A DNA stretch of 64,000 nucleotides. Origin: Microcella alkaliphila (GTDB taxonomy: Bacteria; Actinomycetota; Actinomycetes; Actinomycetales; Microbacteriaceae). The stretch spans positions 1 to 64,000 of the forward strand of contig NZ_SGXT01000014.1 in the NCBI RefSeq assembly GCF_004216855.1. Reading direction: 5' to 3'. Of the stretch, positions 1-64,000 are shown piece by piece; position 1 is the stretch's first letter, and each line of letters begins with the position of its first letter. Position numbers and translations under genes: made by a program. The notes below the pieces were generated by a model. It ran no database searches. It was not told the DNA's origin and saw nothing but the letters and a program-made list of their open reading frames with translations.

Positions 1-50
1 ACCAGCATCGAGGGAGGCCCGCCTCACGCGGCGGAGCGACCCGGGGTGGG

Positions 51-87
51 GAATTTCGATGAGCAGAACTGAGGAATTTCAGTGAGC
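51..87. repeat. Duplicated 14-base motif, possible IS21-type end
   Basis: The motif GAATTTC(G/A)(A/G)TGAGC occurs at 51-64 and again at 74-87, 23 bases apart. Short repeated words like this are found at the ends of IS21-family elements, where the transposase binds. No istA or istB coding sequence is visible in the window, so the element would lie to the left, or this is a solo end. The family assignment is from memory and weak. Confidence 0.3.
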
Positions 88-328
88 GCCGTCAGGAGCT
101 CAAGAATCCCTCACAGCTACGGCAGCGGGAGAGTTACTCACCACCGTCCATCGTTCTTGCTGCTGCCGCCCGTAGCGCGGAGCTGGGCGCTACGAAACAA
201 CTAACCCCTGTCCCCTGTTCGCCTCCAGCATTTGGGGCGGCAGGGTACCCGGCGACACCCACGAGGAAGACTTAGTGGGTGTTCACGAGCGAGCCCTTAA
301 GGCTCTCCAGGTAATCACTCGAGTGGTG

Positions 329-368
329 CCCGGGGCCGCATCGGCCAGGCGCACGATGCGGCCCCGGG
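329..368. terminator. Strong 15-bp hairpin, likely terminator
   Basis: Bases 329-343 and 354-368 are perfect reverse complements around a 10-base loop. The stem is GC-rich and is followed on the plus strand by a weak T-rich stretch. It lies about 180 bases beyond the stop of the minus-strand ridA operon and could end that transcript, or one entering from the left. The rest of 88-547 holds no convincing gene: the short open frames there lack recognisable motifs and ribosome binding sites. Confidence 0.4.
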
Positions 369-547
369 GGTTCTTAGATTCACGCGGATCACTCGACCCA
401 TGCCGAGCTATGCGCTCGGTCATCGACATTGGTTCGGGATCCCGACCCAGGCGGCGCGGCCTGTCGTTCGAGCTCAATCACGCTTTGGGCTTGCCGTCTA
501 CTACGAAAGAAGAAGATGCGAGATTGGGATTCCGCTTCGGCTAGACC

Positions 548-925
548 TTACTTATCCCCGACGAATGCGATCGCCTCTACCTCTACAGTGAACCCGCCGG
601 CGAGCGCTATTCCGAAGGTGCTTCGCGCTGGCTTGTGATCACCAAAGAATGCGGCGTATTCCTCGTTGAAGATGGCGAAGCTCTCGATGTCGGTAAGGAG
701 GCACATTGTCCGCACAACATCGCCGATTTCTGCGCCACTTTCAGCGAGGACCGCCTTCAGGTTCTTGAGGGACTGCCGCACCTCCTCGCGGAAGTCAGAC
801 GGTGTCTCGCCAGTCGACGGATCAACGCCAATCTGTCCTGCCGTGAAAACGAAGTCACCCACGCGTGATGCCTGGGAGTAGTGACCACCGGGAGCCGGTG
901 CGTTAGTGGTGTGGATAAGCTGCAT
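548..925 (-). CDS. ridA: RidA/YjgF family enamine/imine deaminase
   Basis: A 125-residue protein of typical RidA length. It carries the family features: YSQA near residue 16, FTAGQIGVDP near 27, the FREEVRQSLKNLKAVL helix, and a C-terminal VEVEAIAFV strand. RidA enzymes hydrolyse reactive enamines/imines released by PLP enzymes to 2-keto acids and ammonia. The start chosen is the ATG at 925, preceded by AAAGGAG; a longer upstream frame would run into the M20 gene. It is the last gene of the nine-gene operon, 26 bases after the M20 gene. Its presence beside a PLP enzyme suggests it clears that enzyme's imine product. Confidence 0.88.
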   Translation of the reverse strand: MQLIHTTNAPAPGGHYSQASRVGDFVFTAGQIGVDPSTGETPSDFREEVRQSLKNLKAVLAESGAEIGDVVRTMCLLTDIESFAIFNEEYAAFFGDHKPARSTFGIALAGGFTVEVEAIAFVGDK

Positions 926-951
926 GCTAATTGCTCCTTTGTCTTGGTTGA

Positions 952-2181
952 TCATCGGCAGAAGTCCGCGGCGATCCGCGCATACATTCGTGCGGCCTGA
1001 TGAATGCTCTCGACACTGACGAATTCGTTGGGGCCGTGCGCACAAGTCAGCACGCCAGGGCCAAACGAGGGAAGAGTGGGGATGCCGATCTGTGAGTACC
1101 ACGGCGCATCCGTCCCCCCGGGGAACACGCCAAGTGGCGGCGCCTCTCCGAGTACATCTTTGGACGCGGCCTGCGTCGCGGTGACGAGCGGGTGCTCTGC
1201 GTCAAGCTCGCTCCACGGGACCCAGTCAAGCCCGGGCTCGAACGAGTACTCGACTTGGAGCTCCGGGTCGGCCGCTCTGCAGGCATCCAGCCATGCTTCG
1301 ATGCCGACAGCAACTTCGTCTTTCGTCTGACCGGGGACCGTGCGCAGGTCGCACGCGAACTCCGCGCGCCCCGGAACGACACCGAAAAATGTGCCACCGC
1401 TGATCATCACGCCAGCGTTGAGCGTCGGACCAACCTGACCGAGCGGGTGCGGAGTGAAGGGAACGTCAAGTTCTGCACCGATTCGGGTCATGAGGTCAGC
1501 GAGCTTGAGAGACGCGTTTACAGACGGCATCCGGTCAGAGAGGCTCGAATGCATCTGGGTACCGTGGACGATGATGCGGAACCCGCAAACTCCCCGTGAG
1601 ACCAGGTGGATGCCCTGCCAATCGTGGTCCCATCCGCTTGGTTCCCCAATAAGGATCGCGTCGACGCCGGTGACGTGTGGCGCCACGAACTTTGCGCCGA
1701 GCTGAGCGCCCGCCTCTTCATCGGCAATCATCCCAATTACTAGGTCGCCGCTCAGTGGGGTTCCAGTTTCCTTGAGCGCGTAAGCGGCATAGATCATGGC
1801 GGCAACGGCAGCTTTCATGTCCGTTGTGCCGAGTCCGAACATTGTGCCGTTGATGGTCGTGGCCTCGAGGGGTTCGGTCCGCCATTGCTCGCGAGCCTCG
1901 CCAATCGGCTTGGTGTCGATGTGTCCATTGAGCATGAGATTCTTGCCACCCCCGGTGCCGCGAATACGGGCGATGAGGCTCGGCCGATCTTCGGACGGTC
2001 CGATAACCGTCAGTTCGTCAGCGAGTCCAAGCCTGGTCAGAGTTTCTTGCAGGAACTTCACGATCTCGCGTTCGTCGCCGTGTGGCGGTATCTGACTATT
2101 GATCGCCACCATGTCCTGAACGAGTGCAATGAGGTCGTCTTCCCGTTGGGCAAGGTAGGCGTCGATTTGTTCATGTGACAT
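952..2181 (-). CDS. M20 family metallo-deacylase (ArgE/DapE type)
   Basis: A 409-residue zinc amidohydrolase with the M20 layout. Metal ligands are visible as H87 and D89 (NGHIDT), D121 (GTTDMK), E155/E156 (ADEEAG), E180 (GEPSG), and a C-terminal His in CAHGPNE. A dimerisation domain sits between about residues 190 and 300. ArgE/DapE relatives remove acyl groups from N-acyl alpha-amino acids. It starts 2 bases after the PLP-enzyme stop, so the two are probably translationally coupled. In this cluster I infer deacetylation of a 2-acetamido-2-deoxyaldonate, which is chemically an N-acetyl alpha-amino acid. A general peptidase role cannot be excluded. Confidence 0.85.
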   Translation of the reverse strand: MSHEQIDAYLAQREDDLIALVQDMVAINSQIPPHGDEREIVKFLQETLTRLGLADELTVIGPSEDRPSLIARIRGTGGGKNLMLNGHIDTKPIGEAREQWRTEPLEATTINGTMFGLGTTDMKAAVAAMIYAAYALKETGTPLSGDLVIGMIADEEAGAQLGAKFVAPHVTGVDAILIGEPSGWDHDWQGIHLVSRGVCGFRIIVHGTQMHSSLSDRMPSVNASLKLADLMTRIGAELDVPFTPHPLGQVGPTLNAGVMISGGTFFGVVPGRAEFACDLRTVPGQTKDEVAVGIEAWLDACRAADPELQVEYSFEPGLDWVPWSELDAEHPLVTATQAASKDVLGEAPPLGVFPGGTDAPWYSQIGIPTLPSFGPGVLTCAHGPNEFVSVESIHQAARMYARIAADFCR

Positions 2182-2182
2182 G

Positions 2183-3418
2183 TCAAATCCTTTCTAGAGG
2201 CATCTCTGCAAGTACGGCTGTCACGCCCGCCAGAAGACGCGAGACGTCGCCTTTCGAATTCAGAACATGGAACGAGGCTCGAACCCGCCCGTCGCCGCCC
2301 CACACCAGCACCCCATGATCTGCAAGCCGCCGAGCAAAAGCCTCGCCGCCCGGGTGCAGGAATGCGACGCTACCGGCGTGTCTGGCAGAGTCGGAGGGGG
2401 TGATCACCTCAAGTCCCAAGTCGCTCAACCCGGCCATGGCTGCGCCGACCAAGGCGAGTGAGTGAGCCTCGACCTTCGCGATTCCAAGGTCAAGGATCGT
2501 GTCGATTCCAGCGCCGAGACCCGCAATGTCCGCTAGCGCAGGGGCTCCCATCTGAAACCGCGTCCCGTCGAGGTTCCAGTTGATTTCGTCGAAGCGCTTG
2601 TCCGTGAACATGTTCTCTAGCGACCGCCAGCCCACCGAGCCTGGCTCGAAGTCAGGCAGGCGATCCTGGTTCCAGATTACGGCGCCGACACCGTACGGAC
2701 CCAGGGTCCACTTATACGAAGCTGTGACGGTAAGAGCCGCAGCAGAGAGATCCATGTCGATCACGCCAAGGGAGTGCGAGATGTCGACGAGTAGCGGCAC
2801 ATTTGCTCGATCCGCGATCTGACCGAGCTCCGTGAGACTGTGTCGAAGTCCGGTGACGTAACCGACATGGCTCACAGCAATCGCCGTGGTGCGCTCATCA
2901 CAGTATTCCTCTATCGAAGACGCGGGCATCTCCCAGTCGTCATTCCGCGGGACGACGCGGACCTCGAGACCGTACTGACGCAACCGCAGGAAGGGTGCGA
3001 AGACAGCGGGGTGTTCGTACTCATTGATGACGATGTTGTCACCGGGTGTCCACTTCCAACCGTTGGCGATCGCGCTCCACGCCGTCGAGGCATCACCGAG
3101 CATTCCCACCTCTGACGCTCGCCGGCCGGTCAGCTGCGCGATGCTGTCCCGCGTGTGACTCTCGGCGGCGTAGAGGAAGTCCCGACCCCCCTCGCCCAGA
3201 CTCTTGGCCCTATATGAGGCGACAATCGCGTCCTCGACCCGCTTGAGCGCAGGCGAGTGCGCACCCCAGTAGAGGTACGCGTCCGAAGTGAGGTTGAGGA
3301 AATAGCTCGAGTCGAGCAGGGGGGTGTCCCCGGGAGTTATCATGGGCGCTTTCTGTTGTTCATGCGGGTTGACGGTCTCGGATCGCGCGTGTTCTCTGAC
3401 AGTCAGGGCATTCGCCAT
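2183..3418 (-). CDS. Fold-type-I PLP enzyme, aminotransferase class V group
   Basis: A 411-residue protein resembling cysteine desulfurase/isopenicillin-N epimerase-type enzymes. The Schiff-base lysine is probably K236 (SYKWTLGPYG), and D212 in LLVDISHS would contact the pyridine nitrogen. The frame opens at an ATG inside the last codons of the mutarotase gene (16-base overlap). An internal ATG encoding MITPGDT at residue 26 is an alternative start. No partner for sulfur transfer is nearby. With M20 and RidA downstream, I infer removal of the amino group of a beta-hydroxy alpha-amino acid, as D-glucosaminate ammonia-lyase does. Transamination is the main alternative. Confidence 0.8.
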   Translation of the reverse strand: MANALTVREHARSETVNPHEQQKAPMITPGDTPLLDSSYFLNLTSDAYLYWGAHSPALKRVEDAIVASYRAKSLGEGGRDFLYAAESHTRDSIAQLTGRRASEVGMLGDASTAWSAIANGWKWTPGDNIVINEYEHPAVFAPFLRLRQYGLEVRVVPRNDDWEMPASSIEEYCDERTTAIAVSHVGYVTGLRHSLTELGQIADRANVPLLVDISHSLGVIDMDLSAAALTVTASYKWTLGPYGVGAVIWNQDRLPDFEPGSVGWRSLENMFTDKRFDEINWNLDGTRFQMGAPALADIAGLGAGIDTILDLGIAKVEAHSLALVGAAMAGLSDLGLEVITPSDSARHAGSVAFLHPGGEAFARRLADHGVLVWGGDGRVRASFHVLNSKGDVSRLLAGVTAVLAEMPLERI

Positions 3419-3717
3419 ATTTCGTGGCTGATCTTGAGTTGCCCGTCGGCATCGAGTGGGTTGTGCATCAGCGTGCGGATGTGTCCACTCCAGCGCTGAT
3501 TGTCGGGATCGTCGTCCAGCGCCCGGAGAGTGTCGAATACCGATTCAACACATTCACCAAAAGCGATGACTGCATGATCGCGTCGGAAGAGTGAGTAGTC
3601 GGTGATACCCACCCGCTTCATCGCTTCGACTACTTCCGGCCAGATTTCCAGATGCTCCTGCTCGTACCGATCGAGTGTTCCCGGGAGCAGTTCGAAGGTG
3701 TAGCAGAATCGGGGCAT
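3403..3717 (-). CDS. L-rhamnose mutarotase family protein
   Basis: A 104-residue single-domain ferredoxin-like-fold protein of the RhaM/DUF718 type. Its N-terminus MPRFCYTFEL, a conserved His in YEQEHLEIWPEV, and a C-terminal HEIWRMP match the family. Such enzymes interconvert anomers of 6-deoxy-L-sugars. The start is the ATG at 3717, two bases below the amidohydrolase stop; a longer frame to 4029 would overlap that gene. Presence of a 6-deoxy-sugar mutarotase is the best clue that the substrate is a 6-deoxyhexose derivative. Confidence 0.87.
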   Translation of the reverse strand: MPRFCYTFELLPGTLDRYEQEHLEIWPEVVEAMKRVGITDYSLFRRDHAVIAFGECVESVFDTLRALDDDPDNQRWSGHIRTLMHNPLDADGQLKISHEIWRMP

Positions 3718-3719
3718 CG

Positions 3720-4541
3720 TCAGCTCACCTCGAGGATGCGCTGCATTGTCTTGCCGGTGAGGTCGTCCACCTCGTCGGCGCTGAGTTGCTTGCTGAGCCA
3801 GTCCGGAACCGAGAAAAGTTGGTCGACTGTCACTGTGCCCAAGCCAGGTGAATAGTCTGACCCCCAGACCAAACGAGAGATACCGAACGCCTCCATCGCC
3901 ACGCGGACGTCTGCTTCGGCCTGACGGTGCGGAAACTCTGGATCGATCGCGTACAAGCCAGTCAGTTTCACTGAAACTTGCGGATACTTCGCCAGCTCGG
4001 TCAGCGCAGCCAATCTCTTTGGGGTCCACGGCGCAAGAGAGTCAGCGGAAGAACATTCGATGGCGGCCAGTCCGGGCAGCCCGAGATGACTGATGAGCAC
4101 CTCGCTTCTCCCTAGCCTCTCGATTACGGGTCCGAAGCCGGCGAGCGCCGCGGGCGTCGCATTCACGCTGAGGATCGATCCGTGCTTGTCGATCGCGCGC
4201 CACACGTCGGCCTGCACCTGTTCAGCCAGGGCCGCATCCGAACCGAGGTAGAGGGAGAAGCCCGCTGCGCCGGCGGCGACAGCTTCGTCGACGGATCGAG
4301 CGCTCGCGTTTGTCGGGTCAATGAAGCTGAGGGGGACAATCCAATCGTGGTCTCTGGCGAGATTCAGCACGTATGCGCTGTTCCCCCTGAACCGGGAGTC
4401 GCCCTCGAAGCCGACCACGAGCGCCTTGTCGATCCCATACCGCTTCCGGAGAGACTGGTAGTCCTCGAGCTCCGCGCCGGCCGGCCTATTGTCGGCATAC
4501 CCGCGTTCGAAGAGGTGAATGTGCGAGTCGATCAGAGACAT
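3720..4541 (-). CDS. Amidohydrolase-2 family, probable sugar lactonase
   Basis: A 273-residue TIM-barrel amidohydrolase. HIH at residues 7-9, a further His in SHLGLPG, and the terminal Asp in WGSDYSPG form the expected metal/catalytic set. The family includes 2-pyrone-4,6-dicarboxylate lactonase and L-fucono/L-rhamnono-lactonases. It overlaps the end of the Idh/MocA dehydrogenase gene by 10 bases, so the likely product of the dehydrogenase (a lactone) is handed to this enzyme. The exact lactone is inferred, not shown. Confidence 0.83.
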   Translation of the reverse strand: MSLIDSHIHLFERGYADNRPAGAELEDYQSLRKRYGIDKALVVGFEGDSRFRGNSAYVLNLARDHDWIVPLSFIDPTNASARSVDEAVAAGAAGFSLYLGSDAALAEQVQADVWRAIDKHGSILSVNATPAALAGFGPVIERLGRSEVLISHLGLPGLAAIECSSADSLAPWTPKRLAALTELAKYPQVSVKLTGLYAIDPEFPHRQAEADVRVAMEAFGISRLVWGSDYSPGLGTVTVDQLFSVPDWLSKQLSADEVDDLTGKTMQRILEVS

Positions 4542-5551
4542 TCGCCGGCCTCGATTCGATGCGTTCTGGCAACCGCAATGATCTGCTCGGCGAGGTCGAT
4601 ACCTGCAAGCGCTTCGTCAAGGGTGACCACGGTGGGCGGATTCTCAAATCGGACCGCGTCGACGAACTGACGGATCTCTTCACGCAAAGCGCCGTGTCCG
4701 CCGTCGGGCGTCAGGCAATCGTCCACAAGGCTGGCCCCCGGACCGAAGTCGCGAACGCGGGGCGCAAGAGAGAGCGAAAGTGCTCCATTGTCGCCGATGA
4801 CCTCGAAGGAGTCCGAAAGCGATCCTGCCGCGAGCGACCAGGAGACTTGGAAGGAGATCGCCGTGCCATCTGTGGTCTCCACCTCGGCCCAGACGGCAAG
4901 CGGTTGCGACCGCGAGTGCGCCTCAATCTGTCGCGCAGTAATGTGAAGCGGCGTGGCACCGGTCAGCCACATCGCAAGATCTATGTCGTGAATCATCGTC
5001 ATGAGAACCGGATGAACGTCATGAAAGAGCTCATCATGGTCAGTCGTGCGGTGACGTCGAAAGGACAAGGCGCGCGGGGTGCCGACCACACCGGCTTCTA
5101 GCCGACTTCGGAGTTCTTGATACGGGGTGGCGAACCGGAGGATGTGTGCCGGCATAACGAAACCGGGCGCCCGCTCGACCGCCTCTCGCAATGTGCGCCC
5201 CTCGGTGCTGTTCATGACGACAGGCTTCTCGAGCAGCACACTTGCTCCACCCTCGAGCGCGGCAAGAGTTGGCTGAAGGTGGAAGGTCCCCGCTGTCACA
5301 ACGGCAACGGCATCCACCGCACGAGCCTCGAAGAGCTCTTCGGTGGTGCGGTACGTCTCCTGCACGGAAAAACGGGTTGCGAGTGCCTCTGCACGTTCGA
5401 TCGAGCGACCGACAACTGCGATCAATTCGCAGTCAGGGTTCTCTGTGAACGCTTGAGCGTGAAGCTCTGCAAAGGGCCCAGAGCCGACAATGGCCACTCG
5501 CACCGCCTGATGAGTGAGCGGGTGGTGAGAGTGGCCGTTGTCAGAGCTCAT
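4532..5551 (-). CDS. Gfo/Idh/MocA family sugar dehydrogenase
   Basis: A 339-residue protein with an N-terminal Rossmann fold (VAIVGSGPFAELHA, about residues 18-31) and the family EKP motif in LLEKPVVMNS, whose lysine is catalytic. The C-terminal alpha/beta substrate domain follows from about residue 140. These enzymes oxidise sugar or cyclitol hydroxyls with NAD(P). It lies between the solute-binding-protein gene (41-base gap) and the lactonase (overlap). I infer C1 oxidation of the imported sugar to a lactone; oxidation at C3 is also common in this family. Confidence 0.87.
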   Translation of the reverse strand: MSSDNGHSHHPLTHQAVRVAIVGSGPFAELHAQAFTENPDCELIAVVGRSIERAEALATRFSVQETYRTTEELFEARAVDAVAVVTAGTFHLQPTLAALEGGASVLLEKPVVMNSTEGRTLREAVERAPGFVMPAHILRFATPYQELRSRLEAGVVGTPRALSFRRHRTTDHDELFHDVHPVLMTMIHDIDLAMWLTGATPLHITARQIEAHSRSQPLAVWAEVETTDGTAISFQVSWSLAAGSLSDSFEVIGDNGALSLSLAPRVRDFGPGASLVDDCLTPDGGHGALREEIRQFVDAVRFENPPTVVTLDEALAGIDLAEQIIAVARTHRIEAGECL

Positions 5552-5592
5552 GGAACTTCTGCCTTCTATTTGCTTCGGTGTGAGGTATCGAT

Positions 5593-6606
5593 CTAGCAGG
5601 TCGGGTTGTAGATGTATCGCTGGGTCTCATCGCTGTCGACGTTGTCCGCGTCGATGATGTAGGCCGTGACGTACTCCTGGTACTCCAGGTCGCCCGAATC
5701 AAGATCCCCATCGATAATTCTCGCGATGCGCGCCACCGAGTCGTAGCCAAGACCGTAGGGGTCCTGCGCGACGAGCGCCTCGTAGACGCCGTTCTTGAGG
5801 TCCTCGACCTGCGAGGGGTCGGCGTCATAGGCGACGAGCTTGACCTCACCGGTCTTGTTCGCGGCTTGGATTGCAGCCGCGGCACCTGAAGATGCCGGGG
5901 CGAGGGTCGTGTAGATGCCCACCAGGTCCGGGCTGGTAATCGCCGCTGCTGCGATTTGCGACGCCTTCGACTGGTCAGCTTCCGAGTATTCGGTCGGAAG
6001 CACGGTGACATCCGGGTACGCCTCTGCCATCCGCTCCGTGAAGCCGTCGACGCGTTCCGCGTTTGCCGCAACCCCGGGGAATGAAGCGATTACGAGGACA
6101 GTTCCCGTTTCACCGATCGACCTGGCGAGCGCGTCTGCCGCGAGTGCACCGGCGCTAATGTTGTCCGTGCGGATGTTCTGCGCCTCGACCGGTTCGTTCA
6201 GGCTGCCGTCGACGGTGATTACAGGGATTCCGTCGGCAACGATGTTGCCCACGGTCTCGATGAGCCCAACAGGATCGGTCGGGACGAGCACCATGCCGCC
6301 AGGCTGCGACTGGACTGCCGCGTTGATGAGAGGCGTCTGGGTTGCGACATCCCAGTCGGCGTCACCCTGCCAGTCAAGGTCGACGTTGTATTCGTCGGCA
6401 GCCGCCTGCGCACCGCACTGCATGACCTGAAAGTACGTTGCAGTCATCTGCGCGGCAACGAACGAGACAACTCGGCTACCTGCCGCCGCATCGTCAGAGC
6501 CGTCTGCCGGTGCCGTTGCGCTGCTGCACGAGCTCAGCACCAACGCGAGGGCGGACGCGGCCGCGATGACGCTTCCGCGCTTTAGGACGTGTGATTGTTT
6601 TTGCAC
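5593..6606 (-). CDS. Ribose-type sugar ABC solute-binding lipoprotein
   Basis: A 337-residue periplasmic-binding-protein-type-4 receptor. The N-terminus is a lipoprotein signal with LSSC giving Cys27. The mature part has the RbsB-like pattern (AAADEYNVDLDW, VPTDPVGLIETV, GIPVITVD, VLVIASFPG). It starts at a GTG at 6606 preceded by AAAAGGAG. The gene lies 78 bases after the permease. It should capture the substrate outside the membrane and deliver it to the permease. Confidence 0.9.
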   Translation of the reverse strand: MQKQSHVLKRGSVIAAASALALVLSSCSSATAPADGSDDAAAGSRVVSFVAAQMTATYFQVMQCGAQAAADEYNVDLDWQGDADWDVATQTPLINAAVQSQPGGMVLVPTDPVGLIETVGNIVADGIPVITVDGSLNEPVEAQNIRTDNISAGALAADALARSIGETGTVLVIASFPGVAANAERVDGFTERMAEAYPDVTVLPTEYSEADQSKASQIAAAAITSPDLVGIYTTLAPASSGAAAAIQAANKTGEVKLVAYDADPSQVEDLKNGVYEALVAQDPYGLGYDSVARIARIIDGDLDSGDLEYQEYVTAYIIDADNVDSDETQRYIYNPTC

Positions 6607-6684
6607 AGTGTTCTCCTTTTGGCTGGATGGATCTCTTGGTGGGTGTGAAGGTCTGGAGAGTCCGCACAGCGGAGCAGAGACTGA

Positions 6685-7746
6685 CTAGCTGGGTGCCGCG
6701 CGGCGGCGCTGGTCGATTCCGACGGCGATCAAGAGGATCACACCTGTGACGACCAATTGATAGAACGAGCCGACTCGCATGATGACGAGCCCATTGATGA
6801 GAATGGCCGGGATGATGGCCGCGATCATCGATCCCAGTACTGACGCACGCCCACCAAACAGGCTCGTGCCGCCGATGACCACAGCCGCGATCGCCGCGAG
6901 AGCGTCCCCCTGATGGCCCTGGATGTTGGTCGTCAAGAATCGAGAGATATCGATGAATCCGACTAGGCCGGCGATCAGTCCCATGATTCCGAAGAGCTTC
7001 ATGCGCTGCAGCTTCACGTTGATCCCAGCGCGTTGAGCAGCCCGGATCGACGACCCCATCCCGACCGTGTGGGTACCGAAACGCAGTCTCGTCATGACAA
7101 ACCAGGCGATGGCACCGATAAGGACGGCGATGAGCGCCGGAATGGGGACGACCCCGAAGAGGTCGGCTGAGCCAAAGTTCCTTTGCAGCTCACGAGGCAA
7201 GGCGCTGACGTTCACCCCGCCCGTGATGATGTAGGCAACTCCGCTACCAACACTCATCATCGCGAGAGTCACAATGAAGGAGTTGACTCGGAGCATGTTG
7301 ACAAGCGTCGCGTTCACAATGCCGAAGAGAGTGCCCGTCACCATGGCAGCGAGGAGTCCAAGGAGTATTGCTACACCGGCATTGCTGTAGTTGCCGGCGA
7401 GCACCTCTTCAGGCGTCCCGCCCATGAAGGTGATCACCTTGGCTGCAACCACAGACGACAGAATCACGTTCGCACCGATTGAGAGGTCCAGTTCGCCAGC
7501 GCCCAACAGGAAGGTCATTCCAACGGCAAGCAAAATGAGCTGTGCGGAATCGAGTGCAAGATTGCGGAAGTTGGTGGGACCGAGGAACACCCCGTTGGGG
7601 GAGAGCAGACCGAAGATGAGAATGAGGATGAGTACAACGACCGCGATCATGAATGCTGTCGACGTGACGATCCTCTTCGCTAGCGGCGGTTCGCTGCTGG
7701 AGAACGTTGCGGCGGAAGTGTGCGGGGACGTCTTCGTGAGGTTCAT
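6685..7746 (-). CDS. CUT2 (RbsC-like) ABC transporter permease
   Basis: A 353-residue multi-spanning protein. It contains the CUT2 signatures GELDLSIGANVILSSVV and VVIGGTSLFGGRASVLGS near the C-terminus. Roughly ten hydrophobic segments are visible. Its ATG overlaps the stop of the ATPase gene by 4 bases. It forms the membrane channel for the sugar bound by the lipoprotein encoded just downstream. Confidence 0.9.
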   Translation of the reverse strand: MNLTKTSPHTSAATFSSSEPPLAKRIVTSTAFMIAVVVLILILIFGLLSPNGVFLGPTNFRNLALDSAQLILLAVGMTFLLGAGELDLSIGANVILSSVVAAKVITFMGGTPEEVLAGNYSNAGVAILLGLLAAMVTGTLFGIVNATLVNMLRVNSFIVTLAMMSVGSGVAYIITGGVNVSALPRELQRNFGSADLFGVVPIPALIAVLIGAIAWFVMTRLRFGTHTVGMGSSIRAAQRAGINVKLQRMKLFGIMGLIAGLVGFIDISRFLTTNIQGHQGDALAAIAAVVIGGTSLFGGRASVLGSMIAAIIPAILINGLVIMRVGSFYQLVVTGVILLIAVGIDQRRRAAPS

Positions 7747-8573
7747 GCTTCGTCCTTCTGAGCTGTAAGCATCGTCGTCAGTACGTCGACTAGCTCGAGA
7801 CCGTCTGTTGGCATTTGAGACACCACGGCACCGTGGCGCATGATCGCCATTCGATCGGCGAACTCGATCATCTTTGGGATGTCGTGGCTCACGAGAATGA
7901 CGGCAAGCCCGCGATCTGCAGCCGCGCGCACAGCGTCGTAGACCATTGCCGTCTGCTTTGTCCCGAGCGCTGCCGTAGGTTCATCCATGATGATCGCTGC
8001 CTTCGCCCACATGACAGCGCGTGCCACTGCGATTGCCTGGCGCTGGCCCCCCGAGAGGGCGCTCACTGGAACGGTGAGTGAGGGAACCTGGGCACCGAGA
8101 AGAGTCATCGCCTCCTTGGTGCGTTGCCGCATGGACTGCTCATCAAGCTTGCCGAGTATGCGACCGAAGCCTCTAACGAGTAGCTCGCGACCGAAGAAGA
8201 AATTCTGCGAGACAGTCAGGTCGGGAGCTTGTGCAAGGTCTTGGTAGACGATCTCGATCCCGAGCTCCCGAGCCTGACGAACGGATGCTACGTCCACGCT
8301 GTTGCCCCGCAAAAGGAGCTCGCCGCCGTCACTTGCGTGAACTCCCGCGATGACATTGGCCAGCGTCGATTTGCCGGCACCGTTGTCGCCGATTAGCGCG
8401 AGCACCTCTCCCGGGTAAGCCCTGAGCGACGCGCCTCGCAGCGCCTCGACGTGGCCGAAGCTTTTCGTAATTCCACGAGTCTCGATGACTGGCTGCGCCG
8501 TCGATTCAAGGCCCGGGTCGTCAGCTTCCGTAATGTCGGCTTCCAAAAGCTTCTCCATTGAAATTGAACTCAA
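7743..8573 (-). CDS. CUT2 ABC transporter ATP-binding protein, single domain
   Basis: A 276-residue protein with one nucleotide-binding domain: Walker A GDNGAGKST, signature LSGGQRQ, Walker B AIIMDEPTAA, and the switch His in LVSHD. Most ribose-type importers use a fused double ATPase of about 500 residues; the single-domain form resembles FrcA-type proteins. The start is uncertain: a TTG at 8573 opens the frame and an ATG at 8558 is possible, neither with a clear ribosome site. It is the first gene of the operon, just below the proposed operator at 8597-8614. Confidence 0.87.
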   Translation of the reverse strand: MSSISMEKLLEADITEADDPGLESTAQPVIETRGITKSFGHVEALRGASLRAYPGEVLALIGDNGAGKSTLANVIAGVHASDGGELLLRGNSVDVASVRQARELGIEIVYQDLAQAPDLTVSQNFFFGRELLVRGFGRILGKLDEQSMRQRTKEAMTLLGAQVPSLTVPVSALSGGQRQAIAVARAVMWAKAAIIMDEPTAALGTKQTAMVYDAVRAAADRGLAVILVSHDIPKMIEFADRMAIMRHGAVVSQMPTDGLELVDVLTTMLTAQKDEA

Positions 8574-8596
8574 ACATGTTCGCCATGTCAGTTACT

Positions 8597-8614
8597 CGTT
8601 CGCTCTACCGAACG
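8597..8614. promoter_or_regulatory. Proposed operator, copy 1 (palindrome)
   Basis: CGTTCGCTCTACCGAACG is an inverted repeat with CGTTCG and CGAACG arms around six bases. Its first 15 bases recur exactly at 9283-9297, upstream of the divergent GH-like operon. It lies 24 bases above the ATPase frame. The XRE-cupin regulator encoded between the two copies is the natural candidate to bind it. Confidence 0.6.
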
Positions 8615-8683
8615 ACACAAGTAAACCAAAGCTAGGTCACCGCGTCAACACCTCGTGACGGATAGTGCCGCCTCGGCGACTAC

Positions 8684-9253
8684 TCAGTTCACGAATGGGT
8701 ACTGCTGCACGACGAGCAAGCGTCCACCGTCGGCGCGTGCCCGATAGATGTGGGGTTGATCGGCATGAAAGGTGATCATGTCGCCCGGCTCCAGAAGAGT
8801 CATGGACTCGTCTGGCCCCACCTCGACCAGGCCGCTGAGGCAAACGGCGCGTTCCACGACACCAAGGGAATTGCCCCGTGAGCTTCGTTTCGCATTCGGC
8901 GCCAACGACACAATCGAGACTTCAACTTCGCCAGAATTGCGCCACGATGCCATCAACTGAGCCACAAACTTGTCACCATCGTGTGCGATAACAGGCGCAT
9001 CGATGAGGCGCTTGAGCTCAACTTCGCTACGACCAACGGGTCCCATGAAGAGTGCGCCCAACGAAACGTGCAGGGTCTTGGCAAGCGCCCAGAGCGTGTC
9101 GAGCGACGGGTTCCCGTTCCCCCGCTCGAGCTCAGACACCGTTGACTTCGCCAGTCCTGCTTCTCGAGCGAGGGCGGAGGCACTCATGCCCCTGCGCTCG
9201 CGCCACATTCGAAGGTTGTTGGCCAAAGGCGAAAGGAGCTGGCGTTGTTCCAT
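8684..9253 (-). CDS. XRE-family regulator with C-terminal cupin domain
   Basis: A 189-residue protein (start at the ATG at 9253, MEQRQLL). An N-terminal helix-turn-helix (about residues 13-50, ALAREAGLAKSTVSELERG) is followed by a small cupin sensing domain ending in GDMITFHADQPHIYRA. This architecture is common in repressors that bind a metabolite in the cupin. The longer frame up to 9319 would read through the operator and is unlikely. No Shine-Dalgarno is evident, so the mRNA may be leaderless. It sits between the two operons it probably controls. Confidence 0.85.
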   Translation of the reverse strand: MEQRQLLSPLANNLRMWRERRGMSASALAREAGLAKSTVSELERGNGNPSLDTLWALAKTLHVSLGALFMGPVGRSEVELKRLIDAPVIAHDGDKFVAQLMASWRNSGEVEVSIVSLAPNAKRSSRGNSLGVVERAVCLSGLVEVGPDESMTLLEPGDMITFHADQPHIYRARADGGRLLVVQQYPFVN

Positions 9254-9282
9254 GGTGTCGGCTATGTTACATAACCACCTGC

Positions 9283-9300
9283 CGTTCGCTCTACCGATCG
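9283..9300. promoter_or_regulatory. Proposed operator, copy 2
   Basis: CGTTCGCTCTACCGATCG matches the 8597-8614 site at 17 of 18 positions. It lies in the divergent spacer, 30 bases above the regulator start and 36 bases above the GH-like gene start. That placement would allow both autoregulation and control of the plus-strand operon. Confidence 0.58.
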
Positions 9301-9335
9301 CTTCCCCACTTCTACGCACAAAGAGGAGACGATCG

Positions 9336-11018
9336 ATGTCGCAGGGTTCCCACGTTCAGATGTTTGGCCGAGTCACTGTTCTCGGTGCCGACGCGCATCC
9401 GCATGCGGCACGACGACTCAAGGAGTCATGGGCCGACTTGGAGTGGCTCGACGCGGCCGCAGGGTCGGTCGTTCCAGAATCCATGCCCACAGTCATGTTG
9501 CGTGAATCAGCAGGCTTGGATGAGGGCGCTTTCCGCATTGAGGTGGACTCAACGGGCGCAGTGCCGTCGATCACGATCACGGGCGGACCATTCTCCGGCG
9601 TGATCTTTGGAGTTGAGGAGCTAGTTCAGCGGATCTCCCAACCAGCACCCAACGGCATTCGCATTGCGGACCGCAATTTGGAGCGCACCCCCAAGCTGGC
9701 GTACAGGACTTTCTGGACCTGGGATCACTCGACCAACTGGGAGCTCAATCAGATCGGGCACCAGGAGATCGGTGTGTTTAACTCGTACGGGAAGCCACCT
9801 GGAGGCTTCCTTGCGGACTACCGCCGGATGGTTGACTTCTGCAGCATGAATCAGATCGCGGCCATCGTGATCTACGGCTTCTTCCGGGACAGCCACGGCG
9901 GAGTCGCTGCCGCACAGGAGTTGTGTCGCTACGCCAACGAACGGGGCGTCCGGATCCTCCCGGGAATTGCGATCGGGGCCTACGGAGGGGTCTATTGGGA
10001 GGGCAAACACCCCTACAATCTCGCGACGTGGCTCGATCGGAACCCAGGATACGAAGCCGAAATGGAGCGAGGGGTCGGATTCCAATTGCAGGACCTCTCC
10101 TTCCCCCTCAGCTTTCCCAAGAGTGACTACACTCGCACCGCCTGCCCATCCGAACCCGCCAACATCGAGTGGATGCGTGATGCGATTTCGTGGCTAGTAG
10201 AAACCGTCGACGTTGGCGGCATCAACATCGAGGCCGGCGACTACGGGGTCTGCGGATGTGCGAAGTGCAATGCCCGACGCGGCGAGCGCGAGACGGCAGC
10301 ACGGCGCGACAACGACGCCGAATTCTGGTCGCACGCCGACATGGCCGACAACTTCCCCGTGTTGTTCGATGCCGCCCGATCTCAGCGAAAGGATCTTTGG
10401 TTGTACTGCGAGTTGCAGTGGGACAATCTCCTGGACCCCGCCGCCCACGATCCGCTCAACACGCTTCCTCAGGGAGGCATCTACCAGCACACGTTTAATC
10501 GCTCGTATTGGAATCGGGCGCGCACCGAGCTCACCGCAGCAGACGTCAGGTCACTCCCCACGCAGACCAACGTTATTCGTAGTCAGTTTGCCTGCCAATG
10601 GAATGGCGACGAGCGCACGGAACGCTATGCCTTCAACGCCCCCGACTTCGCAGAGTTGGCAAGAACTTCGGCGGCGCTTGACATGCAGGGGCTCACGGTG
10701 TGGGGGGAACCTTCGCCGTACCACGTTTCTAGCGAATTGAGCTACCTCGCTTTCGGCCGATTCACCTATGACCCCGACCTCACATGGGAAGAGTTCATGG
10801 CACAGGATGTCGCCCCCCGGGTCGGCGGTCAGTCTGAAGCTGATGCCTTCGTGAGGCTCATGGAGGAGCTCGACGGCAGCGCCAGGATCGACGCAACCCG
10901 CCTTCGGGGCATCCGCGATGAGGCGCTCGATGCTGCCAAGAGCACGGTTGGCGACGCAGTGCGCCGATGGCTGTGGCTCGCGGACCGGGCGAGCCAGCGC
11001 AGTTTCATGGGCCACTAG
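9336..11018 (+). CDS. GH20/GH67-like glycoside hydrolase candidate
   Basis: A 560-residue protein with no signal peptide. Residues of about 40-120 look like the alpha/beta domain that precedes GH20 or GH67 catalytic barrels (GAFRIEVDSTG, GVIFGVEELVQ). About 120-440 read as a TIM barrel, including the acidic INIEAGDYGVCGCAKC segment with paired cysteines seen in related barrels. The ATG at 9336 follows AAGAGGAG; an open frame extends further upstream but antisense to the regulator. Cytoplasmic location suggests it cleaves an imported oligosaccharide or glycoside. The exact family and catalytic residues are not certain. Confidence 0.65.
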   Translation: MSQGSHVQMFGRVTVLGADAHPHAARRLKESWADLEWLDAAAGSVVPESMPTVMLRESAGLDEGAFRIEVDSTGAVPSITITGGPFSGVIFGVEELVQRISQPAPNGIRIADRNLERTPKLAYRTFWTWDHSTNWELNQIGHQEIGVFNSYGKPPGGFLADYRRMVDFCSMNQIAAIVIYGFFRDSHGGVAAAQELCRYANERGVRILPGIAIGAYGGVYWEGKHPYNLATWLDRNPGYEAEMERGVGFQLQDLSFPLSFPKSDYTRTACPSEPANIEWMRDAISWLVETVDVGGINIEAGDYGVCGCAKCNARRGERETAARRDNDAEFWSHADMADNFPVLFDAARSQRKDLWLYCELQWDNLLDPAAHDPLNTLPQGGIYQHTFNRSYWNRARTELTAADVRSLPTQTNVIRSQFACQWNGDERTERYAFNAPDFAELARTSAALDMQGLTVWGEPSPYHVSSELSYLAFGRFTYDPDLTWEEFMAQDVAPRVGGQSEADAFVRLMEELDGSARIDATRLRGIRDEALDAAKSTVGDAVRRWLWLADRASQRSFMGH

Positions 11019-11027
11019 GAGTACGCA

Positions 11028-11879
11028 ATGAAGCTCATGCGCATCGGCGAGCCCGGCAAAGAGATCCCGTGCGTCGTGCACAACAACATCTACTACTCGA
11101 TCGCGTCACTCACGCCGGATGTCGACCACCATTTCTGGATGGAGAGAGGGCCTGAACGTGTCGCAGAAGCACTTTCCTCCTCGCTTCTTCCCGAGATATC
11201 AACCGACGGTGCCCGCATCGGCGCACCGATAGCGCGACCGTCGTCCGTGTTCTGCATAGGCATGAACTATGCGGCGCACGCGGCAGAATCCGGGTCAGAA
11301 CCCCCGACTGTTCCGATCTTGTTCCACAAGGCACCCAACACCGTTGTCGGACCCAACGACAACGTCGCGATTCCACGAGGATCATCCAAGACCGACTGGG
11401 AGGTTGAACTCGGTGTCGTCATCAGCAAACGAACGTCATACCTCGATTATCGAGAGCAGGCTGGCGAATCGATCGCTGGATTCGTCACGGTAAACGACCT
11501 CTCGGAAAGAGAATTTCAACTGGAGACGTCCGGTGGCCAATGGTCGAAGGGCAAGAGCTCCGCGGGCTTCTGCCCGGTAGGGCCGGTGCTTGTCACCCCT
11601 GACGAGTTTGACCCCAGCGACGCACGGCTTCGCAGTTGGGTGAACGGGGAACCTCGCCAGGACTCAACGACTGCAGACATGATCTTCAGCGTCCACGAGA
11701 TCATCTTCAACCTCAGCCAGTACCTCGTGCTGGAACCGGGGGACCTTATCTGCACAGGCACCCCCGAGGGAGTCGCACTCTCAGGACGTTTTCCCTACCT
11801 CAGGGTCGGTGATGTGGTCGAGGTCGAGATCGATGGTCTCGGCCGTCAGCGCCAGCACTTCACCCCTTCCCACCCCTAA
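11028..11879 (+). CDS. Fumarylacetoacetate hydrolase family protein
   Basis: A 283-residue protein. The C-terminal FAH domain starts near residue 70 (SVFCIGMNYAAHA). Metal ligands appear in DWEVELGVVI and VNDLSEREFQ, and GDLICTGTPEGVA is a family hallmark. Members include 2,4-diketo-3-deoxy-L-fuconate hydrolase, which yields pyruvate and lactate. It lies 9 bases after the GH-like gene and 8 before the SDR, the same FAH-SDR pairing seen in non-phosphorylative L-fucose and L-rhamnose routes. I infer the final C-C cleavage step of this pathway. Confidence 0.85.
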   Translation: MKLMRIGEPGKEIPCVVHNNIYYSIASLTPDVDHHFWMERGPERVAEALSSSLLPEISTDGARIGAPIARPSSVFCIGMNYAAHAAESGSEPPTVPILFHKAPNTVVGPNDNVAIPRGSSKTDWEVELGVVISKRTSYLDYREQAGESIAGFVTVNDLSEREFQLETSGGQWSKGKSSAGFCPVGPVLVTPDEFDPSDARLRSWVNGEPRQDSTTADMIFSVHEIIFNLSQYLVLEPGDLICTGTPEGVALSGRFPYLRVGDVVEVEIDGLGRQRQHFTPSHP

Positions 11880-11887
11880 GGACAAGC

Positions 11888-12631
11888 ATGGAATTCGACG
11901 GACTCACAGCAATAGTCACCGGCGGAGCGTCCGGTATCGGGGCTGCTACTGCCGCCCAACTCGTGGAACGAGGCGCACAAGTCGCAGTGCTTGACTTGAC
12001 CCCTGAACTCGCGGCGGACAACGTGATCGCGTTGGCGTGTGACGTCTCTGATGATGACTCGGTACGCTCTGCCGTTGCTCTAGCGGCAGAGCAACTCGGC
12101 GGAATCGACATCGTCGTCAACAACGCGGGAATCGGTGCGCAAGGCACCATCGAGAGGAACGAAGACGATGAGTGGCACCGCGTTTTCGACGTCAATGTCG
12201 TCGGACTTGTTCGTGTTTCCCGCGCAGCACTACCCTTCCTTCGCGATTCGGGACATGCGGTCATCGTAAACACCTGCTCTATCGCAGCAACGGCTGGCCT
12301 GCCGGAGCGAGCGCTGTACAGCGCAACGAAAGGCGCCGTACTTTCGCTCACCATGAGCATGGCAGCAGACCACCTTCCCGAGGGAATCCGTGTGAACTGT
12401 GTGAATCCAGGGACAGCGAACACGCCGTGGGTCGAACGTCTTCTTTCCTCAGCAGCAGATCCTGCAGCAGAGCGGGCAGCGCTAGAAGGGCGTCAGCCAC
12501 ACGGGCGTCTTGTTGAACCGGACGAGGTGTCCGCCGCAATCTGCTACCTCGCTAGCCCACTCGCTGAGTCAACAACCGGGGTGGCCCTCGCCGTCGATGG
12601 CGGAATGCAGGGGCTTCGAATCAGAACGTGA
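11888..12631 (+). CDS. SDR dehydrogenase, probable 2-keto-3-deoxyaldonate 4-dehydrogenase
   Basis: A 247-residue classical short-chain dehydrogenase. It has TGGASGIG for NAD(P) binding, NNAG near residue 80, the catalytic Ser in NTCSIAA, and YSATK. The aspartate in VAVLDLT at the end of beta-2 suggests NAD. It pairs with the FAH hydrolase, which fits oxidation of 2-keto-3-deoxy-L-fuconate/rhamnonate to the 2,4-diketo acid. It is the last gene of the plus-strand operon, followed by a hairpin at 12701. Confidence 0.85.
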   Translation: MEFDGLTAIVTGGASGIGAATAAQLVERGAQVAVLDLTPELAADNVIALACDVSDDDSVRSAVALAAEQLGGIDIVVNNAGIGAQGTIERNEDDEWHRVFDVNVVGLVRVSRAALPFLRDSGHAVIVNTCSIAATAGLPERALYSATKGAVLSLTMSMAADHLPEGIRVNCVNPGTANTPWVERLLSSAADPAAERAALEGRQPHGRLVEPDEVSAAICYLASPLAESTTGVALAVDGGMQGLRIRT

Positions 12632-12677
12632 CAGCTGCTCCGTCAGAGACGTGATGCCCAAGGTTGCCGCCCACCGG

Positions 12678-12747
12678 CCAAAGGGCCCCAGAGAAGACAG
12701 AAACCCCCGAACCCGTAGGTTCGGAGGTTTCCTATGTCCTGAGACAG
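12678..12747. repeat. Left copy of ~70-base direct repeat with hairpin
   Basis: This stretch matches 13983-14054 at roughly three quarters of positions. It contains a near-perfect stem: 12701-12713 pairs with 12718-12730 around loop CGTA. Both copies end in TGTCCTGAGA. Lying 70 bases after the SDR stop, it probably works as that operon's terminator. Unlike the right copy it is not followed by tRNA sequence. Confidence 0.6.
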
Positions 12748-12818
12748 GAGGGCGTGAGGAACGAACTGGTGACAACTGATCGTTAGTGCCGCAGGGCGCT
12801 GGCGGGGAGGATGTCATC

Positions 12819-13124
12819 ATGCCCGGTCCCTATCCCAGAGAGTTCCGCGAGGACGTCGTCGCGGTCGCTCGTAGCCGTGAGAGCGGCGTCACCATCAAAC
12901 AGATCGCCACCGATTTTGGTATCAGTGAGGCGACGCTGCAGAACTGGTTGCGTCAAGCCGATGTCGAGGAAGGCAACCGGCCCGGTCAGACCGCCGCCGA
13001 TGCCGCGGAGGCCCGGGAGTTGAAAAAGCGGATCCGCTTGCTTGAGCAGGAGAACGAGGTGCTGCGACGTGCGGCGGCGTATCTGTCGCAGGCGAATCTG
13101 CGCCTCGGTGGCTCCCCAAAATGA
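12819..13124 (+). CDS. IS3-family transposase OrfA
   Basis: A 101-residue OrfA with a helix-turn-helix (about residues 22-45, ITIKQIATDFGISEATLQNW-like) and a C-terminal leucine-zipper region (ELKKRIRLLEQENEVLRRA). The ATG at 12819 follows GGGGAGG; an upstream start at 12786 is less likely. It overlaps orfB by four bases at CCAAAATGA, where IS3 elements usually make a fused transposase by programmed frameshifting. Confidence 0.85.
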   Translation: MPGPYPREFREDVVAVARSRESGVTIKQIATDFGISEATLQNWLRQADVEEGNRPGQTAADAAEARELKKRIRLLEQENEVLRRAAAYLSQANLRLGGSPK

Positions 13125-14068
13125 CGTACCCGCTCGTATCTGAGCTCGCCGATGCGGGGATCCCCGTGACGGTGTCGTGTCGGGTTCTGAAGCTCGCAAG
13201 ACAGCCCTACTACCGGTGGCGCAACGACCCCGTCCGCGCTGCCGACGTGCTCCGCGCGTATCGGATCAACGCGTTGCATGACGCGCACCACGTCGACCCA
13301 ACGTTCGGTTACCGATACCTCGCCGACGAAGCCCGTCGAGCGGGGTGGCGGATGAGCCGGCGGACGGCGTGGAAGCTGTGCTCGCAGGCCGGGATCCTCT
13401 CGTCCGCCCAACGTCGAAGGTGCCGGAAGGGCAAGAAGGCCGGGCCGCCCGTGTTCGACGACCACGTCCAGCGCGTGTTCCGCGCTGATGCACCGAACCG
13501 GGTCTGGCTCACGGACATCGCGGAGCATTGGACAGGCGAAGGCAAGCTCTATTGCTGCGCGATCAAGGATGTGTTCTCCAACCGGATTGTCGGCTACTCG
13601 ATCTCCGACCGGATGACCGCGAAGCTCGCCGTCGACGCCGTCCGCAACGCCGTCGCCCGCCGTGGTGAGGTCGCCGGCTGCATCCTGCACGCCGATAGGG
13701 GTAGTCAGTTTCGGAGCCGGGCGATGGCCCGCGAGCTGCGCCGCCACGACATGGTCGGATCGATGGGACGCGTCGGCGCCGCAGGGGACAACGCGGCCAT
13801 GGAGTCGTTCTGGTCACTGCTGCAGACGAACGTGCTCAACCAGCACCGGTGGGGCACACGGCAGGAGCTGCGGCTCGCGATCGTCGTATGGATCGAGCGG
13901 AAGTATCACCGTCAGCGCGCGCAGGACACCCTCGGCGGCTTGACGGGCGGCACCGGGCCCGCGCTCATCAGCCGGCAGGCCGACCCAAAGGACCCCAGAA
14001 ACGCAGGAAACCCCCGAACCAGTAGGTTCGAGGGCTTCCGATGTCCTGAGAAAGGACAATGGCGGTGA
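13121..14068 (+). pseudogene. IS3-family transposase OrfB with foreign C-terminus
   Basis: A 315-codon frame with the rve integrase core: D in VWLTDIAE, D in HADRGSQF, and E in AAMESFWS form the DDE triad. The tail after LGGLT does not match the relative at 25201. It is instead the translation of the tRNA-side repeat, so the last 30 or so residues are not native. The catalytic core is intact and some activity may persist, but mobility of the element is doubtful without its right end. Confidence 0.7.
13983..14054. repeat. Right copy of ~70-base direct repeat; tRNA terminator hairpin
   Basis: Matches 12678-12747. It contains a stem of 14006-14020 with 14025-14039 around loop AGTA. On the minus strand this hairpin lies just 3' of the tRNA stub, so it is the natural terminator of the former tRNA-Ser gene. 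A short palindrome, TGTCCT-AGGACA, follows at 14043-14058. Confidence 0.6.
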
Positions 14069-14086
14069 CGGTGGGATTTGAACCCA
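14064..14086 (-). pseudogene. 3' stub of a tRNA-Ser gene
   Basis: On the minus strand the 23 bases read as a T-arm and 3' acceptor end (GGTTCAAATCCCACCGTCACC). The acceptor GGTGACG-type end is typical of actinobacterial tRNA-Ser. No anticodon or 5' half follows, so the gene is not functional here. It may mark an att site of a lost integrative element, since tRNA 3' ends are common integration sites. The remaining 14087-14395 holds no supported gene. Confidence 0.6.
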
Positions 14087-14395
14087 AAGAGCCCCGATCC
14101 AGTCCGCGCCGGTTCGCTCAGTTACCCCGGAATCACGCGAATACTAGGTCTTCATTCTCAGCTTTTAACCCGGTTCGGTTGATCCCGATTCTGTTCACTT
14201 GTGGGCAACTGGTGGGCAACGAGGATAGGTATGCCCCCGCTCCGAACGAGGGCGACTACCGGGGCCAGTCACCTATGACAGCGAGCAGGCCCGCGAAGCC
14301 ACCTACTACGGGTCCACCACTGCAATCACCACAGCCCCTCCCCGGCTCGACGGCCACGCCGCTCAACCCGTATTCATAACCTCACGGGGAACTAC

Positions 14396-15592
14396 TTAGG
14401 AGGGCACGACCTCGGTCTCGCCCTCCCAGGCCGGCTCGCGTCCCTCTTCGAGAGACACGTCGAACGGCTTCTGATCGCTCAGCGTCCACTCCGGCAGGTA
14501 GGTCTTCTGGCCACCGTTGACGGCCGACTCGTGCGACAGGATGCCCGCACACGTGATGTTCGCCGCCTGCACCGCGTTGGGGAACGCCTCCCCCTCGCCG
14601 GCGACCGCCATGAGCAGCGCGTGGGCGAGATGCGGGTGCGATCCCCCGTGGCCGCCGCCCTGCACGAACGACCGGTGCTCCAACTCGCCCTCATCGGTGT
14701 AGACGCCCGCGGTCGTGAACGACTGGATCTCGGCGGGCAGCCGGCTCGCGAAATCGGGCACCTCGACCCGCTCCGCACGCTCGCCGAGGTAGACGACGTG
14801 CGCGCCGTCCTCCGTCTGCGACCACTCGAAGGAACGGATCGCACCGTACGCGTCGAAGCTCTCCCGGTACTCCCGGGCGACGGCCCAGAGATGCCGGGTG
14901 ACCTCCGCGCCCAGATCAGCGTCGAGGAACTTGATATGGGTCGACTCGATCGCGAACGGCGAGCCGTAGGCGGACTTCATCCGCTCGAAGACCGAGCCCG
15001 ATCCGAGCGCCTGAACATACTCGGCCTGGTGGCGGCCGAGCGCGAGCGTGGGGCTGATCGCATGGGTCGCGTTGTACATCGGCGGCATGCCGTCCCAGTA
15101 CGACGGCCACCCGGTCATGTCCTGGTGGTGCGAGGCGCGCAGGAACTGGAGCTTGCCGAGCGCGCCCGAGCGATAGAGGTCCTGGACGAAGAGGAACTCA
15201 CGGCTATAGACCGTCGTCTCCATCATCATGTAAGTCAGGCCGGTACGACGCTGGGCGTCGACAATCCGCTTGCAGTCCTCGACGGAGATCGCCATGGGGA
15301 TGGTGCAGCCGACGTGCTTGCCCGCCTTCAGCGCGGCGACGACATGGTCGGCGTGGAACTGCAACGGAGTGTTGATGTGGATGATGTCGATGGATGGGTC
15401 GGCCAGCATCCGGTCGTAATCGGTGTAGCGCACCTCCACGCCGTACCGGTCGCCGACCTCGTCGAGCTTCGATTGCGTGCGCTGACAGATGGCATACATC
15501 TCGGCATTCGGGTGCCGCTGGTAGATGGGGATGAACTCCGCACCGAATTCGAGTCCCACGATGCCCACTCGGTACACGTCCTGGATGGCCAT
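14396..15592 (-). CDS. Gfo/Idh/MocA family oxidoreductase
   Basis: A 398-residue protein starting at ATG 15592, preceded by GGAAAGGA. The N-terminal Rossmann fold (VGIVGLEFGAEFIP) departs from GxGxxG. The usual EKP lysine position reads CTIPMAIS, so the canonical catalytic Lys appears absent. Late segments GGGHGGSHPHLAH are reminiscent of 3-keto-sugar-processing members. It is the last gene of the second island's operon. I infer a redox or hydratase/lyase role on a keto-glycoside. Confidence 0.8.
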   Translation of the reverse strand: MAIQDVYRVGIVGLEFGAEFIPIYQRHPNAEMYAICQRTQSKLDEVGDRYGVEVRYTDYDRMLADPSIDIIHINTPLQFHADHVVAALKAGKHVGCTIPMAISVEDCKRIVDAQRRTGLTYMMMETTVYSREFLFVQDLYRSGALGKLQFLRASHHQDMTGWPSYWDGMPPMYNATHAISPTLALGRHQAEYVQALGSGSVFERMKSAYGSPFAIESTHIKFLDADLGAEVTRHLWAVAREYRESFDAYGAIRSFEWSQTEDGAHVVYLGERAERVEVPDFASRLPAEIQSFTTAGVYTDEGELEHRSFVQGGGHGGSHPHLAHALLMAVAGEGEAFPNAVQAANITCAGILSHESAVNGGQKTYLPEWTLSDQKPFDVSLEEGREPAWEGETEVVPS

Positions 15593-15624
15593 GTTCTCGT
15601 CCTTTCCTGCTCCGACGGAGCTGC

Positions 15625-16443
15625 TCACTTCTTCGTTTCTCCCGCGTCGACGGTCATCGCGAGCCCGGTGACGCGGCGCGCCTCGTCCGACAGCAACCAG
15701 GTGACCGCTGCCGTGACGTCGTCGATCTCGACGTTCCGCGCGATCAGCTGTCGCTCGCGAAACCCGCGCAGCAGGTCCTCGCGCGGAATCCCGTTCAGCT
15801 CGACCATCGCGGTCGTCATGTCCGTGTCGACCCCGGCGGGGTGAACGGAGTTGCACCGAATGCCGTAGGGTCCGAGCTCCGCGGCGAGCGCTTCCGTTAG
15901 CCCCACGAGACCGGCTTTGGCCGCCACATAGTGGCTGAGTCCGGGCACCGCCTTGATCGCGACCCCCGAGCCGATGAGGACGACGGATGCGGTCTCGGCC
16001 CTCTGCAGGAGATGGGGCACGACCGCTCGACAGGTGTAGAAGGCCCCCGACAGCGTGACGTCGATCATCGTGCGCCAGTTCTCGACGGGGAGCTCCCACG
16101 TGTTGTGGAACCCGTCGGTGATGCCCGCGTTCACCACGAGGTGGTCGATCCCGCCGAGCCTCTCGGCGGCGGCATCGGCGGCCGCTTGAAGCCCCGCCGG
16201 ATCGCGCACGTCGACCTCGAAGACCTCGCCGGAGCGACCGATCGCGCGCACCTCCGCGGCTACGGCAGCGAGGTCGGCGCTCGTCGCGGTCGGATAGGGC
16301 GGATGATTGATCACCCCGCCACCTCCTAGGTCGACGAGTGCGACATCCGCTCCCTCGCGGGCGAGCCGAAGCGCATGGCTGCGACCCTGACCACGACCTG
16401 CGCCCGTCACGAACGCGACCCGGCCGCTGAAGCGGTCGCCCAC
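15625..16443 (-). CDS. Mycofactocin-coupled-type SDR oxidoreductase
   Basis: A 272-residue SDR with TGAGRGQGRSHA for cofactor binding, NAG near residue 109, and the catalytic Tyr-x3-Lys as YVAAK. After the second strand there is an insertion (about residues 38-66, PYPTATSADLAAVAAEVRAIG) that marks SDRs whose NAD is not exchangeable and which depend on mycofactocin. No mycofactocin genes are in the window. It overlaps the GMC stop by one base. Confidence 0.78.
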   Translation of the reverse strand: MGDRFSGRVAFVTGAGRGQGRSHALRLAREGADVALVDLGGGGVINHPPYPTATSADLAAVAAEVRAIGRSGEVFEVDVRDPAGLQAAADAAAERLGGIDHLVVNAGITDGFHNTWELPVENWRTMIDVTLSGAFYTCRAVVPHLLQRAETASVVLIGSGVAIKAVPGLSHYVAAKAGLVGLTEALAAELGPYGIRCNSVHPAGVDTDMTTAMVELNGIPREDLLRGFRERQLIARNVEIDDVTAAVTWLLSDEARRVTGLAMTVDAGETKK

Positions 16444-18176
16444 TATGCGACCATCGACGTCGAGCTGGCGAGCCGGAGGCCGTTAGAGGCGAGGAGACCC
16501 TCCGCGCTCAGATACGCGAGCGCCTGCACGGTCTGGTTCGGGTTGTATCCGCCGTAACTGACGAACTGGCCCCCGCCGACGGCGAACAGGCCGCGGCACT
16601 CGTGGACCTCGCCGTGCACGTTCGTTACCGATGTCGCGGGGTCGAGGCCCATGCGATGCACCCCCACGTCGTGGGTTGACAGGTGGTACGGCGGCCGAGG
16701 TGAGTCCATCCAGTACTCCGTCGCGCCCATCTCCTTCGCGATGCGCTCCTTGTACCGACCCATCAGGGTCACCGAGTTGGCGTCGTGGTCCTCCCAATCG
16801 TGCGTGATGCGCAGGGCCGGTTGACCCCAGCGGTCCTTGACGACCGGGTCCAGGTCGGCGTAGTGACGCGCATAGGGGAAGTTGGTGGTCTGCGAGTACA
16901 TACGATGCATGTGACGGTACTTGTCCCGCATCCAGTGCTTGAACTCGAGGCCGAACTTCGCGACGCCCGGATTCATGTTGTGGTACGCCTCGATCGGCTG
17001 AAGATCACCGGTGACGCTGATGATCGGCGATCCCCACAGCACACCGAGGTCGTTGTCGGGAACGAGCTCGGAGGTGTAGTCGTCGATCGCGCTGGACGCG
17101 TTGAACGTCCCCATGAACGGGTTGGTAACCTCCGGCAGGACCGAAGTGAACCAGCCGAAGTTGTGCGTCATGAAGTGCTGACCCACCTGACCGTTCGCAT
17201 TGATACCCGAGATGAGCATCAGCCGCACGTTCTCGAGCGCGTACGCCGTCAGCACGACGGTGTTCGAGAACACGTCGTGCGTCTCGCCGAGCGCATCGAC
17301 GTAGGTCACCCCGCGCACTTCGCGCCCGTCGGGAGAGCGGTTGATGCGCAGTACCCGGCTGCGCGCACGGAGCTCGAGGTTGCCCGTGGCCTTGGCCGCG
17401 GGCACCGACGTCACCTGTGTCGTGGACTTCGCCTTCACATGGCACGGGAAGCCATGGCAGAACCCGCAGTTCACGCAGGCAGGACGACCCCGGTACTCCT
17501 CGGAGTTGATGGCGAGGGGCTGACGGAACGGATGCAGACCGAGGCGCTCCGTCGCCGCCACCCACGGCACATCTCCCGGCCCCTGTGCGACAGGCGGCAT
17601 CGGGTAGTCGCGCTCACGAGGCGGATCGAAGGGGTTTCCGCCCTCCTGGAGCACGCCCCCGACATTCCCTGCCCGCCCGGAGAGGCCCTGCTCCTGCTCG
17701 ACCCGCTCGTAGTAGGGCTCGAGGTCGGCATAGCTGATCGGCCAGTCCGCGAGCGAGGACCCCTCCGGCAGCGCCGCCTCCCCGAACCTCTCCGCGATCG
17801 CCGACCGCATCCGGAAATCCGCCTCACGGAACCGGTACGCGGCGCATCCCCAGTGCAGGGTCCCGCCCCCCGTGCCGATCGAGGGCAGGCCGTAGAGCGG
17901 CTCGTCGGTCCCGAGCGCACCCGCCGACCAGGGCAGCACACGCGCCGTCGACGACTCGTTCGGACGCCACGTCACAGGATCGACGTTCACGCCGGCCACG
18001 ATCGCCCCGCGCTGGTAGTAGCGCAGTTCATCCTGCTTGACCATGAAGTCCTCCTGCGTGTAGTCAGGACCCTTTTCGAGTGCCAGCACGTGTGCACCGG
18101 CCTTGGTCAGCTGCTCCGCGATGATTCCTCCGGCCGAGCCCATTCCGACGATGATCGCGTCGTATTCCGCTCTCAT
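16443..18176 (-). CDS. GMC-family flavoprotein sugar oxidoreductase
   Basis: A 577-residue flavoenzyme. The FAD-binding IIVGMGSAGG is at the N-terminus. The active-site His lies in STHDVGVHRMG and the partner Asn in YNPNQTVQALA. A cysteine-rich segment (CVNCGFCHGFPC) resembles the region that holds an iron-sulfur cluster in FAD glucose dehydrogenases. The ATG at 18176 shares one base with the stop of the subunit-3 gene. There is no Tat or Sec signal. By family and neighbours I infer a glycoside 3-oxidase/dehydrogenase complex. Confidence 0.83.
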   Translation of the reverse strand: MRAEYDAIIVGMGSAGGIIAEQLTKAGAHVLALEKGPDYTQEDFMVKQDELRYYQRGAIVAGVNVDPVTWRPNESSTARVLPWSAGALGTDEPLYGLPSIGTGGGTLHWGCAAYRFREADFRMRSAIAERFGEAALPEGSSLADWPISYADLEPYYERVEQEQGLSGRAGNVGGVLQEGGNPFDPPRERDYPMPPVAQGPGDVPWVAATERLGLHPFRQPLAINSEEYRGRPACVNCGFCHGFPCHVKAKSTTQVTSVPAAKATGNLELRARSRVLRINRSPDGREVRGVTYVDALGETHDVFSNTVVLTAYALENVRLMLISGINANGQVGQHFMTHNFGWFTSVLPEVTNPFMGTFNASSAIDDYTSELVPDNDLGVLWGSPIISVTGDLQPIEAYHNMNPGVAKFGLEFKHWMRDKYRHMHRMYSQTTNFPYARHYADLDPVVKDRWGQPALRITHDWEDHDANSVTLMGRYKERIAKEMGATEYWMDSPRPPYHLSTHDVGVHRMGLDPATSVTNVHGEVHECRGLFAVGGGQFVSYGGYNPNQTVQALAYLSAEGLLASNGLRLASSTSMVA

Positions 18177-18727
18177 TACATGCTTCCAATCCGGGCGTAG
18201 AGATCTTTGACCGTGAGGATGGGGATGCTCGACGAATCGACCCCCGGGCGCATCTGCTCCGGCGAATAGCCCCACTGCGCGCCGGGGAAGCCCACCAGCT
18301 TCCAGCCCACGACGTCACGATTGCCGCCGTAGGCCGGATCGCCGAAGAACCCCTGCACGGTGTGTTCGCGAACGATGCGGTAGAACTGCCCCAGGAAGGC
18401 GTCCGGTCGAGCGCCGCTGAGCTCGTCGAGCTCTGCGATGACCGCGAGCTGCTGCTCGCCGTCGAGGTCGAGATACGGGGCACCCGCGGTCTCCACCGCG
18501 AACGCCTCGAACTCCGCGAGCCCCTCCCGGTAGACCGGCTGAAGGTCGCGCATGAACCCCGACAACGCACGGTCTATGTACTCTGTGACCCCGGCTTCCC
18601 GCGCCCCCGGCGACCCCTCCTCTGAGGGGATGATGTGGCCGACGATCGCGTCGATGGTCGCGGCTTCCCGCGGATTCAGGAAGAGAAGGGCGAAGTCGGG
18701 GTGAAACGTCGACCCGGTCATCATCAC
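18176..18727 (-). CDS. Gluconate 2-dehydrogenase subunit 3 family protein
   Basis: A 183-residue small subunit matching the gluconate-2-dehydrogenase subunit-3 family (LNPREAATIDAIVGHIIPSEEGSPGAREAGV, ending in KLVGFPGAQWGY). In known glucose and glucoside dehydrogenases this subunit chaperones the GMC subunit and often carries the Tat signal for both. Here the N-terminus has no twin-arginine signal. The gene is directly upstream of and coupled to the GMC gene. The complex therefore probably stays in the cytoplasm. Confidence 0.83.
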   Translation of the reverse strand: MMMTGSTFHPDFALLFLNPREAATIDAIVGHIIPSEEGSPGAREAGVTEYIDRALSGFMRDLQPVYREGLAEFEAFAVETAGAPYLDLDGEQQLAVIAELDELSGARPDAFLGQFYRIVREHTVQGFFGDPAYGGNRDVVGWKLVGFPGAQWGYSPEQMRPGVDSSSIPILTVKDLYARIGSM

Positions 18728-18745
18728 TGCCTTTCGTAGCTCGGA

Positions 18746-19606
18746 CTACGCGCTGGGGTTCGCGCGAGCTGCCAACTTCTGCTCGACGAGCGGACGCAGG
18801 TACTCGATCGAGGTGCGGGCGTCCTCGTCGGGCTCGATGCCACGGCGGTGGAACCCGGTCTCCATGGTCAGGAACCCGTCGAACTTCACATCGATCAGCG
18901 CGTCGATCAGGGACGGGAAGTCGCCCACACCAGACCCGGGAGGGAGCCGATCGTTGTCGGAGATGTGGATGTGCTTGAGGTTCTCGCCCATCTTGTAGGC
19001 GTAGTCGCTCAAGACCTCCTTGTTGTACATGATGTGGAAGGTGTCGAACATGAGCTTCACGTTGGGGCGGTCGACGTCTTCCATCAGCTCGATCGCATCG
19101 TCGGCGCTCATGCACAGGTTCGTGTCGTGCGAGGTCGGCTCGATCACGAGCGTCACACCGGTGTGCGCGATCGCGTCGGCGACCTCGGTGAGAACCTCGC
19201 GGCTCCACTTCCAGGCCTGACGACGCGTTGTGCCGAAGATGATCCAGCCGGGCAGGTAGATGAGGGTCTTGCCGCCCCACTGGGCGGTGATCTCGGCGAG
19301 CTCCTTGTAGTGCTCCACCGTCGCGCGGCGCTCTTCGATGTAGGGCGAGGCGGGGTTGTTCCCGGGCCCCCCGGACGGAGCCGGCAGCATGCTGGAGAGC
19401 TGAAGGCCGTGCTCGTCGAGGAGTTCGCGCACCTGCTTGCGCCGTTCTGCGCCGAGGTGCGGAGGGTAGGCGTGTGGCGCAGCGGCGCCGATCTCGATTC
19501 CGTCGTAGCCAAGTCCCGCGATGCGCTTGATCGTCTCGTCGAGGGTGTAGGCCGGAACCCAGACGAAGAAGCTGGAGTAGGCCCACGTGTTGTAGGAGAT
19601 CTTCAT
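18746..19606 (-). CDS. Sugar isomerase/epimerase-type TIM barrel
   Basis: A 286-residue AP-endonuclease-2-type barrel. The metal set of the tagatose/psicose 3-epimerase group is visible: E in VIEPTSHD, D in MFDTFH, H in HIHISDND and E in METGFH. It has no signal peptide. With a glycoside oxidase next door, this fold can act on 3-keto-sugars as an epimerase or as a beta-eliminating deglycosidase (CarC-type). Which one cannot be told from sequence alone. Confidence 0.82.
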   Translation of the reverse strand: MKISYNTWAYSSFFVWVPAYTLDETIKRIAGLGYDGIEIGAAAPHAYPPHLGAERRKQVRELLDEHGLQLSSMLPAPSGGPGNNPASPYIEERRATVEHYKELAEITAQWGGKTLIYLPGWIIFGTTRRQAWKWSREVLTEVADAIAHTGVTLVIEPTSHDTNLCMSADDAIELMEDVDRPNVKLMFDTFHIMYNKEVLSDYAYKMGENLKHIHISDNDRLPPGSGVGDFPSLIDALIDVKFDGFLTMETGFHRRGIEPDEDARTSIEYLRPLVEQKLAARANPSA

Positions 19607-19672
19607 TTCGTGTGTCCTTTCAGGAAGAAGTGTGGGGCCGGACGCTCACCGACGCATCCGGCCCCGGCGCGA

Positions 19673-20740
19673 TCACTGGGGAGCGCGCCCCGTGTACTCT
19701 TCGACGTTGTCGGCGTTGATGAGGGTCGAGTCGAGCACGATGCGCTCGTCGATGGGCTCGCCGGCGCACAGCTTCGCGGCGGCGATGACCGACTCCTTCA
19801 CGACGAGCGGGTATCCGACTGTCGCCGCGTACTCCCCCGCCTGGACGAGGTCGAGGGCGCCCGACTCTCCGTCGATCCCGTAGACCTTGATCTCGCCCTC
19901 GCGACCGGCCTCCTTGATGGCCTGGATGGCGCCGAAAGACATCTGGTCGTTGTGCGCGAAGACCGCGTCGATCTCGCCGGAGCCGAAACGCTGGAGGAAG
20001 TCCTCCATCACCTGCAGGCCCTGGGCGCGATCGTAGTTCGCCGTCTGGGTAGCGATGATCTCGACGTTCGAGCCCTCGAGAGCCTGCCGGAACCCATCGC
20101 CGCGATCGATCGTCGGCGATGCGCCCAGGCTGCCCGCGAGCTCGACGACGTTCGCGCCGTCGGGGAAGTCGGCGACGATGGCCTCGCCGCTCACGACCCC
20201 GGCATCGACGTTGTCGGACCCGATGTAGGTCGCCACCTCGGTGTCGACGGCGCGATCGGCCGCGATCACCTGGATGCCGGCGGCGGTCGCTCGGTCGACG
20301 GCCCCGGCCAGCGCCGCGGCGTCCTGCGGGGAGATGATCAGCACGTCGATGCCCTGCGCGATCATGTCGTCGACCTGACCGGACTGGACCGTGGAATCCC
20401 CCTGACCGTCGCTCACGGTGACGTCCATGCCGGGGAAGAACGCTTCCGCGAACTCGGGGATCTGCTGCGTCGACTTCGCGCCGTACGGGAAGGAGGCGCT
20501 GCTCCACGAGACGCCGACGGAGCAGTCAATCGACGCGGGGTCCGCCTCGAGCGCGAGCTGGGCTTGGCACTCCTCGCCGCAATAGATGCTCGGAGCGAGT
20601 TCGTCACCGACCGCCTCGTTCTCCGACGTGGATCCTGCAGACCCGGTCGACGTGCAACCCGCGGTCATCAGGGCGATGGAACCGATGGCCGCCGCCAGGA
20701 CGAGCCGACTTCCTCTGTTGTTTCTCAGGTCGTGCATCAT
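19673..20740 (-). CDS. Ribose-type ABC solute-binding lipoprotein
   Basis: A 355-residue receptor with lipobox TAGC (Cys29) and the RbsB-type domain (VSDGQGDSTVQSGQVDDMIAQG, VFAHNDQMSFGAIQAIKEAG). An extra cysteine-containing insert before the domain (SIYCGEECQ and IDCSVG) could form disulfides. Two adjacent ATGs (20740, 20737) follow GAAAGG. It is 86 bases below the permease gene. Confidence 0.9.
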   Translation of the reverse strand: MMHDLRNNRGSRLVLAAAIGSIALMTAGCTSTGSAGSTSENEAVGDELAPSIYCGEECQAQLALEADPASIDCSVGVSWSSASFPYGAKSTQQIPEFAEAFFPGMDVTVSDGQGDSTVQSGQVDDMIAQGIDVLIISPQDAAALAGAVDRATAAGIQVIAADRAVDTEVATYIGSDNVDAGVVSGEAIVADFPDGANVVELAGSLGASPTIDRGDGFRQALEGSNVEIIATQTANYDRAQGLQVMEDFLQRFGSGEIDAVFAHNDQMSFGAIQAIKEAGREGEIKVYGIDGESGALDLVQAGEYAATVGYPLVVKESVIAAAKLCAGEPIDERIVLDSTLINADNVEEYTGRAPQ

Positions 20741-20826
20741 TGCACCTTTCTTCTTGGTGGTGGTGGTAGTGGTGAGGGAACTTCTCGTGAGCCCGGGGCC
20801 CGGGGAAGTGCTTCGCTACATGCCTG

Positions 20827-21885
20827 TCATAGCGCCGCGCGTGTCGCCTGAACCGGACTGGGGGAGGCGGGCTTCGCTCCCGATTTCGGCGCGGACGGCT
20901 TCCTCTCGCTCAGCCGTCGCCTCGTCGCCTGCACCGCGACCAGCACGGCGATGACGATGACGACGCCCTTGACGATCTGCTGATCGAAGGGCGAGATGCC
21001 GATCAGGTTCATGACGTTCGAGAGCACCGCGAGCAGGAGCGCGCCGAACACCGTCCCGACAGCGCCGCCGGTGCCGCCCATCAGGCTCGTCCCGCCGATG
21101 ACGACCGCGGTGATGGCGTCGAGGTTCGCAAGGCTGCCCGCAGTGGGGTCGCCGACGCCGAGTCGTGAGGCCGTCATCACTCCAGCGAGACCCGCGCAGA
21201 GGCCGCTGATCGCGTACGCCATGACCAGGGTGCGCTTGGTGCGTACGCCCGCAAGGCGTGCGGCCTCGAGGCTTCCGCCGATCGCGTAGATGTAGCGACC
21301 GAAGGAGAGATAGCGGAGCACCAGGATGCCGACGATCGCGACTGTGACGAACACGAGGAAGGGTCCGGGGATGCCGAGCACGTTTCCGCTGCCGATCACC
21401 CGGAATATCTCAGCCGCATTGCTGAACTGCTGGGGTCCGCCGTTGGTCAGCCGCAGCGACAATCCCTGGATGGCGACCATCGTCGCCAAAGTCATGATGA
21501 AGGGTTGGATGCCCAGAACCGCGACGCCGAGCCCGTTCAGGATGCCGACGCCGACACCGACGAGCAATGCGACGATCATGGCGAGGGGGACGACCATTCC
21601 GTTGTTGATCAACATGGCGGTCGTGACACCCGAGAGCGCCAGGATCGACCCGACGCTCAGGTCAATCCCGCCGGTCAGGATGACGAACGTCATCCCGATC
21701 GCGATCACCCCCACGATGGCCGACTGACGGCCGACGTTCAGGAGGTTGCTGGGCTGGAAGAAGGCCGGGACGAAGACCGCGACGAGCACGACGATCCCGA
21801 TGAAGATCACGATGGGGAGCCAGTTTCCGCGCACCTTCATCGACAAAGAATTCAAGGCGCCGTTGCCTGCGGTAGACGTGCTCAT
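20827..21885 (-). CDS. CUT2 (RbsC-like) ABC transporter permease
   Basis: A 352-residue multi-spanning permease with GGIDLSVGSILALSGV and AVVIGGTSLMGGTGGAVGTV signatures. The ATG at 21885 overlaps the ATPase stop as ATGA, and GGAGG sits just upstream; the longer open frame to 22149 is within the ATPase gene and is not real. The C-terminus is a Lys/Pro/Ala-rich cytoplasmic tail. Confidence 0.9.
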   Translation of the reverse strand: MSTSTAGNGALNSLSMKVRGNWLPIVIFIGIVVLVAVFVPAFFQPSNLLNVGRQSAIVGVIAIGMTFVILTGGIDLSVGSILALSGVTTAMLINNGMVVPLAMIVALLVGVGVGILNGLGVAVLGIQPFIMTLATMVAIQGLSLRLTNGGPQQFSNAAEIFRVIGSGNVLGIPGPFLVFVTVAIVGILVLRYLSFGRYIYAIGGSLEAARLAGVRTKRTLVMAYAISGLCAGLAGVMTASRLGVGDPTAGSLANLDAITAVVIGGTSLMGGTGGAVGTVFGALLLAVLSNVMNLIGISPFDQQIVKGVVIVIAVLVAVQATRRRLSERKPSAPKSGAKPASPSPVQATRAAL

Positions 21886-23363
21886 CGGTTTCCTCCCACT
21901 GCGTGGAACATGATCTCTTCTTCGGTTGCGCTCGCGCCGTCGAGCTCGGCCGCGATCCCGCCGTGATACATCACGAGGATCCGGTGACTCAGCGCAAGCA
22001 CCTCGGGCAACTCCGAGGAGATGACGATCACCGCACGACCCTGCTCGCAGAGCGTCTGGATGAGCTCGTAGATCTCCTGCTTCGCACCGATGTCGATGCC
22101 GCGTGTCGGCTCGTCGAGGATGAGCACGTCGGCCCCCGCCTCCAGCCACTTCGCAAGCACGACCTTCTGCTGATTACCCCCAGACAGGGTGCCGACCGGC
22201 GCGCCGACGTCGCCGGCCTTGATGCGCAGCTTCGTGACGTACTCGGCCGCGGTGCGGCGATCGGCCGCGGGCTGAGACCGCGCGGCTCCGCGCTTGAGCA
22301 TCCGCACGATCGGGATGTTGGCGGCTGTGGAGAGCGCGATGAACAGGCCCTGGCTCTTCCGCTCCTCCGGGACCAGCCCGATTCCGGCACGGATCGCCCG
22401 CAGTGGACTGTGGATCGTGGTCTTGGTACCGGCGACGGTGACCGTACCGCTCGTGATGGCGTCCGCGCCGTAGATGGCACGCGCGAGTTCGGTGCGTCCC
22501 GCGCCGCGAAGGCCCGCGATGCCCAGCACCTCCCCCGAACGGACGGAGAACGAAATGTCATCGAGCACGCCTGCGCGCGAGAGGTTCTTCACCTCCAGCG
22601 CCACGTCCCCGAAGGACTGGTTGACCGCACGAGGCGCCCGGGTGAACTCCCGACCGACCATCTTCGAGACGAGGTCGTCATGGTCGGTCTCGGAGATCTT
22701 CCCGGTGCCGGTCAGCTTGCCGTCCTTCAGCACGACGTAGCGGTCGGCGAGGCCGAAGACCTCGTCGAGGCGGTGCGAGACGAAGATCACGCTGACCCCG
22801 CGCTCCCTCAGGCCGTGAACGAGCGCGAGAAGATGGTCGACGTCCTCGCCGCCGAGAACCGCCGTGGGCTCGTCGAGGATCACGATCTGCGCCCGCCTGT
22901 GCAGCGCCTTCGCGATCTCGAGCATCTGCTTCTCCGCGATGCCGAGCTGACGCACCTTCATCGTGACGTCGACGGCCAGTCCGAGATCGCTCAGGAACGC
23001 GGCAGCCTCCTTGTTGGCCGCCCGCCAGTTGATGATCCCCCTTCCGGGGTAAGCGCCGAAGAGGAGGTTCTCGGCGACCGAGAGGTCGGGAAAAAGGCTG
23101 AGCTCCTGGTAGACGGTCGCGATGCCGAGGTCCTCGGCGGCTGCGGGGCCGTTGATCGTCGCGCGTCGTCCGTTGACGAAGATCTCGCCGGCGTCCGGAG
23201 CGTGGGCCCCCGAGAGGATGCGGATCAACGTCGACTTGCCGGCTCCGTTCTCACCGATCAGAGCGACCACCTGTCCGGGCTCGATCCCGAAGCTCACGTC
23301 GTCCAGTGCCTGGACTCCCAGGAAGTGCTTCGAGAGCCCCTTCACCTCGAGTCTGAGCGTCAT
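21882..23363 (-). CDS. CUT2 ABC transporter ATPase, fused double domain
   Basis: A 493-residue RbsA-type protein. The first domain has Walker A GENGAGKST and Walker B IVILDEPTA. The second has a degenerate Walker A (GLRGAGRTE), signature LSGGNQQK and Walker B LILDEPTRG, as is usual in this family. It is the first gene of the eight-gene operon and energises import of the second island's substrate. Confidence 0.92.
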   Translation of the reverse strand: MTLRLEVKGLSKHFLGVQALDDVSFGIEPGQVVALIGENGAGKSTLIRILSGAHAPDAGEIFVNGRRATINGPAAAEDLGIATVYQELSLFPDLSVAENLLFGAYPGRGIINWRAANKEAAAFLSDLGLAVDVTMKVRQLGIAEKQMLEIAKALHRRAQIVILDEPTAVLGGEDVDHLLALVHGLRERGVSVIFVSHRLDEVFGLADRYVVLKDGKLTGTGKISETDHDDLVSKMVGREFTRAPRAVNQSFGDVALEVKNLSRAGVLDDISFSVRSGEVLGIAGLRGAGRTELARAIYGADAITSGTVTVAGTKTTIHSPLRAIRAGIGLVPEERKSQGLFIALSTAANIPIVRMLKRGAARSQPAADRRTAAEYVTKLRIKAGDVGAPVGTLSGGNQQKVVLAKWLEAGADVLILDEPTRGIDIGAKQEIYELIQTLCEQGRAVIVISSELPEVLALSHRILVMYHGGIAAELDGASATEEEIMFHAVGGNR

Positions 23364-23409
23364 CGTCGACCTCTTTCATTCGGCAGTCGTCTGTGGCTGT
23401 CTAGTTGCT

Positions 23410-23435
23410 GACCTTGACTTACTGTAGATAAGGTC
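23410..23435. promoter_or_regulatory. Possible ROK-regulator operator
   Basis: GACCTT at 23410-23415 and AAGGTC at 23430-23435 form an inverted repeat across an A/T-rich centre. It lies in the 148-base divergent spacer between the ATPase and ROK genes, the only stretch of low GC nearby. A TTGACT at 23415-23420 could serve as a -35 element for the ROK gene. Confidence 0.4.
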
Positions 23436-23511
23436 TCAAACAGAAAAAAGACGCCCGAATTATTTCGTTTTCTGCATAAATCGGGACCAGTGAAGGGTCG
23501 ATTCCACGCTA

Positions 23512-24777
23512 ATGGGAACACTGTGGACAGAAGTTCAGCTTCTGAAGCCGGATCGCAACCTCGCACCCGATGCCCATGCCGCCCGCAGCGTCATCGCTCG
23601 GATGATCGCCGACGGCGGACTTGTGAGCCGGCGGGAGATCGTGAAGGTGACCGGACTCGCGCGGTCGACGATCGACGGCCACCTCGGCGTTCTGCTCGAG
23701 AACGGCCTCATCGAGGACGGCGGTCTCGGCGGGGGCAATCTCCGGGGCCGGCCCGCGCAGGTCTTCAAGGTCAGTGCGGCCAGGGGCGTCGTACTGGTGG
23801 CCGACGTCTCGATCGAGGTGACCCGCCTAGCGCTGACCACCCTGGACAAAGTGGTGGTCGAGCGGCGCGACATCGATATGCACGTCGAGGTAGGCCCCAT
23901 GGTGCTGCTCTGCGCCATCTGCGACGCCTTCGCCGAGATGCTGCATGCCAACTCGCTCGTCGCGGACGATGCCCTGGCGATATCCGTCGGACTCCCCGGG
24001 CCGGTGGACTCGCATCTCGGCTTCGCCGTTCGCCCCCCGCTCATGCCGGGGTGGGACGGCTTCAGCGTCTGCAAGTTCATGGCGGAACGCTTCGTGTGCG
24101 ACGTCATCGTCGACAACGACGTCAACCTCATGGCGCTGGGCGAGGCACGCGCCTACGGTGGCGCCCACCTCCCCCTGTTGATGATCAACATCAGTACGGG
24201 TGTCGGCGCCGGCTTCGTCAGCGAGAGCGGTCTGCTGCTGCACGGGGCCGACGGCGCCGCCGCCGACATCGGGCACATTCAGATGCGCGACATGAGCGAC
24301 GTACTGTGCAACTGCGGCAATCGCGGCTGCCTCGAAGCGATCGCATCTGTAGGCGCGATGGCCGACCGCGTTTCGAAGACGCTCGGGACCGCCGTCGACC
24401 CGAAGGAGCTCATCGCGCGCCTTATGCTCGGCGACGCAACCACCGTGAGCGTCGTGCGCGAGACCGCATCCACCCTGGGGCGCGCGATTGCCGATTTGGT
24501 AAACTTCTGCAACCCGGCTCGGATCGTCATCGGCGGGGACGTCACCGAGTGCACCGAGGATGTGCTCTCGCAGATCCGCAGCGTCGTCTATCAGCAGGCA
24601 CAACCACTGGCGACGCGGAACCTCTCGGTCACCCACAGCGCGCTGGGCAAGGAGGCCGGTCTGGTCGGCGGAATGATCTCGGCCATCGAGCAGGTGCTCT
24701 CGCCGCGAGGTATCCAATACCTCACCCGCCCAGCGGGCTCGACAATGCTGCCACTCGGTCTCCAGATCGGGGCCTAG
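23512..24777 (+). CDS. ROK-family transcriptional regulator
   Basis: A 421-residue protein. A winged helix-turn-helix occupies about residues 25-85 (SRREIVKVTGLARSTIDGHL). The sugar-binding ROK domain follows, with DNDVNLMALGE and the zinc site His255 plus Cys266/268/273 (CNCGNRGC). Divergent placement to the ABC/oxidase operon makes it the likely local regulator, relieved by the substrate or a keto-sugar. Overlapping long frames on either strand are shadows. Confidence 0.88.
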   Translation: MGTLWTEVQLLKPDRNLAPDAHAARSVIARMIADGGLVSRREIVKVTGLARSTIDGHLGVLLENGLIEDGGLGGGNLRGRPAQVFKVSAARGVVLVADVSIEVTRLALTTLDKVVVERRDIDMHVEVGPMVLLCAICDAFAEMLHANSLVADDALAISVGLPGPVDSHLGFAVRPPLMPGWDGFSVCKFMAERFVCDVIVDNDVNLMALGEARAYGGAHLPLLMINISTGVGAGFVSESGLLLHGADGAAADIGHIQMRDMSDVLCNCGNRGCLEAIASVGAMADRVSKTLGTAVDPKELIARLMLGDATTVSVVRETASTLGRAIADLVNFCNPARIVIGGDVTECTEDVLSQIRSVVYQQAQPLATRNLSVTHSALGKEAGLVGGMISAIEQVLSPRGIQYLTRPAGSTMLPLGLQIGA

Positions 24778-24854
24778 GAGCTTTTCCTGGCGGGCGAGCG
24801 TGGTCGCAGTGCCCCATGGCTCGGGCAAGTCAGTGATTGGGTACCGCACCGCGG

Positions 24855-25172
24855 TCAGGCAAGCGCGGTCGATCCGCGCGTCACCAGCTTGGTTGGTACC
24901 GCATGCAACCCTGATTCCGCATCGCCGCTAATCGCCTCGAATAGGAGTTCCGCGGCTCTCCGGCCGACCATTTCGAGCCGCATATCAATGGTCGACAGTG
25001 GCGGACGCGCCTGCGTCGCGATGTGCTCCCAGTTGTCGTGACCCATGACCGCCACGTCGGAGGGCACGGAACGGCCGAGCTCCCGCAGGGAATCCAACGC
25101 TCCACGCGTGATCTGATCGCTGCCACAGAGCACAGCATCCAGATCGGAGAATCGTGCCAGCAGCGTGGGGCC
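24855..25172 (-). pseudogene. LacI-family regulator, C-terminal fragment
   Basis: The minus strand encodes the last ~105 residues of a LacI/GalR protein, including LLARFSDLDAVLCGSDQ, VAVMGHDNW and PPLSTIDM. Reading continues upstream of the first in-frame GTG until it meets the IS3 terminus near 25175. The DNA-binding domain and most of the sugar-binding domain are gone. It was cut by IS insertion followed by deletion. Confidence 0.8.
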
Positions 25173-25174
25173 AG

Positions 25175-25491
25175 CTGAAGGGGATGGGTGACAGTTTCAG
25201 TTAGGCCGCGAGGTCCACGGTGTTGGTCATGATGGTCTCGAAGTCGACGGGTGTCAATCGACCCAGGCGTGCTTGTCTGCGCCTGCGGTGGTAGGTCCTC
25301 TCGATCCAGGTGATGATCGCGATGCGCAGGTCTTCACGGGTTGTCCAGGACCGGCGGTTGAGAACGTTGTTCTGCAGCAGACTGAAGAAGCTCTCCATGG
25401 CAGCGTTGTCGCCAGCCGCACCGACTCGGCCCATCAATCCGATGAGGTTGTGGCGACGCAGGGCGAGGGAGAATTTCCTGGATCGGAATTG
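25175..25491 (-). mobile_element. IS3 fragment 1: orfB 3' end and terminus
   Basis: Encodes the last ~95 residues of an IS3 OrfB (NLIGLMGRVGAAGDNAAMES to LGRLTPVDFETIM), stop at 25201, with the element's end (GGGTGACAGTTTCAG) at about 25182-25197. The catalytic Glu in NAAMESFF remains but both Asp residues are lost. The sequence breaks at 25486-25491, immediately after the codons for G-S-Q of the DRGSQ motif, where IS30 fragment 1 begins. Confidence 0.8.
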
Positions 25492-26085
25492 ACTAGGTTC
25501 AACCGGTCGGTGCAGCACCAGGTTGTTGAAGTGAGCGCAACTGCTCCTCGAACACCTCGGCTGGTGTCTTCCAGTCGAGGCTTTTGCGGGGCCTGTTGTT
25601 GAGTGCGAGAGCGACGGCCTCGAGGTCCTCGGCGGACCACAGTGAGAGGTCGGTGCCTTTCGGAAAGTACAGCCGCCGCAGCCCGTTCGTGTTCTCGTTC
25701 GTCGGCCGTTGCCAGGGCGAGTTCGGGTCGGCGAAGAACACCTTCGTGCCAGTCTCGAGAGTGAATTGAGCATGAACGGAGAGTTCCTTGCCACGATCCC
25801 AGGTGAGCGTCTTGCGGAGCTGCTCGGGGAGCGCGGTCATCGACTTCGTCAGCGCGGCGTTCATCGCGACGGCGCCATAGCCCCCGAGCGCCGAGCCGTT
25901 CTTCACGGGTGGTATCTCGCGATACCCCTCCATGCAGGGCAAGTCCACAAGCAGGGTGGAGCGGCTCTTGCGTTCGACGATCGTGCCGATCGCGTACCGG
26001 CCGGCGCCGATGATCAATTCGCCTTCCCAGTGCCCAGGAACAGCGCGGTCTGCAGCCTCCGCGGGCGTTCGGAAAACACGACATC
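25492..26085 (-). mobile_element. IS30 fragment 1: transposase 3' part
   Basis: Encodes about 195 C-terminal residues of an IS30-family transposase (TPAEAADRAVPGHWEGELIIG, then LTWDRGKEL, FADPNSPWQRPTNENTNG, stop at 25499). The DDE residues of the core are largely present (D of WDRGKE, E of NENTNG). The N-terminal DNA-binding part is missing: at 26086 the reading abuts an IS3 end. The terminus is TTGACTAGGTTCAACCGG. Confidence 0.8.
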
Positions 26086-26439
26086 TGAACAGTCCCCGGT
26101 TCTCTGCCGTTCCTATGCGGGTGTCAGCACCGGCGGGTGTGACGTTTCGAGGTCAGCGAAGTAGTCGGCCTCGAACTCTTCAGGGGGAACAACCCCGAGG
26201 GTCGAGTGCAGGCGTCGGGCGTTGAACCACTCGACCCATGCAGCGGTTGCCCATTCGACATCATCGATCGTGCGCAGTGGTCCGGTTCGGAACGGTGATC
26301 CGTCGCGGATCGCTTCATACTTGAACAGTCCGATCGCGGACTTAGCGAGGGCATTGTCGTAAGCGTCGCCGACTGAGCCGATCGAGACGGCGGTGCCTTC
26401 CAATGCGAGGGTTTCGGCGAAGGAGACACTGGTGAATTG
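26086..26439 (-). mobile_element. IS3 fragment 2: orfB 3' end and terminus
   Basis: Encodes the last ~108 residues of a different IS3 OrfB (SIGSVGDAYDNALAKS, AWVEWFNARRLHSTLG, stop at 26113). The outer end TGAACAGTCCCCGGTT starts at 26086 and has the TGA tip typical of IS3. It is therefore inserted in IS30 fragment 1. As in fragment 1 the inner break is just after the G-S-Q codons, at 26434-26439. Its Glu is replaced in the DNALAKS motif, where relatives have DNALAES. Confidence 0.8.
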
Positions 26440-26883
26440 ACCAGGTTCAACCGGTCGTTGCAACACCGGCTTCTTGGAGCAAGAGTAGTTGCTCGTTGAA
26501 GGCCTCGGCGGGAGTCCTCCAGCCGAGCGTCTTGCGTGGCCGTGTGTTCAGAGCGTGAGCGACGGCCTCGAGCTCTTCGGCGGACCAGCGCGAGAGATCT
26601 GTGCCCTTCGGGAAGTATTGGCGCAGCAGCCCGTTGGTGTTCTTGTTCGTCCCGCGCTGCCAGGGGGGCGACTGAGGGTCGGCGAAGAACACTGGAATTC
26701 CTGTCTCGACTCGGAACTGTGCGTGGGCGGACATCCCTTTCCCCCGGTCCCAGGTCAAAGACCGTGCCAACTGTGTTGGAAGGGTGGACATGGTGTTCGC
26801 CAGGGCGTTCTTCATCGTGAGCGCGCCATAGCCGGCCAACGCCGGCCCGTTCTTCGGTGTTTCCTTGTGTCGGTAGCCCTCTC
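26440..26883 (-). mobile_element. IS30 fragment 2: transposase 3' part
   Basis: Encodes ~144 C-terminal residues of an IS30-family transposase related to fragment 1 (EGYRHKETPKNGPALAGYGA, LTWDRGKGM, FADPQSPPWQRGTNKNTNG, stop at 26447). NENTNG has become NKNTNG, so the catalytic Glu is lost. Its 5' side is cut at about 26883 and joined to the MFS fragment. Its end, TTGACCAGGTTCAACCGG, nearly matches that of fragment 1. Confidence 0.78.
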
Positions 26884-27192
26884 CCCGCGGGGGAGGTGCT
26901 CGCCGCCTGGGGGCTCACGACATCGGTCGCCCAGCCCGCGCAGCGCTCGTACCTGAACGACATGATCCCGTCGGCGCAACGCGCAACCGTGCTGTCGTTC
27001 CACTCGCTGCTCGGTAGCGCCGGAGGAATCGGTACGCAGCCGGCACTCGGACGCGCGGCCGACCTGAACGGCTACGGGTTCTCCCTCCTGCTCGGCGGCG
27101 TCATCTCGGCGTGCGCACTGCCCTTCCTCGCCCTCAGCCGAGCACAGCGCGACCCGGCCGACGAGGCCACGACGCTCGTCGCCACCGAGTAG
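26884..27192 (+). pseudogene. MFS transporter, C-terminal fragment
   Basis: The plus-strand frame encodes about 100 residues ending a major-facilitator permease: QPAQRSYLNDMIPSAQRATVLSF is the typical loop before helix 10, followed by GSAGGIGTQPALGRAADL and a final hydrophobic helix. Everything upstream is replaced by IS30 fragment 2. It has no start codon of its own in MFS sequence and is a remnant. Confidence 0.75.
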
Positions 27193-27223
27193 CAACCTTC
27201 CCGACACCCGCGGGTGCCAGAAT

Positions 27224-29425
27224 GTGCGGATGCAGGACGAGGGCGGGGCCACAAGCGACGGAGCGCAGGTCGACGGCGGCGTCGACGGCGACTTCATGGA
27301 CGACTACGACGAGACGACGAGCGTCGACGACGGAACGCTGCCGATCGAGCGCTACCTCGACCGCGAGTTGAGCTGGCTGCGCTTCAACCAGCGCGTGCTG
27401 GAGCTCGCCGAGGACCCCACCACCCCGCTGCTCGAGCGGGTCAATTTCTTGGCCATCTTCGCGACCAACCTCGACGAGTTCTTCATGGTGCGCGTCGCGG
27501 GCCTCAAGCGCCGCATCGTCACGGGCCTCGCGGTGCCGACGAACACGGGTCGGGCGCCCGGCGACGTGCTCGCCGACATCAATCGTCTCGCCCTCGAGTT
27601 GCAGCACCGCCACGTGCGGTGCCTGCACGAGTTGGTGAAACCCGAGCTGGACGACGAGAACATTCACATCGAGTCGTGGGCCGACCTGAACGACGACGAC
27701 CGTGAACGGGTCGACGAGATCTTCTCGACCAAGATCTTCCCGGTGCTCATGCCTCTCGCGGTCGACCCCGCGCACCCCTTCCCGTATATCTCGGGCCTCT
27801 CGCTGAACCTCAGCGTGCGTGTGCGCAACCCGAAGACCGAGAAGGTCGAGTTCGCGCGCCTGAAGGTGCCGACCGTGCTGCCGCGCTTCGTGCAGCTGCC
27901 GGATGACGGCTCGGGCCGCGTGCGGTTCTTGACGATCGAAGACCTCATCTCGAACCACCTCGATGAGCTGTTCCCGGGCATGGAGGTGCTCGAGCACCAC
28001 GAGTTCCGCCTGACCCGCAACGAAGACGTCGAGATCGAAGAAGACGAGGCCGAAAACCTCATCCAGGCGCTCGAGCGCGAGCTGCTGCGTCGTCGCTTCG
28101 GCCCGCCGATTCGTCTCGAGATCACCGACGACATGGATGACGTCACCCTCGGACTGCTCGTGCGTGAGCTCGGCATCACCGAGAACGAGGTGTACCGCCT
28201 GCCCGCCCCGCTCGACTTGGGCGGGCTCTTTCAGATCGCGAAGCTCGACCGCCCGCACCTGAAGTACCCCAAGCACGTGCCCGTGACGGCGCTGCAGTTG
28301 CAGCCCGCCGAGCCGAACGCGAAGCCCGACGTGTTCAGCGCGATCGCCGCCGGCGACATTCTCGTGCACCACCCGTACGAGTCGTTCGCGACCAGCGTGC
28401 AGGCCTTCCTCGAGCAGGCCGCCGCCGACCCGAACGTGCTCGCCATCAAGCAGACGCTGTACCGCACGAGCGGTGACAGCCCCATCGTCGAGGCGCTCAT
28501 CGATGCCGCCGAGGCGGGCAAGGCGGTGCTCGCTCTCGTCGAAATCAAGGCGCGCTTCGACGAGCAGAACAACATCGAGTGGGCGCGCAAGCTCGAAAAG
28601 GCCGGCGTGCACGTCGTGTACGGGCTTGTCGGATTGAAGACCCACTGCAAGCTCGCCCTCGTCGTGCGTCAGGAGAAGAACGGCGCACTGCGCTACTACT
28701 CGCACGTCGGCACGGGCAACTACAACCCGAAGACCAGCCGGCTCTACGAAGACCTGGGGCTGTTCACCGCCGACGACCAGGTCGGCAAAGACCTCACGCG
28801 CCTGTTCAACGAGCTGTCGGGCTACGCGATCGAGAAGAAGTACAAGCGGATGCTCGTGGCGCCCCGCTACCTCCGGCGCGGCCTCCTGAAATTGATCGCC
28901 ACGGAGACGAAGAACGCCAAGGCGGGCTTGCCCGCGGGCATTCGCATCAAGGTGAACTCGCTCGTCGACGAGGCCATCATCGACGCGCTGTACCGCGCGA
29001 GCCAGGCGGGCGTGCCGGTCGACATTGTGGTGCGCGGCATCTGCGCGCTCGTGCCGGGCGAAGAGGGCCTGAGCGAGAACATTCGCGTGCGCAGCGTGCT
29101 CGGCCGCTACCTCGAGCACTCGCGCATCTTCGCTTTCCACCACGGCGGCGACCCGCAGGTGTACATCGGCAGCGCCGACATGATGCACCGCAACCTCGAC
29201 CGGCGCGTCGAGGCGCTGATCCGCCTGACCGACCCCGCCCACCTTGAGCAGATCGACCAGCTGTTCGCGGCGACCCTGTCGGACCGCACAGCGTCGTGGC
29301 ACCTGACGCCCGATGGCGAGTGGCAGCGCGTCGCCTCGCGCAGTGACGGCCGTCCGCTTGCCGACCTGCAAGACACGATGATGACCCGCATCAGCAGCCG
29401 CCGACGGGCCGTCACCGCCCGGTAG
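27224..29425 (+). CDS. ppk: Polyphosphate kinase 1
   Basis: A 733-residue Ppk1. The N domain begins [16 protein letters not shown] near residue 48; the phosphorylated His is in [20 protein letters not shown], and the second catalytic region is [12 protein letters not shown]. It transfers the terminal phosphate of ATP reversibly onto polyphosphate. The GTG at 27224 and ATG at 27230 are both possible starts. The ~45-residue acidic N-terminal extension is usual in actinobacteria. It precedes the MutT1-like gene and the pst operons. Confidence 0.94.
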
Positions 29426-29494
29426 TCGCGAAATGGTGTCCCTTTCTCGGTAGCCTGACGGAATCCGCCGCCCCTCAGACGGGAAGACGACCGC

Positions 29495-30445
29495 ATGACC
29501 CCCACCCCTCAGGCCCCCGTGCGGGCGGCCGGCGCCGTGCTATGGAAGATCGTGGACGGCAAGGTGCGCGTCCTCGTCGTGCACCGCACGCAGCACAAGG
29601 ACGTCTCGCTGCCCAAGGGCAAGGTTGACCCCGGGGAGACCCTGCCCCACACGGCGGTACGCGAGATCGCGGAGGAGACCGGTTTCAACGTCGTCCTCGG
29701 CGCCCCGCTCGGCACCGTCGAGTATCGACTGCCCGGCGGTCGGCCGAAGACCGTGCACTACTGGTCGGCCGAGGTCGACCCGGGCGCCGCTGAACGGCAC
29801 ACCTACGAGGCGAACGGTGAAATTCTCACCCTCGAGTGGGTGCCGCTCGCGAAGGCCGAGAAGAAGCTCAGCTACGAGCACGACGTGGATGTGCTCGAGC
29901 GCTTCGCCGCCCAGGCCGAAGCCGGGCGCGCCCGCACCTTCCCACTCGTCGTGCTGCGGCACGGCAAGGCGATGCCGCCCGAGCAGTGGGACGGCCCGGA
30001 CGCCACGCGCCCGCTGCTGCACCGCGGCCTCGAACAGTCGGCGTCCGTCGCCGGCGGAATCGCCGCCTACGGTCCCGAAGTGCTCGTGACGTCGGTCGCC
30101 GCGCGCTGCGTCGCCACGATCGCGCCGACCGCCGCCGCGACGGGCGCCCCCGTCAAGGAGGTGCGCAGCATCAGCCAGGACGCCTACCGCGCCGACGGCG
30201 AGCGCGTGCGCGCCCAGGTGGTGAAGCGCCTCGAACGCCGACTCGGCACGGTGCTGTGCAGCCACGGGCCCGTGATTCCGCAGATCATCGAGGCGGCGGC
30301 CGAGTTCGGCGGGGCCCACCTCACGCCCGAGCTGTGGCGCAGCGCGGCCCTCTCGACGGGCGACTTCACGGTGCTGCACTTCTCGCGCGAGACGGAGCGC
30401 CCCTGGCTCGTGGCTGTTGAATCGCACCGCCCCGCCGTCGACTAA
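29495..30445 (+). CDS. mutT1: MutT1-like Nudix hydrolase fused to histidine phosphatase
   Basis: A 316-residue two-domain protein. Residues ~8-145 form a Nudix domain with a full box (GKVDPGETLPHTAVREIAEETGF). Residues ~150-310 form a phosphoglycerate-mutase-type domain with LRHGKAM and SHG. This is the mycobacterial MutT1 design, which sanitises 8-oxo-(d)GTP or cleaves diadenosine polyphosphates. The Arg-His-Gly motif is intact, so both domains may be active. The start ATG follows GGGAAGACG. Confidence 0.88.
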   Translation: MTPTPQAPVRAAGAVLWKIVDGKVRVLVVHRTQHKDVSLPKGKVDPGETLPHTAVREIAEETGFNVVLGAPLGTVEYRLPGGRPKTVHYWSAEVDPGAAERHTYEANGEILTLEWVPLAKAEKKLSYEHDVDVLERFAAQAEAGRARTFPLVVLRHGKAMPPEQWDGPDATRPLLHRGLEQSASVAGGIAAYGPEVLVTSVAARCVATIAPTAAATGAPVKEVRSISQDAYRADGERVRAQVVKRLERRLGTVLCSHGPVIPQIIEAAAEFGGAHLTPELWRSAALSTGDFTVLHFSRETERPWLVAVESHRPAVD

Positions 30446-30476
30446 CCGCGATTCGTGGATGCCCTCCGAGCATCCC

Positions 30477-30505
30477 GTTAACCTTCCGTTTACCTTTGGT
30501 TGCGA
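30477..30505 (+). promoter_or_regulatory. PHO box upstream of pstS copy 1
   Basis: GTTAACC (30477), GTTTACC (30488) and the weaker GTTGCGA (30499) are spaced exactly 11 bases apart. This is the direct-repeat pattern bound by actinobacterial PhoP under phosphate limitation. It lies about 75 bases above the pstS start. Confidence 0.7.
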
Positions 30506-30578
30506 TTGTGCTTGACTGCGGGACGACGCCGACGCAGCGTCTCCCGCTTTTCTGTGCGCTCCCCACGAAAGGACCCGG

Positions 30579-31655
30579 GTGGATACTCCGCGCCGACTCA
30601 TCAGCGCGCTGGCCATCACCGCCGTTCTCGCGACCAGCGGGTGCGCGGTCAATGAGCTGAACCGTGGCGACAGCAGCGGAACGCTCGCAGGCACCCTCGA
30701 CGGCGCCGGGTCGTCGGCCCAGGCATCCGCCCAAGCCGTCTGGATCGCCGAAATCCAGAACGCCAACGGCCGCCTCACCGTGAACTACGAGCCCTCCGGG
30801 TCGGGCGCCGGGCGCGAAGCGTTCCTCGCCGGCGGCCTCGACTTCGCGGGCAGCGACTCGGCCCTCACCGCGGCCGAGGCAGAGAACGGGCTCGGCGCGT
30901 GCGTTCCCGGCACGGGCGCAATCAACCTGCCGCTCTACATCTCGCCCCTCGTCATCATCGTGAACATCGAGGGCGTGGATGCACTGAACCTGGATGCCGC
31001 GACGGCCGCGTTGATCTTCCGCGGTGAGATTCGGCAGTGGGATGACCCGCGCATCCAAGAGCTGAACCCGAACGCCGCGCTGCCGAGCGCCACCATCACG
31101 GCCGTGCACCGGTCGGACGCGTCGGGCACCACCAAGAACTTCACCGACTACCTGGCCCAGGCGGCGCCCGACGAGTGGCAGGCCGACGCGGCTGACGCGT
31201 TCCCGTACGGCGGCGAGTCAGCGCAGGGCAACTCAGGTGTCGTGAACGCCGTCACGAACGGCCGCAACACGATCGGCTACGTCGACGCGTCCCGCGCGGG
31301 TGATCTCACCATCGCCGCCCTCAAGGTGGGTGACGAGTTCGTGGCCTACACGAGGGAGGCCGCGGCACGCGTGGTGGAAGCATCCCCGCTCGAGGAGGGA
31401 CGTGCCGACGACGACCTCGCCATCGCCATCGACCGCACCACGACCGAGCCCGGCGCCTACCCGCTCGTCCTCGTGAGCTACCTCATCGCCTGCCGCGAAT
31501 ACCCGAACCCGGCAGACGCCGAACTCGTGCGCGGCTACCTCAGCTGGGTGGCGAGCCCCGAGGCGCAGGAACTCGCCGCGGAGTTCGCCGGCTCAGCGCC
31601 ACTGTCGGAGGGCTTCACCGACCGCGTGCTCGACGCCATTGAGGGGATCCGATGA
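30579..31655 (+). CDS. pstS: Phosphate ABC solute-binding lipoprotein, copy 1
   Basis: A 358-residue PstS. The lipobox is TSGC (Cys22). Phosphate-site motifs are GAGSSAQ near residue 45, NYEPSGSGAGREAF, GSDSALT, and HRSDASGTTKNFTDYL. The GTG start follows GAAAGGA. The stop overlaps pstC as ATGA. It shares its architecture with the second copy at 34950 but is clearly diverged from it. Confidence 0.92.
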   Translation: MDTPRRLISALAITAVLATSGCAVNELNRGDSSGTLAGTLDGAGSSAQASAQAVWIAEIQNANGRLTVNYEPSGSGAGREAFLAGGLDFAGSDSALTAAEAENGLGACVPGTGAINLPLYISPLVIIVNIEGVDALNLDAATAALIFRGEIRQWDDPRIQELNPNAALPSATITAVHRSDASGTTKNFTDYLAQAAPDEWQADAADAFPYGGESAQGNSGVVNAVTNGRNTIGYVDASRAGDLTIAALKVGDEFVAYTREAAARVVEASPLEEGRADDDLAIAIDRTTTEPGAYPLVLVSYLIACREYPNPADAELVRGYLSWVASPEAQELAAEFAGSAPLSEGFTDRVLDAIEGIR

Positions 31656-32617
31656 CCACTCCCGCCCCCGGCCAGGCGCCAGCCGCGCCGACCGGTCAGA
31701 TCGACGCCGTTGAGCGCCGCGGAGACCGGGTGTTCAGCCGCATCGCGGTCGGCGCCGGCACCGCGATCCTCGTCGCGCTCGCCGCCGTCGCCGTCTTCCT
31801 CATCGCCCAGTCGCTTCCCGCGCTCTGGGCGCCGGAAGGCTCATTCCGCGGCACCGACGGCACCTTCTGGGACTACGTCGCCCCCCTCGCGTTCGGAACG
31901 GTCTGGGCCGCCGCACTCGCCCTCCTCATGGCCGTGCCGCTCGCCGTCGGAATCGCGCTGTTCATCTCGCACTACGCGCCCCGCCGCCTCGCGCAGCCGC
32001 TCGGCTACATCATCGACCTGCTCGCCGCCGTGCCGAGCGTCGTCTACGGCCTGTGGGGTATCACGGTGCTCGCACCGGCCACCGTGCCGCTGTACGAGTG
32101 GCTCGCCGAGAATGCCGGATGGTTCCCACTGTTCGCGGGGCCCGCATCCGGAACCGGGCGCACCGTCTTGACGGTCGCGATCGTGCTGGCCGTCATGGTG
32201 CTGCCCATCATCACGGCTCTGTGCCGCGAAGTGTTCGTGCAGACGCCCACCCTCCACCAGGAGGCCGCCTACGCCCTCGGCGCCACGTGGTGGGAGATGG
32301 TGCGGATGACCGTCTTCCCGTACGCGCGCTCGGGCATCATCTCGGCCTCGATGCTCGGTCTCGGCCGCGCGCTCGGCGAGACCATGGCGGTCGCCATGGT
32401 GCTGTCTCCGTCGGCCATCATCAGCTTCGCGGTGATTCAGAGCGAAAATCCCTCGACCATCGCCGCGAACATCGCGCTGAACTTCCCCGAGTCGGCCGGC
32501 ATTCAGGTGAACGCCCTGATCGCGACCGGCCTCGTGTTGTTCGTCATCACCCTCGTCGTTAACTCGGTGGCCCGCTGGATCGTGAGCCGCCACGAGCGAT
32601 CGCTGGAGTCGCGATGA
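31652..32617 (+). CDS. pstC: Phosphate ABC permease PstC, copy 1
   Basis: A 321-residue permease with about six membrane spans and the EAA-loop region EAAYALGATWWEMVRMTVFPYARSGI. The conserved GLGRALGETMAV and ENPSTIAANIA segments are PstC hallmarks. It overlaps both neighbours by four bases (ATGA junctions), indicating a tightly coupled pstSCA unit. Confidence 0.92.
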   Translation: MTTPAPGQAPAAPTGQIDAVERRGDRVFSRIAVGAGTAILVALAAVAVFLIAQSLPALWAPEGSFRGTDGTFWDYVAPLAFGTVWAAALALLMAVPLAVGIALFISHYAPRRLAQPLGYIIDLLAAVPSVVYGLWGITVLAPATVPLYEWLAENAGWFPLFAGPASGTGRTVLTVAIVLAVMVLPIITALCREVFVQTPTLHQEAAYALGATWWEMVRMTVFPYARSGIISASMLGLGRALGETMAVAMVLSPSAIISFAVIQSENPSTIAANIALNFPESAGIQVNALIATGLVLFVITLVVNSVARWIVSRHERSLESR

Positions 32618-33729
32618 CCCAGACCGCCCCCCGCCCCGCGACATCCAGCCGCTCGGCTGGTGCGCCCGTCGACGGCGCCAACGCGTACGTGTCGGGCCGC
32701 CTGCCCCGCTGGGCCGCCCCCGGGCTGACCGCCGCATGCCTCGGCGGCGCGATCACCGTCATGGCGCTGCTCGCCGCGGCGGGAGCGATCGCCGAGTTCT
32801 CGCTCGTGCTCGCCATCGCGATCGGCACCATCGCGTCGATCGTGCTCGTCACCGCGATCTCCCTCATGGCCGAAGGTCGCCGCGCCGCCACCAACCGGTT
32901 CATGATCGCGCTCGTCATCTCGGCGTTCGTGCTGGCGCTGCTGCCGCTCGTCTCGGTTCTGTCGACGGTGCTCGTCAACGGCTCTGCGCGCTTCGACCTC
33001 GAGTTCTTCACCTGGTCGATGCGGTCCGTCATCGGCGAGGGTGGAGGCGCGCTGCACGCCATCGTCGGCACCCTGCAGATCACCGCGTGGGCCACCCTCA
33101 TCTCGGTGCCCATCGGCCTGTTCGCCGCGATCTACCTCGTCGAATACGGCCGCGGGCCCCTCGCCCGAGCGATCACGTTCTTCGTCGACGTCATGACGGG
33201 CATCCCGTCGATCGTGGCCGGACTGTTCGCCTACGCGCTGTTCGTGCTCATCTTCGGTGAGGGTGTGCGCATGGGCTTCGCCGGCTCGGTCGCGCTGAGC
33301 GTGCTGATGATCCCGGTCGTCGTGCGCTCGAGCGAAGAGATGCTGAAGCTCGTGCCCGACGAGTTGCGCGAGGCGGCGTACGCGCTCGGCGTGCCGAAGT
33401 GGCTCACGATCGCCAAGGTCGTCCTGCCGACGGCGGCCGCCGGCATCATCACCGGCATCACGTTGGCCATCGCCCGCGTCATCGGCGAGACGGCGCCGTT
33501 GCTCATCGTCGCCGGCTTCACCGCGAGCATGAACTACACCGTGTTCAGCGAGCGCATGCAGTCGCTGCCGGTGTTCGTGTACACGCAGTACGCCAACCCC
33601 GGAAGCGACGTCGAGTTCTACCTCGAACGGGCCTGGGCCGGCGCGCTCACCCTCATCATCATCGTCATGGCGCTGAACCTCATCGCCCGCCTGATCACCC
33701 GTCTCTTCCAACCGAAGGCTGGGCGCTGA
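32614..33729 (+). CDS. pstA: Phosphate ABC permease PstA, copy 1
   Basis: A 371-residue PstA. It has a longer N-terminal region with extra membrane spans, then [31 protein letters not shown]-type segments and the EAA loop [21 protein letters not shown]. It pairs with PstC to form the channel. A 52-base gap precedes pstB. Confidence 0.92.
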
Positions 33730-33781
33730 CGCGCGCCGAGCATCCCCACAATCTCGCCGATCTGACCGCAAAAGGAACCCC

Positions 33782-34561
33782 GTGTCGAAGCGCATCGAAG
33801 TTCGCGACCTGAATGTCTACTACGGCTCGTTCAAGGCCGTCGAGGACGTCACCCTCACCATCGAGCCCCGCAGCGTCACCGCCTTCATCGGGCCGTCGGG
33901 CTGCGGCAAGTCGACCTTCCTGCGCACGCTCAACCGCATGCACGAGGTCATCCCCGGGGCGCGCGTCGAAGGCGAGGTGCTCGTCGACGGCAACAACCTG
34001 TACGGCAAGGGCGTCGACCCGGTGCTCGTGCGACGCCAGGTGGGCATGGTGTTCCAGCGGCCGAACCCGTTCCCGACGATGTCGATCGCCGACAACGTGC
34101 TCGCGGGCGTCAAGCTCAACAACCGCCGCATCGCGAAGTCAGATGCCGAGGCTCTCGTCGAGACGTCACTGCGCGGCGCGAACCTCTGGAACGAGGTGAA
34201 GGACCGCCTCGACCGCCCCGGCTCGTCGCTGTCGGGCGGTCAGCAGCAGCGGCTGTGCATCGCGCGGGCAATCGCGGTCGAACCCGAGGTGATTCTGATG
34301 GACGAGCCGTGCTCGGCGCTCGACCCCATCTCGACCCTCGCGATTGAAGACCTCATCGAGGAGCTGAAGACCGAGTACACGATCGTCATCGTCACGCACA
34401 ACATGCAGCAGGCGTCGCGCGTGAGCGACAAGACGGCGTTCTTTAACATCGCCGGCACGGGTAAGCCCGGCAAGCTCATCGAGTACGACGAGACGGCGAC
34501 GATCTTCTCGAATCCGTCGGTCAAGGCGACCGAAGACTACGTCTCCGGCAAGTTCGGGTAA
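33782..34561 (+). CDS. pstB: Phosphate ABC ATPase PstB, copy 1
   Basis: A 259-residue ATPase with Walker [10 protein letters not shown], signature LSGGQQQR, Walker [13 protein letters not shown], and a switch His in VTHNMQQA. The GTG start follows AAAGGAA. It is nearly identical in protein sequence to the second PstB at 38275, far more so than the two PstS proteins are to each other. Confidence 0.93.
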
Positions 34562-34568
34562 GACGGGG

Positions 34569-34590
34569 CCGGTGCGCGGGTGCGCGCCGG
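34569..34590 (+). terminator. Hairpin after pstB copy 1
   Basis: Nine bases at 34569-34577 pair with 34582-34590 (one G-T wobble) just after the pstB stop. There is no T-tract, so termination or mRNA 3' protection are both possible. The rest of 34591-34832 is GC-rich, with no supported gene. Confidence 0.4.
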
Positions 34591-34832
34591 TGGTGGAGCC
34601 ACGTGCGCGGGTCCACACTCGGCAGCGCTGCCACCGGAGGCGTTTCGCGGCGCCCCGCGCGGAGCTGCGGCCGAGCCCGCACTCGTGGCGCTCTCAGCGC
34701 GAGCCATGGAGCCACAACTGCAACTTCACCGCGAGATGCGCGCACACACGTGGCGCTGCGTGACAGAGGGGCGCGGGTGCTGCTGAACGGGGCGGGTGCT
34801 CGGCGGCGGGCTCGGGGCAGGGTTTCCCTGTC

Positions 34833-34873
34833 GTTCACTCGCCGTTCACCGGAACTGGTCACTGTGGTCACAC
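34833..34873 (+). promoter_or_regulatory. PHO box upstream of pstS copy 2
   Basis: GTTCACT (34833) and GTTCACC (34844) are 11 bases apart, followed by the looser CTGGTCACTGT and GGTCACAC repeats. GTTCACC is the consensus PhoP half-site of actinobacteria. It lies about 77 bases above pstS, closely matching the spacing in copy 1. Confidence 0.75.
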
Positions 34874-34949
34874 GGCGCTCTTAGCGTCGGGGCTGGATCA
34901 CCCACCCGGGGGATCCGAACCCCCTGATCACATCCCCGAAGGGACCACA

Positions 34950-36065
34950 GTGAACATCAAGCGTGCGGGCAGCCTTACCGCCCTTCTCGCCGCCGGAGCT
35001 CTCGTGCTCACCGGCTGCGCAACCAACGAAAGTGACGAGCCGACCACTCCGGCTGAGCCGGGTGCCGAGGCCCCCGCGGGCCTCTCGGGCACGCTCGTCG
35101 GCGCTGGCGCGTCGTCGGTCGGCGCCGCCATGGAGGGCTGGATCGCCGAGTTCCAGACCGCCAACCCCGACGTGACCGTCAACTACGACCCGAGCGGTTC
35201 GGGCGCGGGTCGCGAGACCTTTGCCGGCGGCGGCTCGGCCTTCGCGGGCTCGGACCGCGCGTTCCGCACCACCGAGCTCGAGGAGATCACCTTCGAGGCC
35301 TGCGCCCCCGACAGCGGCATCGTGCAGCTGCCCGTCTACATCTCGCCGATCGCCGTGATCTTTAACGTTGACGGCATCGAGTCGCTCAACATGGACGCCG
35401 ACACCATCGCCGGTATCTTCGCGGGCGAGATCACCAACTGGAATGACGAGGCCATCGCGTCGCAGAACGAGGGCGTCGACCTGCCCGACCTGCGCATCAC
35501 CCCGGTCAACCGCTCCGACTCGTCGGGCACCACTGAGAACTTCGTCGACTACCTCGCCCAGGCAGCGCCGAGCGTCTGGACCTTCGACGTCAGCGGCGAC
35601 TGGCCGACCGAGCTCGCCGCTGGCGAGGCCGCCCAGGGCACCTCGGGCGTTGTCGACGCCGTCACCAACGGTACGGGCACCATCGGTTACGCCGACGCCT
35701 CGCGCGCCGGAGGCCTCGGCCAGGTGTCGGTGCTCGTCGGTGACACCTACGTTCCGTTCTCGCCCGAGGCCGCCGCGGCCGTCGTCGACGACTCGGAGCT
35801 GCAGGAGGGTCGCGCCGACTTCGACCTCACCTTCGACCTGAACCGCAACACGGCTGACTCGGGCGCCTACCCGATCGTGCTCGTTGCCTACCTGATCACC
35901 TGCGAGACCTTCGCGGACTCGGCGCAGGCCGAGCTGACGCAGGCCTTCCTGCGCTACGTCGCCAGCGACGCCGGTCAGGCGAACGCGGCTGAGAACGCGG
36001 GCTCGGCCCCGATCTCGGCCACGCTCTCGGGCCAGGTCAACGCGGCGATCGACGTGATCTCCTAG
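34950..36065 (+). CDS. pstS: Phosphate ABC solute-binding lipoprotein, copy 2
   Basis: A 371-residue PstS with lipobox LTGC (Cys23). Phosphate-binding motifs are GAGASSVG, NYDPSGSGAGRETF, GSDRAFR and NRSDSSGTTENFVDYL. It opens at a GTG following GAAGGGA. A strong hairpin after its stop (36079-36118) separates it from pstC, unlike copy 1 where the genes overlap. Confidence 0.92.
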   Translation: MNIKRAGSLTALLAAGALVLTGCATNESDEPTTPAEPGAEAPAGLSGTLVGAGASSVGAAMEGWIAEFQTANPDVTVNYDPSGSGAGRETFAGGGSAFAGSDRAFRTTELEEITFEACAPDSGIVQLPVYISPIAVIFNVDGIESLNMDADTIAGIFAGEITNWNDEAIASQNEGVDLPDLRITPVNRSDSSGTTENFVDYLAQAAPSVWTFDVSGDWPTELAAGEAAQGTSGVVDAVTNGTGTIGYADASRAGGLGQVSVLVGDTYVPFSPEAAAAVVDDSELQEGRADFDLTFDLNRNTADSGAYPIVLVAYLITCETFADSAQAELTQAFLRYVASDAGQANAAENAGSAPISATLSGQVNAAIDVIS

Positions 36066-36078
36066 TCGATAGCCCTGA

Positions 36079-36118
36079 GCCGGGGTGGGCACTGCCTCAC
36101 GGCAGCGTCCACCCCGGC
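36079..36118 (+). terminator. Two-step hairpin between pstS and pstC copy 2
   Basis: GCCGGGGTGG (36079-36088) pairs perfectly with 36109-36118, with a second stem CTGCC/GGCAG nested inside. No T-tract follows. Such stems after binding-protein genes commonly give partial termination or protect the upstream mRNA, keeping the receptor in excess. Confidence 0.6.
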
Positions 36119-36195
36119 ACCACATTTCCACGGAACCACCGTCGTAACGACACACTGCACTACCCGCCCTGCATCACCCACCCGGAAGCGAGCGC

Positions 36196-37152
36196 ATGAC
36201 AGCCACGGCTACGCCCCCCACCGCCGCTGAGAGCCCCCGCGCGTATCAACGCCTGGGCGACCGCGTCTTCTCGAAGTCTGCACTCATCGCCGGCTCTCTG
36301 ATTCTCGTCATCCTCGCTGCCGTCGCCATCTTCCTTGTCGCCCAGAGCCTTCCCGCTCTCGTTGCCGACCCGAATGACTTCATCGGCCGACCCGACAGCT
36401 TCTGGGCCTACGTGTGGCCGCTTGTCTTCGGAACCCTCTGGTCGGCGTCGCTTGCCCTGCTCATGGCTTTGCCGCTCGCGATCGGCATCGCGCTCTTCAT
36501 CTCGCACTTCGCCCCCCGCCGCCTCGCACAGGCGCTCGGCTACATCATCGACCTGCTCGCCGCTGTGCCGAGCGTCGTCTACGGCCTGTGGGGCATCGGC
36601 GTTCTTGCCCCGGCCGTGCAGCCCCTGTACACGTGGTTGACGGAGAACCTCGGCTGGATTCCGCTCTTTGCCCCGCCCGCGTCGGGCACGGGTCGGACGA
36701 TTCTCACCGCCGCGATCGTGCTCGGTGTCATGATCCTGCCGGTCATGACGGCCATCTGTCGCGAGGTCTTCCTGCAAACCCCCGTTCTGCACGAGGAGGC
36801 CGCGCTGGCGCTCGGCGCAACGCGCTGGGAAATGATTCGCATGGCGGTGTTGCCCTTCGGCCGCCCCGGCATCGTCTCCGGAGCGATGCTCGGCCTCGGA
36901 CGTGCGCTCGGCGAAACGATGGCCGTGGCCATGGTTCTGTCACCGGCCGCCGTCGTGTCGTTCGCGGTTCTGCAGTCACGTAACCCCTCGACGATCGCCG
37001 CGAACATCGCGCTCAGCTTCCCCGAGTCGTACGGGGTCAACGTCAACCTCCTGATCGCGACGGGCCTCGTCCTCTTCGTGATCACCCTCATCGTGAACTC
37101 GATTGCCCGCTGGGTGGTCAACCGTCGCAAAGACTTCTCGGGAGCGAACTGA
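36196..37152 (+). CDS. pstC: Phosphate ABC permease PstC, copy 2
   Basis: A 318-residue PstC closely related to copy 1 along its length (for example LAQALGYIIDLLAAVPSVVYGLWGI and the GLGRALGETMAVAMVLSP region). Six spans are expected. It starts at an ATG preceded by GGAAGCGAG, 130 bases after pstS. One base separates its stop from the pstA start. Confidence 0.92.
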   Translation: MTATATPPTAAESPRAYQRLGDRVFSKSALIAGSLILVILAAVAIFLVAQSLPALVADPNDFIGRPDSFWAYVWPLVFGTLWSASLALLMALPLAIGIALFISHFAPRRLAQALGYIIDLLAAVPSVVYGLWGIGVLAPAVQPLYTWLTENLGWIPLFAPPASGTGRTILTAAIVLGVMILPVMTAICREVFLQTPVLHEEAALALGATRWEMIRMAVLPFGRPGIVSGAMLGLGRALGETMAVAMVLSPAAVVSFAVLQSRNPSTIAANIALSFPESYGVNVNLLIATGLVLFVITLIVNSIARWVVNRRKDFSGAN

Positions 37153-37153
37153 C

Positions 37154-38251
37154 ATGGCCATCGACAGCACTCCCGCGCCCCTGCGCACCTCGACGCCGGC
37201 GAACATTCACGACCACGGACGCCTCAATCGCCGCACGCCGTGGACGATCCTCGGGCTGAGCCTCGCGGCTGGGTTCGGCGTTGCGGCGTTCCTCGGCTCC
37301 GTCGGCGCGACGGACGGCCTCAGCCTGACCCTCGCTCTTGCCCTCGGCACCGTGCTGTACGTCGTCATGATCACCCTGATCAGCCGACAGATCGAAGGAA
37401 CGCGGCAGGCCACGGACCGCTTCGTTACGGCGATGGTGACGATCGCATTCACGGTCGCGATCATCCCGCTCATTTCCCTGCTCTTCACCGTCGTCACCCG
37501 CGGCGCTGCCCGATTCGACATTCAGTTCTTCTCCGAGTCGATGCGCAACGTTGTCGGCGAAGGCGGCGGCGCCGCTCACGCCATCGTCGGCACGCTGCTC
37601 ATGACCGGCACTGCGGCGATCATCTCCATCCCGATCGGCCTGATGACCGCGATCTACCTCGTGGAATACGGGCGCGGCCCGCTCGCCCGGGCGATCACGT
37701 TCTTCGTCGACGTCATGACGGGCATCCCCTCCATCGTCGCCGGCCTGTTCGCCTTCGCACTGTTCGCCCTCGTCTTCGGACCGGGTGTTCGCATGGGCTT
37801 CGCCGGCTCGATCGCGCTCAGCGTGCTGATGATTCCTGTCGTCGTGCGCTCCTGCGAGGAGATGCTGCGCATCGTGCCCAACGAATTGCGCGAGGCGGCG
37901 TACGCCCTTGGCGTGCCCAAGTGGCTCACGGTGCTGAAGGTCGTCTTGCCGACCTCCATCGCCGGCATCACGACGGGCATCATGATCGCCATCGCCCGCG
38001 TGATCGGAGAGACGGCGCCGCTACTCATCGTCGCCGGATTCACCGCGAGCATGAACTACGACATGTTCAACGACCGCATGCAGTCGCTGCCCGTGTTCGT
38101 CTTCACTTCCTACGCCAACCAGGGTGTCGACAGCCAGGCCTTCCTCGACCGCGCCTGGGCCGGCGCGCTCACCCTGATTCTCATCGTCATGGTGCTCAAC
38201 CTGACTGCCCGACTCATCGCCCGCCTCTTCGCGCCGACGCTCGGCCGCTGA
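37154..38251 (+). CDS. pstA: Phosphate ABC permease PstA, copy 2
   Basis: A 365-residue PstA starting at the ATG (MAIDSTP) directly after the pstC stop; the longer frame beginning at 37103 lies in pstC and is not used. Domain order matches copy 1, with [22 protein letters not shown] as the ATPase-contact loop. Variation from copy 1 is concentrated in the N-terminal third. Confidence 0.92.
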
Positions 38252-38274
38252 CCCCCAGAGAAGAAAGTTCACCC

Positions 38275-39054
38275 GTGTCTAAGCGCATCGAAGTCCGCGA
38301 CCTCAACGTCTACTACGGCAAGTTCAAGGCCGTAGAGGATGTCAGCCTCACCATTGAGCCCCGCAGCGTGACAGCCTTCATCGGGCCGTCAGGATGCGGA
38401 AAGTCGACGTTCATCCGCACGCTGAACCGCATGCACGAAGTGATTCCCGGCGCCTACGTCGAAGGCGAGGTGCTCGTCGACGGCGACAACCTGTACGGCG
38501 CGGGCATCGACCCCGTTCTCGTGCGCCGCCAGGTCGGCATGGTGTTCCAGCGCCCCAACCCGTTCCCGACGATGTCGATTGCCGACAACGTGCTCGCCGG
38601 CGTCAAGCTCAACAACCGTCGCATCTCGAAGTCGGACGCCGACGACCTCGTCGAAAAGTCCCTCCAGGGCGCGAATCTCTGGAACGAGGTCAAGGATCGC
38701 CTCGACCGCCCCGGCTCGTCTCTCTCGGGCGGTCAACAGCAGCGCCTCTGCATCGCCCGGGCGATCGCCGTCGAGCCCGAGGTGATTCTCATGGACGAGC
38801 CCTGCTCGGCCCTCGACCCCATCTCGACCCTCGCGATCGAAGACCTCATCGAGGAGCTCAAGCGCGACTACACGATCGTCATCGTCACCCACAACATGCA
38901 GCAGGCCTCGCGGGTGAGTGACAAGACCGCGTTCTTCACCATCGCCGGCACGGGCATGCCCGGCACGCTCATCGAGTATGACGACACCTCGGTGATCTTC
39001 TCGAACCCGTCCGTCAAGGCGACGGAAGACTACGTCTCGGGCAAGTTCGGGTGA
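38275..39054 (+). CDS. pstB: Phosphate ABC ATPase PstB, copy 2
   Basis: A 259-residue PstB with the same Walker A, signature and Walker B as copy 1. It opens at a GTG following GAAGAAAG. Its last codons overlap the start of the following response-regulator gene (GGGTGAGC), tying regulator translation to this copy of the transporter. Confidence 0.93.
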
Positions 39055-39785
39055 GCCCGCAGACTCAGGATGCTCCCCGCGCCGCCCAGGGACCGCGCGC
39101 GTTTCGGCGCGTGGCCGGCACTACCGCCCTCCGGGAGCTGTGCCGCGACACCGACCGGCAGTTGATCGCCGCCGGAGTCGACTATGTGGCGCACCGCGAC
39201 GCCGCAGAGTTGCTTGTCGCGCTCGCGAGCGACGCTCCCGACGTGGTGCTGACGCCCGCCGAGCCGACTGGGGTGGAGCTCGACGCACTCATCAATACCG
39301 TGCACCAGTGGGCGAACGTGCCCGTCGTTGTGGCGATCGACGCGGCAGCGACCGGCAACACTGACGCTGCTCGCGCGCTCGACGCAGGCGCCAACGCTCT
39401 CTTGCCAACGCCCTTCACGGCCGAGGAATTGCGTCGCTGCCTCATGGGGCTCGGGCTGCCGAGCTCACCCCACGCGCCCGCCGTCATCGTCGGCGACCTG
39501 CACATCGACACCGCCGCCCACATGGTCAGCTACGCCGGAGTCGACGTGCGCCTCACCCACCGTGAGTTCTCGATGCTGCACACGATCGCCGCCCGCGCCC
39601 CGCGCCTCGTGTCTCCGCAGGACCTCGCGCGCCAGTTCTCCCCCGACGTCGACTCCGAGGCGGGGGCGCGCGCGGTGCGCGTCATGATCGGGTCGATCCG
39701 CGCGAAGCTGGGCGCAGCATCCGAGCGGGGGCTGTCGCCCATCGAAACCGTCCGTGGCGTCGGCTACCGGGTGCGGGTCGACTAA
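39051..39785 (+). CDS. OmpR-type regulator with degenerate receiver
   Basis: A 244-residue protein. About residues 20-135 align with a response-regulator receiver, but the acidic pair, the phospho-accepting Asp ([12 protein letters not shown] where PDLVLLDxxxPG is expected) and the Lys (LLPTPF for VxKPF) are all absent. Residues ~145-244 form an intact OmpR/PhoB winged helix ending in [12 protein letters not shown]. The GTG start overlaps the pstB stop. Like GlnR-type orphans it cannot be controlled by ordinary phosphorylation. I infer a role in phosphate or stress regulation from position only. Confidence 0.83.
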
Positions 39786-39788
39786 GCC

Positions 39789-40643
39789 TTACGCAGACTC
39801 GGTGACGATCGCGACGATCGGGTCGCTCGTCGGCTGCGGGCTACCCGACGCGGGCTCGACCGTCACGCCGACGATCGTTCCGGCGACGAACTCGCCCTCA
39901 AGCACCTGCACGGTCTGCCCGTCGGCGTCGACCGTGAACAGGCCGGCCGGCGAGATCTGGTCGCCCGTGATGTACCAGAGCGCATACGCCTCGTCGTCGG
40001 AGAGCGTCGCGAGGCCGTCGAACACCATCACCGACAGCCCGAGTGACTCGGAGCTCACGAGGCTCGCCGTCGCACCACCCGCGACCTCGCTCGAGGCGAC
40101 CGTCGCATCGGGAGCGGCGACCACCTGCGCCAGCACCTGCTGGTTGACCGAACTCGGGCGCACCAGATCGGCGGCGAAGGCTCCGGCGAAGAACAGGACG
40201 ACGGCGGCCGCGGCAGCCGCGACAATCGTCGCCGGGCGGGCGAACCACCGCATACGGGCCTTGTCGGCGGCGAGACCGCTCATCGGGATCGGCGCAGGAA
40301 TCTCCGTTGCCGGCTCCGCACCGGCCAGAGTGTGAGCGGGCGCCAGCTGGGCCGGGTCGACCGGGGCGGCGTGGGCCGCGAGCTGCGCGCCCGCGTCTTC
40401 GCGCGGCAACTGCGGCGTCGCCGCCAGCTGCGCCATGACCGACTGCTTCAGACCCGGCGACGGGGCGACGGGAGCGGTGGCCGCTCCGAGCATCCCCGTT
40501 GCCTCGCGCAGCGACTCGACCTCGCGCTGCAGCTCTGGCGAAAGCGCCAGCACCAGTTCGAACTCGGCTGCCTCGTCGGCGTCGAGCGCGCCCAGCGCGT
40601 AGGCGGCAGCGGTCTCAAGCTGCTCGTTCGACAACGAACTCAT
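39789..40643 (-). CDS. rskA: Anti-sigma-K factor, RskA type
   Basis: A 284-residue protein. The N-terminal anti-sigma domain spans about residues 5-75 (LETAAAYALGALDADEAAEFE). A single membrane span lies at about 137-160 (ATIVAAAAAAVVLFFAGAF). The extracellular RskA domain follows (LSVMVFDGLATLSDDEAYALWYI). It should hold SigK at the membrane until released by regulated proteolysis. Its start overlaps the sigK stop by four bases. Confidence 0.88.
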   Translation of the reverse strand: MSSLSNEQLETAAAYALGALDADEAAEFELVLALSPELQREVESLREATGMLGAATAPVAPSPGLKQSVMAQLAATPQLPREDAGAQLAAHAAPVDPAQLAPAHTLAGAEPATEIPAPIPMSGLAADKARMRWFARPATIVAAAAAAVVLFFAGAFAADLVRPSSVNQQVLAQVVAAPDATVASSEVAGGATASLVSSESLGLSVMVFDGLATLSDDEAYALWYITGDQISPAGLFTVDADGQTVQVLEGEFVAGTIVGVTVEPASGSPQPTSDPIVAIVTESA

Positions 40644-41293
40644 GACGCCACCCCCAATTCTGTGCGCAGGCGTATCAGCCCATCGCGCAATCGTGTCTTA
40701 ACTGTTCCGAGCGGAATGTTCAGCATCTCGGCCACCTCGCTCTGCGTGTAGCCGCCGTAGTACGCGAGCTCGACGGCCTGCCGTTGCAGGTCGCTCAACC
40801 TCGCCATCGCCTTCTCCACTCGCTTGTGTTCGATGCTGATCTCGACCGTCTCCGACACCGTGTCGACGTCTCGGCCGAGATCGCGGATGCCGATCTTGGT
40901 GTCCCGATCGCGGCTCGCCTGGGCGCTGCGCACCCGGTCGATCGCGCGTCGGTGAGCCATCGTGAGCATCCACGTCACCGCTTTCCCCTTATTCGGATCG
41001 AAGCGCGAAGCGGTTTGCCACACTTCGAGCAAGACCTCCTGCACGACCTCCTCCGACTGCGCGTGGTCTTTCAGCACGTGGCGCACGAGGCCCAGCATGC
41101 GGGGCGCGATGAGGTCGTAGAGGTCGCTGAACGCGCGCTGGTCGCCGGTCGCGACCCGCGTCAGCAGCGCGGTCGCCTCGTCGGCGGTGGGCGGCGTCGC
41201 GTCGTCGGTCGCCACCTCTGGTTCTGGATGCACGGCTCCAGCATTCCAGGTCGTGGCCGCTTCGGGTGCGTAATCGCTGAGAACGCGGGTCAT
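40640..41293 (-). CDS. sigK: ECF sigma factor, SigK type
   Basis: A 217-residue sigma-70-family protein. Region 2 (AFSDLYDLIAPRMLGLVRHVLKD to KGKAVTWMLTMAHRRAIDRVR) and region 4 (LSDLQRQAVELAYYGGYTQSEVAEML) are both complete. Pairing with RskA assigns it to the SigK group. The copper-related genes upstream on the same strand are candidate targets, by position only. Confidence 0.9.
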   Translation of the reverse strand: MTRVLSDYAPEAATTWNAGAVHPEPEVATDDATPPTADEATALLTRVATGDQRAFSDLYDLIAPRMLGLVRHVLKDHAQSEEVVQEVLLEVWQTASRFDPNKGKAVTWMLTMAHRRAIDRVRSAQASRDRDTKIGIRDLGRDVDTVSETVEISIEHKRVEKAMARLSDLQRQAVELAYYGGYTQSEVAEMLNIPLGTVKTRLRDGLIRLRTELGVAS

Positions 41294-41412
41294 TGCTCGA
41301 GTTCACGCGGCGTGCGCCCAGGGCACGCGGAAACGCCGGGCGGGAATGCAGTCCCGCCCGGCGGCTCCGAGTTCACCTAGTTGGAGGAACAACTCTGGTG
41401 AGGTGTCGGCCC

Positions 41413-42102
41413 TTACTGCAGGCCGAGGTTCGCCGCGATGCCGCCGGCGAGAGCGGTGGCGGTCATCGGCATGTGGCTGGCGGCCTCCTTGAGGAGGTCG
41501 AAGTAGGCCGGGTCGCCCGCGATGTTCGCATCGATCGCCGCAAGCAGCGTCACGGCGTGCATTTCGAGCTCAGCCTGAACGGCCTCGGCCGGCAGCTCGG
41601 GAACGACCGAGTTGATCAGCTCACCGAACGACACGGCGTAGGCGTTCAGGTCGGCCACGGCCTGGTCGGCCAGCTCCTGGTCGCCGGTCGCCTGACCGAG
41701 GGTGTAGTTCACGAAGAACGGGATGTGCGAGCGCCACGAGTCAAGGAAGGGCTGCTCGGCGTCGGGGTAGGCCGAGCCGACAAGTGCGGCAACCTCGACC
41801 GAGTTCTCGTCCAGCGCCGCGACGGCCGCCTGAACGGCCGGGGTCTCGAGGTCGCCCCCGTCGGCGAGCGCCTGGTTGATCGCGGCACCGGCGAGGTACA
41901 CGTGGTCGGCGAGCAGGGCGGTCAGCGCGGCGCGGAGGTTCGCCCCGTCGCTGTTGACGGTGTCGATCATGGGAGCCTCGGCCTCGGGGGCCGGCTGCTC
42001 CATCGTGGGCTCATCGGCCGGAGCCTCCGCCTCGGCGGCGCAGCCGGACAGGACGAGGGCAGCGGCGAGGCCGAGGCCAGCAAATGCAGTTACCTTGCGC
42101 AT
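41413..42102 (-). CDS. Secreted lipoprotein with repeated helical units
   Basis: A 229-residue protein with lipobox LSGC (Cys21) and an acidic linker. The mature part shows two related helical units of about 80 residues (LLADHVYLAG...SWRSHIPFFVNYT and the second LEMHAVTLLAAID). His, Met and aromatic residues recur at similar positions. I do not recognise a defined function. It follows a cupredoxin gene and precedes sigK-rskA, so metal handling or redox at the cell surface is a guess. The start is the ATG at 42102, preceded by AAGGAGAT. Confidence 0.72.
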   Translation of the reverse strand: MRKVTAFAGLGLAAALVLSGCAAEAEAPADEPTMEQPAPEAEAPMIDTVNSDGANLRAALTALLADHVYLAGAAINQALADGGDLETPAVQAAVAALDENSVEVAALVGSAYPDAEQPFLDSWRSHIPFFVNYTLGQATGDQELADQAVADLNAYAVSFGELINSVVPELPAEAVQAELEMHAVTLLAAIDANIAGDPAYFDLLKEAASHMPMTATALAGGIAANLGLQ

Positions 42103-42118
42103 GGTGCGTATCTCCTTG

Positions 42119-42153
42119 TGTGTGGTGGAACTGTGTGGTGGAACTGTGTGGTG
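42119..42153. repeat. Short tandem repeat, 13-base unit
   Basis: The unit TGTGTGGTGGAAC is present about two and a half times between the cupredoxin and lipoprotein genes. No function is visible. Confidence 0.55.
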
Positions 42154-42179
42154 AGCCGGGAGGTGATCCGTGCATCCCG

Positions 42180-42714
42180 CTAGCCGGCCGCCTCGACGGT
42201 GACGGAACCGTTCATCGTGAGGTGGGGCTCGCAGAAGTACGGGTACTCCCCCGGTTCGGTGAATGTGAAGGAGAAGGTGTCCCCCTCTTCCCCCGCCCGC
42301 GCGAGCGCGTGACGGAACATGCCATCGGCCTCCTGGCTGCCGCGGAGACCGGTCGTCTCGTTGACGTCCCCCCCAGGCGCCGGAGGTGATCGTGTGACCG
42401 ATCCCTTCGGCGTTACGCCAGGTCACCGTCGTTCCGACGGGCACCGTGATCGTCGGCGGGGTGAACCGCAGTCCAATCGTGATGACCTCGTCGGGACCGG
42501 GCTCGGCCGGAACAGCCGGCTCGGCGTCGTCGGTGGTGTTCGGCTCGTCGCGCTGCGCGTCGGGGGCGATGGATGCGCTCGGCTCGGCGGTCGGGGATGT
42601 CGCGGATGCGCATCCCGTCGCCCCGAGGAGGGCGGCCAGCGTCGCCGCAGCGAGCGCCGCACGCACCGGGACGGTGCGCCGCGCAGTGCGGGAGCCGAAC
42701 GTGGTCGATGTCAT
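42180..42714 (-). pseudogene. Cupredoxin (plastocyanin-like) lipoprotein, frameshifted
   Basis: Codons from ATG 42714 encode a lipoprotein signal (GATGC), a Pro/Glu/Asp linker, then the copper-fold strands ITIGLRFTPPTITVPVGTTVTWRN and the first copper ligand in GHTITSG. The frame then breaks in a run of seven G (seven C on the plus strand, 42368-42374). Removing one base restores GDVNETTGL through YPYFCEPHLTMNG, which carries the Cys, His and Met copper ligands, and a stop at 42180. As given, the product runs out of frame into the next gene. It may be a sequencing error or a slippage switch. Confidence 0.78.
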
Positions 42715-43152
42715 GCCCAGTGTTCGGGGGCGTCGGGCATCCGGTTTGGCGCGGATGGTGCCGTGGAGGTGACTCTCAGGTTCCGGGGTGCGGGTCGGCG
42801 TGGGCGGCGGACAGCGTGCGGGGTGGGCGGGGAGAGCGGGCGCCGGTGCCCGCGATCCCACCCGGGGGCGCTGGCGACTACTCCGGTGTAGGAGTTCCTA
42901 CAGTTCAGTAGTCGCTCGCACCAGCGCGCGGGCGGGAGCGCGCGCGGCGGGCAGGAGGAACGCCGTCACGGCGTGCGGGCACGAAAAAGCCGGCCCGCAG
43001 AACGCCTCTCGGCGCGAGGCCGCTCGTAGCGGCGAAATGTGGAGCCCGGGGTTACTGCGGACCGGCTGCTCAAGACTAACGGCGGTGCACGCTGGGTTAT
43101 TCCGCGGATAATCAGGTGCGGGCCGACCCCGGGCGTGTCGGAGTGCGAAAGT

Positions 43153-43367
43153 GTGCGGGTTCGCGCAACTCTTGCGGGTTTGCCACTGCACGAGTTGCGT
43201 AAACCCGCACGACAAGGGTGCCGCGGCTCCGGAACGGGGCGCATGCTCGCCGAGACAAGGGTTTGCGCCGAAACACGCCTGACCCGAGGGTTGTCTCGGC
43301 GTAGACCCCTGTGTCGGCGCGGGTGTGCGGCAGTTTGGGCGCGGTGCGCCAGGACAAAGTGCCGCAC
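43153..43367. repeat. Three successive inverted repeats, palindrome-rich spacer
   Basis: In the 720-base gap between the cupredoxin and a hypothetical gene, three stems follow one another. They are 43153-43171 with 43192-43210 (17 of 19 paired), 43248-43258 with 43291-43301 (11 of 11), and 43325-43332 with 43360-43367 (8 of 8). I find no credible gene in 42715-43434. Structured RNA, bidirectional termination or REP-like repeats are possible. Confidence 0.55.
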
Positions 43368-43434
43368 TGCGGCCACACTGACGCACCGGCAGGCCCGGCA
43401 GCGGGGAGGCGCGGCACGCGCGCGCCTCCCCGCC

Positions 43435-44085
43435 CTAGTCGAGGGCGGCGCGGCGCTCAAGGGCTGCGCAGGCCGTGAAGTCGTCCGCGCTCTCGGCGAG
43501 GCGGGATGCTCGCCCCGTCATCACGGCGGCGCGCTCGTCGTCGAGACCCGCATCCGCGTCGTCGGCGAGGTCGGCCGCACCCGCGGCCGACACCCGACAG
43601 AACGCCGCAGCGCGGTCGAGCGCGACAGCGAAATCTCCTGAGTAGGCGCCGCGCAACACCTGGTCGGCGAGCCGGAGGATCTCCCCCGGGCCGGTGGGCG
43701 CCTCGGCCCCGGCGACGACGACGTGGGCGCTCGAGGTGAGCACCTCAGAGCCGCGCTGATAAATGAGGGCGGTGCCCCGAGCATCCTGACGAATCATCGC
43801 GCGAAGCAGCGAAAGGCGCCACAGCGCGCCGGGCAGGGTGCGGGGCCCGGCCTGCGCCCAGAGCTCGGCGAGCGTGTCGAGTCCGTGCTCGTCGGTGTAG
43901 GCGACCATGCGCTCGACCACGTCGGCGTCGTCGGCGGCAGCCGTGCGCACGCGGTGCACGAGCGCGCGGGCGCTGTCGTGGGCGATACGCAACTGCACGG
44001 CGGGGTCGAGTCCGCCCTCGTAGGCCTCGAAGAACTCGGAGGGCACACGTGTGGGTCGGTGGGGACGCTCGGCCATGGCCGCCAC
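43435..44085 (-). CDS. Conserved actinobacterial hypothetical protein
   Basis: A 216-residue soluble, helix-rich, Ala/Arg/Asp-rich protein without signal peptide or membrane span. It reads as coding by codon bias and ends just before the palindromic region. Starts at 44085 (MAAMAERPH) and 44076 are both possible. It lies divergent to tRNA-Lys. I do not recognise a domain and assign no function. Confidence 0.7.
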   Translation of the reverse strand: MAAMAERPHRPTRVPSEFFEAYEGGLDPAVQLRIAHDSARALVHRVRTAAADDADVVERMVAYTDEHGLDTLAELWAQAGPRTLPGALWRLSLLRAMIRQDARGTALIYQRGSEVLTSSAHVVVAGAEAPTGPGEILRLADQVLRGAYSGDFAVALDRAAAFCRVSAAGAADLADDADAGLDDERAAVMTGRASRLAESADDFTACAALERRAALD

Positions 44086-44130
44086 GCTACCCCCGAGCGC
44101 TGGGCGTCGCGGGCCGGTACGCTGGTGGGC

Positions 44131-44203
44131 GGGCCTCTAGCTCAGTTGGCAGAGCAGCGGACTTTTAATCCGCGGGTCGTCGGTTCGAGCCCGACGGGGC
44201 CCA
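44131..44203 (+). tRNA. tRNA-Lys (anticodon TTT)
   Basis: A full cloverleaf of 73 bases: acceptor GGGCCTC with GGGGCCC, D-arm GCTCAGTTGGCAGAGC, anticodon loop CTTTTAA with anticodon TTT at 44163-44165, and T-arm GTCGGTTCGAGCCCGAC. The CCA end is not fully encoded. Confidence 0.95.
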
Positions 44204-44208
44204 CAACG

Positions 44209-44610
44209 TCAGCCGTTGCGGTCGCGCGGGTTCTCGGTGTCGTCGAGGACGCGGAAGACGCCGATCTTCGTCTCGCCGTCCGACTCGTAGACGGGGATGT
44301 CGAACACCTTGTTCGGGTTCGTCGACGACTTGCGAACGTTGCGTGCGTGGTTCAGCTCGCTCACCCGCACGTAGCCGATCTTGCCGCCCTCCGCCTGAGT
44401 CAAGATCAGGTCGGGCACCTGCTCGTTGAGCGGGCTGCCGTACGTTTCGCCGTTCGCGTTGACGGCGAACTCGACGGGCCCACCGGCCGCGGCCGTCGGA
44501 GCGACGGAGGCGGTGAACGAGTCGCCCAGCATCGGGGCAGCGACGGCAGCACCTCCGACGACGAGCACTCCGACCGCGGTCAGGGCAATGGCCTTGGGGG
44601 TGATTTTCAT
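44209..44610 (-). CDS. Small secreted protein of unknown function
   Basis: A 133-residue protein with an N-terminal signal peptide (about residues 5-28, IALTAVGVLVVGGAAVAAP) and no lipobox Cys. The mature part (FAVNANGETYGSPL, DLILTQAEGGKIGYVRVSELN) is a short beta-rich domain ending DTENPRDRNG. I do not recognise it. It ends 6 bases after tRNA-Lys, convergent with it. Confidence 0.72.
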   Translation of the reverse strand: MKITPKAIALTAVGVLVVGGAAVAAPMLGDSFTASVAPTAAAGGPVEFAVNANGETYGSPLNEQVPDLILTQAEGGKIGYVRVSELNHARNVRKSSTNPNKVFDIPVYESDGETKIGVFRVLDDTENPRDRNG

Positions 44611-44731
44611 GAAGCGACTCCAGCCTGGGCTGTGCGCGGGGTATCACGGCGTGCGCGCAGGGGGCGTCGAGTCTTCCCCCACGCTTATCCAACCATTCGG
44701 CAGACGAGCCGTGGCACCCCCCGTTCGCGGG

Positions 44732-45682
44732 CTACGCCGGCCGGCAGATGCCCCAGCCACCGCTCCACACCTCGCCGGGTTCGAGCCAGCGCAGGCCGAC
44801 ACCTGAGTTGAGCGCGTCGGCGGGCGCCGTCATCGGCTCGATCGCGACCGCGGTGGTGGGGCCGTCGGGGCCGGCGAAGATGCGCGTGATGAAGATTTGC
44901 AGCCACTCCCAGTCGCCGTCTTGCCATACCTCGGTCTCGGTGCCGTCCGGCGCGGTCAGCACCGTGCGGATCATCCCGTCGTCGTCGCGGCCCACCTTCC
45001 ACGCGTCGTCGAGGGCGAGCGACGAGATGGCCCGGCCGCCGGTGAGATCCCAGTCGCCGCCGTCAGTCGCCGGCTCAAATCCGGTCGGGTTGAGCCGGTC
45101 ATCCACGGCGACGTGTTCGACGGTGCGCGCGGTTAGCGTCAGCGTTTCGACGTCGTGCGATCCGACCCGAATGAACGGATGCGCGCCCACCGCAAACGGC
45201 GCCCGCTCGGCACCCTGGTTGGTCACCTCGTGCGTGACCCGCACACCGTTGCCGGTCAGCTGGTAGGTGACGGTCGTCCAGAGCCGGAACGGCCAGCCGT
45301 GCTGCGGCACGACCGCGGCCCCGAGAGTCACACTGTCGGCGGTGCGCGACACGAGCCGGTACGGGGTGTTGCGCAACAGGCCGTGGATCGCGTTGTTCTT
45401 ATCGACCTCGGTGATGTCGAGTTGCAGCGGCGTGCCGTCGTGCACCCACCGGCCGTCGCGCACCCGGTTCGGCCACGGCGCGAGCACGATCCCGCAGCCG
45501 AACGGCGGCAGGCGGTCGTCGTCGTAGCTCTGCGTCAGGTCGTGGCCGTCGACGGTCAGCGAGCGCAGCGATGCGGCCACTTCGGTGATGACGGCCTCGA
45601 CGGGCCCGTGGGATCCGTCGTGGTGCAGAACGTACTGCTCGCCGGTCGGGGGCACGGGCGTGTGAGTGGTGGGGGTGGTCAC
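44732..45682 (-). CDS. galM: Aldose 1-epimerase family protein
   Basis: A 316-residue beta-sandwich mutarotase. The typical segments are PFGCGIVLAPWPNRVRDG near residue 70, a catalytic His in GAHPFIRVG, and a C-terminal acidic residue in VAIEPMTAPADALNSG. It converts beta- to alpha-galactose or glucose. It stands next to the DeoR regulator and the divergent galTK operon, completing the Leloir front end. Confidence 0.88.
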   Translation of the reverse strand: MTTPTTHTPVPPTGEQYVLHHDGSHGPVEAVITEVAASLRSLTVDGHDLTQSYDDDRLPPFGCGIVLAPWPNRVRDGRWVHDGTPLQLDITEVDKNNAIHGLLRNTPYRLVSRTADSVTLGAAVVPQHGWPFRLWTTVTYQLTGNGVRVTHEVTNQGAERAPFAVGAHPFIRVGSHDVETLTLTARTVEHVAVDDRLNPTGFEPATDGGDWDLTGGRAISSLALDDAWKVGRDDDGMIRTVLTAPDGTETEVWQDGDWEWLQIFITRIFAGPDGPTTAVAIEPMTAPADALNSGVGLRWLEPGEVWSGGWGICRPA

Positions 45683-45686
45683 GCGC

Positions 45687-46538
45687 TCAGCCTAATCCGG
45701 CGCCGACCGGCACGGCAGTGATGGCGAGGCCGGTGTCGGCGAGGGCGGCAAGGGATGCACGGGCCGGGTCGTCGACGAACGCGCCGCTCGCCGCCGCCCC
45801 GCCCCGTGCATCCGTGATCAGCTCGTCGACCTCGTCGAGCGCCGCCACCCGCCCCAGGTGGGCGACGCCGCGCTTCGACGCGTCGGCGACGAGCAGCACC
45901 CGGTCGGCGGCCGCGACCATCTTCTGCTTCACCTCGGCCTCGGGCAGGTTGACATTCGTCACCCCGTGCTCGGCGTGCACGCCCGTCGCCCCGATGATCG
46001 CGAGGTCGGCGTGCACGCCGTCGAGCAGTGTGGTGGCGAGCGGGTTGACGAGCGAGTGCTGCAGCGAGCGCAGGGTTCCGCCGGTCACGACGACGGTGAG
46101 CCGCGGCAGGGCCGGCTCGAGCGCGAGCGCGATGGCGAGCCCGTTCGTCACGACGACGACATCGTCGAGGTCGTGCCGGGCGACGAGCGCGTGGGCGACG
46201 GCGAGAGTGGTCGAGCCGACGTCGAGCAGCACGCTCTGCCCCGGCTGCACGCGCGCGGCGGCCTCGGCCGCGATGGCCTCCTTCGCGCGGGCGAGCCGGG
46301 TGCGGGTGCGTTCAACGCTGAGCTCGCGCTCGGTGACCGGCCCGCGCGGGATTGCCCCGCCGTGCACCCGCGCGATGCGCCCGTCGGCTTCGAGCGCCGC
46401 CAGGTCGGTGCGCACGGTCACCTCGCTGACGTCGGCCTCGCGGGCGAGGTCGACGACGCGGGCGAACCCGCGGCGGGCGATGGATGCGGCGAGCCGTTCA
46501 CGACGCGTCGTCGCTGTCGGGGAGGCGCTCACGAGCAT
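45687..46538 (-). CDS. DeoR-family transcriptional regulator
   Basis: A 283-residue repressor starting at ATG 46538 (MLVSASPTATT), preceded by GAAAGGCGG. The N-terminal HTH_DeoR (RRERLAASIARRGFARVVDLAREADVSEVTVRTDL) precedes a sugar-phosphate-sensing domain with DVGSTT and LIIGATG-like motifs. A longer frame to 46634 would overlap the galT start. Divergent to galTK, it is the likely repressor of galactose use. Confidence 0.88.
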   Translation of the reverse strand: MLVSASPTATTRRERLAASIARRGFARVVDLAREADVSEVTVRTDLAALEADGRIARVHGGAIPRGPVTERELSVERTRTRLARAKEAIAAEAAARVQPGQSVLLDVGSTTLAVAHALVARHDLDDVVVVTNGLAIALALEPALPRLTVVVTGGTLRSLQHSLVNPLATTLLDGVHADLAIIGATGVHAEHGVTNVNLPEAEVKQKMVAAADRVLLVADASKRGVAHLGRVAALDEVDELITDARGGAAASGAFVDDPARASLAALADTGLAITAVPVGAGLG

Positions 46539-46545
46539 CCACCGC

Positions 46546-46571
46546 CTTTCGAAGGTTGTCGATATCGAAAG
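46546..46571. promoter_or_regulatory. Proposed DeoR operator in gal spacer
   Basis: CTTTCGA (46546) and TCGAAAG (46565) form an inverted repeat in the 78-base divergent spacer between the deoR-type gene and galT. It overlaps the regulator's own ribosome binding region, consistent with autoregulation. Confidence 0.45.
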
Positions 46572-46616
46572 CGTACGGCTTATGAGAATGAAACCGCGCG
46601 CGCGTACCGTTGACGA

Positions 46617-47759
46617 GTGACCCATAGCATCCACTCAACACGCCTCGCTGACGGGCGTGAGCTGATTTACGTCGACGACATCGACTCGACGCTTCCTGCG
46701 CCCGAAACGCGCCGGGCCGACGCACGCGTGCTTGACCCGCGCCCCGCGACCGCCACCATGCGGCAGGACGTGCTCACCGGCGAGTGGGTGTCACACGCGG
46801 CGGCCCGGCAGAACCGAGTGTTCTTGCCGCCGGCCGACCAGGATCCGCTGGCGCCGCAGACCGACGCCAACCCGAGTGAGATTCCCGACATCTACGACGT
46901 GGCCGTGTTCGAGAACCGCTCGCCGTCGTTCGGCCCCCTGCTGGAGGACGACAACGCGCCGACGGGCCTCGACGACACCGCCGCGATCGGACTCGGCCGT
47001 TCGCGCACCAGCGTGGGGCGCTGCGAGGTCGTGTGCTTCGCCCCCGACCACGAGGGGTCGTTCGGCTCGCAGACGGTCGGCCGCGCCCGCACCGTGATCG
47101 AAGCGTGGGCGCACCGCACCGAGCAACTTAGCGCCCTGCCCGGCATCGAGCAGGTCTTCGTGTTCGAGAACCGGGGCGAAGAGATCGGCGTGACCCTGCC
47201 GCATCCGCACGGGCAGATCTACGCGTACCCGTTCATTACGCCGCGCACGCGGGGGCTACTGCGTCCGATCGAGAGCGTGGGCGATGACCTGTTTGCGCGC
47301 ATCCTTGATTTTGAGCGGGGAGTCGGCGACGCCGCGGGCCAGCCCGGAGCCGGCGAGCGCGTCATCGCCTCCACCGAGCACTTCACAGCTTTCGTGCCGT
47401 TCGCGGCACGCTGGCCGCTCGAGATTCACCTGCTGCCGCACCGCCACGTGCCCGACCTCGCCGGCCTCACCGCCGCCGAGCGCGACGACCTGGCACCGCT
47501 CTACCGCCGCCTCGTGCGCGCCCTCGACGCGCTGTACGACACCCCCACGCCGTACATCGCCGCGTGGCACCAGGCGCCCGTGCACTCGCACCGCGACAGC
47601 GTGCGGCTGATGCTGCAGATCACGTCGCCCCGCCGCGCCGCCGACAAGCTCAAGTACCTGGCAGGCTCAGAGGCGGCCATGGGAGCCTTCATCGGCGACG
47701 TGACGCCGGAGGCTCAGGCCGCGTTCATTCGCTCTGGTTGGGAGAAAGCCGTTGACTGA
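46617..47759 (+). CDS. galT: Galactose-1-phosphate uridylyltransferase
   Basis: A 380-residue GalT. The active-site LPHPHGQIYAYP contains the His that forms the UMP intermediate. N-terminal RQDVLTGEWVSHAAARQNR and C-terminal WHQAPVHSHRDSVRL are family landmarks. It exchanges UMP between UDP-glucose and galactose 1-phosphate. The GTG at 46617 is the start. The galK start lies inside its last codons. Confidence 0.93.
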   Translation: MTHSIHSTRLADGRELIYVDDIDSTLPAPETRRADARVLDPRPATATMRQDVLTGEWVSHAAARQNRVFLPPADQDPLAPQTDANPSEIPDIYDVAVFENRSPSFGPLLEDDNAPTGLDDTAAIGLGRSRTSVGRCEVVCFAPDHEGSFGSQTVGRARTVIEAWAHRTEQLSALPGIEQVFVFENRGEEIGVTLPHPHGQIYAYPFITPRTRGLLRPIESVGDDLFARILDFERGVGDAAGQPGAGERVIASTEHFTAFVPFAARWPLEIHLLPHRHVPDLAGLTAAERDDLAPLYRRLVRALDALYDTPTPYIAAWHQAPVHSHRDSVRLMLQITSPRRAADKLKYLAGSEAAMGAFIGDVTPEAQAAFIRSGWEKAVD

Positions 47760-49005
47760 CATTCGCGACGACGTAACCGCGGGCTTCACCGCGGTGTTTG
47801 GGCACGAGCCCGACGGGCTGTGGTCGGCGCCCGGCCGCGTCAACCTGATCGGCGAGCACACCGACTACAACCTCGGCTTCGTGCTGCCGTTCGCCATCGA
47901 CCGGCGCACGGTCGTCGGCGTCGGGCTGCGCGACGACCGGCTTTTGCGGGCCGCCTCCACGTTCGCCGACGAGCTCGTCGAAATCTCACTGGATGCTCTC
48001 GCCGCGCTTTCGTCGGAGGACGCCGGCCGCGAACTCGGCGGCTGGTCGGCCTACGTGCTCGGCGTTGCCTGGGCGCTCGGCCTCGACGAGTTCGGCGGCG
48101 ACCTCGCGGCGGTGCCGGGCCTCGACCTGTTCATCGACTCGGACGTACCCGTCGGCGCCGGCCTGTCATCGTCGGCCGCGATCGAAAGTGCCGTCGCGTT
48201 GGCCCTCAACGACGTCTGGCGAGTCGAGCTCGACCGCCCCACGCTCGCGCGCGTGGGTCAGCGGGCCGAGAACATCGCCGTCGGCGCGCCCACCGGCATC
48301 ATGGACCAGTCGGCGTCGCTGCTCGGCGTGCGCGACCACGCCGTCTTCCTCGACTGCCGCTCGCTCGAGGCGCAGGTGGTGCCGCTCGGCCTCGACGAGG
48401 CAGGGCTCGTGGTGCTCGTCATCGACACGGGCGTCAAGCACTCGCACGCCACCGGAGGGTACGGCGAGCGCCGTGCCGCCTGCGAACGGGGAGCCGCCGC
48501 CATGGGCGTCGAGTCGTTGCGCGACGTGACGGTCGCCGATCTGCCACGCGCCCGCGAGCTGCTCGACGACGTGACCTACCGCCGGGTCGCCCACGTCGTC
48601 ACCGAGAACCAGCGCGTGCTCGACACGGTCGACACGCTGCGCGGCGAAAGCGGGATGCTGCTCGGCGAGGCCGACGAGGACGGCTCCGGCTCGTCCACCG
48701 TCGCCGTCGGCCCCGGCGGCCCGCTCGCGATCGGCGAGCTGCTGGATGCCTCGCACCGCAGCATGCGCGACGACTTCGAGATCTCGGTGCCCGAGCTCGA
48801 CCTCGCCGTCGAGACCGCGGTCGGGGCCGGCGCAATCGGCGCGCGCATGACGGGCGGCGGCTTCGGCGGCGCGGCGATCGCGCTCGTGAAGCTCGACGAC
48901 CTGTCGCGCGTGCAGGTCGCCGTCGACAACGCGTTCAGTGAGCACGGCTTCGCCGCGCCCGACACGTTCGTCGTGCGGGCGAGCGACGGGGCGGCCCGCA
49001 ACTAG
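47752..49005 (+). CDS. galK: Galactokinase
   Basis: A 417-residue GHMP kinase. Landmarks are GRVNLIGEHTDYN (galactose site), the ATP loop PVGAGLSSSAAIE, and the third motif GGGFGGAAIAL. It starts at a TTG at 47752 overlapping the galT stop by eight bases, so it should be coupled to GalT. No galE lies in the window. Confidence 0.93.
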   Translation: MTDIRDDVTAGFTAVFGHEPDGLWSAPGRVNLIGEHTDYNLGFVLPFAIDRRTVVGVGLRDDRLLRAASTFADELVEISLDALAALSSEDAGRELGGWSAYVLGVAWALGLDEFGGDLAAVPGLDLFIDSDVPVGAGLSSSAAIESAVALALNDVWRVELDRPTLARVGQRAENIAVGAPTGIMDQSASLLGVRDHAVFLDCRSLEAQVVPLGLDEAGLVVLVIDTGVKHSHATGGYGERRAACERGAAAMGVESLRDVTVADLPRARELLDDVTYRRVAHVVTENQRVLDTVDTLRGESGMLLGEADEDGSGSSTVAVGPGGPLAIGELLDASHRSMRDDFEISVPELDLAVETAVGAGAIGARMTGGGFGGAAIALVKLDDLSRVQVAVDNAFSEHGFAAPDTFVVRASDGAARN

Positions 49006-49541
49006 ACGGGCAGCGCCCGCGGATTGTAGCGGTCGCCGCGGAACATGGCCAGCACGAGCACGCCGAGAGTGACCATGTAGACGGTCATCATCACGAGAAA
49101 CACCCAATCGGGCGCCGTCAGCCCGAGGCCGCCGAGCGTGCTCAGCACCACCGTAGCGACCAGCACTAACATGGTCACCGCGCCCATCAGGTACATGTCG
49201 GCGCCCATGCGCCGGGCGAGAATCGCGCGCCGCTCAGGCGTGTCCCAGAGCTGACGGTTCGGCACGTTGACGAACTCGATGGGGATGCGCCGCACGAACG
49301 CCGGCACCGACACGAAAATCCCGATGAGGAACGCGACGATCAGCGTCATGTAGCCGACGAACACGGGCGTCGGGTCGAAGCGCGGGCTGCCGTTGTCGGC
49401 GCCAAAGTGGCCGATCACCTCAGGCGGGCCGGCGACGAGCAACCACGCGGCGAGCGCGGCGAAGAGGGCGACCGTCGTCCAGAAGGCGAGGCGCGCGATC
49501 GACGCGAAGCGAGCATCCGAGCGGTCGTCGAGTTCGGTCAT
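49002..49541 (-). CDS. Four-span membrane protein, DUF1648-like
   Basis: A 179-residue protein with about four membrane helices (near residues 17-37, 62-85, 117-136 and 143-163). A PPEVIGHFGADNGSP motif follows the first helix, as in the DUF1648 group seen in SdpI-like proteins. Function is unknown. It converges with galK with a four-base overlap. Confidence 0.72.
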   Translation of the reverse strand: MTELDDRSDARFASIARLAFWTTVALFAALAAWLLVAGPPEVIGHFGADNGSPRFDPTPVFVGYMTLIVAFLIGIFVSVPAFVRRIPIEFVNVPNRQLWDTPERRAILARRMGADMYLMGAVTMLVLVATVVLSTLGGLGLTAPDWVFLVMMTVYMVTLGVLVLAMFRGDRYNPRALPV

Positions 49542-49591
49542 GCGTCGAGGTTAGCGAGCACGCGCCCGCCTCGTGCGAGTCGTCCCGACGC

Positions 49592-51067
49592 TCAGCGTGC
49601 GATGGCGAGGGCCTCCGCCGTCTCGGTGAGCAGCTTGTCGGCGAGCTTCGGGTCGGCCGACACGGTGCCGCCGTATGACGGGATCATGCGCTTGAGGCGG
49701 GGAGTCCACTCGTCGAGCTTCGACGGGAAGCACTTCTCGATCAGGTCGAGCATGATGGGCGCGGCCGTGCTCGCGCCCGGCGAAGCCCCGAGCAGGCCGG
49801 CGATCGAACCGTCGGCGGAGGCGACGACCTCGGTGCCGAACTGCAGGGTTCCGCCTTTGCCGGGAACGTTCTTGATGATCTGCACGCGCTGGCCGGCGAC
49901 CATCTCGTACCAGTCGTCGCCCTTCGCGTTCGGGAAGAATTCGCGCAGGGTGTTCTCGCGGTCGCTGCGGCTCGCGAGCAGCTCGCCGATGAGGTACTTC
50001 AGCAGGTCGAAGTTGCGCAGCGCCACCTGGATCATGGGCACAAGGTTGTGCCAGCGGATGGTCGAGATCAGGTCAAACAGCGATCCTGACTTCAAAAACT
50101 TGGGGCTGAAGCCTGCGTACGGCCCGAACAGGAGGGAGCGTTCGCCGTCGACGACGCGGGTGTCGAGGTGCGGCACGCTCATCGGCGGGGCGCCGACCGA
50201 CGCCTTGCCATACACCTTCGCCGAGTGTTGGGCGACGATCGCCTGGTTGTCGGTGCGCAGCCACTCGCCGCTGACGGGGAATCCGCCGTAGCCACGGATC
50301 TCGGGGATGCCCGACTTCTGCAGCAGGGGGAGCGCGTAGCCGCCCGCGCCCACGAACACGAACTTGGCCCGCACCTCGAGCGGGAAGAGGCCCACCTCGT
50401 GGCGCATCTTCAGCAGCCACGTGCCGTCGGTTTTGTCTTGCTTCAGCCCGGTGACGGTGTGCTCGGTGCGCACCTGCGCACCCTGGTCTTCGAGGGCGGC
50501 CACGAGCATCCGGGTGAGGGCACCGAAGTCGACGTCGGTTCCCGACGCGATGAAGGTGGCCGCGACGGGCTGGCTCTTCGCGCGGCCCGGCATGAGCAGC
50601 GGCGCCCACTCGTGGATCTCGGCCGGGTCCTCCGAGTACTTCATGCCCACGAAGAGGGGGTGATCTTTCAGCGCCTCGTAGCGCTTGCGCAGGTATTCGA
50701 CGTTTTTTTCGCCCCACACGAAGCTCATGTGCGGGGTGGCACTGAGGAACGCGGACGGGTCGGGCAGGAGGCCCTCGTTCACGAGGTACGACCAGAATTG
50801 GCGCGACACCTGGAACTGTTCGTTGACTTTCACCGCGTTGGTGATGTCGATCGTGCCGTCTGGCTTCTCGGGCGTGTAGTTGAGCTCGCAGAGGGCGGCG
50901 TGGCCGGTGCCGGCGTTGTTCCACGGGTTGGACGACTCTTGGGCGACTTCGCCGAGTCGCTCGTAGATGCGGATGTCCCATTCGGGCTCCAGCTGCTTGA
51001 GCATGGTGCCGAGGGTCGCGCTCATGATTCCGCCGCCGATGAGGGCGACGTCGATGGTGTCACTCAC
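49592..51067 (-). CDS. mqo: Malate:quinone oxidoreductase
   Basis: A 491-residue FAD enzyme of standard Mqo length. The FAD-binding ALIGGGIMSATLG is at the N-terminus, NPWNNAGTGHAALCELNYTP near residue 48, and SPGASTAAPIM near the C-terminus. It oxidises malate to oxaloacetate at the membrane face and passes electrons to the quinone pool, the usual citric-acid-cycle step in many actinobacteria. Confidence 0.95.
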   Translation of the reverse strand: MSDTIDVALIGGGIMSATLGTMLKQLEPEWDIRIYERLGEVAQESSNPWNNAGTGHAALCELNYTPEKPDGTIDITNAVKVNEQFQVSRQFWSYLVNEGLLPDPSAFLSATPHMSFVWGEKNVEYLRKRYEALKDHPLFVGMKYSEDPAEIHEWAPLLMPGRAKSQPVAATFIASGTDVDFGALTRMLVAALEDQGAQVRTEHTVTGLKQDKTDGTWLLKMRHEVGLFPLEVRAKFVFVGAGGYALPLLQKSGIPEIRGYGGFPVSGEWLRTDNQAIVAQHSAKVYGKASVGAPPMSVPHLDTRVVDGERSLLFGPYAGFSPKFLKSGSLFDLISTIRWHNLVPMIQVALRNFDLLKYLIGELLASRSDRENTLREFFPNAKGDDWYEMVAGQRVQIIKNVPGKGGTLQFGTEVVASADGSIAGLLGASPGASTAAPIMLDLIEKCFPSKLDEWTPRLKRMIPSYGGTVSADPKLADKLLTETAEALAIAR

Positions 51068-51125
51068 GCAGCGAGTTTAGCCGCTCAATTCTGGGCCTCC
51101 GGCCCGAGGCGCCTAGGGTGGGTGG

Positions 51126-51905
51126 GTGATTCTTGCCCTTCTTGCCGTCGGCGCGATCGGCGGACTTCTTGCCGGCCTGTTCGGGGTGGGCGGCGGCATC
51201 ATCATGGTGCCGCTGCTGCTGTGGTGGGCCCGCATGGACCAGCGGCAGGCCGCAGCCACCTCCCTCGTCGCCATCGTGCCAACCGCGATCGCGGGGTCGA
51301 TCTTCTACGGGATCGGCGGGCAGGTCGACTGGGTGGCGGCCTTGTTCGTGGGCGCGGGCACGATCGTCGGCGCTCCGATCGGCGCGTGGCTGCTGCGCTC
51401 TTTGCCGTTGGCGTGGCTGCGCTGGTTGTTCATCGTGGGGCTTCTGGCGGCGGCCGTGTACCTGATTCTGGTGACGCCCGAGCGCGGAGGCTCGCTCGAG
51501 CTGCAGCCGCTCGTCATGCTGGGGCTCGTCGGCCTCGGACTCGTGATGGGGCTGGCGGCCGGCATGTTCGGCATTGGGGGCGGCATCATTGCCGTGCCGG
51601 TGTTCATCGCGCTGTTCGGCATGGGCGACCTGCTGGCGAAGGGAACGTCGCTGCTCGCCATGATTCCGGCGGCCGTGTCTGGCACCATCCCGAACCTGCG
51701 GGCGGGCCTCGTGCGCCTGCGCGACGGCCTCGTCGTCGGCGTCGCCGCGGTCGCAGCGTCGGGCGCGGGAGTCTCGCTGGCGTTCCTGATTCCGCCATCG
51801 CTGTCGAGCATCCTGTTCGGGATGCTGTTGGTCGCGGTCGTCGCGCAACTCTCCGTACGCGCGGTCCGCCTCCAGGCCCGAGAGAAGCGCGACCGCGAGG
51901 GGTAG
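51126..51905 (+). CDS. TSUP/TauE-SafE family permease
   Basis: A 259-residue membrane protein with about eight hydrophobic segments. It has two similar halves, each opening with the family's glycine-rich motif (LLAGLFGVGGGIIMVPLL and LAAGMFGIGGGIIAVPVF). Family members export sulfite, organosulfonates or similar anions. The GTG at 51126 is the start. It is divergent to mqo with a 58-base spacer. Confidence 0.85.
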   Translation: MILALLAVGAIGGLLAGLFGVGGGIIMVPLLLWWARMDQRQAAATSLVAIVPTAIAGSIFYGIGGQVDWVAALFVGAGTIVGAPIGAWLLRSLPLAWLRWLFIVGLLAAAVYLILVTPERGGSLELQPLVMLGLVGLGLVMGLAAGMFGIGGGIIAVPVFIALFGMGDLLAKGTSLLAMIPAAVSGTIPNLRAGLVRLRDGLVVGVAAVAASGAGVSLAFLIPPSLSSILFGMLLVAVVAQLSVRAVRLQAREKRDREG

Positions 51906-51986
51906 ACGCCCGCCCGCCTCCCTTTGCGGCGGCGGGTGATCGATGGCGGCGACGGGCGCTCGGGAAGACGTGCACCCCCTCCAGCC

Positions 51987-52224
51987 CCTTCCAAAGACGC
52001 GGAACGCCGAATTCGATTCACAGTCGCGAGCAGTGTCACGGTGCATGGGGGCGTGGGGATTAGTGGCGCGCCCATGACCGTGACATTTCTCAGGAGTAGA
52101 GGCCCGGCACGGCCGCCGAGCCGCACGTTTCTGGGGTCGGCGGTCCGGAACTCCTGAGAAACGACACAGCACAACGGCATTCTTGAAAGTGAAACACTGT
52201 CTTGCGTTCCGCGTCTTTGGAAGG
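51987..52224. repeat. Nested inverted repeat, about 240 bases
   Basis: A perfect 21-base arm pair (51987-52007 and 52204-52224) encloses two further stems. These are 52035-52049 with 52071-52084 (14 of 15 with one bulge) and 52086-52097 with 52150-52161 (12 of 12), the latter with an inner CCGCCGA/TCGGCGG stem. No gene is supported. It could be a small palindromic mobile unit or a structured RNA. Confidence 0.7.
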
Positions 52225-52240
52225 CGCGGAGAGGGGCAAA

Positions 52241-52340
52241 GGAGGTGCCGGGGAGGTGCCGGGGAGGTGCCGGGGAGGTGCCGGGGAGGTGCCGGGGAGG
52301 TGCCGGGGAGGTGCCGGGGAGGTGCCGGGGAGGTGCCGGG
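52241..52340. repeat. 11-base tandem repeat, nine copies
   Basis: The unit GGAGGTGCCGG repeats nine times with perfect 11-base period. Every unit contains a GGAGGTG word resembling a ribosome binding site. It is followed by degenerate GC-rich sequence up to 52493. No coding frame is credible across it. Confidence 0.9.
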
Positions 52341-52493
52341 CAGAGGCCCGGGCAGGATGGCGCGGCGCCGGCTGGCGCGACTTGAGCCAGCGGTCACGGC
52401 ACGAGGCAGCGCAGCGCCGTTAGGCCCGGGGAGCACAGCGCAGCGCAGCGACTCTCAGCGCGGGGAGCGGTGCACAGCGGGCACGGACGGGGC

Positions 52494-53267
52494 TTAGGCA
52501 GGGGCGATCGGCTCGAGGGTGGGGCGCTTGGCGGTGCGACCGTCGCCGGAGGAGCGGCCGGTGAGGCGGCGGCCGATCCAGGGAAGGACGTATTCGCGCC
52601 AATACTCCGCGGTGCGAGGGCGCTGCAGTTCGTCGGCCACTTCGTCGGGGGCGCCCGCCGCCGGCACCGGCACCTCGAGCGCGGCGAGCACGTTGGCGGC
52701 AGCGCGCGCGTGACCGAGTGAGTTCAGGTGCAGGCGATCGATCGACCAGTAGCGCAGCGCGCGCAGCTCGGGGTCGCTCCAATTGTCGACGTAGCCGATC
52801 GTGTGCGGCGAGCGGTCGAGACGGGCGCGCACCGCATCCGCCAACTCGTCGCCGCGGCGCTGAAAAACCGGGCCCAACGGGATGTGATCGGTTGGGTTCC
52901 CGCCGCTCACCACCACCACACGGATGCCCGCATCGCTCGCGCGCTCCGCCGCCGACACGAGGCGGTCGGCCGTCGCTGCCACACTCACGCGCGGGCGCAT
53001 GATGTCGTTGCCCCCGCCGTTCATGGTCAGCAGCTGCGGGCCCAGGTCGATCGCCGGTCGCAACTGCTCGGCAAGGATCGGGCCGAGCAGGCGGCCGCGG
53101 ATCGCGAAGTTCGCGTAGCCGACCGGCTCGCCGGCGGCGTGCGCAAGGCCGATGGCCACCAGGTCTGCCCAGCCACGCGGCGTTCCGTCGGGAAGCTCGT
53201 CACCCATGCCCTCGGTGAAACTATCGCCAATCGCGGCGTACGTGCGGGGCAGAGACTCGAGCGCCAT
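52494..53267 (-). CDS. SGNH/GDSL hydrolase, cytoplasmic
   Basis: A 257-residue esterase-type protein. Block I is AAIGDSFTEGMGD with the nucleophile Ser, block III is GGGNDIM, and the His/Asp block is DRLHLNSLGHA. No signal peptide is present. These enzymes hydrolyse esters of lipids or sugars. Substrate unknown. Confidence 0.85.
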   Translation of the reverse strand: MALESLPRTYAAIGDSFTEGMGDELPDGTPRGWADLVAIGLAHAAGEPVGYANFAIRGRLLGPILAEQLRPAIDLGPQLLTMNGGGNDIMRPRVSVAATADRLVSAAERASDAGIRVVVVSGGNPTDHIPLGPVFQRRGDELADAVRARLDRSPHTIGYVDNWSDPELRALRYWSIDRLHLNSLGHARAAANVLAALEVPVPAAGAPDEVADELQRPRTAEYWREYVLPWIGRRLTGRSSGDGRTAKRPTLEPIAPA

Positions 53268-53338
53268 AACGGGACGAGCCTAGCGAGGCGGAGCGGATAC
53301 CCGCCTCCACTGTCCCGCCCACGGTCGGACCACCCGCA

Positions 53339-54025
53339 CTACAAGCCCAGAACTGCGAGCTCCGCATCCATGCGCTCGGCCATCACCGCGTAGCCGTCGT
53401 CGTTGGGGTGCAGGCCATCAGCGGCCATCAGTTCGGGGCGGCCCTCGATCCAGCGGGAGGCCCCGGCGATGAAGTCGGCGTCGATCACCTCAGCGCCCTC
53501 GCGCACCCAGCCGATGATGACCTCAACACTCTCGGGGCGCTCGTCGGTGTACCAGAACGGCTCGACGACGACAATGCGCGCCTCCGGCAGCCCGTCGCGC
53601 AGCCGCTCGAGGTCGATGCCGATCTGCTCTCGGATGCGGTCGCGCTCGTCGGGGCGGCGTTCGTAGGCGAAGTTGTCGTTGAGACCCATCGTCACGAAGA
53701 CCAGTTCGGGCTCGGCCGCGATGATGATCGACGGCAGGTCTCCCTCGCCGAAGACGGTGCGGTTGTTGATGAAGCCGAGCCCGTTGACGCTCGGGTTCAC
53801 CTCGCGCCAGCCGCGGTCGGCGCTGATGATCGTCGACCAGCGGGCGGCGTCGGATGTGGCCCCGGTGCCGAGCGTGTACGAGTCGCCGTAGAACGCGACG
53901 ACGGGGCGATCCCCGTCGGGCGGGATGCTCGTGGCCGTCGGCTCCGGAGGAATCGCCGCGCAGGCGGCCACGCCGAGTGTCATCGCCACCGCAGCGAGCG
54001 TCGAAAGGCTTCTCCGTGCATCCAT
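53339..54025 (-). CDS. SGNH/GDSL hydrolase, lipoprotein
   Basis: A 228-residue protein with lipobox VAAC (Cys22). Catalytic blocks are AFYGDSYTLGTG, MGLNDNF, and the C-terminal ADGLHPNDDGYAVMA. Anchored outside the membrane, it may remove acetyl or other acyl groups from cell-wall sugars. It lies 71 bases above the cytoplasmic SGNH gene; the two are only distantly similar. Confidence 0.83.
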   Translation of the reverse strand: MDARRSLSTLAAVAMTLGVAACAAIPPEPTATSIPPDGDRPVVAFYGDSYTLGTGATSDAARWSTIISADRGWREVNPSVNGLGFINNRTVFGEGDLPSIIIAAEPELVFVTMGLNDNFAYERRPDERDRIREQIGIDLERLRDGLPEARIVVVEPFWYTDERPESVEVIIGWVREGAEVIDADFIAGASRWIEGRPELMAADGLHPNDDGYAVMAERMDAELAVLGL

Positions 54026-54062
54026 ATCGAGTATTCGGCGCGGCCAGCGTGTGCGGTTGGCG

Positions 54063-56380
<2,318 letters not shown>

Positions 56381-56498
56381 GGTGCTCCTGTGGTGGGCTG
56401 TGCGGGAGGGGCGGGTGCTGGCGGCACGACGGCGGTGGCGAGCCTAAGCGCTCAGTCTACTGGCCGGTCATGCGGGCGACGGCATGGGCCCGCCCACA

Positions 56499-57791
56499 CT
56501 ACGCGTCGATCAGGGCGAGTGTGCGCGCCACCAAGTCTTCGATGGCCACACGGTCGAAGTCGCGCACGGCGCTGCGCACGCGCGTGTGAGTGCTTCCCAC
56601 GAGCTCGGCGGGAATCGACTCAATGCCGTGGAGCGCTCCCCACACGCTGCCCACAGTCGCGCCGTTCGAATCTGTATCCCGTCCGCCGGCCACCGTGATG
56701 TGGAGCGCGTCAAGGAACGACGATCCCCACAAGAGCGCGGCAGCGATCTGGGCTGCGTTATTGATGGTGTGCACCCACGGGTACTGGCCGAGCTCTGCAT
56801 CGATCCAGTCCAAGGCTTCCGCCCATGAACGTCCCTCCAGGTGAAGCTTGGCAATGGAGCGCAAAGCGACCGCGAGACGCGACCCCGGCGGGATCACTGA
56901 CAGGCTGCTCTCGAAGGCTTCGGCCATGTCGGCTTCTGCCAACGCTGCCGCCGTCAGAGCAGCCGCCCATAGCTCCCCGTAGATGCCGTTGCCGGTGTGG
57001 CTCAGGCGCGCATCCTTCAATGCCAGCTGGGCTGCGGCCCCGGGGTCGCCTGGGTTCACGTACCCGAAGGCATCCCCCCGAATCAGTGCGCCGATCCACT
57101 CCCGATACGGGTTGCGGTAGGTCGCCGTGAGAGGAGCGGCGAGCCCGTGAATGAGATTGCGATAGGCCGCCCGCTCCGCCGTATAGGTCTGAGTGAAGGG
57201 CACTCGATCGAGCCACTCCCTCGCCACGTCAGCAGTATCAAAATGCCGCCCGTACTTCTCCATGACATGCAGGGCCACAATGGTCCAGTCGATGTCGTCG
57301 TCCCGCGGGGCCGCATCGAACGATCCGACGGTGGAGACCGGCGCCGAGGGGTGCAGGACCGACACCCCTGCCGGCAGCGGATCCACGAGGGGCAGATAGC
57401 CGCGCACGGGCCACTGCTCCGCAGCGCGAAGGTAGATCCCCACTTCGGTGCGATTCAGCCCCTCGATCGGCTTGCCGATCGTGTTGCCGACGGCCCGGCC
57501 GGTCCATGCACCACGCAGCTTGTCGGGCAGACGCGATACGTCAACAGGTAGCCTTGGCGAACGATCCGACAGAGATGTCAACGACGCTTCAGCCTCTGGC
57601 TCGTCGAAGCTCCATGAGTCGCTCCGGATCGAAGCGTCGAGCCGTGCGTAGAGCACCTCCATTGCTGCCGTGTCGTTGTCGCGCGCAGCGGCCAAGGCGT
57701 GCACGGCCACGTCGGCGATTTCGAAGCCGCTCAGGATCCGCTGTTCGGCCTCGTCGACGACGAGATCACGAAGGTCGAGGACATCGTGCAC
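56499..57791 (-). CDS. ADP-ribosylglycohydrolase (DraG) family protein
   Basis: A 430-residue protein. An N-terminal ~85-residue extension precedes the DraG fold. Binuclear magnesium motifs appear as AVGNTIGKPIEG (Asn in place of the usual Asp), RDDDIDWTIVA, and GGRDTDSNGATVGSVWGA. It is the last gene of a sugar ABC operon, 56 bases after the permease. In that setting I infer hydrolysis of an imported ribosyl- or other N/O-glycoside rather than protein de-ADP-ribosylation. Confidence 0.82.
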   Translation of the reverse strand: MHDVLDLRDLVVDEAEQRILSGFEIADVAVHALAAARDNDTAAMEVLYARLDASIRSDSWSFDEPEAEASLTSLSDRSPRLPVDVSRLPDKLRGAWTGRAVGNTIGKPIEGLNRTEVGIYLRAAEQWPVRGYLPLVDPLPAGVSVLHPSAPVSTVGSFDAAPRDDDIDWTIVALHVMEKYGRHFDTADVAREWLDRVPFTQTYTAERAAYRNLIHGLAAPLTATYRNPYREWIGALIRGDAFGYVNPGDPGAAAQLALKDARLSHTGNGIYGELWAAALTAAALAEADMAEAFESSLSVIPPGSRLAVALRSIAKLHLEGRSWAEALDWIDAELGQYPWVHTINNAAQIAAALLWGSSFLDALHITVAGGRDTDSNGATVGSVWGALHGIESIPAELVGSTHTRVRSAVRDFDRVAIEDLVARTLALIDA

Positions 57792-57847
57792 GGCGAACTC
57801 CCTTAGTCAGACACTGGTTGGTGGCGTCGCGAGGCGATGTGGGGACG

Positions 57848-58699
57848 CTAGCCCTTGATCGCACCCGACAAGAAGCCCTGCGTGACCTGCTTCTGCAACA
57901 GGACGAACAGGACGATAACGGGCACGATCGTGATCAGGGCGCCAGCAGCAAGAGGTCCTATGTCGACCGACCGACCACCGACGAACAGGAAGAGCCCGGT
58001 CGTCAGCGGTCGGAATGACCCGTTGGGGAGATAGAGCAGCGGTACGAGGAAGTTGTTCCAGTTCTGCAAAAAGGTGAACACAGCCAGTGCGCCGGCACCC
58101 GAGGTCACCAGCGGAACCATCACCTTGATGAAGATCTGCCACTCTGAGGCGCCGTCGATGCGCGCCGCTTCCTCAAGTTCCGTCGGTAGGTCAGTGAAGA
58201 AGGCGCGCATGAAGAACGTTCCGAACGCCAGGCCCGTGGATGCGAGCACCAGGTTGACGCCCAGCAGGGTATCGAGAAGCCCAAAACCGCGCAGTTGGAA
58301 GTACAGGGGGATCATGAACGTGAAGAAGGGAACGAGGAGCCCCAGCACCACCAGGTAGAACGCGAAGGTTCGACCAGGAAAGGGCAGTCGTGCGAACGTG
58401 TAGCCCGCCATCGTGGCGAGCACGACAACCAGTGCGGTGCTGGGAACGCTCAAGAGGAAGCTGTTCACCAGATACTCGTTGAAACGCCCGACAGTCCACG
58501 CGGTCTCGAAATTTTCCGTCGAGAACGACGAGAACAGTCCGAACGGGTTGCGCTGCGCATCCTGAGAGGTCTTAAACGCCGTGGACACCGTGAGGATCAC
58601 GGGAAAGAGAGTGATCACCGAGATGATCACCAGCAAGATCTGTTTGTTAGTGCGCAGCAACCTCTTGCGAGGGGACTGGGCACGCGTGGTGCCGGTCAT
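57848..58699 (-). CDS. CUT1 (MalG-like) ABC transporter permease
   Basis: A 283-residue six-span permease with the EAA loop ELEEAARIDGASEWQIFIKVMVPLV. A Lys/Arg-rich N-terminal stretch precedes the first helix. Its ATG overlaps the end of the MalF-like gene by four bases. Confidence 0.9.
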   Translation of the reverse strand: MTGTTRAQSPRKRLLRTNKQILLVIISVITLFPVILTVSTAFKTSQDAQRNPFGLFSSFSTENFETAWTVGRFNEYLVNSFLLSVPSTALVVVLATMAGYTFARLPFPGRTFAFYLVVLGLLVPFFTFMIPLYFQLRGFGLLDTLLGVNLVLASTGLAFGTFFMRAFFTDLPTELEEAARIDGASEWQIFIKVMVPLVTSGAGALAVFTFLQNWNNFLVPLLYLPNGSFRPLTTGLFLFVGGRSVDIGPLAAGALITIVPVIVLFVLLQKQVTQGFLSGAIKG

Positions 58700-59703
58700 G
58701 CTCCGGTACCTTGCATCGAGAGCCTCCGCTGAAGCCGGTTGAGCGCGATCGTGAACGGAATCGCGAGAACGGTGATGAGGAGCGCGAGCGTGGTGCCGTA
58801 GCTGATGCGGTTGAGTTGGAACGCCTGGCTATAAGCGTAGGTACCCAGCACATCAGAAGCACCGGCTGGCCCACCACCGGTCATGACGAAAATGATGTCA
58901 AAGACGCTGAAACCCCCGATGAGCGTGATGGTGGTGACCATCAAGAACACCGGCATGATCTGCGGCAAGATCACGTACCAGAGCCGCTGCAGAGTATTCG
59001 TACCGTCAAGCATGGAGGCGTCAATGAGCTCCATGTCGACGTTGCCGAGGGCAGACAGGAAGATCACAAACACAAAGCCTGAGGTCGCCCAGATCGCGGT
59101 GGCGAGCACGGCGTACAGCGCCGTGTCGGCGTTGCCGAGCCAGCCGGTCTGCAACTGGCCCAAGCCCACGAGCTCGAGAGCCTTGTTGAGCCAGCCACGA
59201 ATGGGGTCATAGATCCAGCCCCAGACCACGCCGATCACCACCTGGGGCAACACGTACGGCAGAAAGAGCACGACACGGTAGACGGAACTGCCCCGGCGTA
59301 CGTTCCACATGAGCAGTGCGAGTGCGAGACCGATAACCAGCGGGGCAATGGTGCCAATGACGATCCAGATCGCGTTGTTCTGCAGGGCCGCCCACACCCG
59401 CTCGTCGGTGAACATCTCGACGAAATTGTCGAGCCCGACGAACGGCGGGTTGGGGTTCAGCCCATCAAAGTCGACGAACGCGTAGTACAGGGCGTTGACA
59501 AGCGGAGTGATGAAGAAAACAATCACCATCACCATGACCGGTGCCACCAACAGCAGGCCGAGACGCATCTGCGCTCGACGGGTGACGAGCGGGGTGCGAT
59601 GCGCGCTCGGCCGGGGGGCCCGGCGGAGCGCCTGTGTGGCGATCGTCACCGGAGCCCCCGAGCCGTTGGCCCGAGCAGTCTGCTGCGGGCCGCGCGTGGT
59701 CAC
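58696..59703 (-). CDS. CUT1 (MalF-like) ABC transporter permease
   Basis: A 335-residue permease with the EAA-type loop IDASMLDGTNTLQRLWYVILPQI. It starts at a GTG overlapping the binding-protein stop (CAGTGACC); the open frame extending to 59958 is inside that gene and not native. A ~35-residue Arg/Pro-rich tail precedes the first helix. Confidence 0.9.
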   Translation of the reverse strand: MTTRGPQQTARANGSGAPVTIATQALRRAPRPSAHRTPLVTRRAQMRLGLLLVAPVMVMVIVFFITPLVNALYYAFVDFDGLNPNPPFVGLDNFVEMFTDERVWAALQNNAIWIVIGTIAPLVIGLALALLMWNVRRGSSVYRVVLFLPYVLPQVVIGVVWGWIYDPIRGWLNKALELVGLGQLQTGWLGNADTALYAVLATAIWATSGFVFVIFLSALGNVDMELIDASMLDGTNTLQRLWYVILPQIMPVFLMVTTITLIGGFSVFDIIFVMTGGGPAGASDVLGTYAYSQAFQLNRISYGTTLALLITVLAIPFTIALNRLQRRLSMQGTGA

Positions 59704-60998
59704 TGCTGCGACGCTGCTTCGAGGCTGGCGGCGACCTCGGCGGCCGTTGCTTGATCGGAGTAGATCGCCTGCATGCCGTCGAACATAGCCTCGTTGAAGG
59801 CATCCGTCATGAGCACGTCGATGTTGAGGCCGAAGTCGCCTTCGCCCGCACCGAACTGCTCGACGTCGGCGAGCACCTGGGCCAGCAACGGAGAGATCTC
59901 GACACCGGTGAGGTCGGCCGGGAACGGAGGAATGACGTCCAAGTTTTCGACCATCCATCGACCGTGCTCCGGGCTGACCAGGAAGTCGATCAGCTTCAGC
60001 GCCTCTTCGGGGTACTGGGTCTCAGCAGTGATCATCGGCCCCGAACCCAAACCGGCGGCGAAGATGCCCTGGCCATCGGGCGCGGGGAACGGGAAGTAGC
60101 CCGCCTCGAAGTCAGCGTTGGCGACGATACCGTCGACGATCCAGCTGCCCATCGGAAGCATGGCGGCCTCACCCGTGAAGAACAGGGCATTACCCGAGTC
60201 GTACGAGACGGAGGTCGGGAACGGCGTGAGGTAACCCGCCTCATCAAAGCGGTCCCAGAGGGCCACTGCGTCTTCAACATCTGACGAGGTCCAGTCGCTG
60301 TTGCCGTCGACGAGGTCGTTGACGCCGGCCGAACCGACGGCGCTCGAGAGCGCCATGCTCAGCTGGTGGCCACCCTGCCAGCCTTCCTGGTTGCTGATAG
60401 CGAAGGGAATGTAGCCTGCGGCCTTCGTGGCCTCAGCGATCTCCTCCAGGTCAGCGATGCTTTGGGGTTCCTCGAGCCCAAGCTCCTCAAAGAGATCCCG
60501 GTTGTAGAAGACACCCAGGGTCTCCATCTCACCGGGGATGCCATAGACGACGCCCGCTTCGGTCGTCGCGCGGTCCTTGGCGAAGTCGTAGACCTCCCAC
60601 CCGCGCTCCTCGTAGGCTTCAGTCAGGTCGTAGAGCAACCCCGCATCGGCTAGTGCGCCTCCGAAGCTCGGACCCGAACCCCAGTTGATCACGTCGGGGG
60701 CGTCACCCGAACGCAACTGCGTCTGCAGGATGGTTCGCATCGTGTCGAAGGGAAGCGTCTGCAGGTCGACAACGATGCCGGGGTTCTGTGCTTCGAACTC
60801 ATCGAGGCGATCGCGCAAACGCGCCTCTGCCTCAGCGTCTTCCAGTTCTTCGACGAGGTACCGAATGGTGACGTCGCCGGAGCTCTGGTTGTCGTCGGGC
60901 GCCTGAGTGTCATCAGGGGCCACCTGTCCCGTGCAACCGATCAACGTGAGCACGAGGCCCACGGCCACTGCCGGGGCAGCGATCTTTGAGATTTTCAT
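59700..60998 (-). CDS. Sugar ABC solute-binding lipoprotein (family 1)
   Basis: A 432-residue receptor with lipobox LIGC (Cys22) and an Asp/Gln-rich linker. Domain landmarks are EFEAQNPGIVVDLQTLPFDTMRTILQTQ and ALFFTGEAAMLPMGSWIV. The ATPase for this importer is not in the window, as is usual where a shared MsiK-type ATPase serves several systems. Confidence 0.9.
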   Translation of the reverse strand: MKISKIAAPAVAVGLVLTLIGCTGQVAPDDTQAPDDNQSSGDVTIRYLVEELEDAEAEARLRDRLDEFEAQNPGIVVDLQTLPFDTMRTILQTQLRSGDAPDVINWGSGPSFGGALADAGLLYDLTEAYEERGWEVYDFAKDRATTEAGVVYGIPGEMETLGVFYNRDLFEELGLEEPQSIADLEEIAEATKAAGYIPFAISNQEGWQGGHQLSMALSSAVGSAGVNDLVDGNSDWTSSDVEDAVALWDRFDEAGYLTPFPTSVSYDSGNALFFTGEAAMLPMGSWIVDGIVANADFEAGYFPFPAPDGQGIFAAGLGSGPMITAETQYPEEALKLIDFLVSPEHGRWMVENLDVIPPFPADLTGVEISPLLAQVLADVEQFGAGEGDFGLNIDVLMTDAFNEAMFDGMQAIYSDQATAAEVAASLEAASQQ

Positions 60999-61121
60999 GT
61001 GCTGTTGTCTCCTCGCGTGGATGTTCTTGCGGGCATCGACTCGGCGGTGATGGATGATGCGCTGTCAATAAGCCCTGCACCTTTGCGAGTCACCGTAATC
61101 TTTGCACCGCGAAATGATTAA

Positions 61122-61127
61122 TGTCAA
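61122..61127 (-). promoter_or_regulatory. Possible -35 element of the third sugar operon
   Basis: On the minus strand TTGACA occurs at 61127-61122, about 125 bases above the binding-protein start and in the only A/T-rich part of the 216-base spacer. No clear -10 is spaced correctly (AAGATT at 18 bases is the best). A GC-rich hairpin at about 61170-61188 lies beyond the ROK stop and may end that transcript. Confidence 0.3.
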
Positions 61128-61214
61128 CGGCCGCGACGGGATGCGTCGGTGAACGTTCGGTAAATGAGACCGAGCGCCCGCGAAGGGCGCGAGAGCGTGC
61201 TGCCAGGAACCGGT

Positions 61215-62342
61215 CTAGGCAGGAAAGGAGGCCTGGATCGCGACAACCGCGGCGCCGCGTGCCCACTCGTGGAATGTCATCGGGCGGACCACCAAGTCAT
61301 GGTGATCACTCTCTCTAGTGTCGTACTCCGACACGCCAGCGCGAAGGCCATCAGCCCCAATGTGAGCAATTTCGACGCCCTCGCCGGAAAGGATGATGCG
61401 ACTAACACCCGTCATCGTGCTCACCGCTGACGCCGCTCGTCCGAGAGCGTGTGCTGCGCTGTTGGCGACCGCCAGCGCGCCCGGATTGCCCTGCTGGGCG
61501 AGAGTGAGCGCCTCGTCGATACCCACCTCGCGCCCGATCGCCTCCGACACCGCCGACGCGATGGAGTCTGACGCCAGCATGGCCGTCATGCACCCGCGGT
61601 GCCCGTACGGGCACGCGGGCCCCTCCGGATCCACGGGGTAGTGACTGATGGGTGCGACACCAGTCGGAATCTCCTGGTGGTTGATCACCAAACCAAACCC
61701 GATACCCGCGCCCACAGTGATGAGCGCAAAACTTTCGTGACCCGTGCCCTCACCGAACCAGTGCTGCACCTTCGTCAGCCCGACGACGTCGTTGTCGAGG
61801 TGCACGGGCAAGGCCAATTCGGCAGCCAGCATCGACCGCAAGGGAACATCACGCCAGTGCATGAAGGGCGAGTCGGCGACGACCTCGCCATCCACCACAA
61901 GGCCACCCACCGTGACGCCAACAGCTGTTACGGCGTGCGTATCCCGCGCCCTCAGTTCGCCGACCAGGCGACCCACGGTGGCGACGACATCGGTCACCTC
62001 GAGCGATTCCAGTGGCGTGGCTTCCTGGTCAAGGACAGTCGCCCGGAGGTCCGTCACGACGGCATAGGCGGTATCGGCCGTGAGCTTGACCCCGATAAAC
62101 CGATAGCGCTCCGGAACGACGTCGAGCGTGAACGCCGTACGCCCCCGACTGGCCGTACGCAGCGCATCCGCTTCGACGAGGACCTCCGACTCCAGAAGCG
62201 AGCGCACAAGCCTGGTGACTGTTGCGGCGGAAATTCCCATGCGACGTCCAACGCTCGAGCGCGTCTGTGCACCATGAACGAGAATGTCGATAGCGACGTC
62301 GCGGGAGAGCCCCGCCAGGGCCGGATCGGCTTCGACCTGCAC
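61215..62342 (-). CDS. ROK-family transcriptional regulator
   Basis: A 375-residue protein. The N-terminal helix-turn-helix is SSVGRRMGISAATVTRLVRSLL. The ROK domain has HLDNDVVGLTK and a zinc-type CPYGHRGC. It lies between the oxidoreductase genes and the ABC operon, all on one strand, and probably controls the operon in response to its sugar. Confidence 0.87.
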   Translation of the reverse strand: MQVEADPALAGLSRDVAIDILVHGAQTRSSVGRRMGISAATVTRLVRSLLESEVLVEADALRTASRGRTAFTLDVVPERYRFIGVKLTADTAYAVVTDLRATVLDQEATPLESLEVTDVVATVGRLVGELRARDTHAVTAVGVTVGGLVVDGEVVADSPFMHWRDVPLRSMLAAELALPVHLDNDVVGLTKVQHWFGEGTGHESFALITVGAGIGFGLVINHQEIPTGVAPISHYPVDPEGPACPYGHRGCMTAMLASDSIASAVSEAIGREVGIDEALTLAQQGNPGALAVANSAAHALGRAASAVSTMTGVSRIILSGEGVEIAHIGADGLRAGVSEYDTRESDHHDLVVRPMTFHEWARGAAVVAIQASFPA

Positions 62343-62434
62343 CGCTCACCCCTCCCGTGCCGCGGAACCCACCGCGCCATCAGCGAGACTATCGCTCAAC
62401 TCGCGAGGGCACGGAACCACCACGCCCTCTCCGG

Positions 62435-63445
62435 TCAGCCCTCACCCGGGTAGACGAGCCCGATAGACGCTCGGACGCGATCCATGGAACGCATGACGGC
62501 GATCGAGTCGCGGGGAGGCATCAGCGCGCTTGACGTATCACCACCCTCGATCAACCGTTCCATCTCGACGGCCTGAAACTGCATGCCCCTGCCCGTCACC
62601 GGGGACTCGAACCGATCGAGGGTGCGCCCCCTGCGGTCGACGAGTTCGACAGTGGTCGGCGCGTACCAGGTGCCGGCGATCTCCAGGCGGGCCAGATGAC
62701 CGGTGATCGAGGCAGCGTTGCGACCGGGGGCGACCATCGACGACAGGGTGGTACCGATAGCCCCACCCACGTGAGTGGAGACCGTCGCCACCGTTGCATC
62801 GACCCCCGTCGATGTCAGCTGCGCGTGACTGTTGAGCATTACCGGCTCGCCCACGATGTCGTGCAGGAGTGAGATCGGGTAGACCCCCAGGTCGAGCAAG
62901 GCGCCACCGCCCAGGTGCGGGTCACGCAGTCGGTGCGAATCCGGCACCTCTAGCAACTGCGCGTGTTCGGCGTGCACCGCGGCGACCGTGCCAATGTCAC
63001 CCCGCGCGATGCGGTCGCGCACGTACGCCATATGGGGCAAGAATCTCGTCCACATCGCCTCCATGACCGTGAGACCACGACGCTGGGCGGTGTCGACGAC
63101 GTTCTGTGCTTGAAGCTCATTGAGCGTAAAGGGCTTCTCGAGCAGAACATGCTTGCCGTGCGCCAGCGCCAGGAGTGCGTGCTCTTCATGCTCAGACGGG
63201 GGCGTAGCGACATAGATGACATCTACTTGCTCGTCCGCGGCGAGAGCCTCGTACGACCCGTGCGCCCGCCCGATGTCGTGCGCATCCGCGAACGCCTGAG
63301 CAGAAGCATCGGAACGCGATCCGACGGCGGAAACGACGTGCCCATGCGCGAGAAGATCACGCGTAAAGAGCCGGGCGATTCCGCCCGTCGCCAGAATTCC
63401 CCACCGGATGCGCGTGTCCGTCCGCCTGTGCCCGTCCGTCATCAC
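62435..63445 (-). CDS. Gfo/Idh/MocA family oxidoreductase
   Basis: A 336-residue protein with WGILATGGIARLFTRDL as the nucleotide loop and the catalytic EKP in LLEKPFTLNE. GGGALLDLGVYPISLLHDIVG is typical of trans-dihydrodiol-dehydrogenase-like members. It overlaps the alcohol dehydrogenase gene by four bases. It is likely an NAD(P)-linked dehydrogenase of the imported sugar. Confidence 0.88.
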   Translation of the reverse strand: MMTDGHRRTDTRIRWGILATGGIARLFTRDLLAHGHVVSAVGSRSDASAQAFADAHDIGRAHGSYEALAADEQVDVIYVATPPSEHEEHALLALAHGKHVLLEKPFTLNELQAQNVVDTAQRRGLTVMEAMWTRFLPHMAYVRDRIARGDIGTVAAVHAEHAQLLEVPDSHRLRDPHLGGGALLDLGVYPISLLHDIVGEPVMLNSHAQLTSTGVDATVATVSTHVGGAIGTTLSSMVAPGRNAASITGHLARLEIAGTWYAPTTVELVDRRGRTLDRFESPVTGRGMQFQAVEMERLIEGGDTSSALMPPRDSIAVMRSMDRVRASIGLVYPGEG

Positions 63446-64000
63446 GCGCGATAGTCGAGAACGACCTGCAGGACGTCGCTATCGGCGGCGTCGAGCATCT
63501 CGAACGCGCTCACAGCCTCGCGAGCGGCCACCGTGTGAGAAATTAAGGGAGCGAGCTGCAACGACCCGCCCGCCTCCAGCTCGAGGACGGTCTGCGACAT
63601 GCGAATCTCGTCCCAGCGGTGCTGCAATGCCGGAGCGACGCCCGAAATTTGCGAACCCACGATGGCCACGCGGTTGTGGTGAAACTCCTCGCCGAGCCTG
63701 ATCGGCGTGCCGCCCGCCTGATAAAAGCCAGCCGCGACAACGCGCGAGCTGTAGGCGACAGAGCGCACCGCATCATGCAACGCCTGGTAACTGCCACTGA
63801 TCTCGATCGCGACGTCAGCGCCACGGCCATCCGTCAGCTCCTTGAGCCTCGTCGCGACGTCCGTCTGCCGCGGATCGAGCGTCTCGTGGGCACCCAACCT
63901 TCGTGCGAGGTCACGCCGCTGCTCTACCAGGTCAACGACGACTACGCGCGCGCCATTGAGCCGCGCCAGCTGAGCCACAATCTGCCCGGGCACCCCGGCG
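63442..64000 (-). CDS. Zinc-type alcohol dehydrogenase, C-terminal part
   Basis: The frame is open through the window edge, so the start lies beyond 64000. The visible ~186 residues include the end of the Rossmann motif (GVPGQIVAQLARLNGARVVVVD), VAIEISGS, and the medium-chain dehydrogenase tail. The zinc-ligand N-terminal domain is outside the window. It is probably a polyol or sugar dehydrogenase of the third island. Confidence 0.82.
   Translation of the reverse strand, partial: AGVPGQIVAQLARLNGARVVVVDLVEQRRDLARRLGAHETLDPRQTDVATRLKELTDGRGADVAIEISGSYQALHDAVRSVAYSSRVVAAGFYQAGGTPIRLGEEFHHNRVAIVGSQISGVAPALQHRWDEIRMSQTVLELEAGGSLQLAPLISHTVAAREAVSAFEMLDAADSDVLQVVLDYRA

Follow-up and report, generated by a model that had tools for sequence, protein, structure and literature searches.

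The closest described system is the ong pathway for oxidised chitin of Pseudoalteromonas prydzensis ACAM 620, which, in the available part of its account (PMC9537276), handles N-acetylglucosaminate by the combined logic of a deacetylase, a PLP-dependent deaminase and RidA. The ong features with proposed counterparts in the locus considered here are a beta-hexosaminidase, deacetylation at the level of an N-acetyl-aldonate, PLP-dependent release of ammonia to yield a 2-keto-3-deoxy acid, and RidA, which the ong pathway needs in vivo. The non-phosphorylating L-fucose pathway (Route III), as set out in the accessible parts of its descriptions (PMC6336799, PMC11199699), has a mutarotase, a dehydrogenase, a lactonase, an SDR and an FAH-family hydrolase in common with the locus. 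Route III uses an aldo-keto reductase, whereas the cluster has a Gfo/Idh/MocA enzyme, and its enolase-type dehydratase is missing from the cluster, where an M20 deacylase, a class V PLP enzyme and RidA are found in its place. There is also a known PLP enzyme that converts a 2-amino-aldonate derivative to a 2-keto-3-deoxy acid via an enamine, much as is proposed for the PLP enzyme of the cluster; that enzyme, however, acts on a phosphorylated D-amino acid, and neither a deacetylase nor RidA figures in its account.

The locus occupies positions 548-12631 of the window, the 64,000-nucleotide stretch of Microcella alkaliphila DNA analysed here (contig NZ_SGXT01000014.1). The window and the contig start at the same base, so that any gene to the left of RidA is out of view. 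All the genes that a sequence-only reading had named in this interval were found again in the list of open reading frames and by family scans, and reading of the frames between 1 and 12.7 kb bears out its statement that none encodes a sugar-acid dehydratase, a sugar kinase or an aldolase. The genes from RidA through an XRE-cupin regulator of transcription, located where the two operons diverge (8687-9253; HTH_3 and Cupin_2 domains; 70-85% identical in five loci), are on the minus strand, and those for the GH20-like protein, FAH and SDR are on the plus strand. A CUT2-type importer is encoded by genes for a sugar-binding protein (5596-6606; PF13407, 176 bits; PDB matches to ribose- and arabinose-type binding proteins), a permease (6688-7746) and a single-domain ABC transporter ATPase of 276 residues (7746-8573). 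The last two were read from their translations; tblastn finds permease orthologues of 81-87% identity beside the cluster in five loci, and ATPase orthologues of 79-87% identity, also in five. An IS3-type transposase pair (12786-14068, by reading) lies downstream.

The two divergent operons probably serve the breakdown of an N-acetylated 2-amino-2-deoxy sugar taken up from outside, with N-acetyl-L-fucosamine or a glycoside of it as the best guess. The sequence-only reading had left fucosamine, rhamnosamine and quinovosamine open; the choice is narrowed here to 2-acetamido-2,6-dideoxy-L-galactose, that is, N-acetyl-L-fucosamine, and the L form is favoured by the SDR residues described below and by what is usual for the M20 and class V PLP families. 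The substrate would be taken up by the CUT2 importer, and the sugar would be freed inside the cell by the GH20-like protein. After the action of the RhaM-type mutarotase, the MocA enzyme would oxidise C1 to give a lactone, which the amidohydrolase would open to an N-acetyl-aldonate resembling an N-acetyl amino acid. The M20 enzyme would then remove acetate, the class V PLP enzyme would eliminate water from the resulting 2-amino-3-hydroxy acid, and RidA would hydrolyse the enamine or imine to a 2-keto-3-deoxy acid and ammonia; these three steps would take the place of the L-fucose route's sugar-acid dehydratase. Finally, C4 would be oxidised by the SDR, and cleavage of the 2,4-diketo acid by FAH would yield pyruvate and lactate. 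Each reaction, the order of the reactions and the substrate are predictions from sequence.

The three enzymes proposed to stand in for the dehydratase have conserved active-site residues. The RidA-type enamine/imine deaminase (551-925, with its start at 925) scores 111 bits against PF01042 and 126 bits against TIGR00004 (cut-off 106), and its R101 and E115 are invariant in eight aligned cluster RidAs. The M20-family protein (955-2181), a candidate N-deacetylase for the N-acetyl-aldonate, matches an ArgE/DapE deacylase model above its cut-off (230 bits); H87, D89, D121, E155, E156, E180 and H382 are invariant in eight sequences. In the class V (fold-type I) PLP enzyme (2186-3418; Aminotran_5, 132 bits), the proposed amino-aldonate dehydratase or ammonia-lyase, K236 and a WGGDGR motif are invariant in seven aligned sequences, and the catalytic-type lysine is kept. 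The closest solved structures are SufS-type cysteine desulfurases and kynureninase, which by sequence have the same class V fold and Schiff-base lysine. The 13-column loop that bears the desulfurase cysteine is, however, absent from the cluster enzyme in all three alignments shown. The protein is therefore not built as a cysteine desulfurase, and a plain desulfurase identity was dropped.

The amidohydrolase-2 protein (3723-4541; PF04909, 58 bits), a putative aldonolactonase, has L-fucono-1,5-lactonase as its sole NCBIfam match, at 48 bits against a cut-off of 400, and 4dlf as its sole PDB match (E 7e-7); H7, H9, H152, K192 and D229 are invariant in nine sequences. For the Gfo/Idh/MocA protein (4535-5551; PF01408, 80 bits), the proposed C1 dehydrogenase, the best NCBIfam model is inositol 2-dehydrogenase (101 bits, cut-off 355). 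The FAH-family protein (11028-11876; PF01557, 223 bits), the proposed 2,4-diketo-3-deoxy-aldonate hydrolase, is matched best by the 2,4-didehydro-3-deoxy-L-rhamnonate hydrolase model (240 bits, cut-off 500) and, in the PDB, by 8gsr, an L-2,4-diketo-3-deoxyrhamnonate hydrolase (197 bits). That all family-model scores of the lactonase and FAH fall below equivalog cut-offs counts against the preferred reading. The SDR (11888-12628), a candidate 2-keto-3-deoxy-L-fuconate 4-dehydrogenase, matches many SDR models, and its best PDB match is 4dqx, with whose R170, T205, Y210 and R231 its R141, T176, W181 and R202 align. Its R-T-W-R ligand pattern, against R-T-Y-R in 4dqx, would provide carboxylate-binding residues like those of the type 2 L-2-keto-3-deoxyfuconate (L-KDF) dehydrogenases, and the corresponding activity is predicted. 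For L-KDR dehydrogenase, the part of the source available reports that the preference at C4 is reversed (PMC11199699).

The mutarotase (3406-3720; PF05336, 68 bits) is RhaM-type, not FucU, a further point against the preferred reading. To take RhaM as a sign of an L-rhamnose substrate was rejected, since a RhaM-family gene also occurs in the fucose-type locus L092 and RhaM-family matches adjoin FAH-SDR pairs in L094 and L095.

The GH20-like protein (9336-11015), proposed to be an intracellular glycosidase, has no obvious signal peptide. It has no Pfam or NCBIfam match at E 0.001. In a scan relaxed to E 5, all six aligned orthologues match GH20 domain 2 weakly (best 7.4e-6, window 0.25), and none matches the GH20 catalytic domain. 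Its top two PDB profile matches are beta-N-acetylhexosaminidases, not significant at E 0.29 and 0.55, and a plasmid search gave no match. GH20 enzymes carry a GDE motif with a D-E pair; this protein has GGDY at that place, which counts against its proposed role. Structure models built from the window and Cryobacterium sequences only (pLDDT 38.4 for the GH20-like protein, 34.1 for the PLP enzyme) were unusable.

The linkage of these genes can be observed directly, as can their identities and active-site residues. The core, taken as RidA, M20, the class V PLP enzyme, the RhaM-type mutarotase, the lactonase-type amidohydrolase, MocA, the CUT2 importer, the XRE-cupin regulator and the GH20-like protein, is arranged in the same order in another four genomes of the family; a Cryobacterium MAG (L014) shows this order too, but lacks RidA. 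Eleven actinobacterial loci from seven genera (counting that of L014) have a WGGDGR-type PLP enzyme. MocA and the amidohydrolase accompany it in all 11, M20 and RidA in 10 each, and RhaM in seven, with DUF4432 in three of the four loci without RhaM; the search models were built from L030, L031 and the window, so that these three are bound to match. The absences, of M20 from L031 and of RidA from L014, weigh against the preferred reading. In 10 genomes totalling 35.2 Mb, 50 RidA and 84 M20 matches predict 0.028 and 0.048 per 20 kb; within the 20 kb taken, all 10 of these genomes have RidA and nine of them have M20. Linkage of RidA and M20 to the PLP locus is far above background gene density. 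Around 10 control class V homologues without the motif (L108, L032, L033, L034, L111-L114, L012 and L013), MocA occurs three times, the amidohydrolase, RidA and FAH twice each, and M20 not at all at the HMM threshold; L013, from Marinibacterium, does carry an annotated YxeP-like hydrolase. The PLP homologues on plasmids are all below 60% identity, and none of the four plasmid neighbourhoods opened (L010-L013) is this cluster. Two observations speak against the preferred reading: W[AG]GDGR motifs also occur in two homologues on Mesorhizobium plasmids that lack all of these partners, and the type B loci L030 and L107 contain in addition a possible dehydratase gene of the enolase superfamily.

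Of the outcomes that the sequence-only reading had named as telling against it, two can be judged from sequence, a desulfurase-type PLP enzyme and an M20, PLP and RidA trio not conserved with the rest of the cluster; neither was observed. The trio does travel with the dehydrogenase and lactonase, but not with the FAH-SDR pair, which had been expected to co-occur with it. The pair is absent beside all four orthologous clusters with readable flanks (3.3-8.9 kb left, 11.6-12.9 kb right), and across the 11 loci SDR is found in one, the window, and FAH in three; its place as a conserved member of the cluster is rejected. A close FAH-SDR pair lies elsewhere in those four genomes and in the window's own, in three of the five inside an L-fucose-type operon; the window FAH is 57-66% and the SDR 69-75% identical to these second copies, and in the FAH and SDR trees the window copies have no resolved position. 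In relatives lacking a local pair, this other pair would carry out the last two steps. In L094 and L095 it adjoins a lactonase and an aldo-keto reductase with no dehydratase match, which tells against the preferred reading. Two other lineages do have FAH alongside PLP and RidA. In L109, from another, more distant family, RhaM, MocA, amidohydrolase, PLP, RidA and FAH follow one another, M20 lies at a distance of about 8 kb, and the L-fucose dehydratase finds no match; L031 has RidA, PLP, MocA, amidohydrolase and FAH together with a zinc alcohol dehydrogenase. The L092 dehydratase, used as query, found nothing in L014, L026-L029, L035-L038 or L109. The pathway logic first put forward is thus supported by the linkage of the trio and by these two lineages, and loses the FAH-SDR pair as a conserved part.

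It is conceivable that the chemistry is as proposed and the sugar is not 6-deoxy-L-galacto (N-acetylglucosamine, N-acetylgalactosamine, quinovosamine, rhamnosamine or a pentosamine), with general enzymes taking the 2-keto-3-deoxy product and the window's FAH-SDR pair a local addition. The scattered occurrence of that pair and the absence of FAH from all type B clusters would fit such a sugar. The FAH subfamily, moreover, cannot separate L-rhamnose from L-fucose types, its best named model and structure being rhamnonate types, and pentoses are also served by Route III enzymes in the accessible part of the account (PMC6336799). A different sugar nevertheless seems unlikely, if worth some weight, in view of FAH beside PLP and RidA in L109 and L031, the resemblance of the SDR residues to those of type 2 L-KDF dehydrogenases, and the L-fuconolactonase match of the amidohydrolase.

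Two unrelated modules might instead be adjacent, one for 6-deoxy-sugar oxidation (mutarotase, MocA, lactonase, FAH, SDR) and one for N-acyl-amino-acid salvage (M20, PLP, RidA). Marinibacterium does group a kynureninase-like PLP enzyme, RidA and the YxeP-like hydrolase with no sugar genes among them, and FAH-SDR is separable. Two such separate modules are improbable, given that M20, PLP, MocA and amidohydrolase occur together in 10 of the 11 loci, that no more than about 0.1 kb separates the PLP gene from an amidohydrolase or mutarotase gene in most of them, and that the type B lineage retains the same set with an M20 just 23-24% identical. Nor does the class V fold, which by its family matches spans transaminases, lyases and hydrolases, fix the reaction from sequence alone, plain transamination included. 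Yet an aldolase reaction (glycine plus aldehyde) or transamination by the PLP enzyme, with RidA serving only to guard against side products, is very improbable: RidA is linked at nearly every locus, FAH with PLP-RidA in L109 and L031 points to a 2-keto-3-deoxy acid, and reading of the cluster reveals no gene for glycine handling or amino-acceptor recycling.

N-acetyl-fucosamine is a constituent of bacterial surface polysaccharides. If the preferred reading, breakdown of N-acetyl-L-fucosamine, is correct, the cluster would provide a complete route for its use, would assign a function to a class V PLP enzyme group that has no name, and would be a case in which RidA is a pathway enzyme and not just a protector. 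It would also exemplify how the recruitment of particular deacylase and PLP families is determined by the handedness of a sugar, L or D. The literature searched yielded no breakdown route for N-acetyl-fucosamine. The earlier description of the pathway as undescribed holds for this route in the literature searched, but not for the deacetylase, PLP and RidA logic, already published for N-acetylglucosaminate in the part of the account available (PMC9537276).

Comparison with the ong pathway, as far as its accounts are available, brings out what may be distinctive here. The RidA gene is common to both. Deacetylation in the ong pathway falls to OngB, a (beta/alpha)8 protein of the D-aminoacylase type (PMC12017989), whereas the cluster has an M20 deacylase. 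The ong aldonate is made outside the cell by an LPMO; in the cluster it would be made inside by mutarotase, dehydrogenase and lactonase. The ong product passes to the kinase KdgK; that of the cluster would pass to SDR and FAH, and no KDG kinase is present among the frames of 1-12.7 kb. The ong substrate is D-gluco, that proposed for the cluster 6-deoxy-L-galacto. Because the aldonate of L-fucosamine has the L-amino-acid (2S) configuration, L-type M20 and class V PLP enzymes may have been recruited instead of a D-type pair. It is possible, if somewhat doubtful, that the cluster encodes a dedicated N-acetyl-L-fucosamine pathway, matching in the L series what the ong pathway is in the D series, in which these L-type enzymes and RidA replace L-fuconate dehydratase and feed the last two steps of L-fucose breakdown. 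The WGGDGR class V enzymes would then constitute a new amino-aldonate ammonia-lyase group.

The class V PLP enzyme with a WGGDGR motif, proposed to act as an amino-aldonate ammonia-lyase, occurs in eleven actinobacterial loci: the window, L014 (from a Cryobacterium MAG), the orthologous clusters L026–L029 of four further genomes of the family, and the more distant L109, L030, L107, L110 and L031. A search of 23 loci with small HMMs found MocA and the amidohydrolase in 11/11 of these, although most models were built from the window, L030 and L031, which match by construction. M20 is present in 10/11 (all but L031), RidA in 10/11 (all but L014), RhaM in seven, DUF4432 in three, FAH in three (window, L109, L031), and the SDR in the window alone. 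Ten control loci lacking the motif gave MocA in three, amidohydrolase, RidA and FAH in two each, and M20 in none; two loci on Mesorhizobium plasmids, whose motif is W[AG]GDGR, gave none of these partner genes in the HMM search. In ten genomes with WGGDGR loci (35.2 Mb), 50 RidA and 84 M20 matches set a background of 0.028 and 0.048 per 20 kb, and inside the 20 kb taken at each PLP locus RidA was found in 10/10 and M20 in 9/10. Because the M20 of type B loci (L030/L107-type) is only 23–24% identical to that of the window, the linkage survived, or arose, in separate lineages.

All ten enzyme and transport roles that the sequence-only reading had assigned to the cluster at 548–12631 were recovered in place by ORF calls and family scans. 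RidA, M20, PLP, RhaM, amidohydrolase, MocA, binding protein, permease, ATPase and an XRE-cupin regulator (the genes being transcribed from right to left) are on the minus strand, and the GH20-like, FAH and SDR genes are on the plus strand. The GH20-like label is weak: the protein has no family match at E 0.001, and a permissive scan (E up to 5) matched GH20 domain 2 in six of six orthologues, at best 7.4e-6 and at 0.25 for the window's own protein.

The PLP enzyme was searched for in 398 genomes of the family and 396 of the phylum at E 1e-30. Orthologues of nearly identical length (E below 1e-180) were found in five family genomes (G000, G573, G620, G661, G398) and, across the phylum sample, in the own genome alone. 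A seven-row profile at E 1e-60 matched in 3/396 order genomes, 4/27 of genus g317 and 3/5 of genus g300; a scan of named genome contigs yielded one locus, L014. The order from RidA to the GH20-like gene in L026–L029 is that of the window, at 42–85% identity, L026–L028 being from one genus and thus not independent of each other. L014 keeps the order without RidA; its contig stops inside the end of the GH20-like gene, short of where FAH–SDR would lie.

The proposed logic, in which deacetylation by M20, PLP deamination and RidA hydrolysis would replace a sugar-acid dehydratase, is supported as a prediction by linkage and sequence, but the placing of FAH–SDR within the conserved cluster did not hold. 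Neither gene adjoins the cluster in L026–L029 (3.3–8.9 kb read on the RidA side, 11.6–12.9 kb on the other), and their placement in the window is a local feature. All five genomes carry an adjacent FAH–SDR pair elsewhere (L091–L095, L091 in the window's own genome), 57–66% (FAH) and 69–75% (SDR) identical to the window's. In L091–L093 the genes accompanying this pair include those for an aldo-keto reductase, an enolase-type dehydratase and a FucU-type (L091, L093) or RhaM-type (L092) mutarotase, and in L091 and L092 also a fuconolactonase-like gene. The gene set suggests an L-fucose operon; NCBIfam matches are below cut-off, the dehydratase's best model being talarate/galactarate dehydratase. 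Lactonase-like, aldo-keto reductase and RhaM-family genes are present in L094 and L095, where no dehydratase was matched. In L109, from another family, the row is RhaM–MocA–amidohydrolase–PLP–RidA–FAH, with FAH directly after RidA; in L031 it comes after the amidohydrolase, and a zinc alcohol dehydrogenase gene is close by. On the RidA side of L029 (627–8880) a convergent operon encodes an aldehyde dehydrogenase, a BMP-type ABC importer, a glyoxalase-like protein and an FAA-hydrolase-domain protein of 391 aa that is distinct from the window's FAH.

The closest solved relatives of the PLP enzyme are cysteine desulfurases. In a profile built from seven members the lysine is retained, and the catalytic-cysteine loop is missing in three of the three alignments shown. 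Cystine lyase C-DES (1elq), a beta-eliminating class V enzyme, also matches. In M20, RidA and the amidohydrolase, the residues that would be expected to bind metal or take part in catalysis are conserved. The best structure match of the SDR is 4dqx, and its R141, T176, W181 and R202 align with R170, T205, Y210 and R231 of that structure. PMC11199699 positions 4dqx close to the type 2 L-KDF dehydrogenases (pattern R-T-Y-R), an activity demonstrated for a Paenibacillus enzyme, and gives 6D9Y as nearest structure to L-KDR dehydrogenase, for which it reports the opposite C4 preference; 6D9Y was not found for the SDR among the matches listed (41 sequences at E 1e-34), where it may stand behind an entry with which it shares a sequence.

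Since the stereochemistry of C2 and C3 is lost at the 2-keto-3-deoxy acid, an SDR of L-fucose type points to the L-fucose configuration at C4 and C5. L-amino acids are the usual, though not the only, substrates of M20 deacylases and class V PLP enzymes; the aldonate of N-acetyl-L-fucosamine (L-FucNAc) is 2S and that of GlcNAc 2R. Together these features favour L-FucNAc, which we infer as the substrate with moderate confidence. The 2R aldonate is processed by D-type enzymes in the ong pathway, as described in PMC9537276.

A sister set of amidohydrolase, PLP, M20, MocA, DUF4432 and RidA (L030 7087–15187, L107 4920–13053, L110 5474–10977) may serve a different amino sugar by a related route. Two of the three include enolase-type and Amidohydro_1 genes, and a GH20 domain 2 protein and sugar ABC importer lie near that of L110. 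L031 (7703–19825) combines RidA, an IclR regulator, PLP, zinc alcohol dehydrogenase, CUT2 importer, MocA, amidohydrolase and FAH but has no M20; here the same reactions might act on an amino sugar that is not acetylated.

The cluster was probably acquired horizontally. G+C is 60.6% in the first 12.6 kb versus 67.4% in 14.1–64 kb, an IS3-type transposase pair (12786–14068) adjoins the SDR end, and the PLP gene is absent from nine of nine sampled congeners at E 1e-30. The window begins at base 1 of its contig, and a second copy of bases 1–95 lies at the end of C10, another contig of this genome; this repeat probably broke the assembly on the RidA side. In 12786–14090 the IS3 pair is followed by sequence that looks like the 3' part of a tRNA; ARAGORN called only tRNA-Lys at 44131 in the window. 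Translations indicate a second CUT2-type sugar cluster at 14396–24777 (MocA and SDR, both also by HMM, GMC-like oxidoreductase with small subunit, isomerase/epimerase-like protein, binding protein, permease, ATPase, ROK-like regulator), two IS30-like transposase fragments at 25499–26839, and, at 27224–38251, a polyphosphate-kinase-like gene followed by apparently two sets of phosphate ABC transporter genes in tandem.

Text searches of the open-licence literature found no fucosamine catabolic pathway. A glucosaminate route has been predicted for haloarchaea (PMC12343721). The nearest known system in logic is the ong pathway of oxidised-chitin catabolism in Pseudoalteromonas prydzensis ACAM 620 (PMC9537276).
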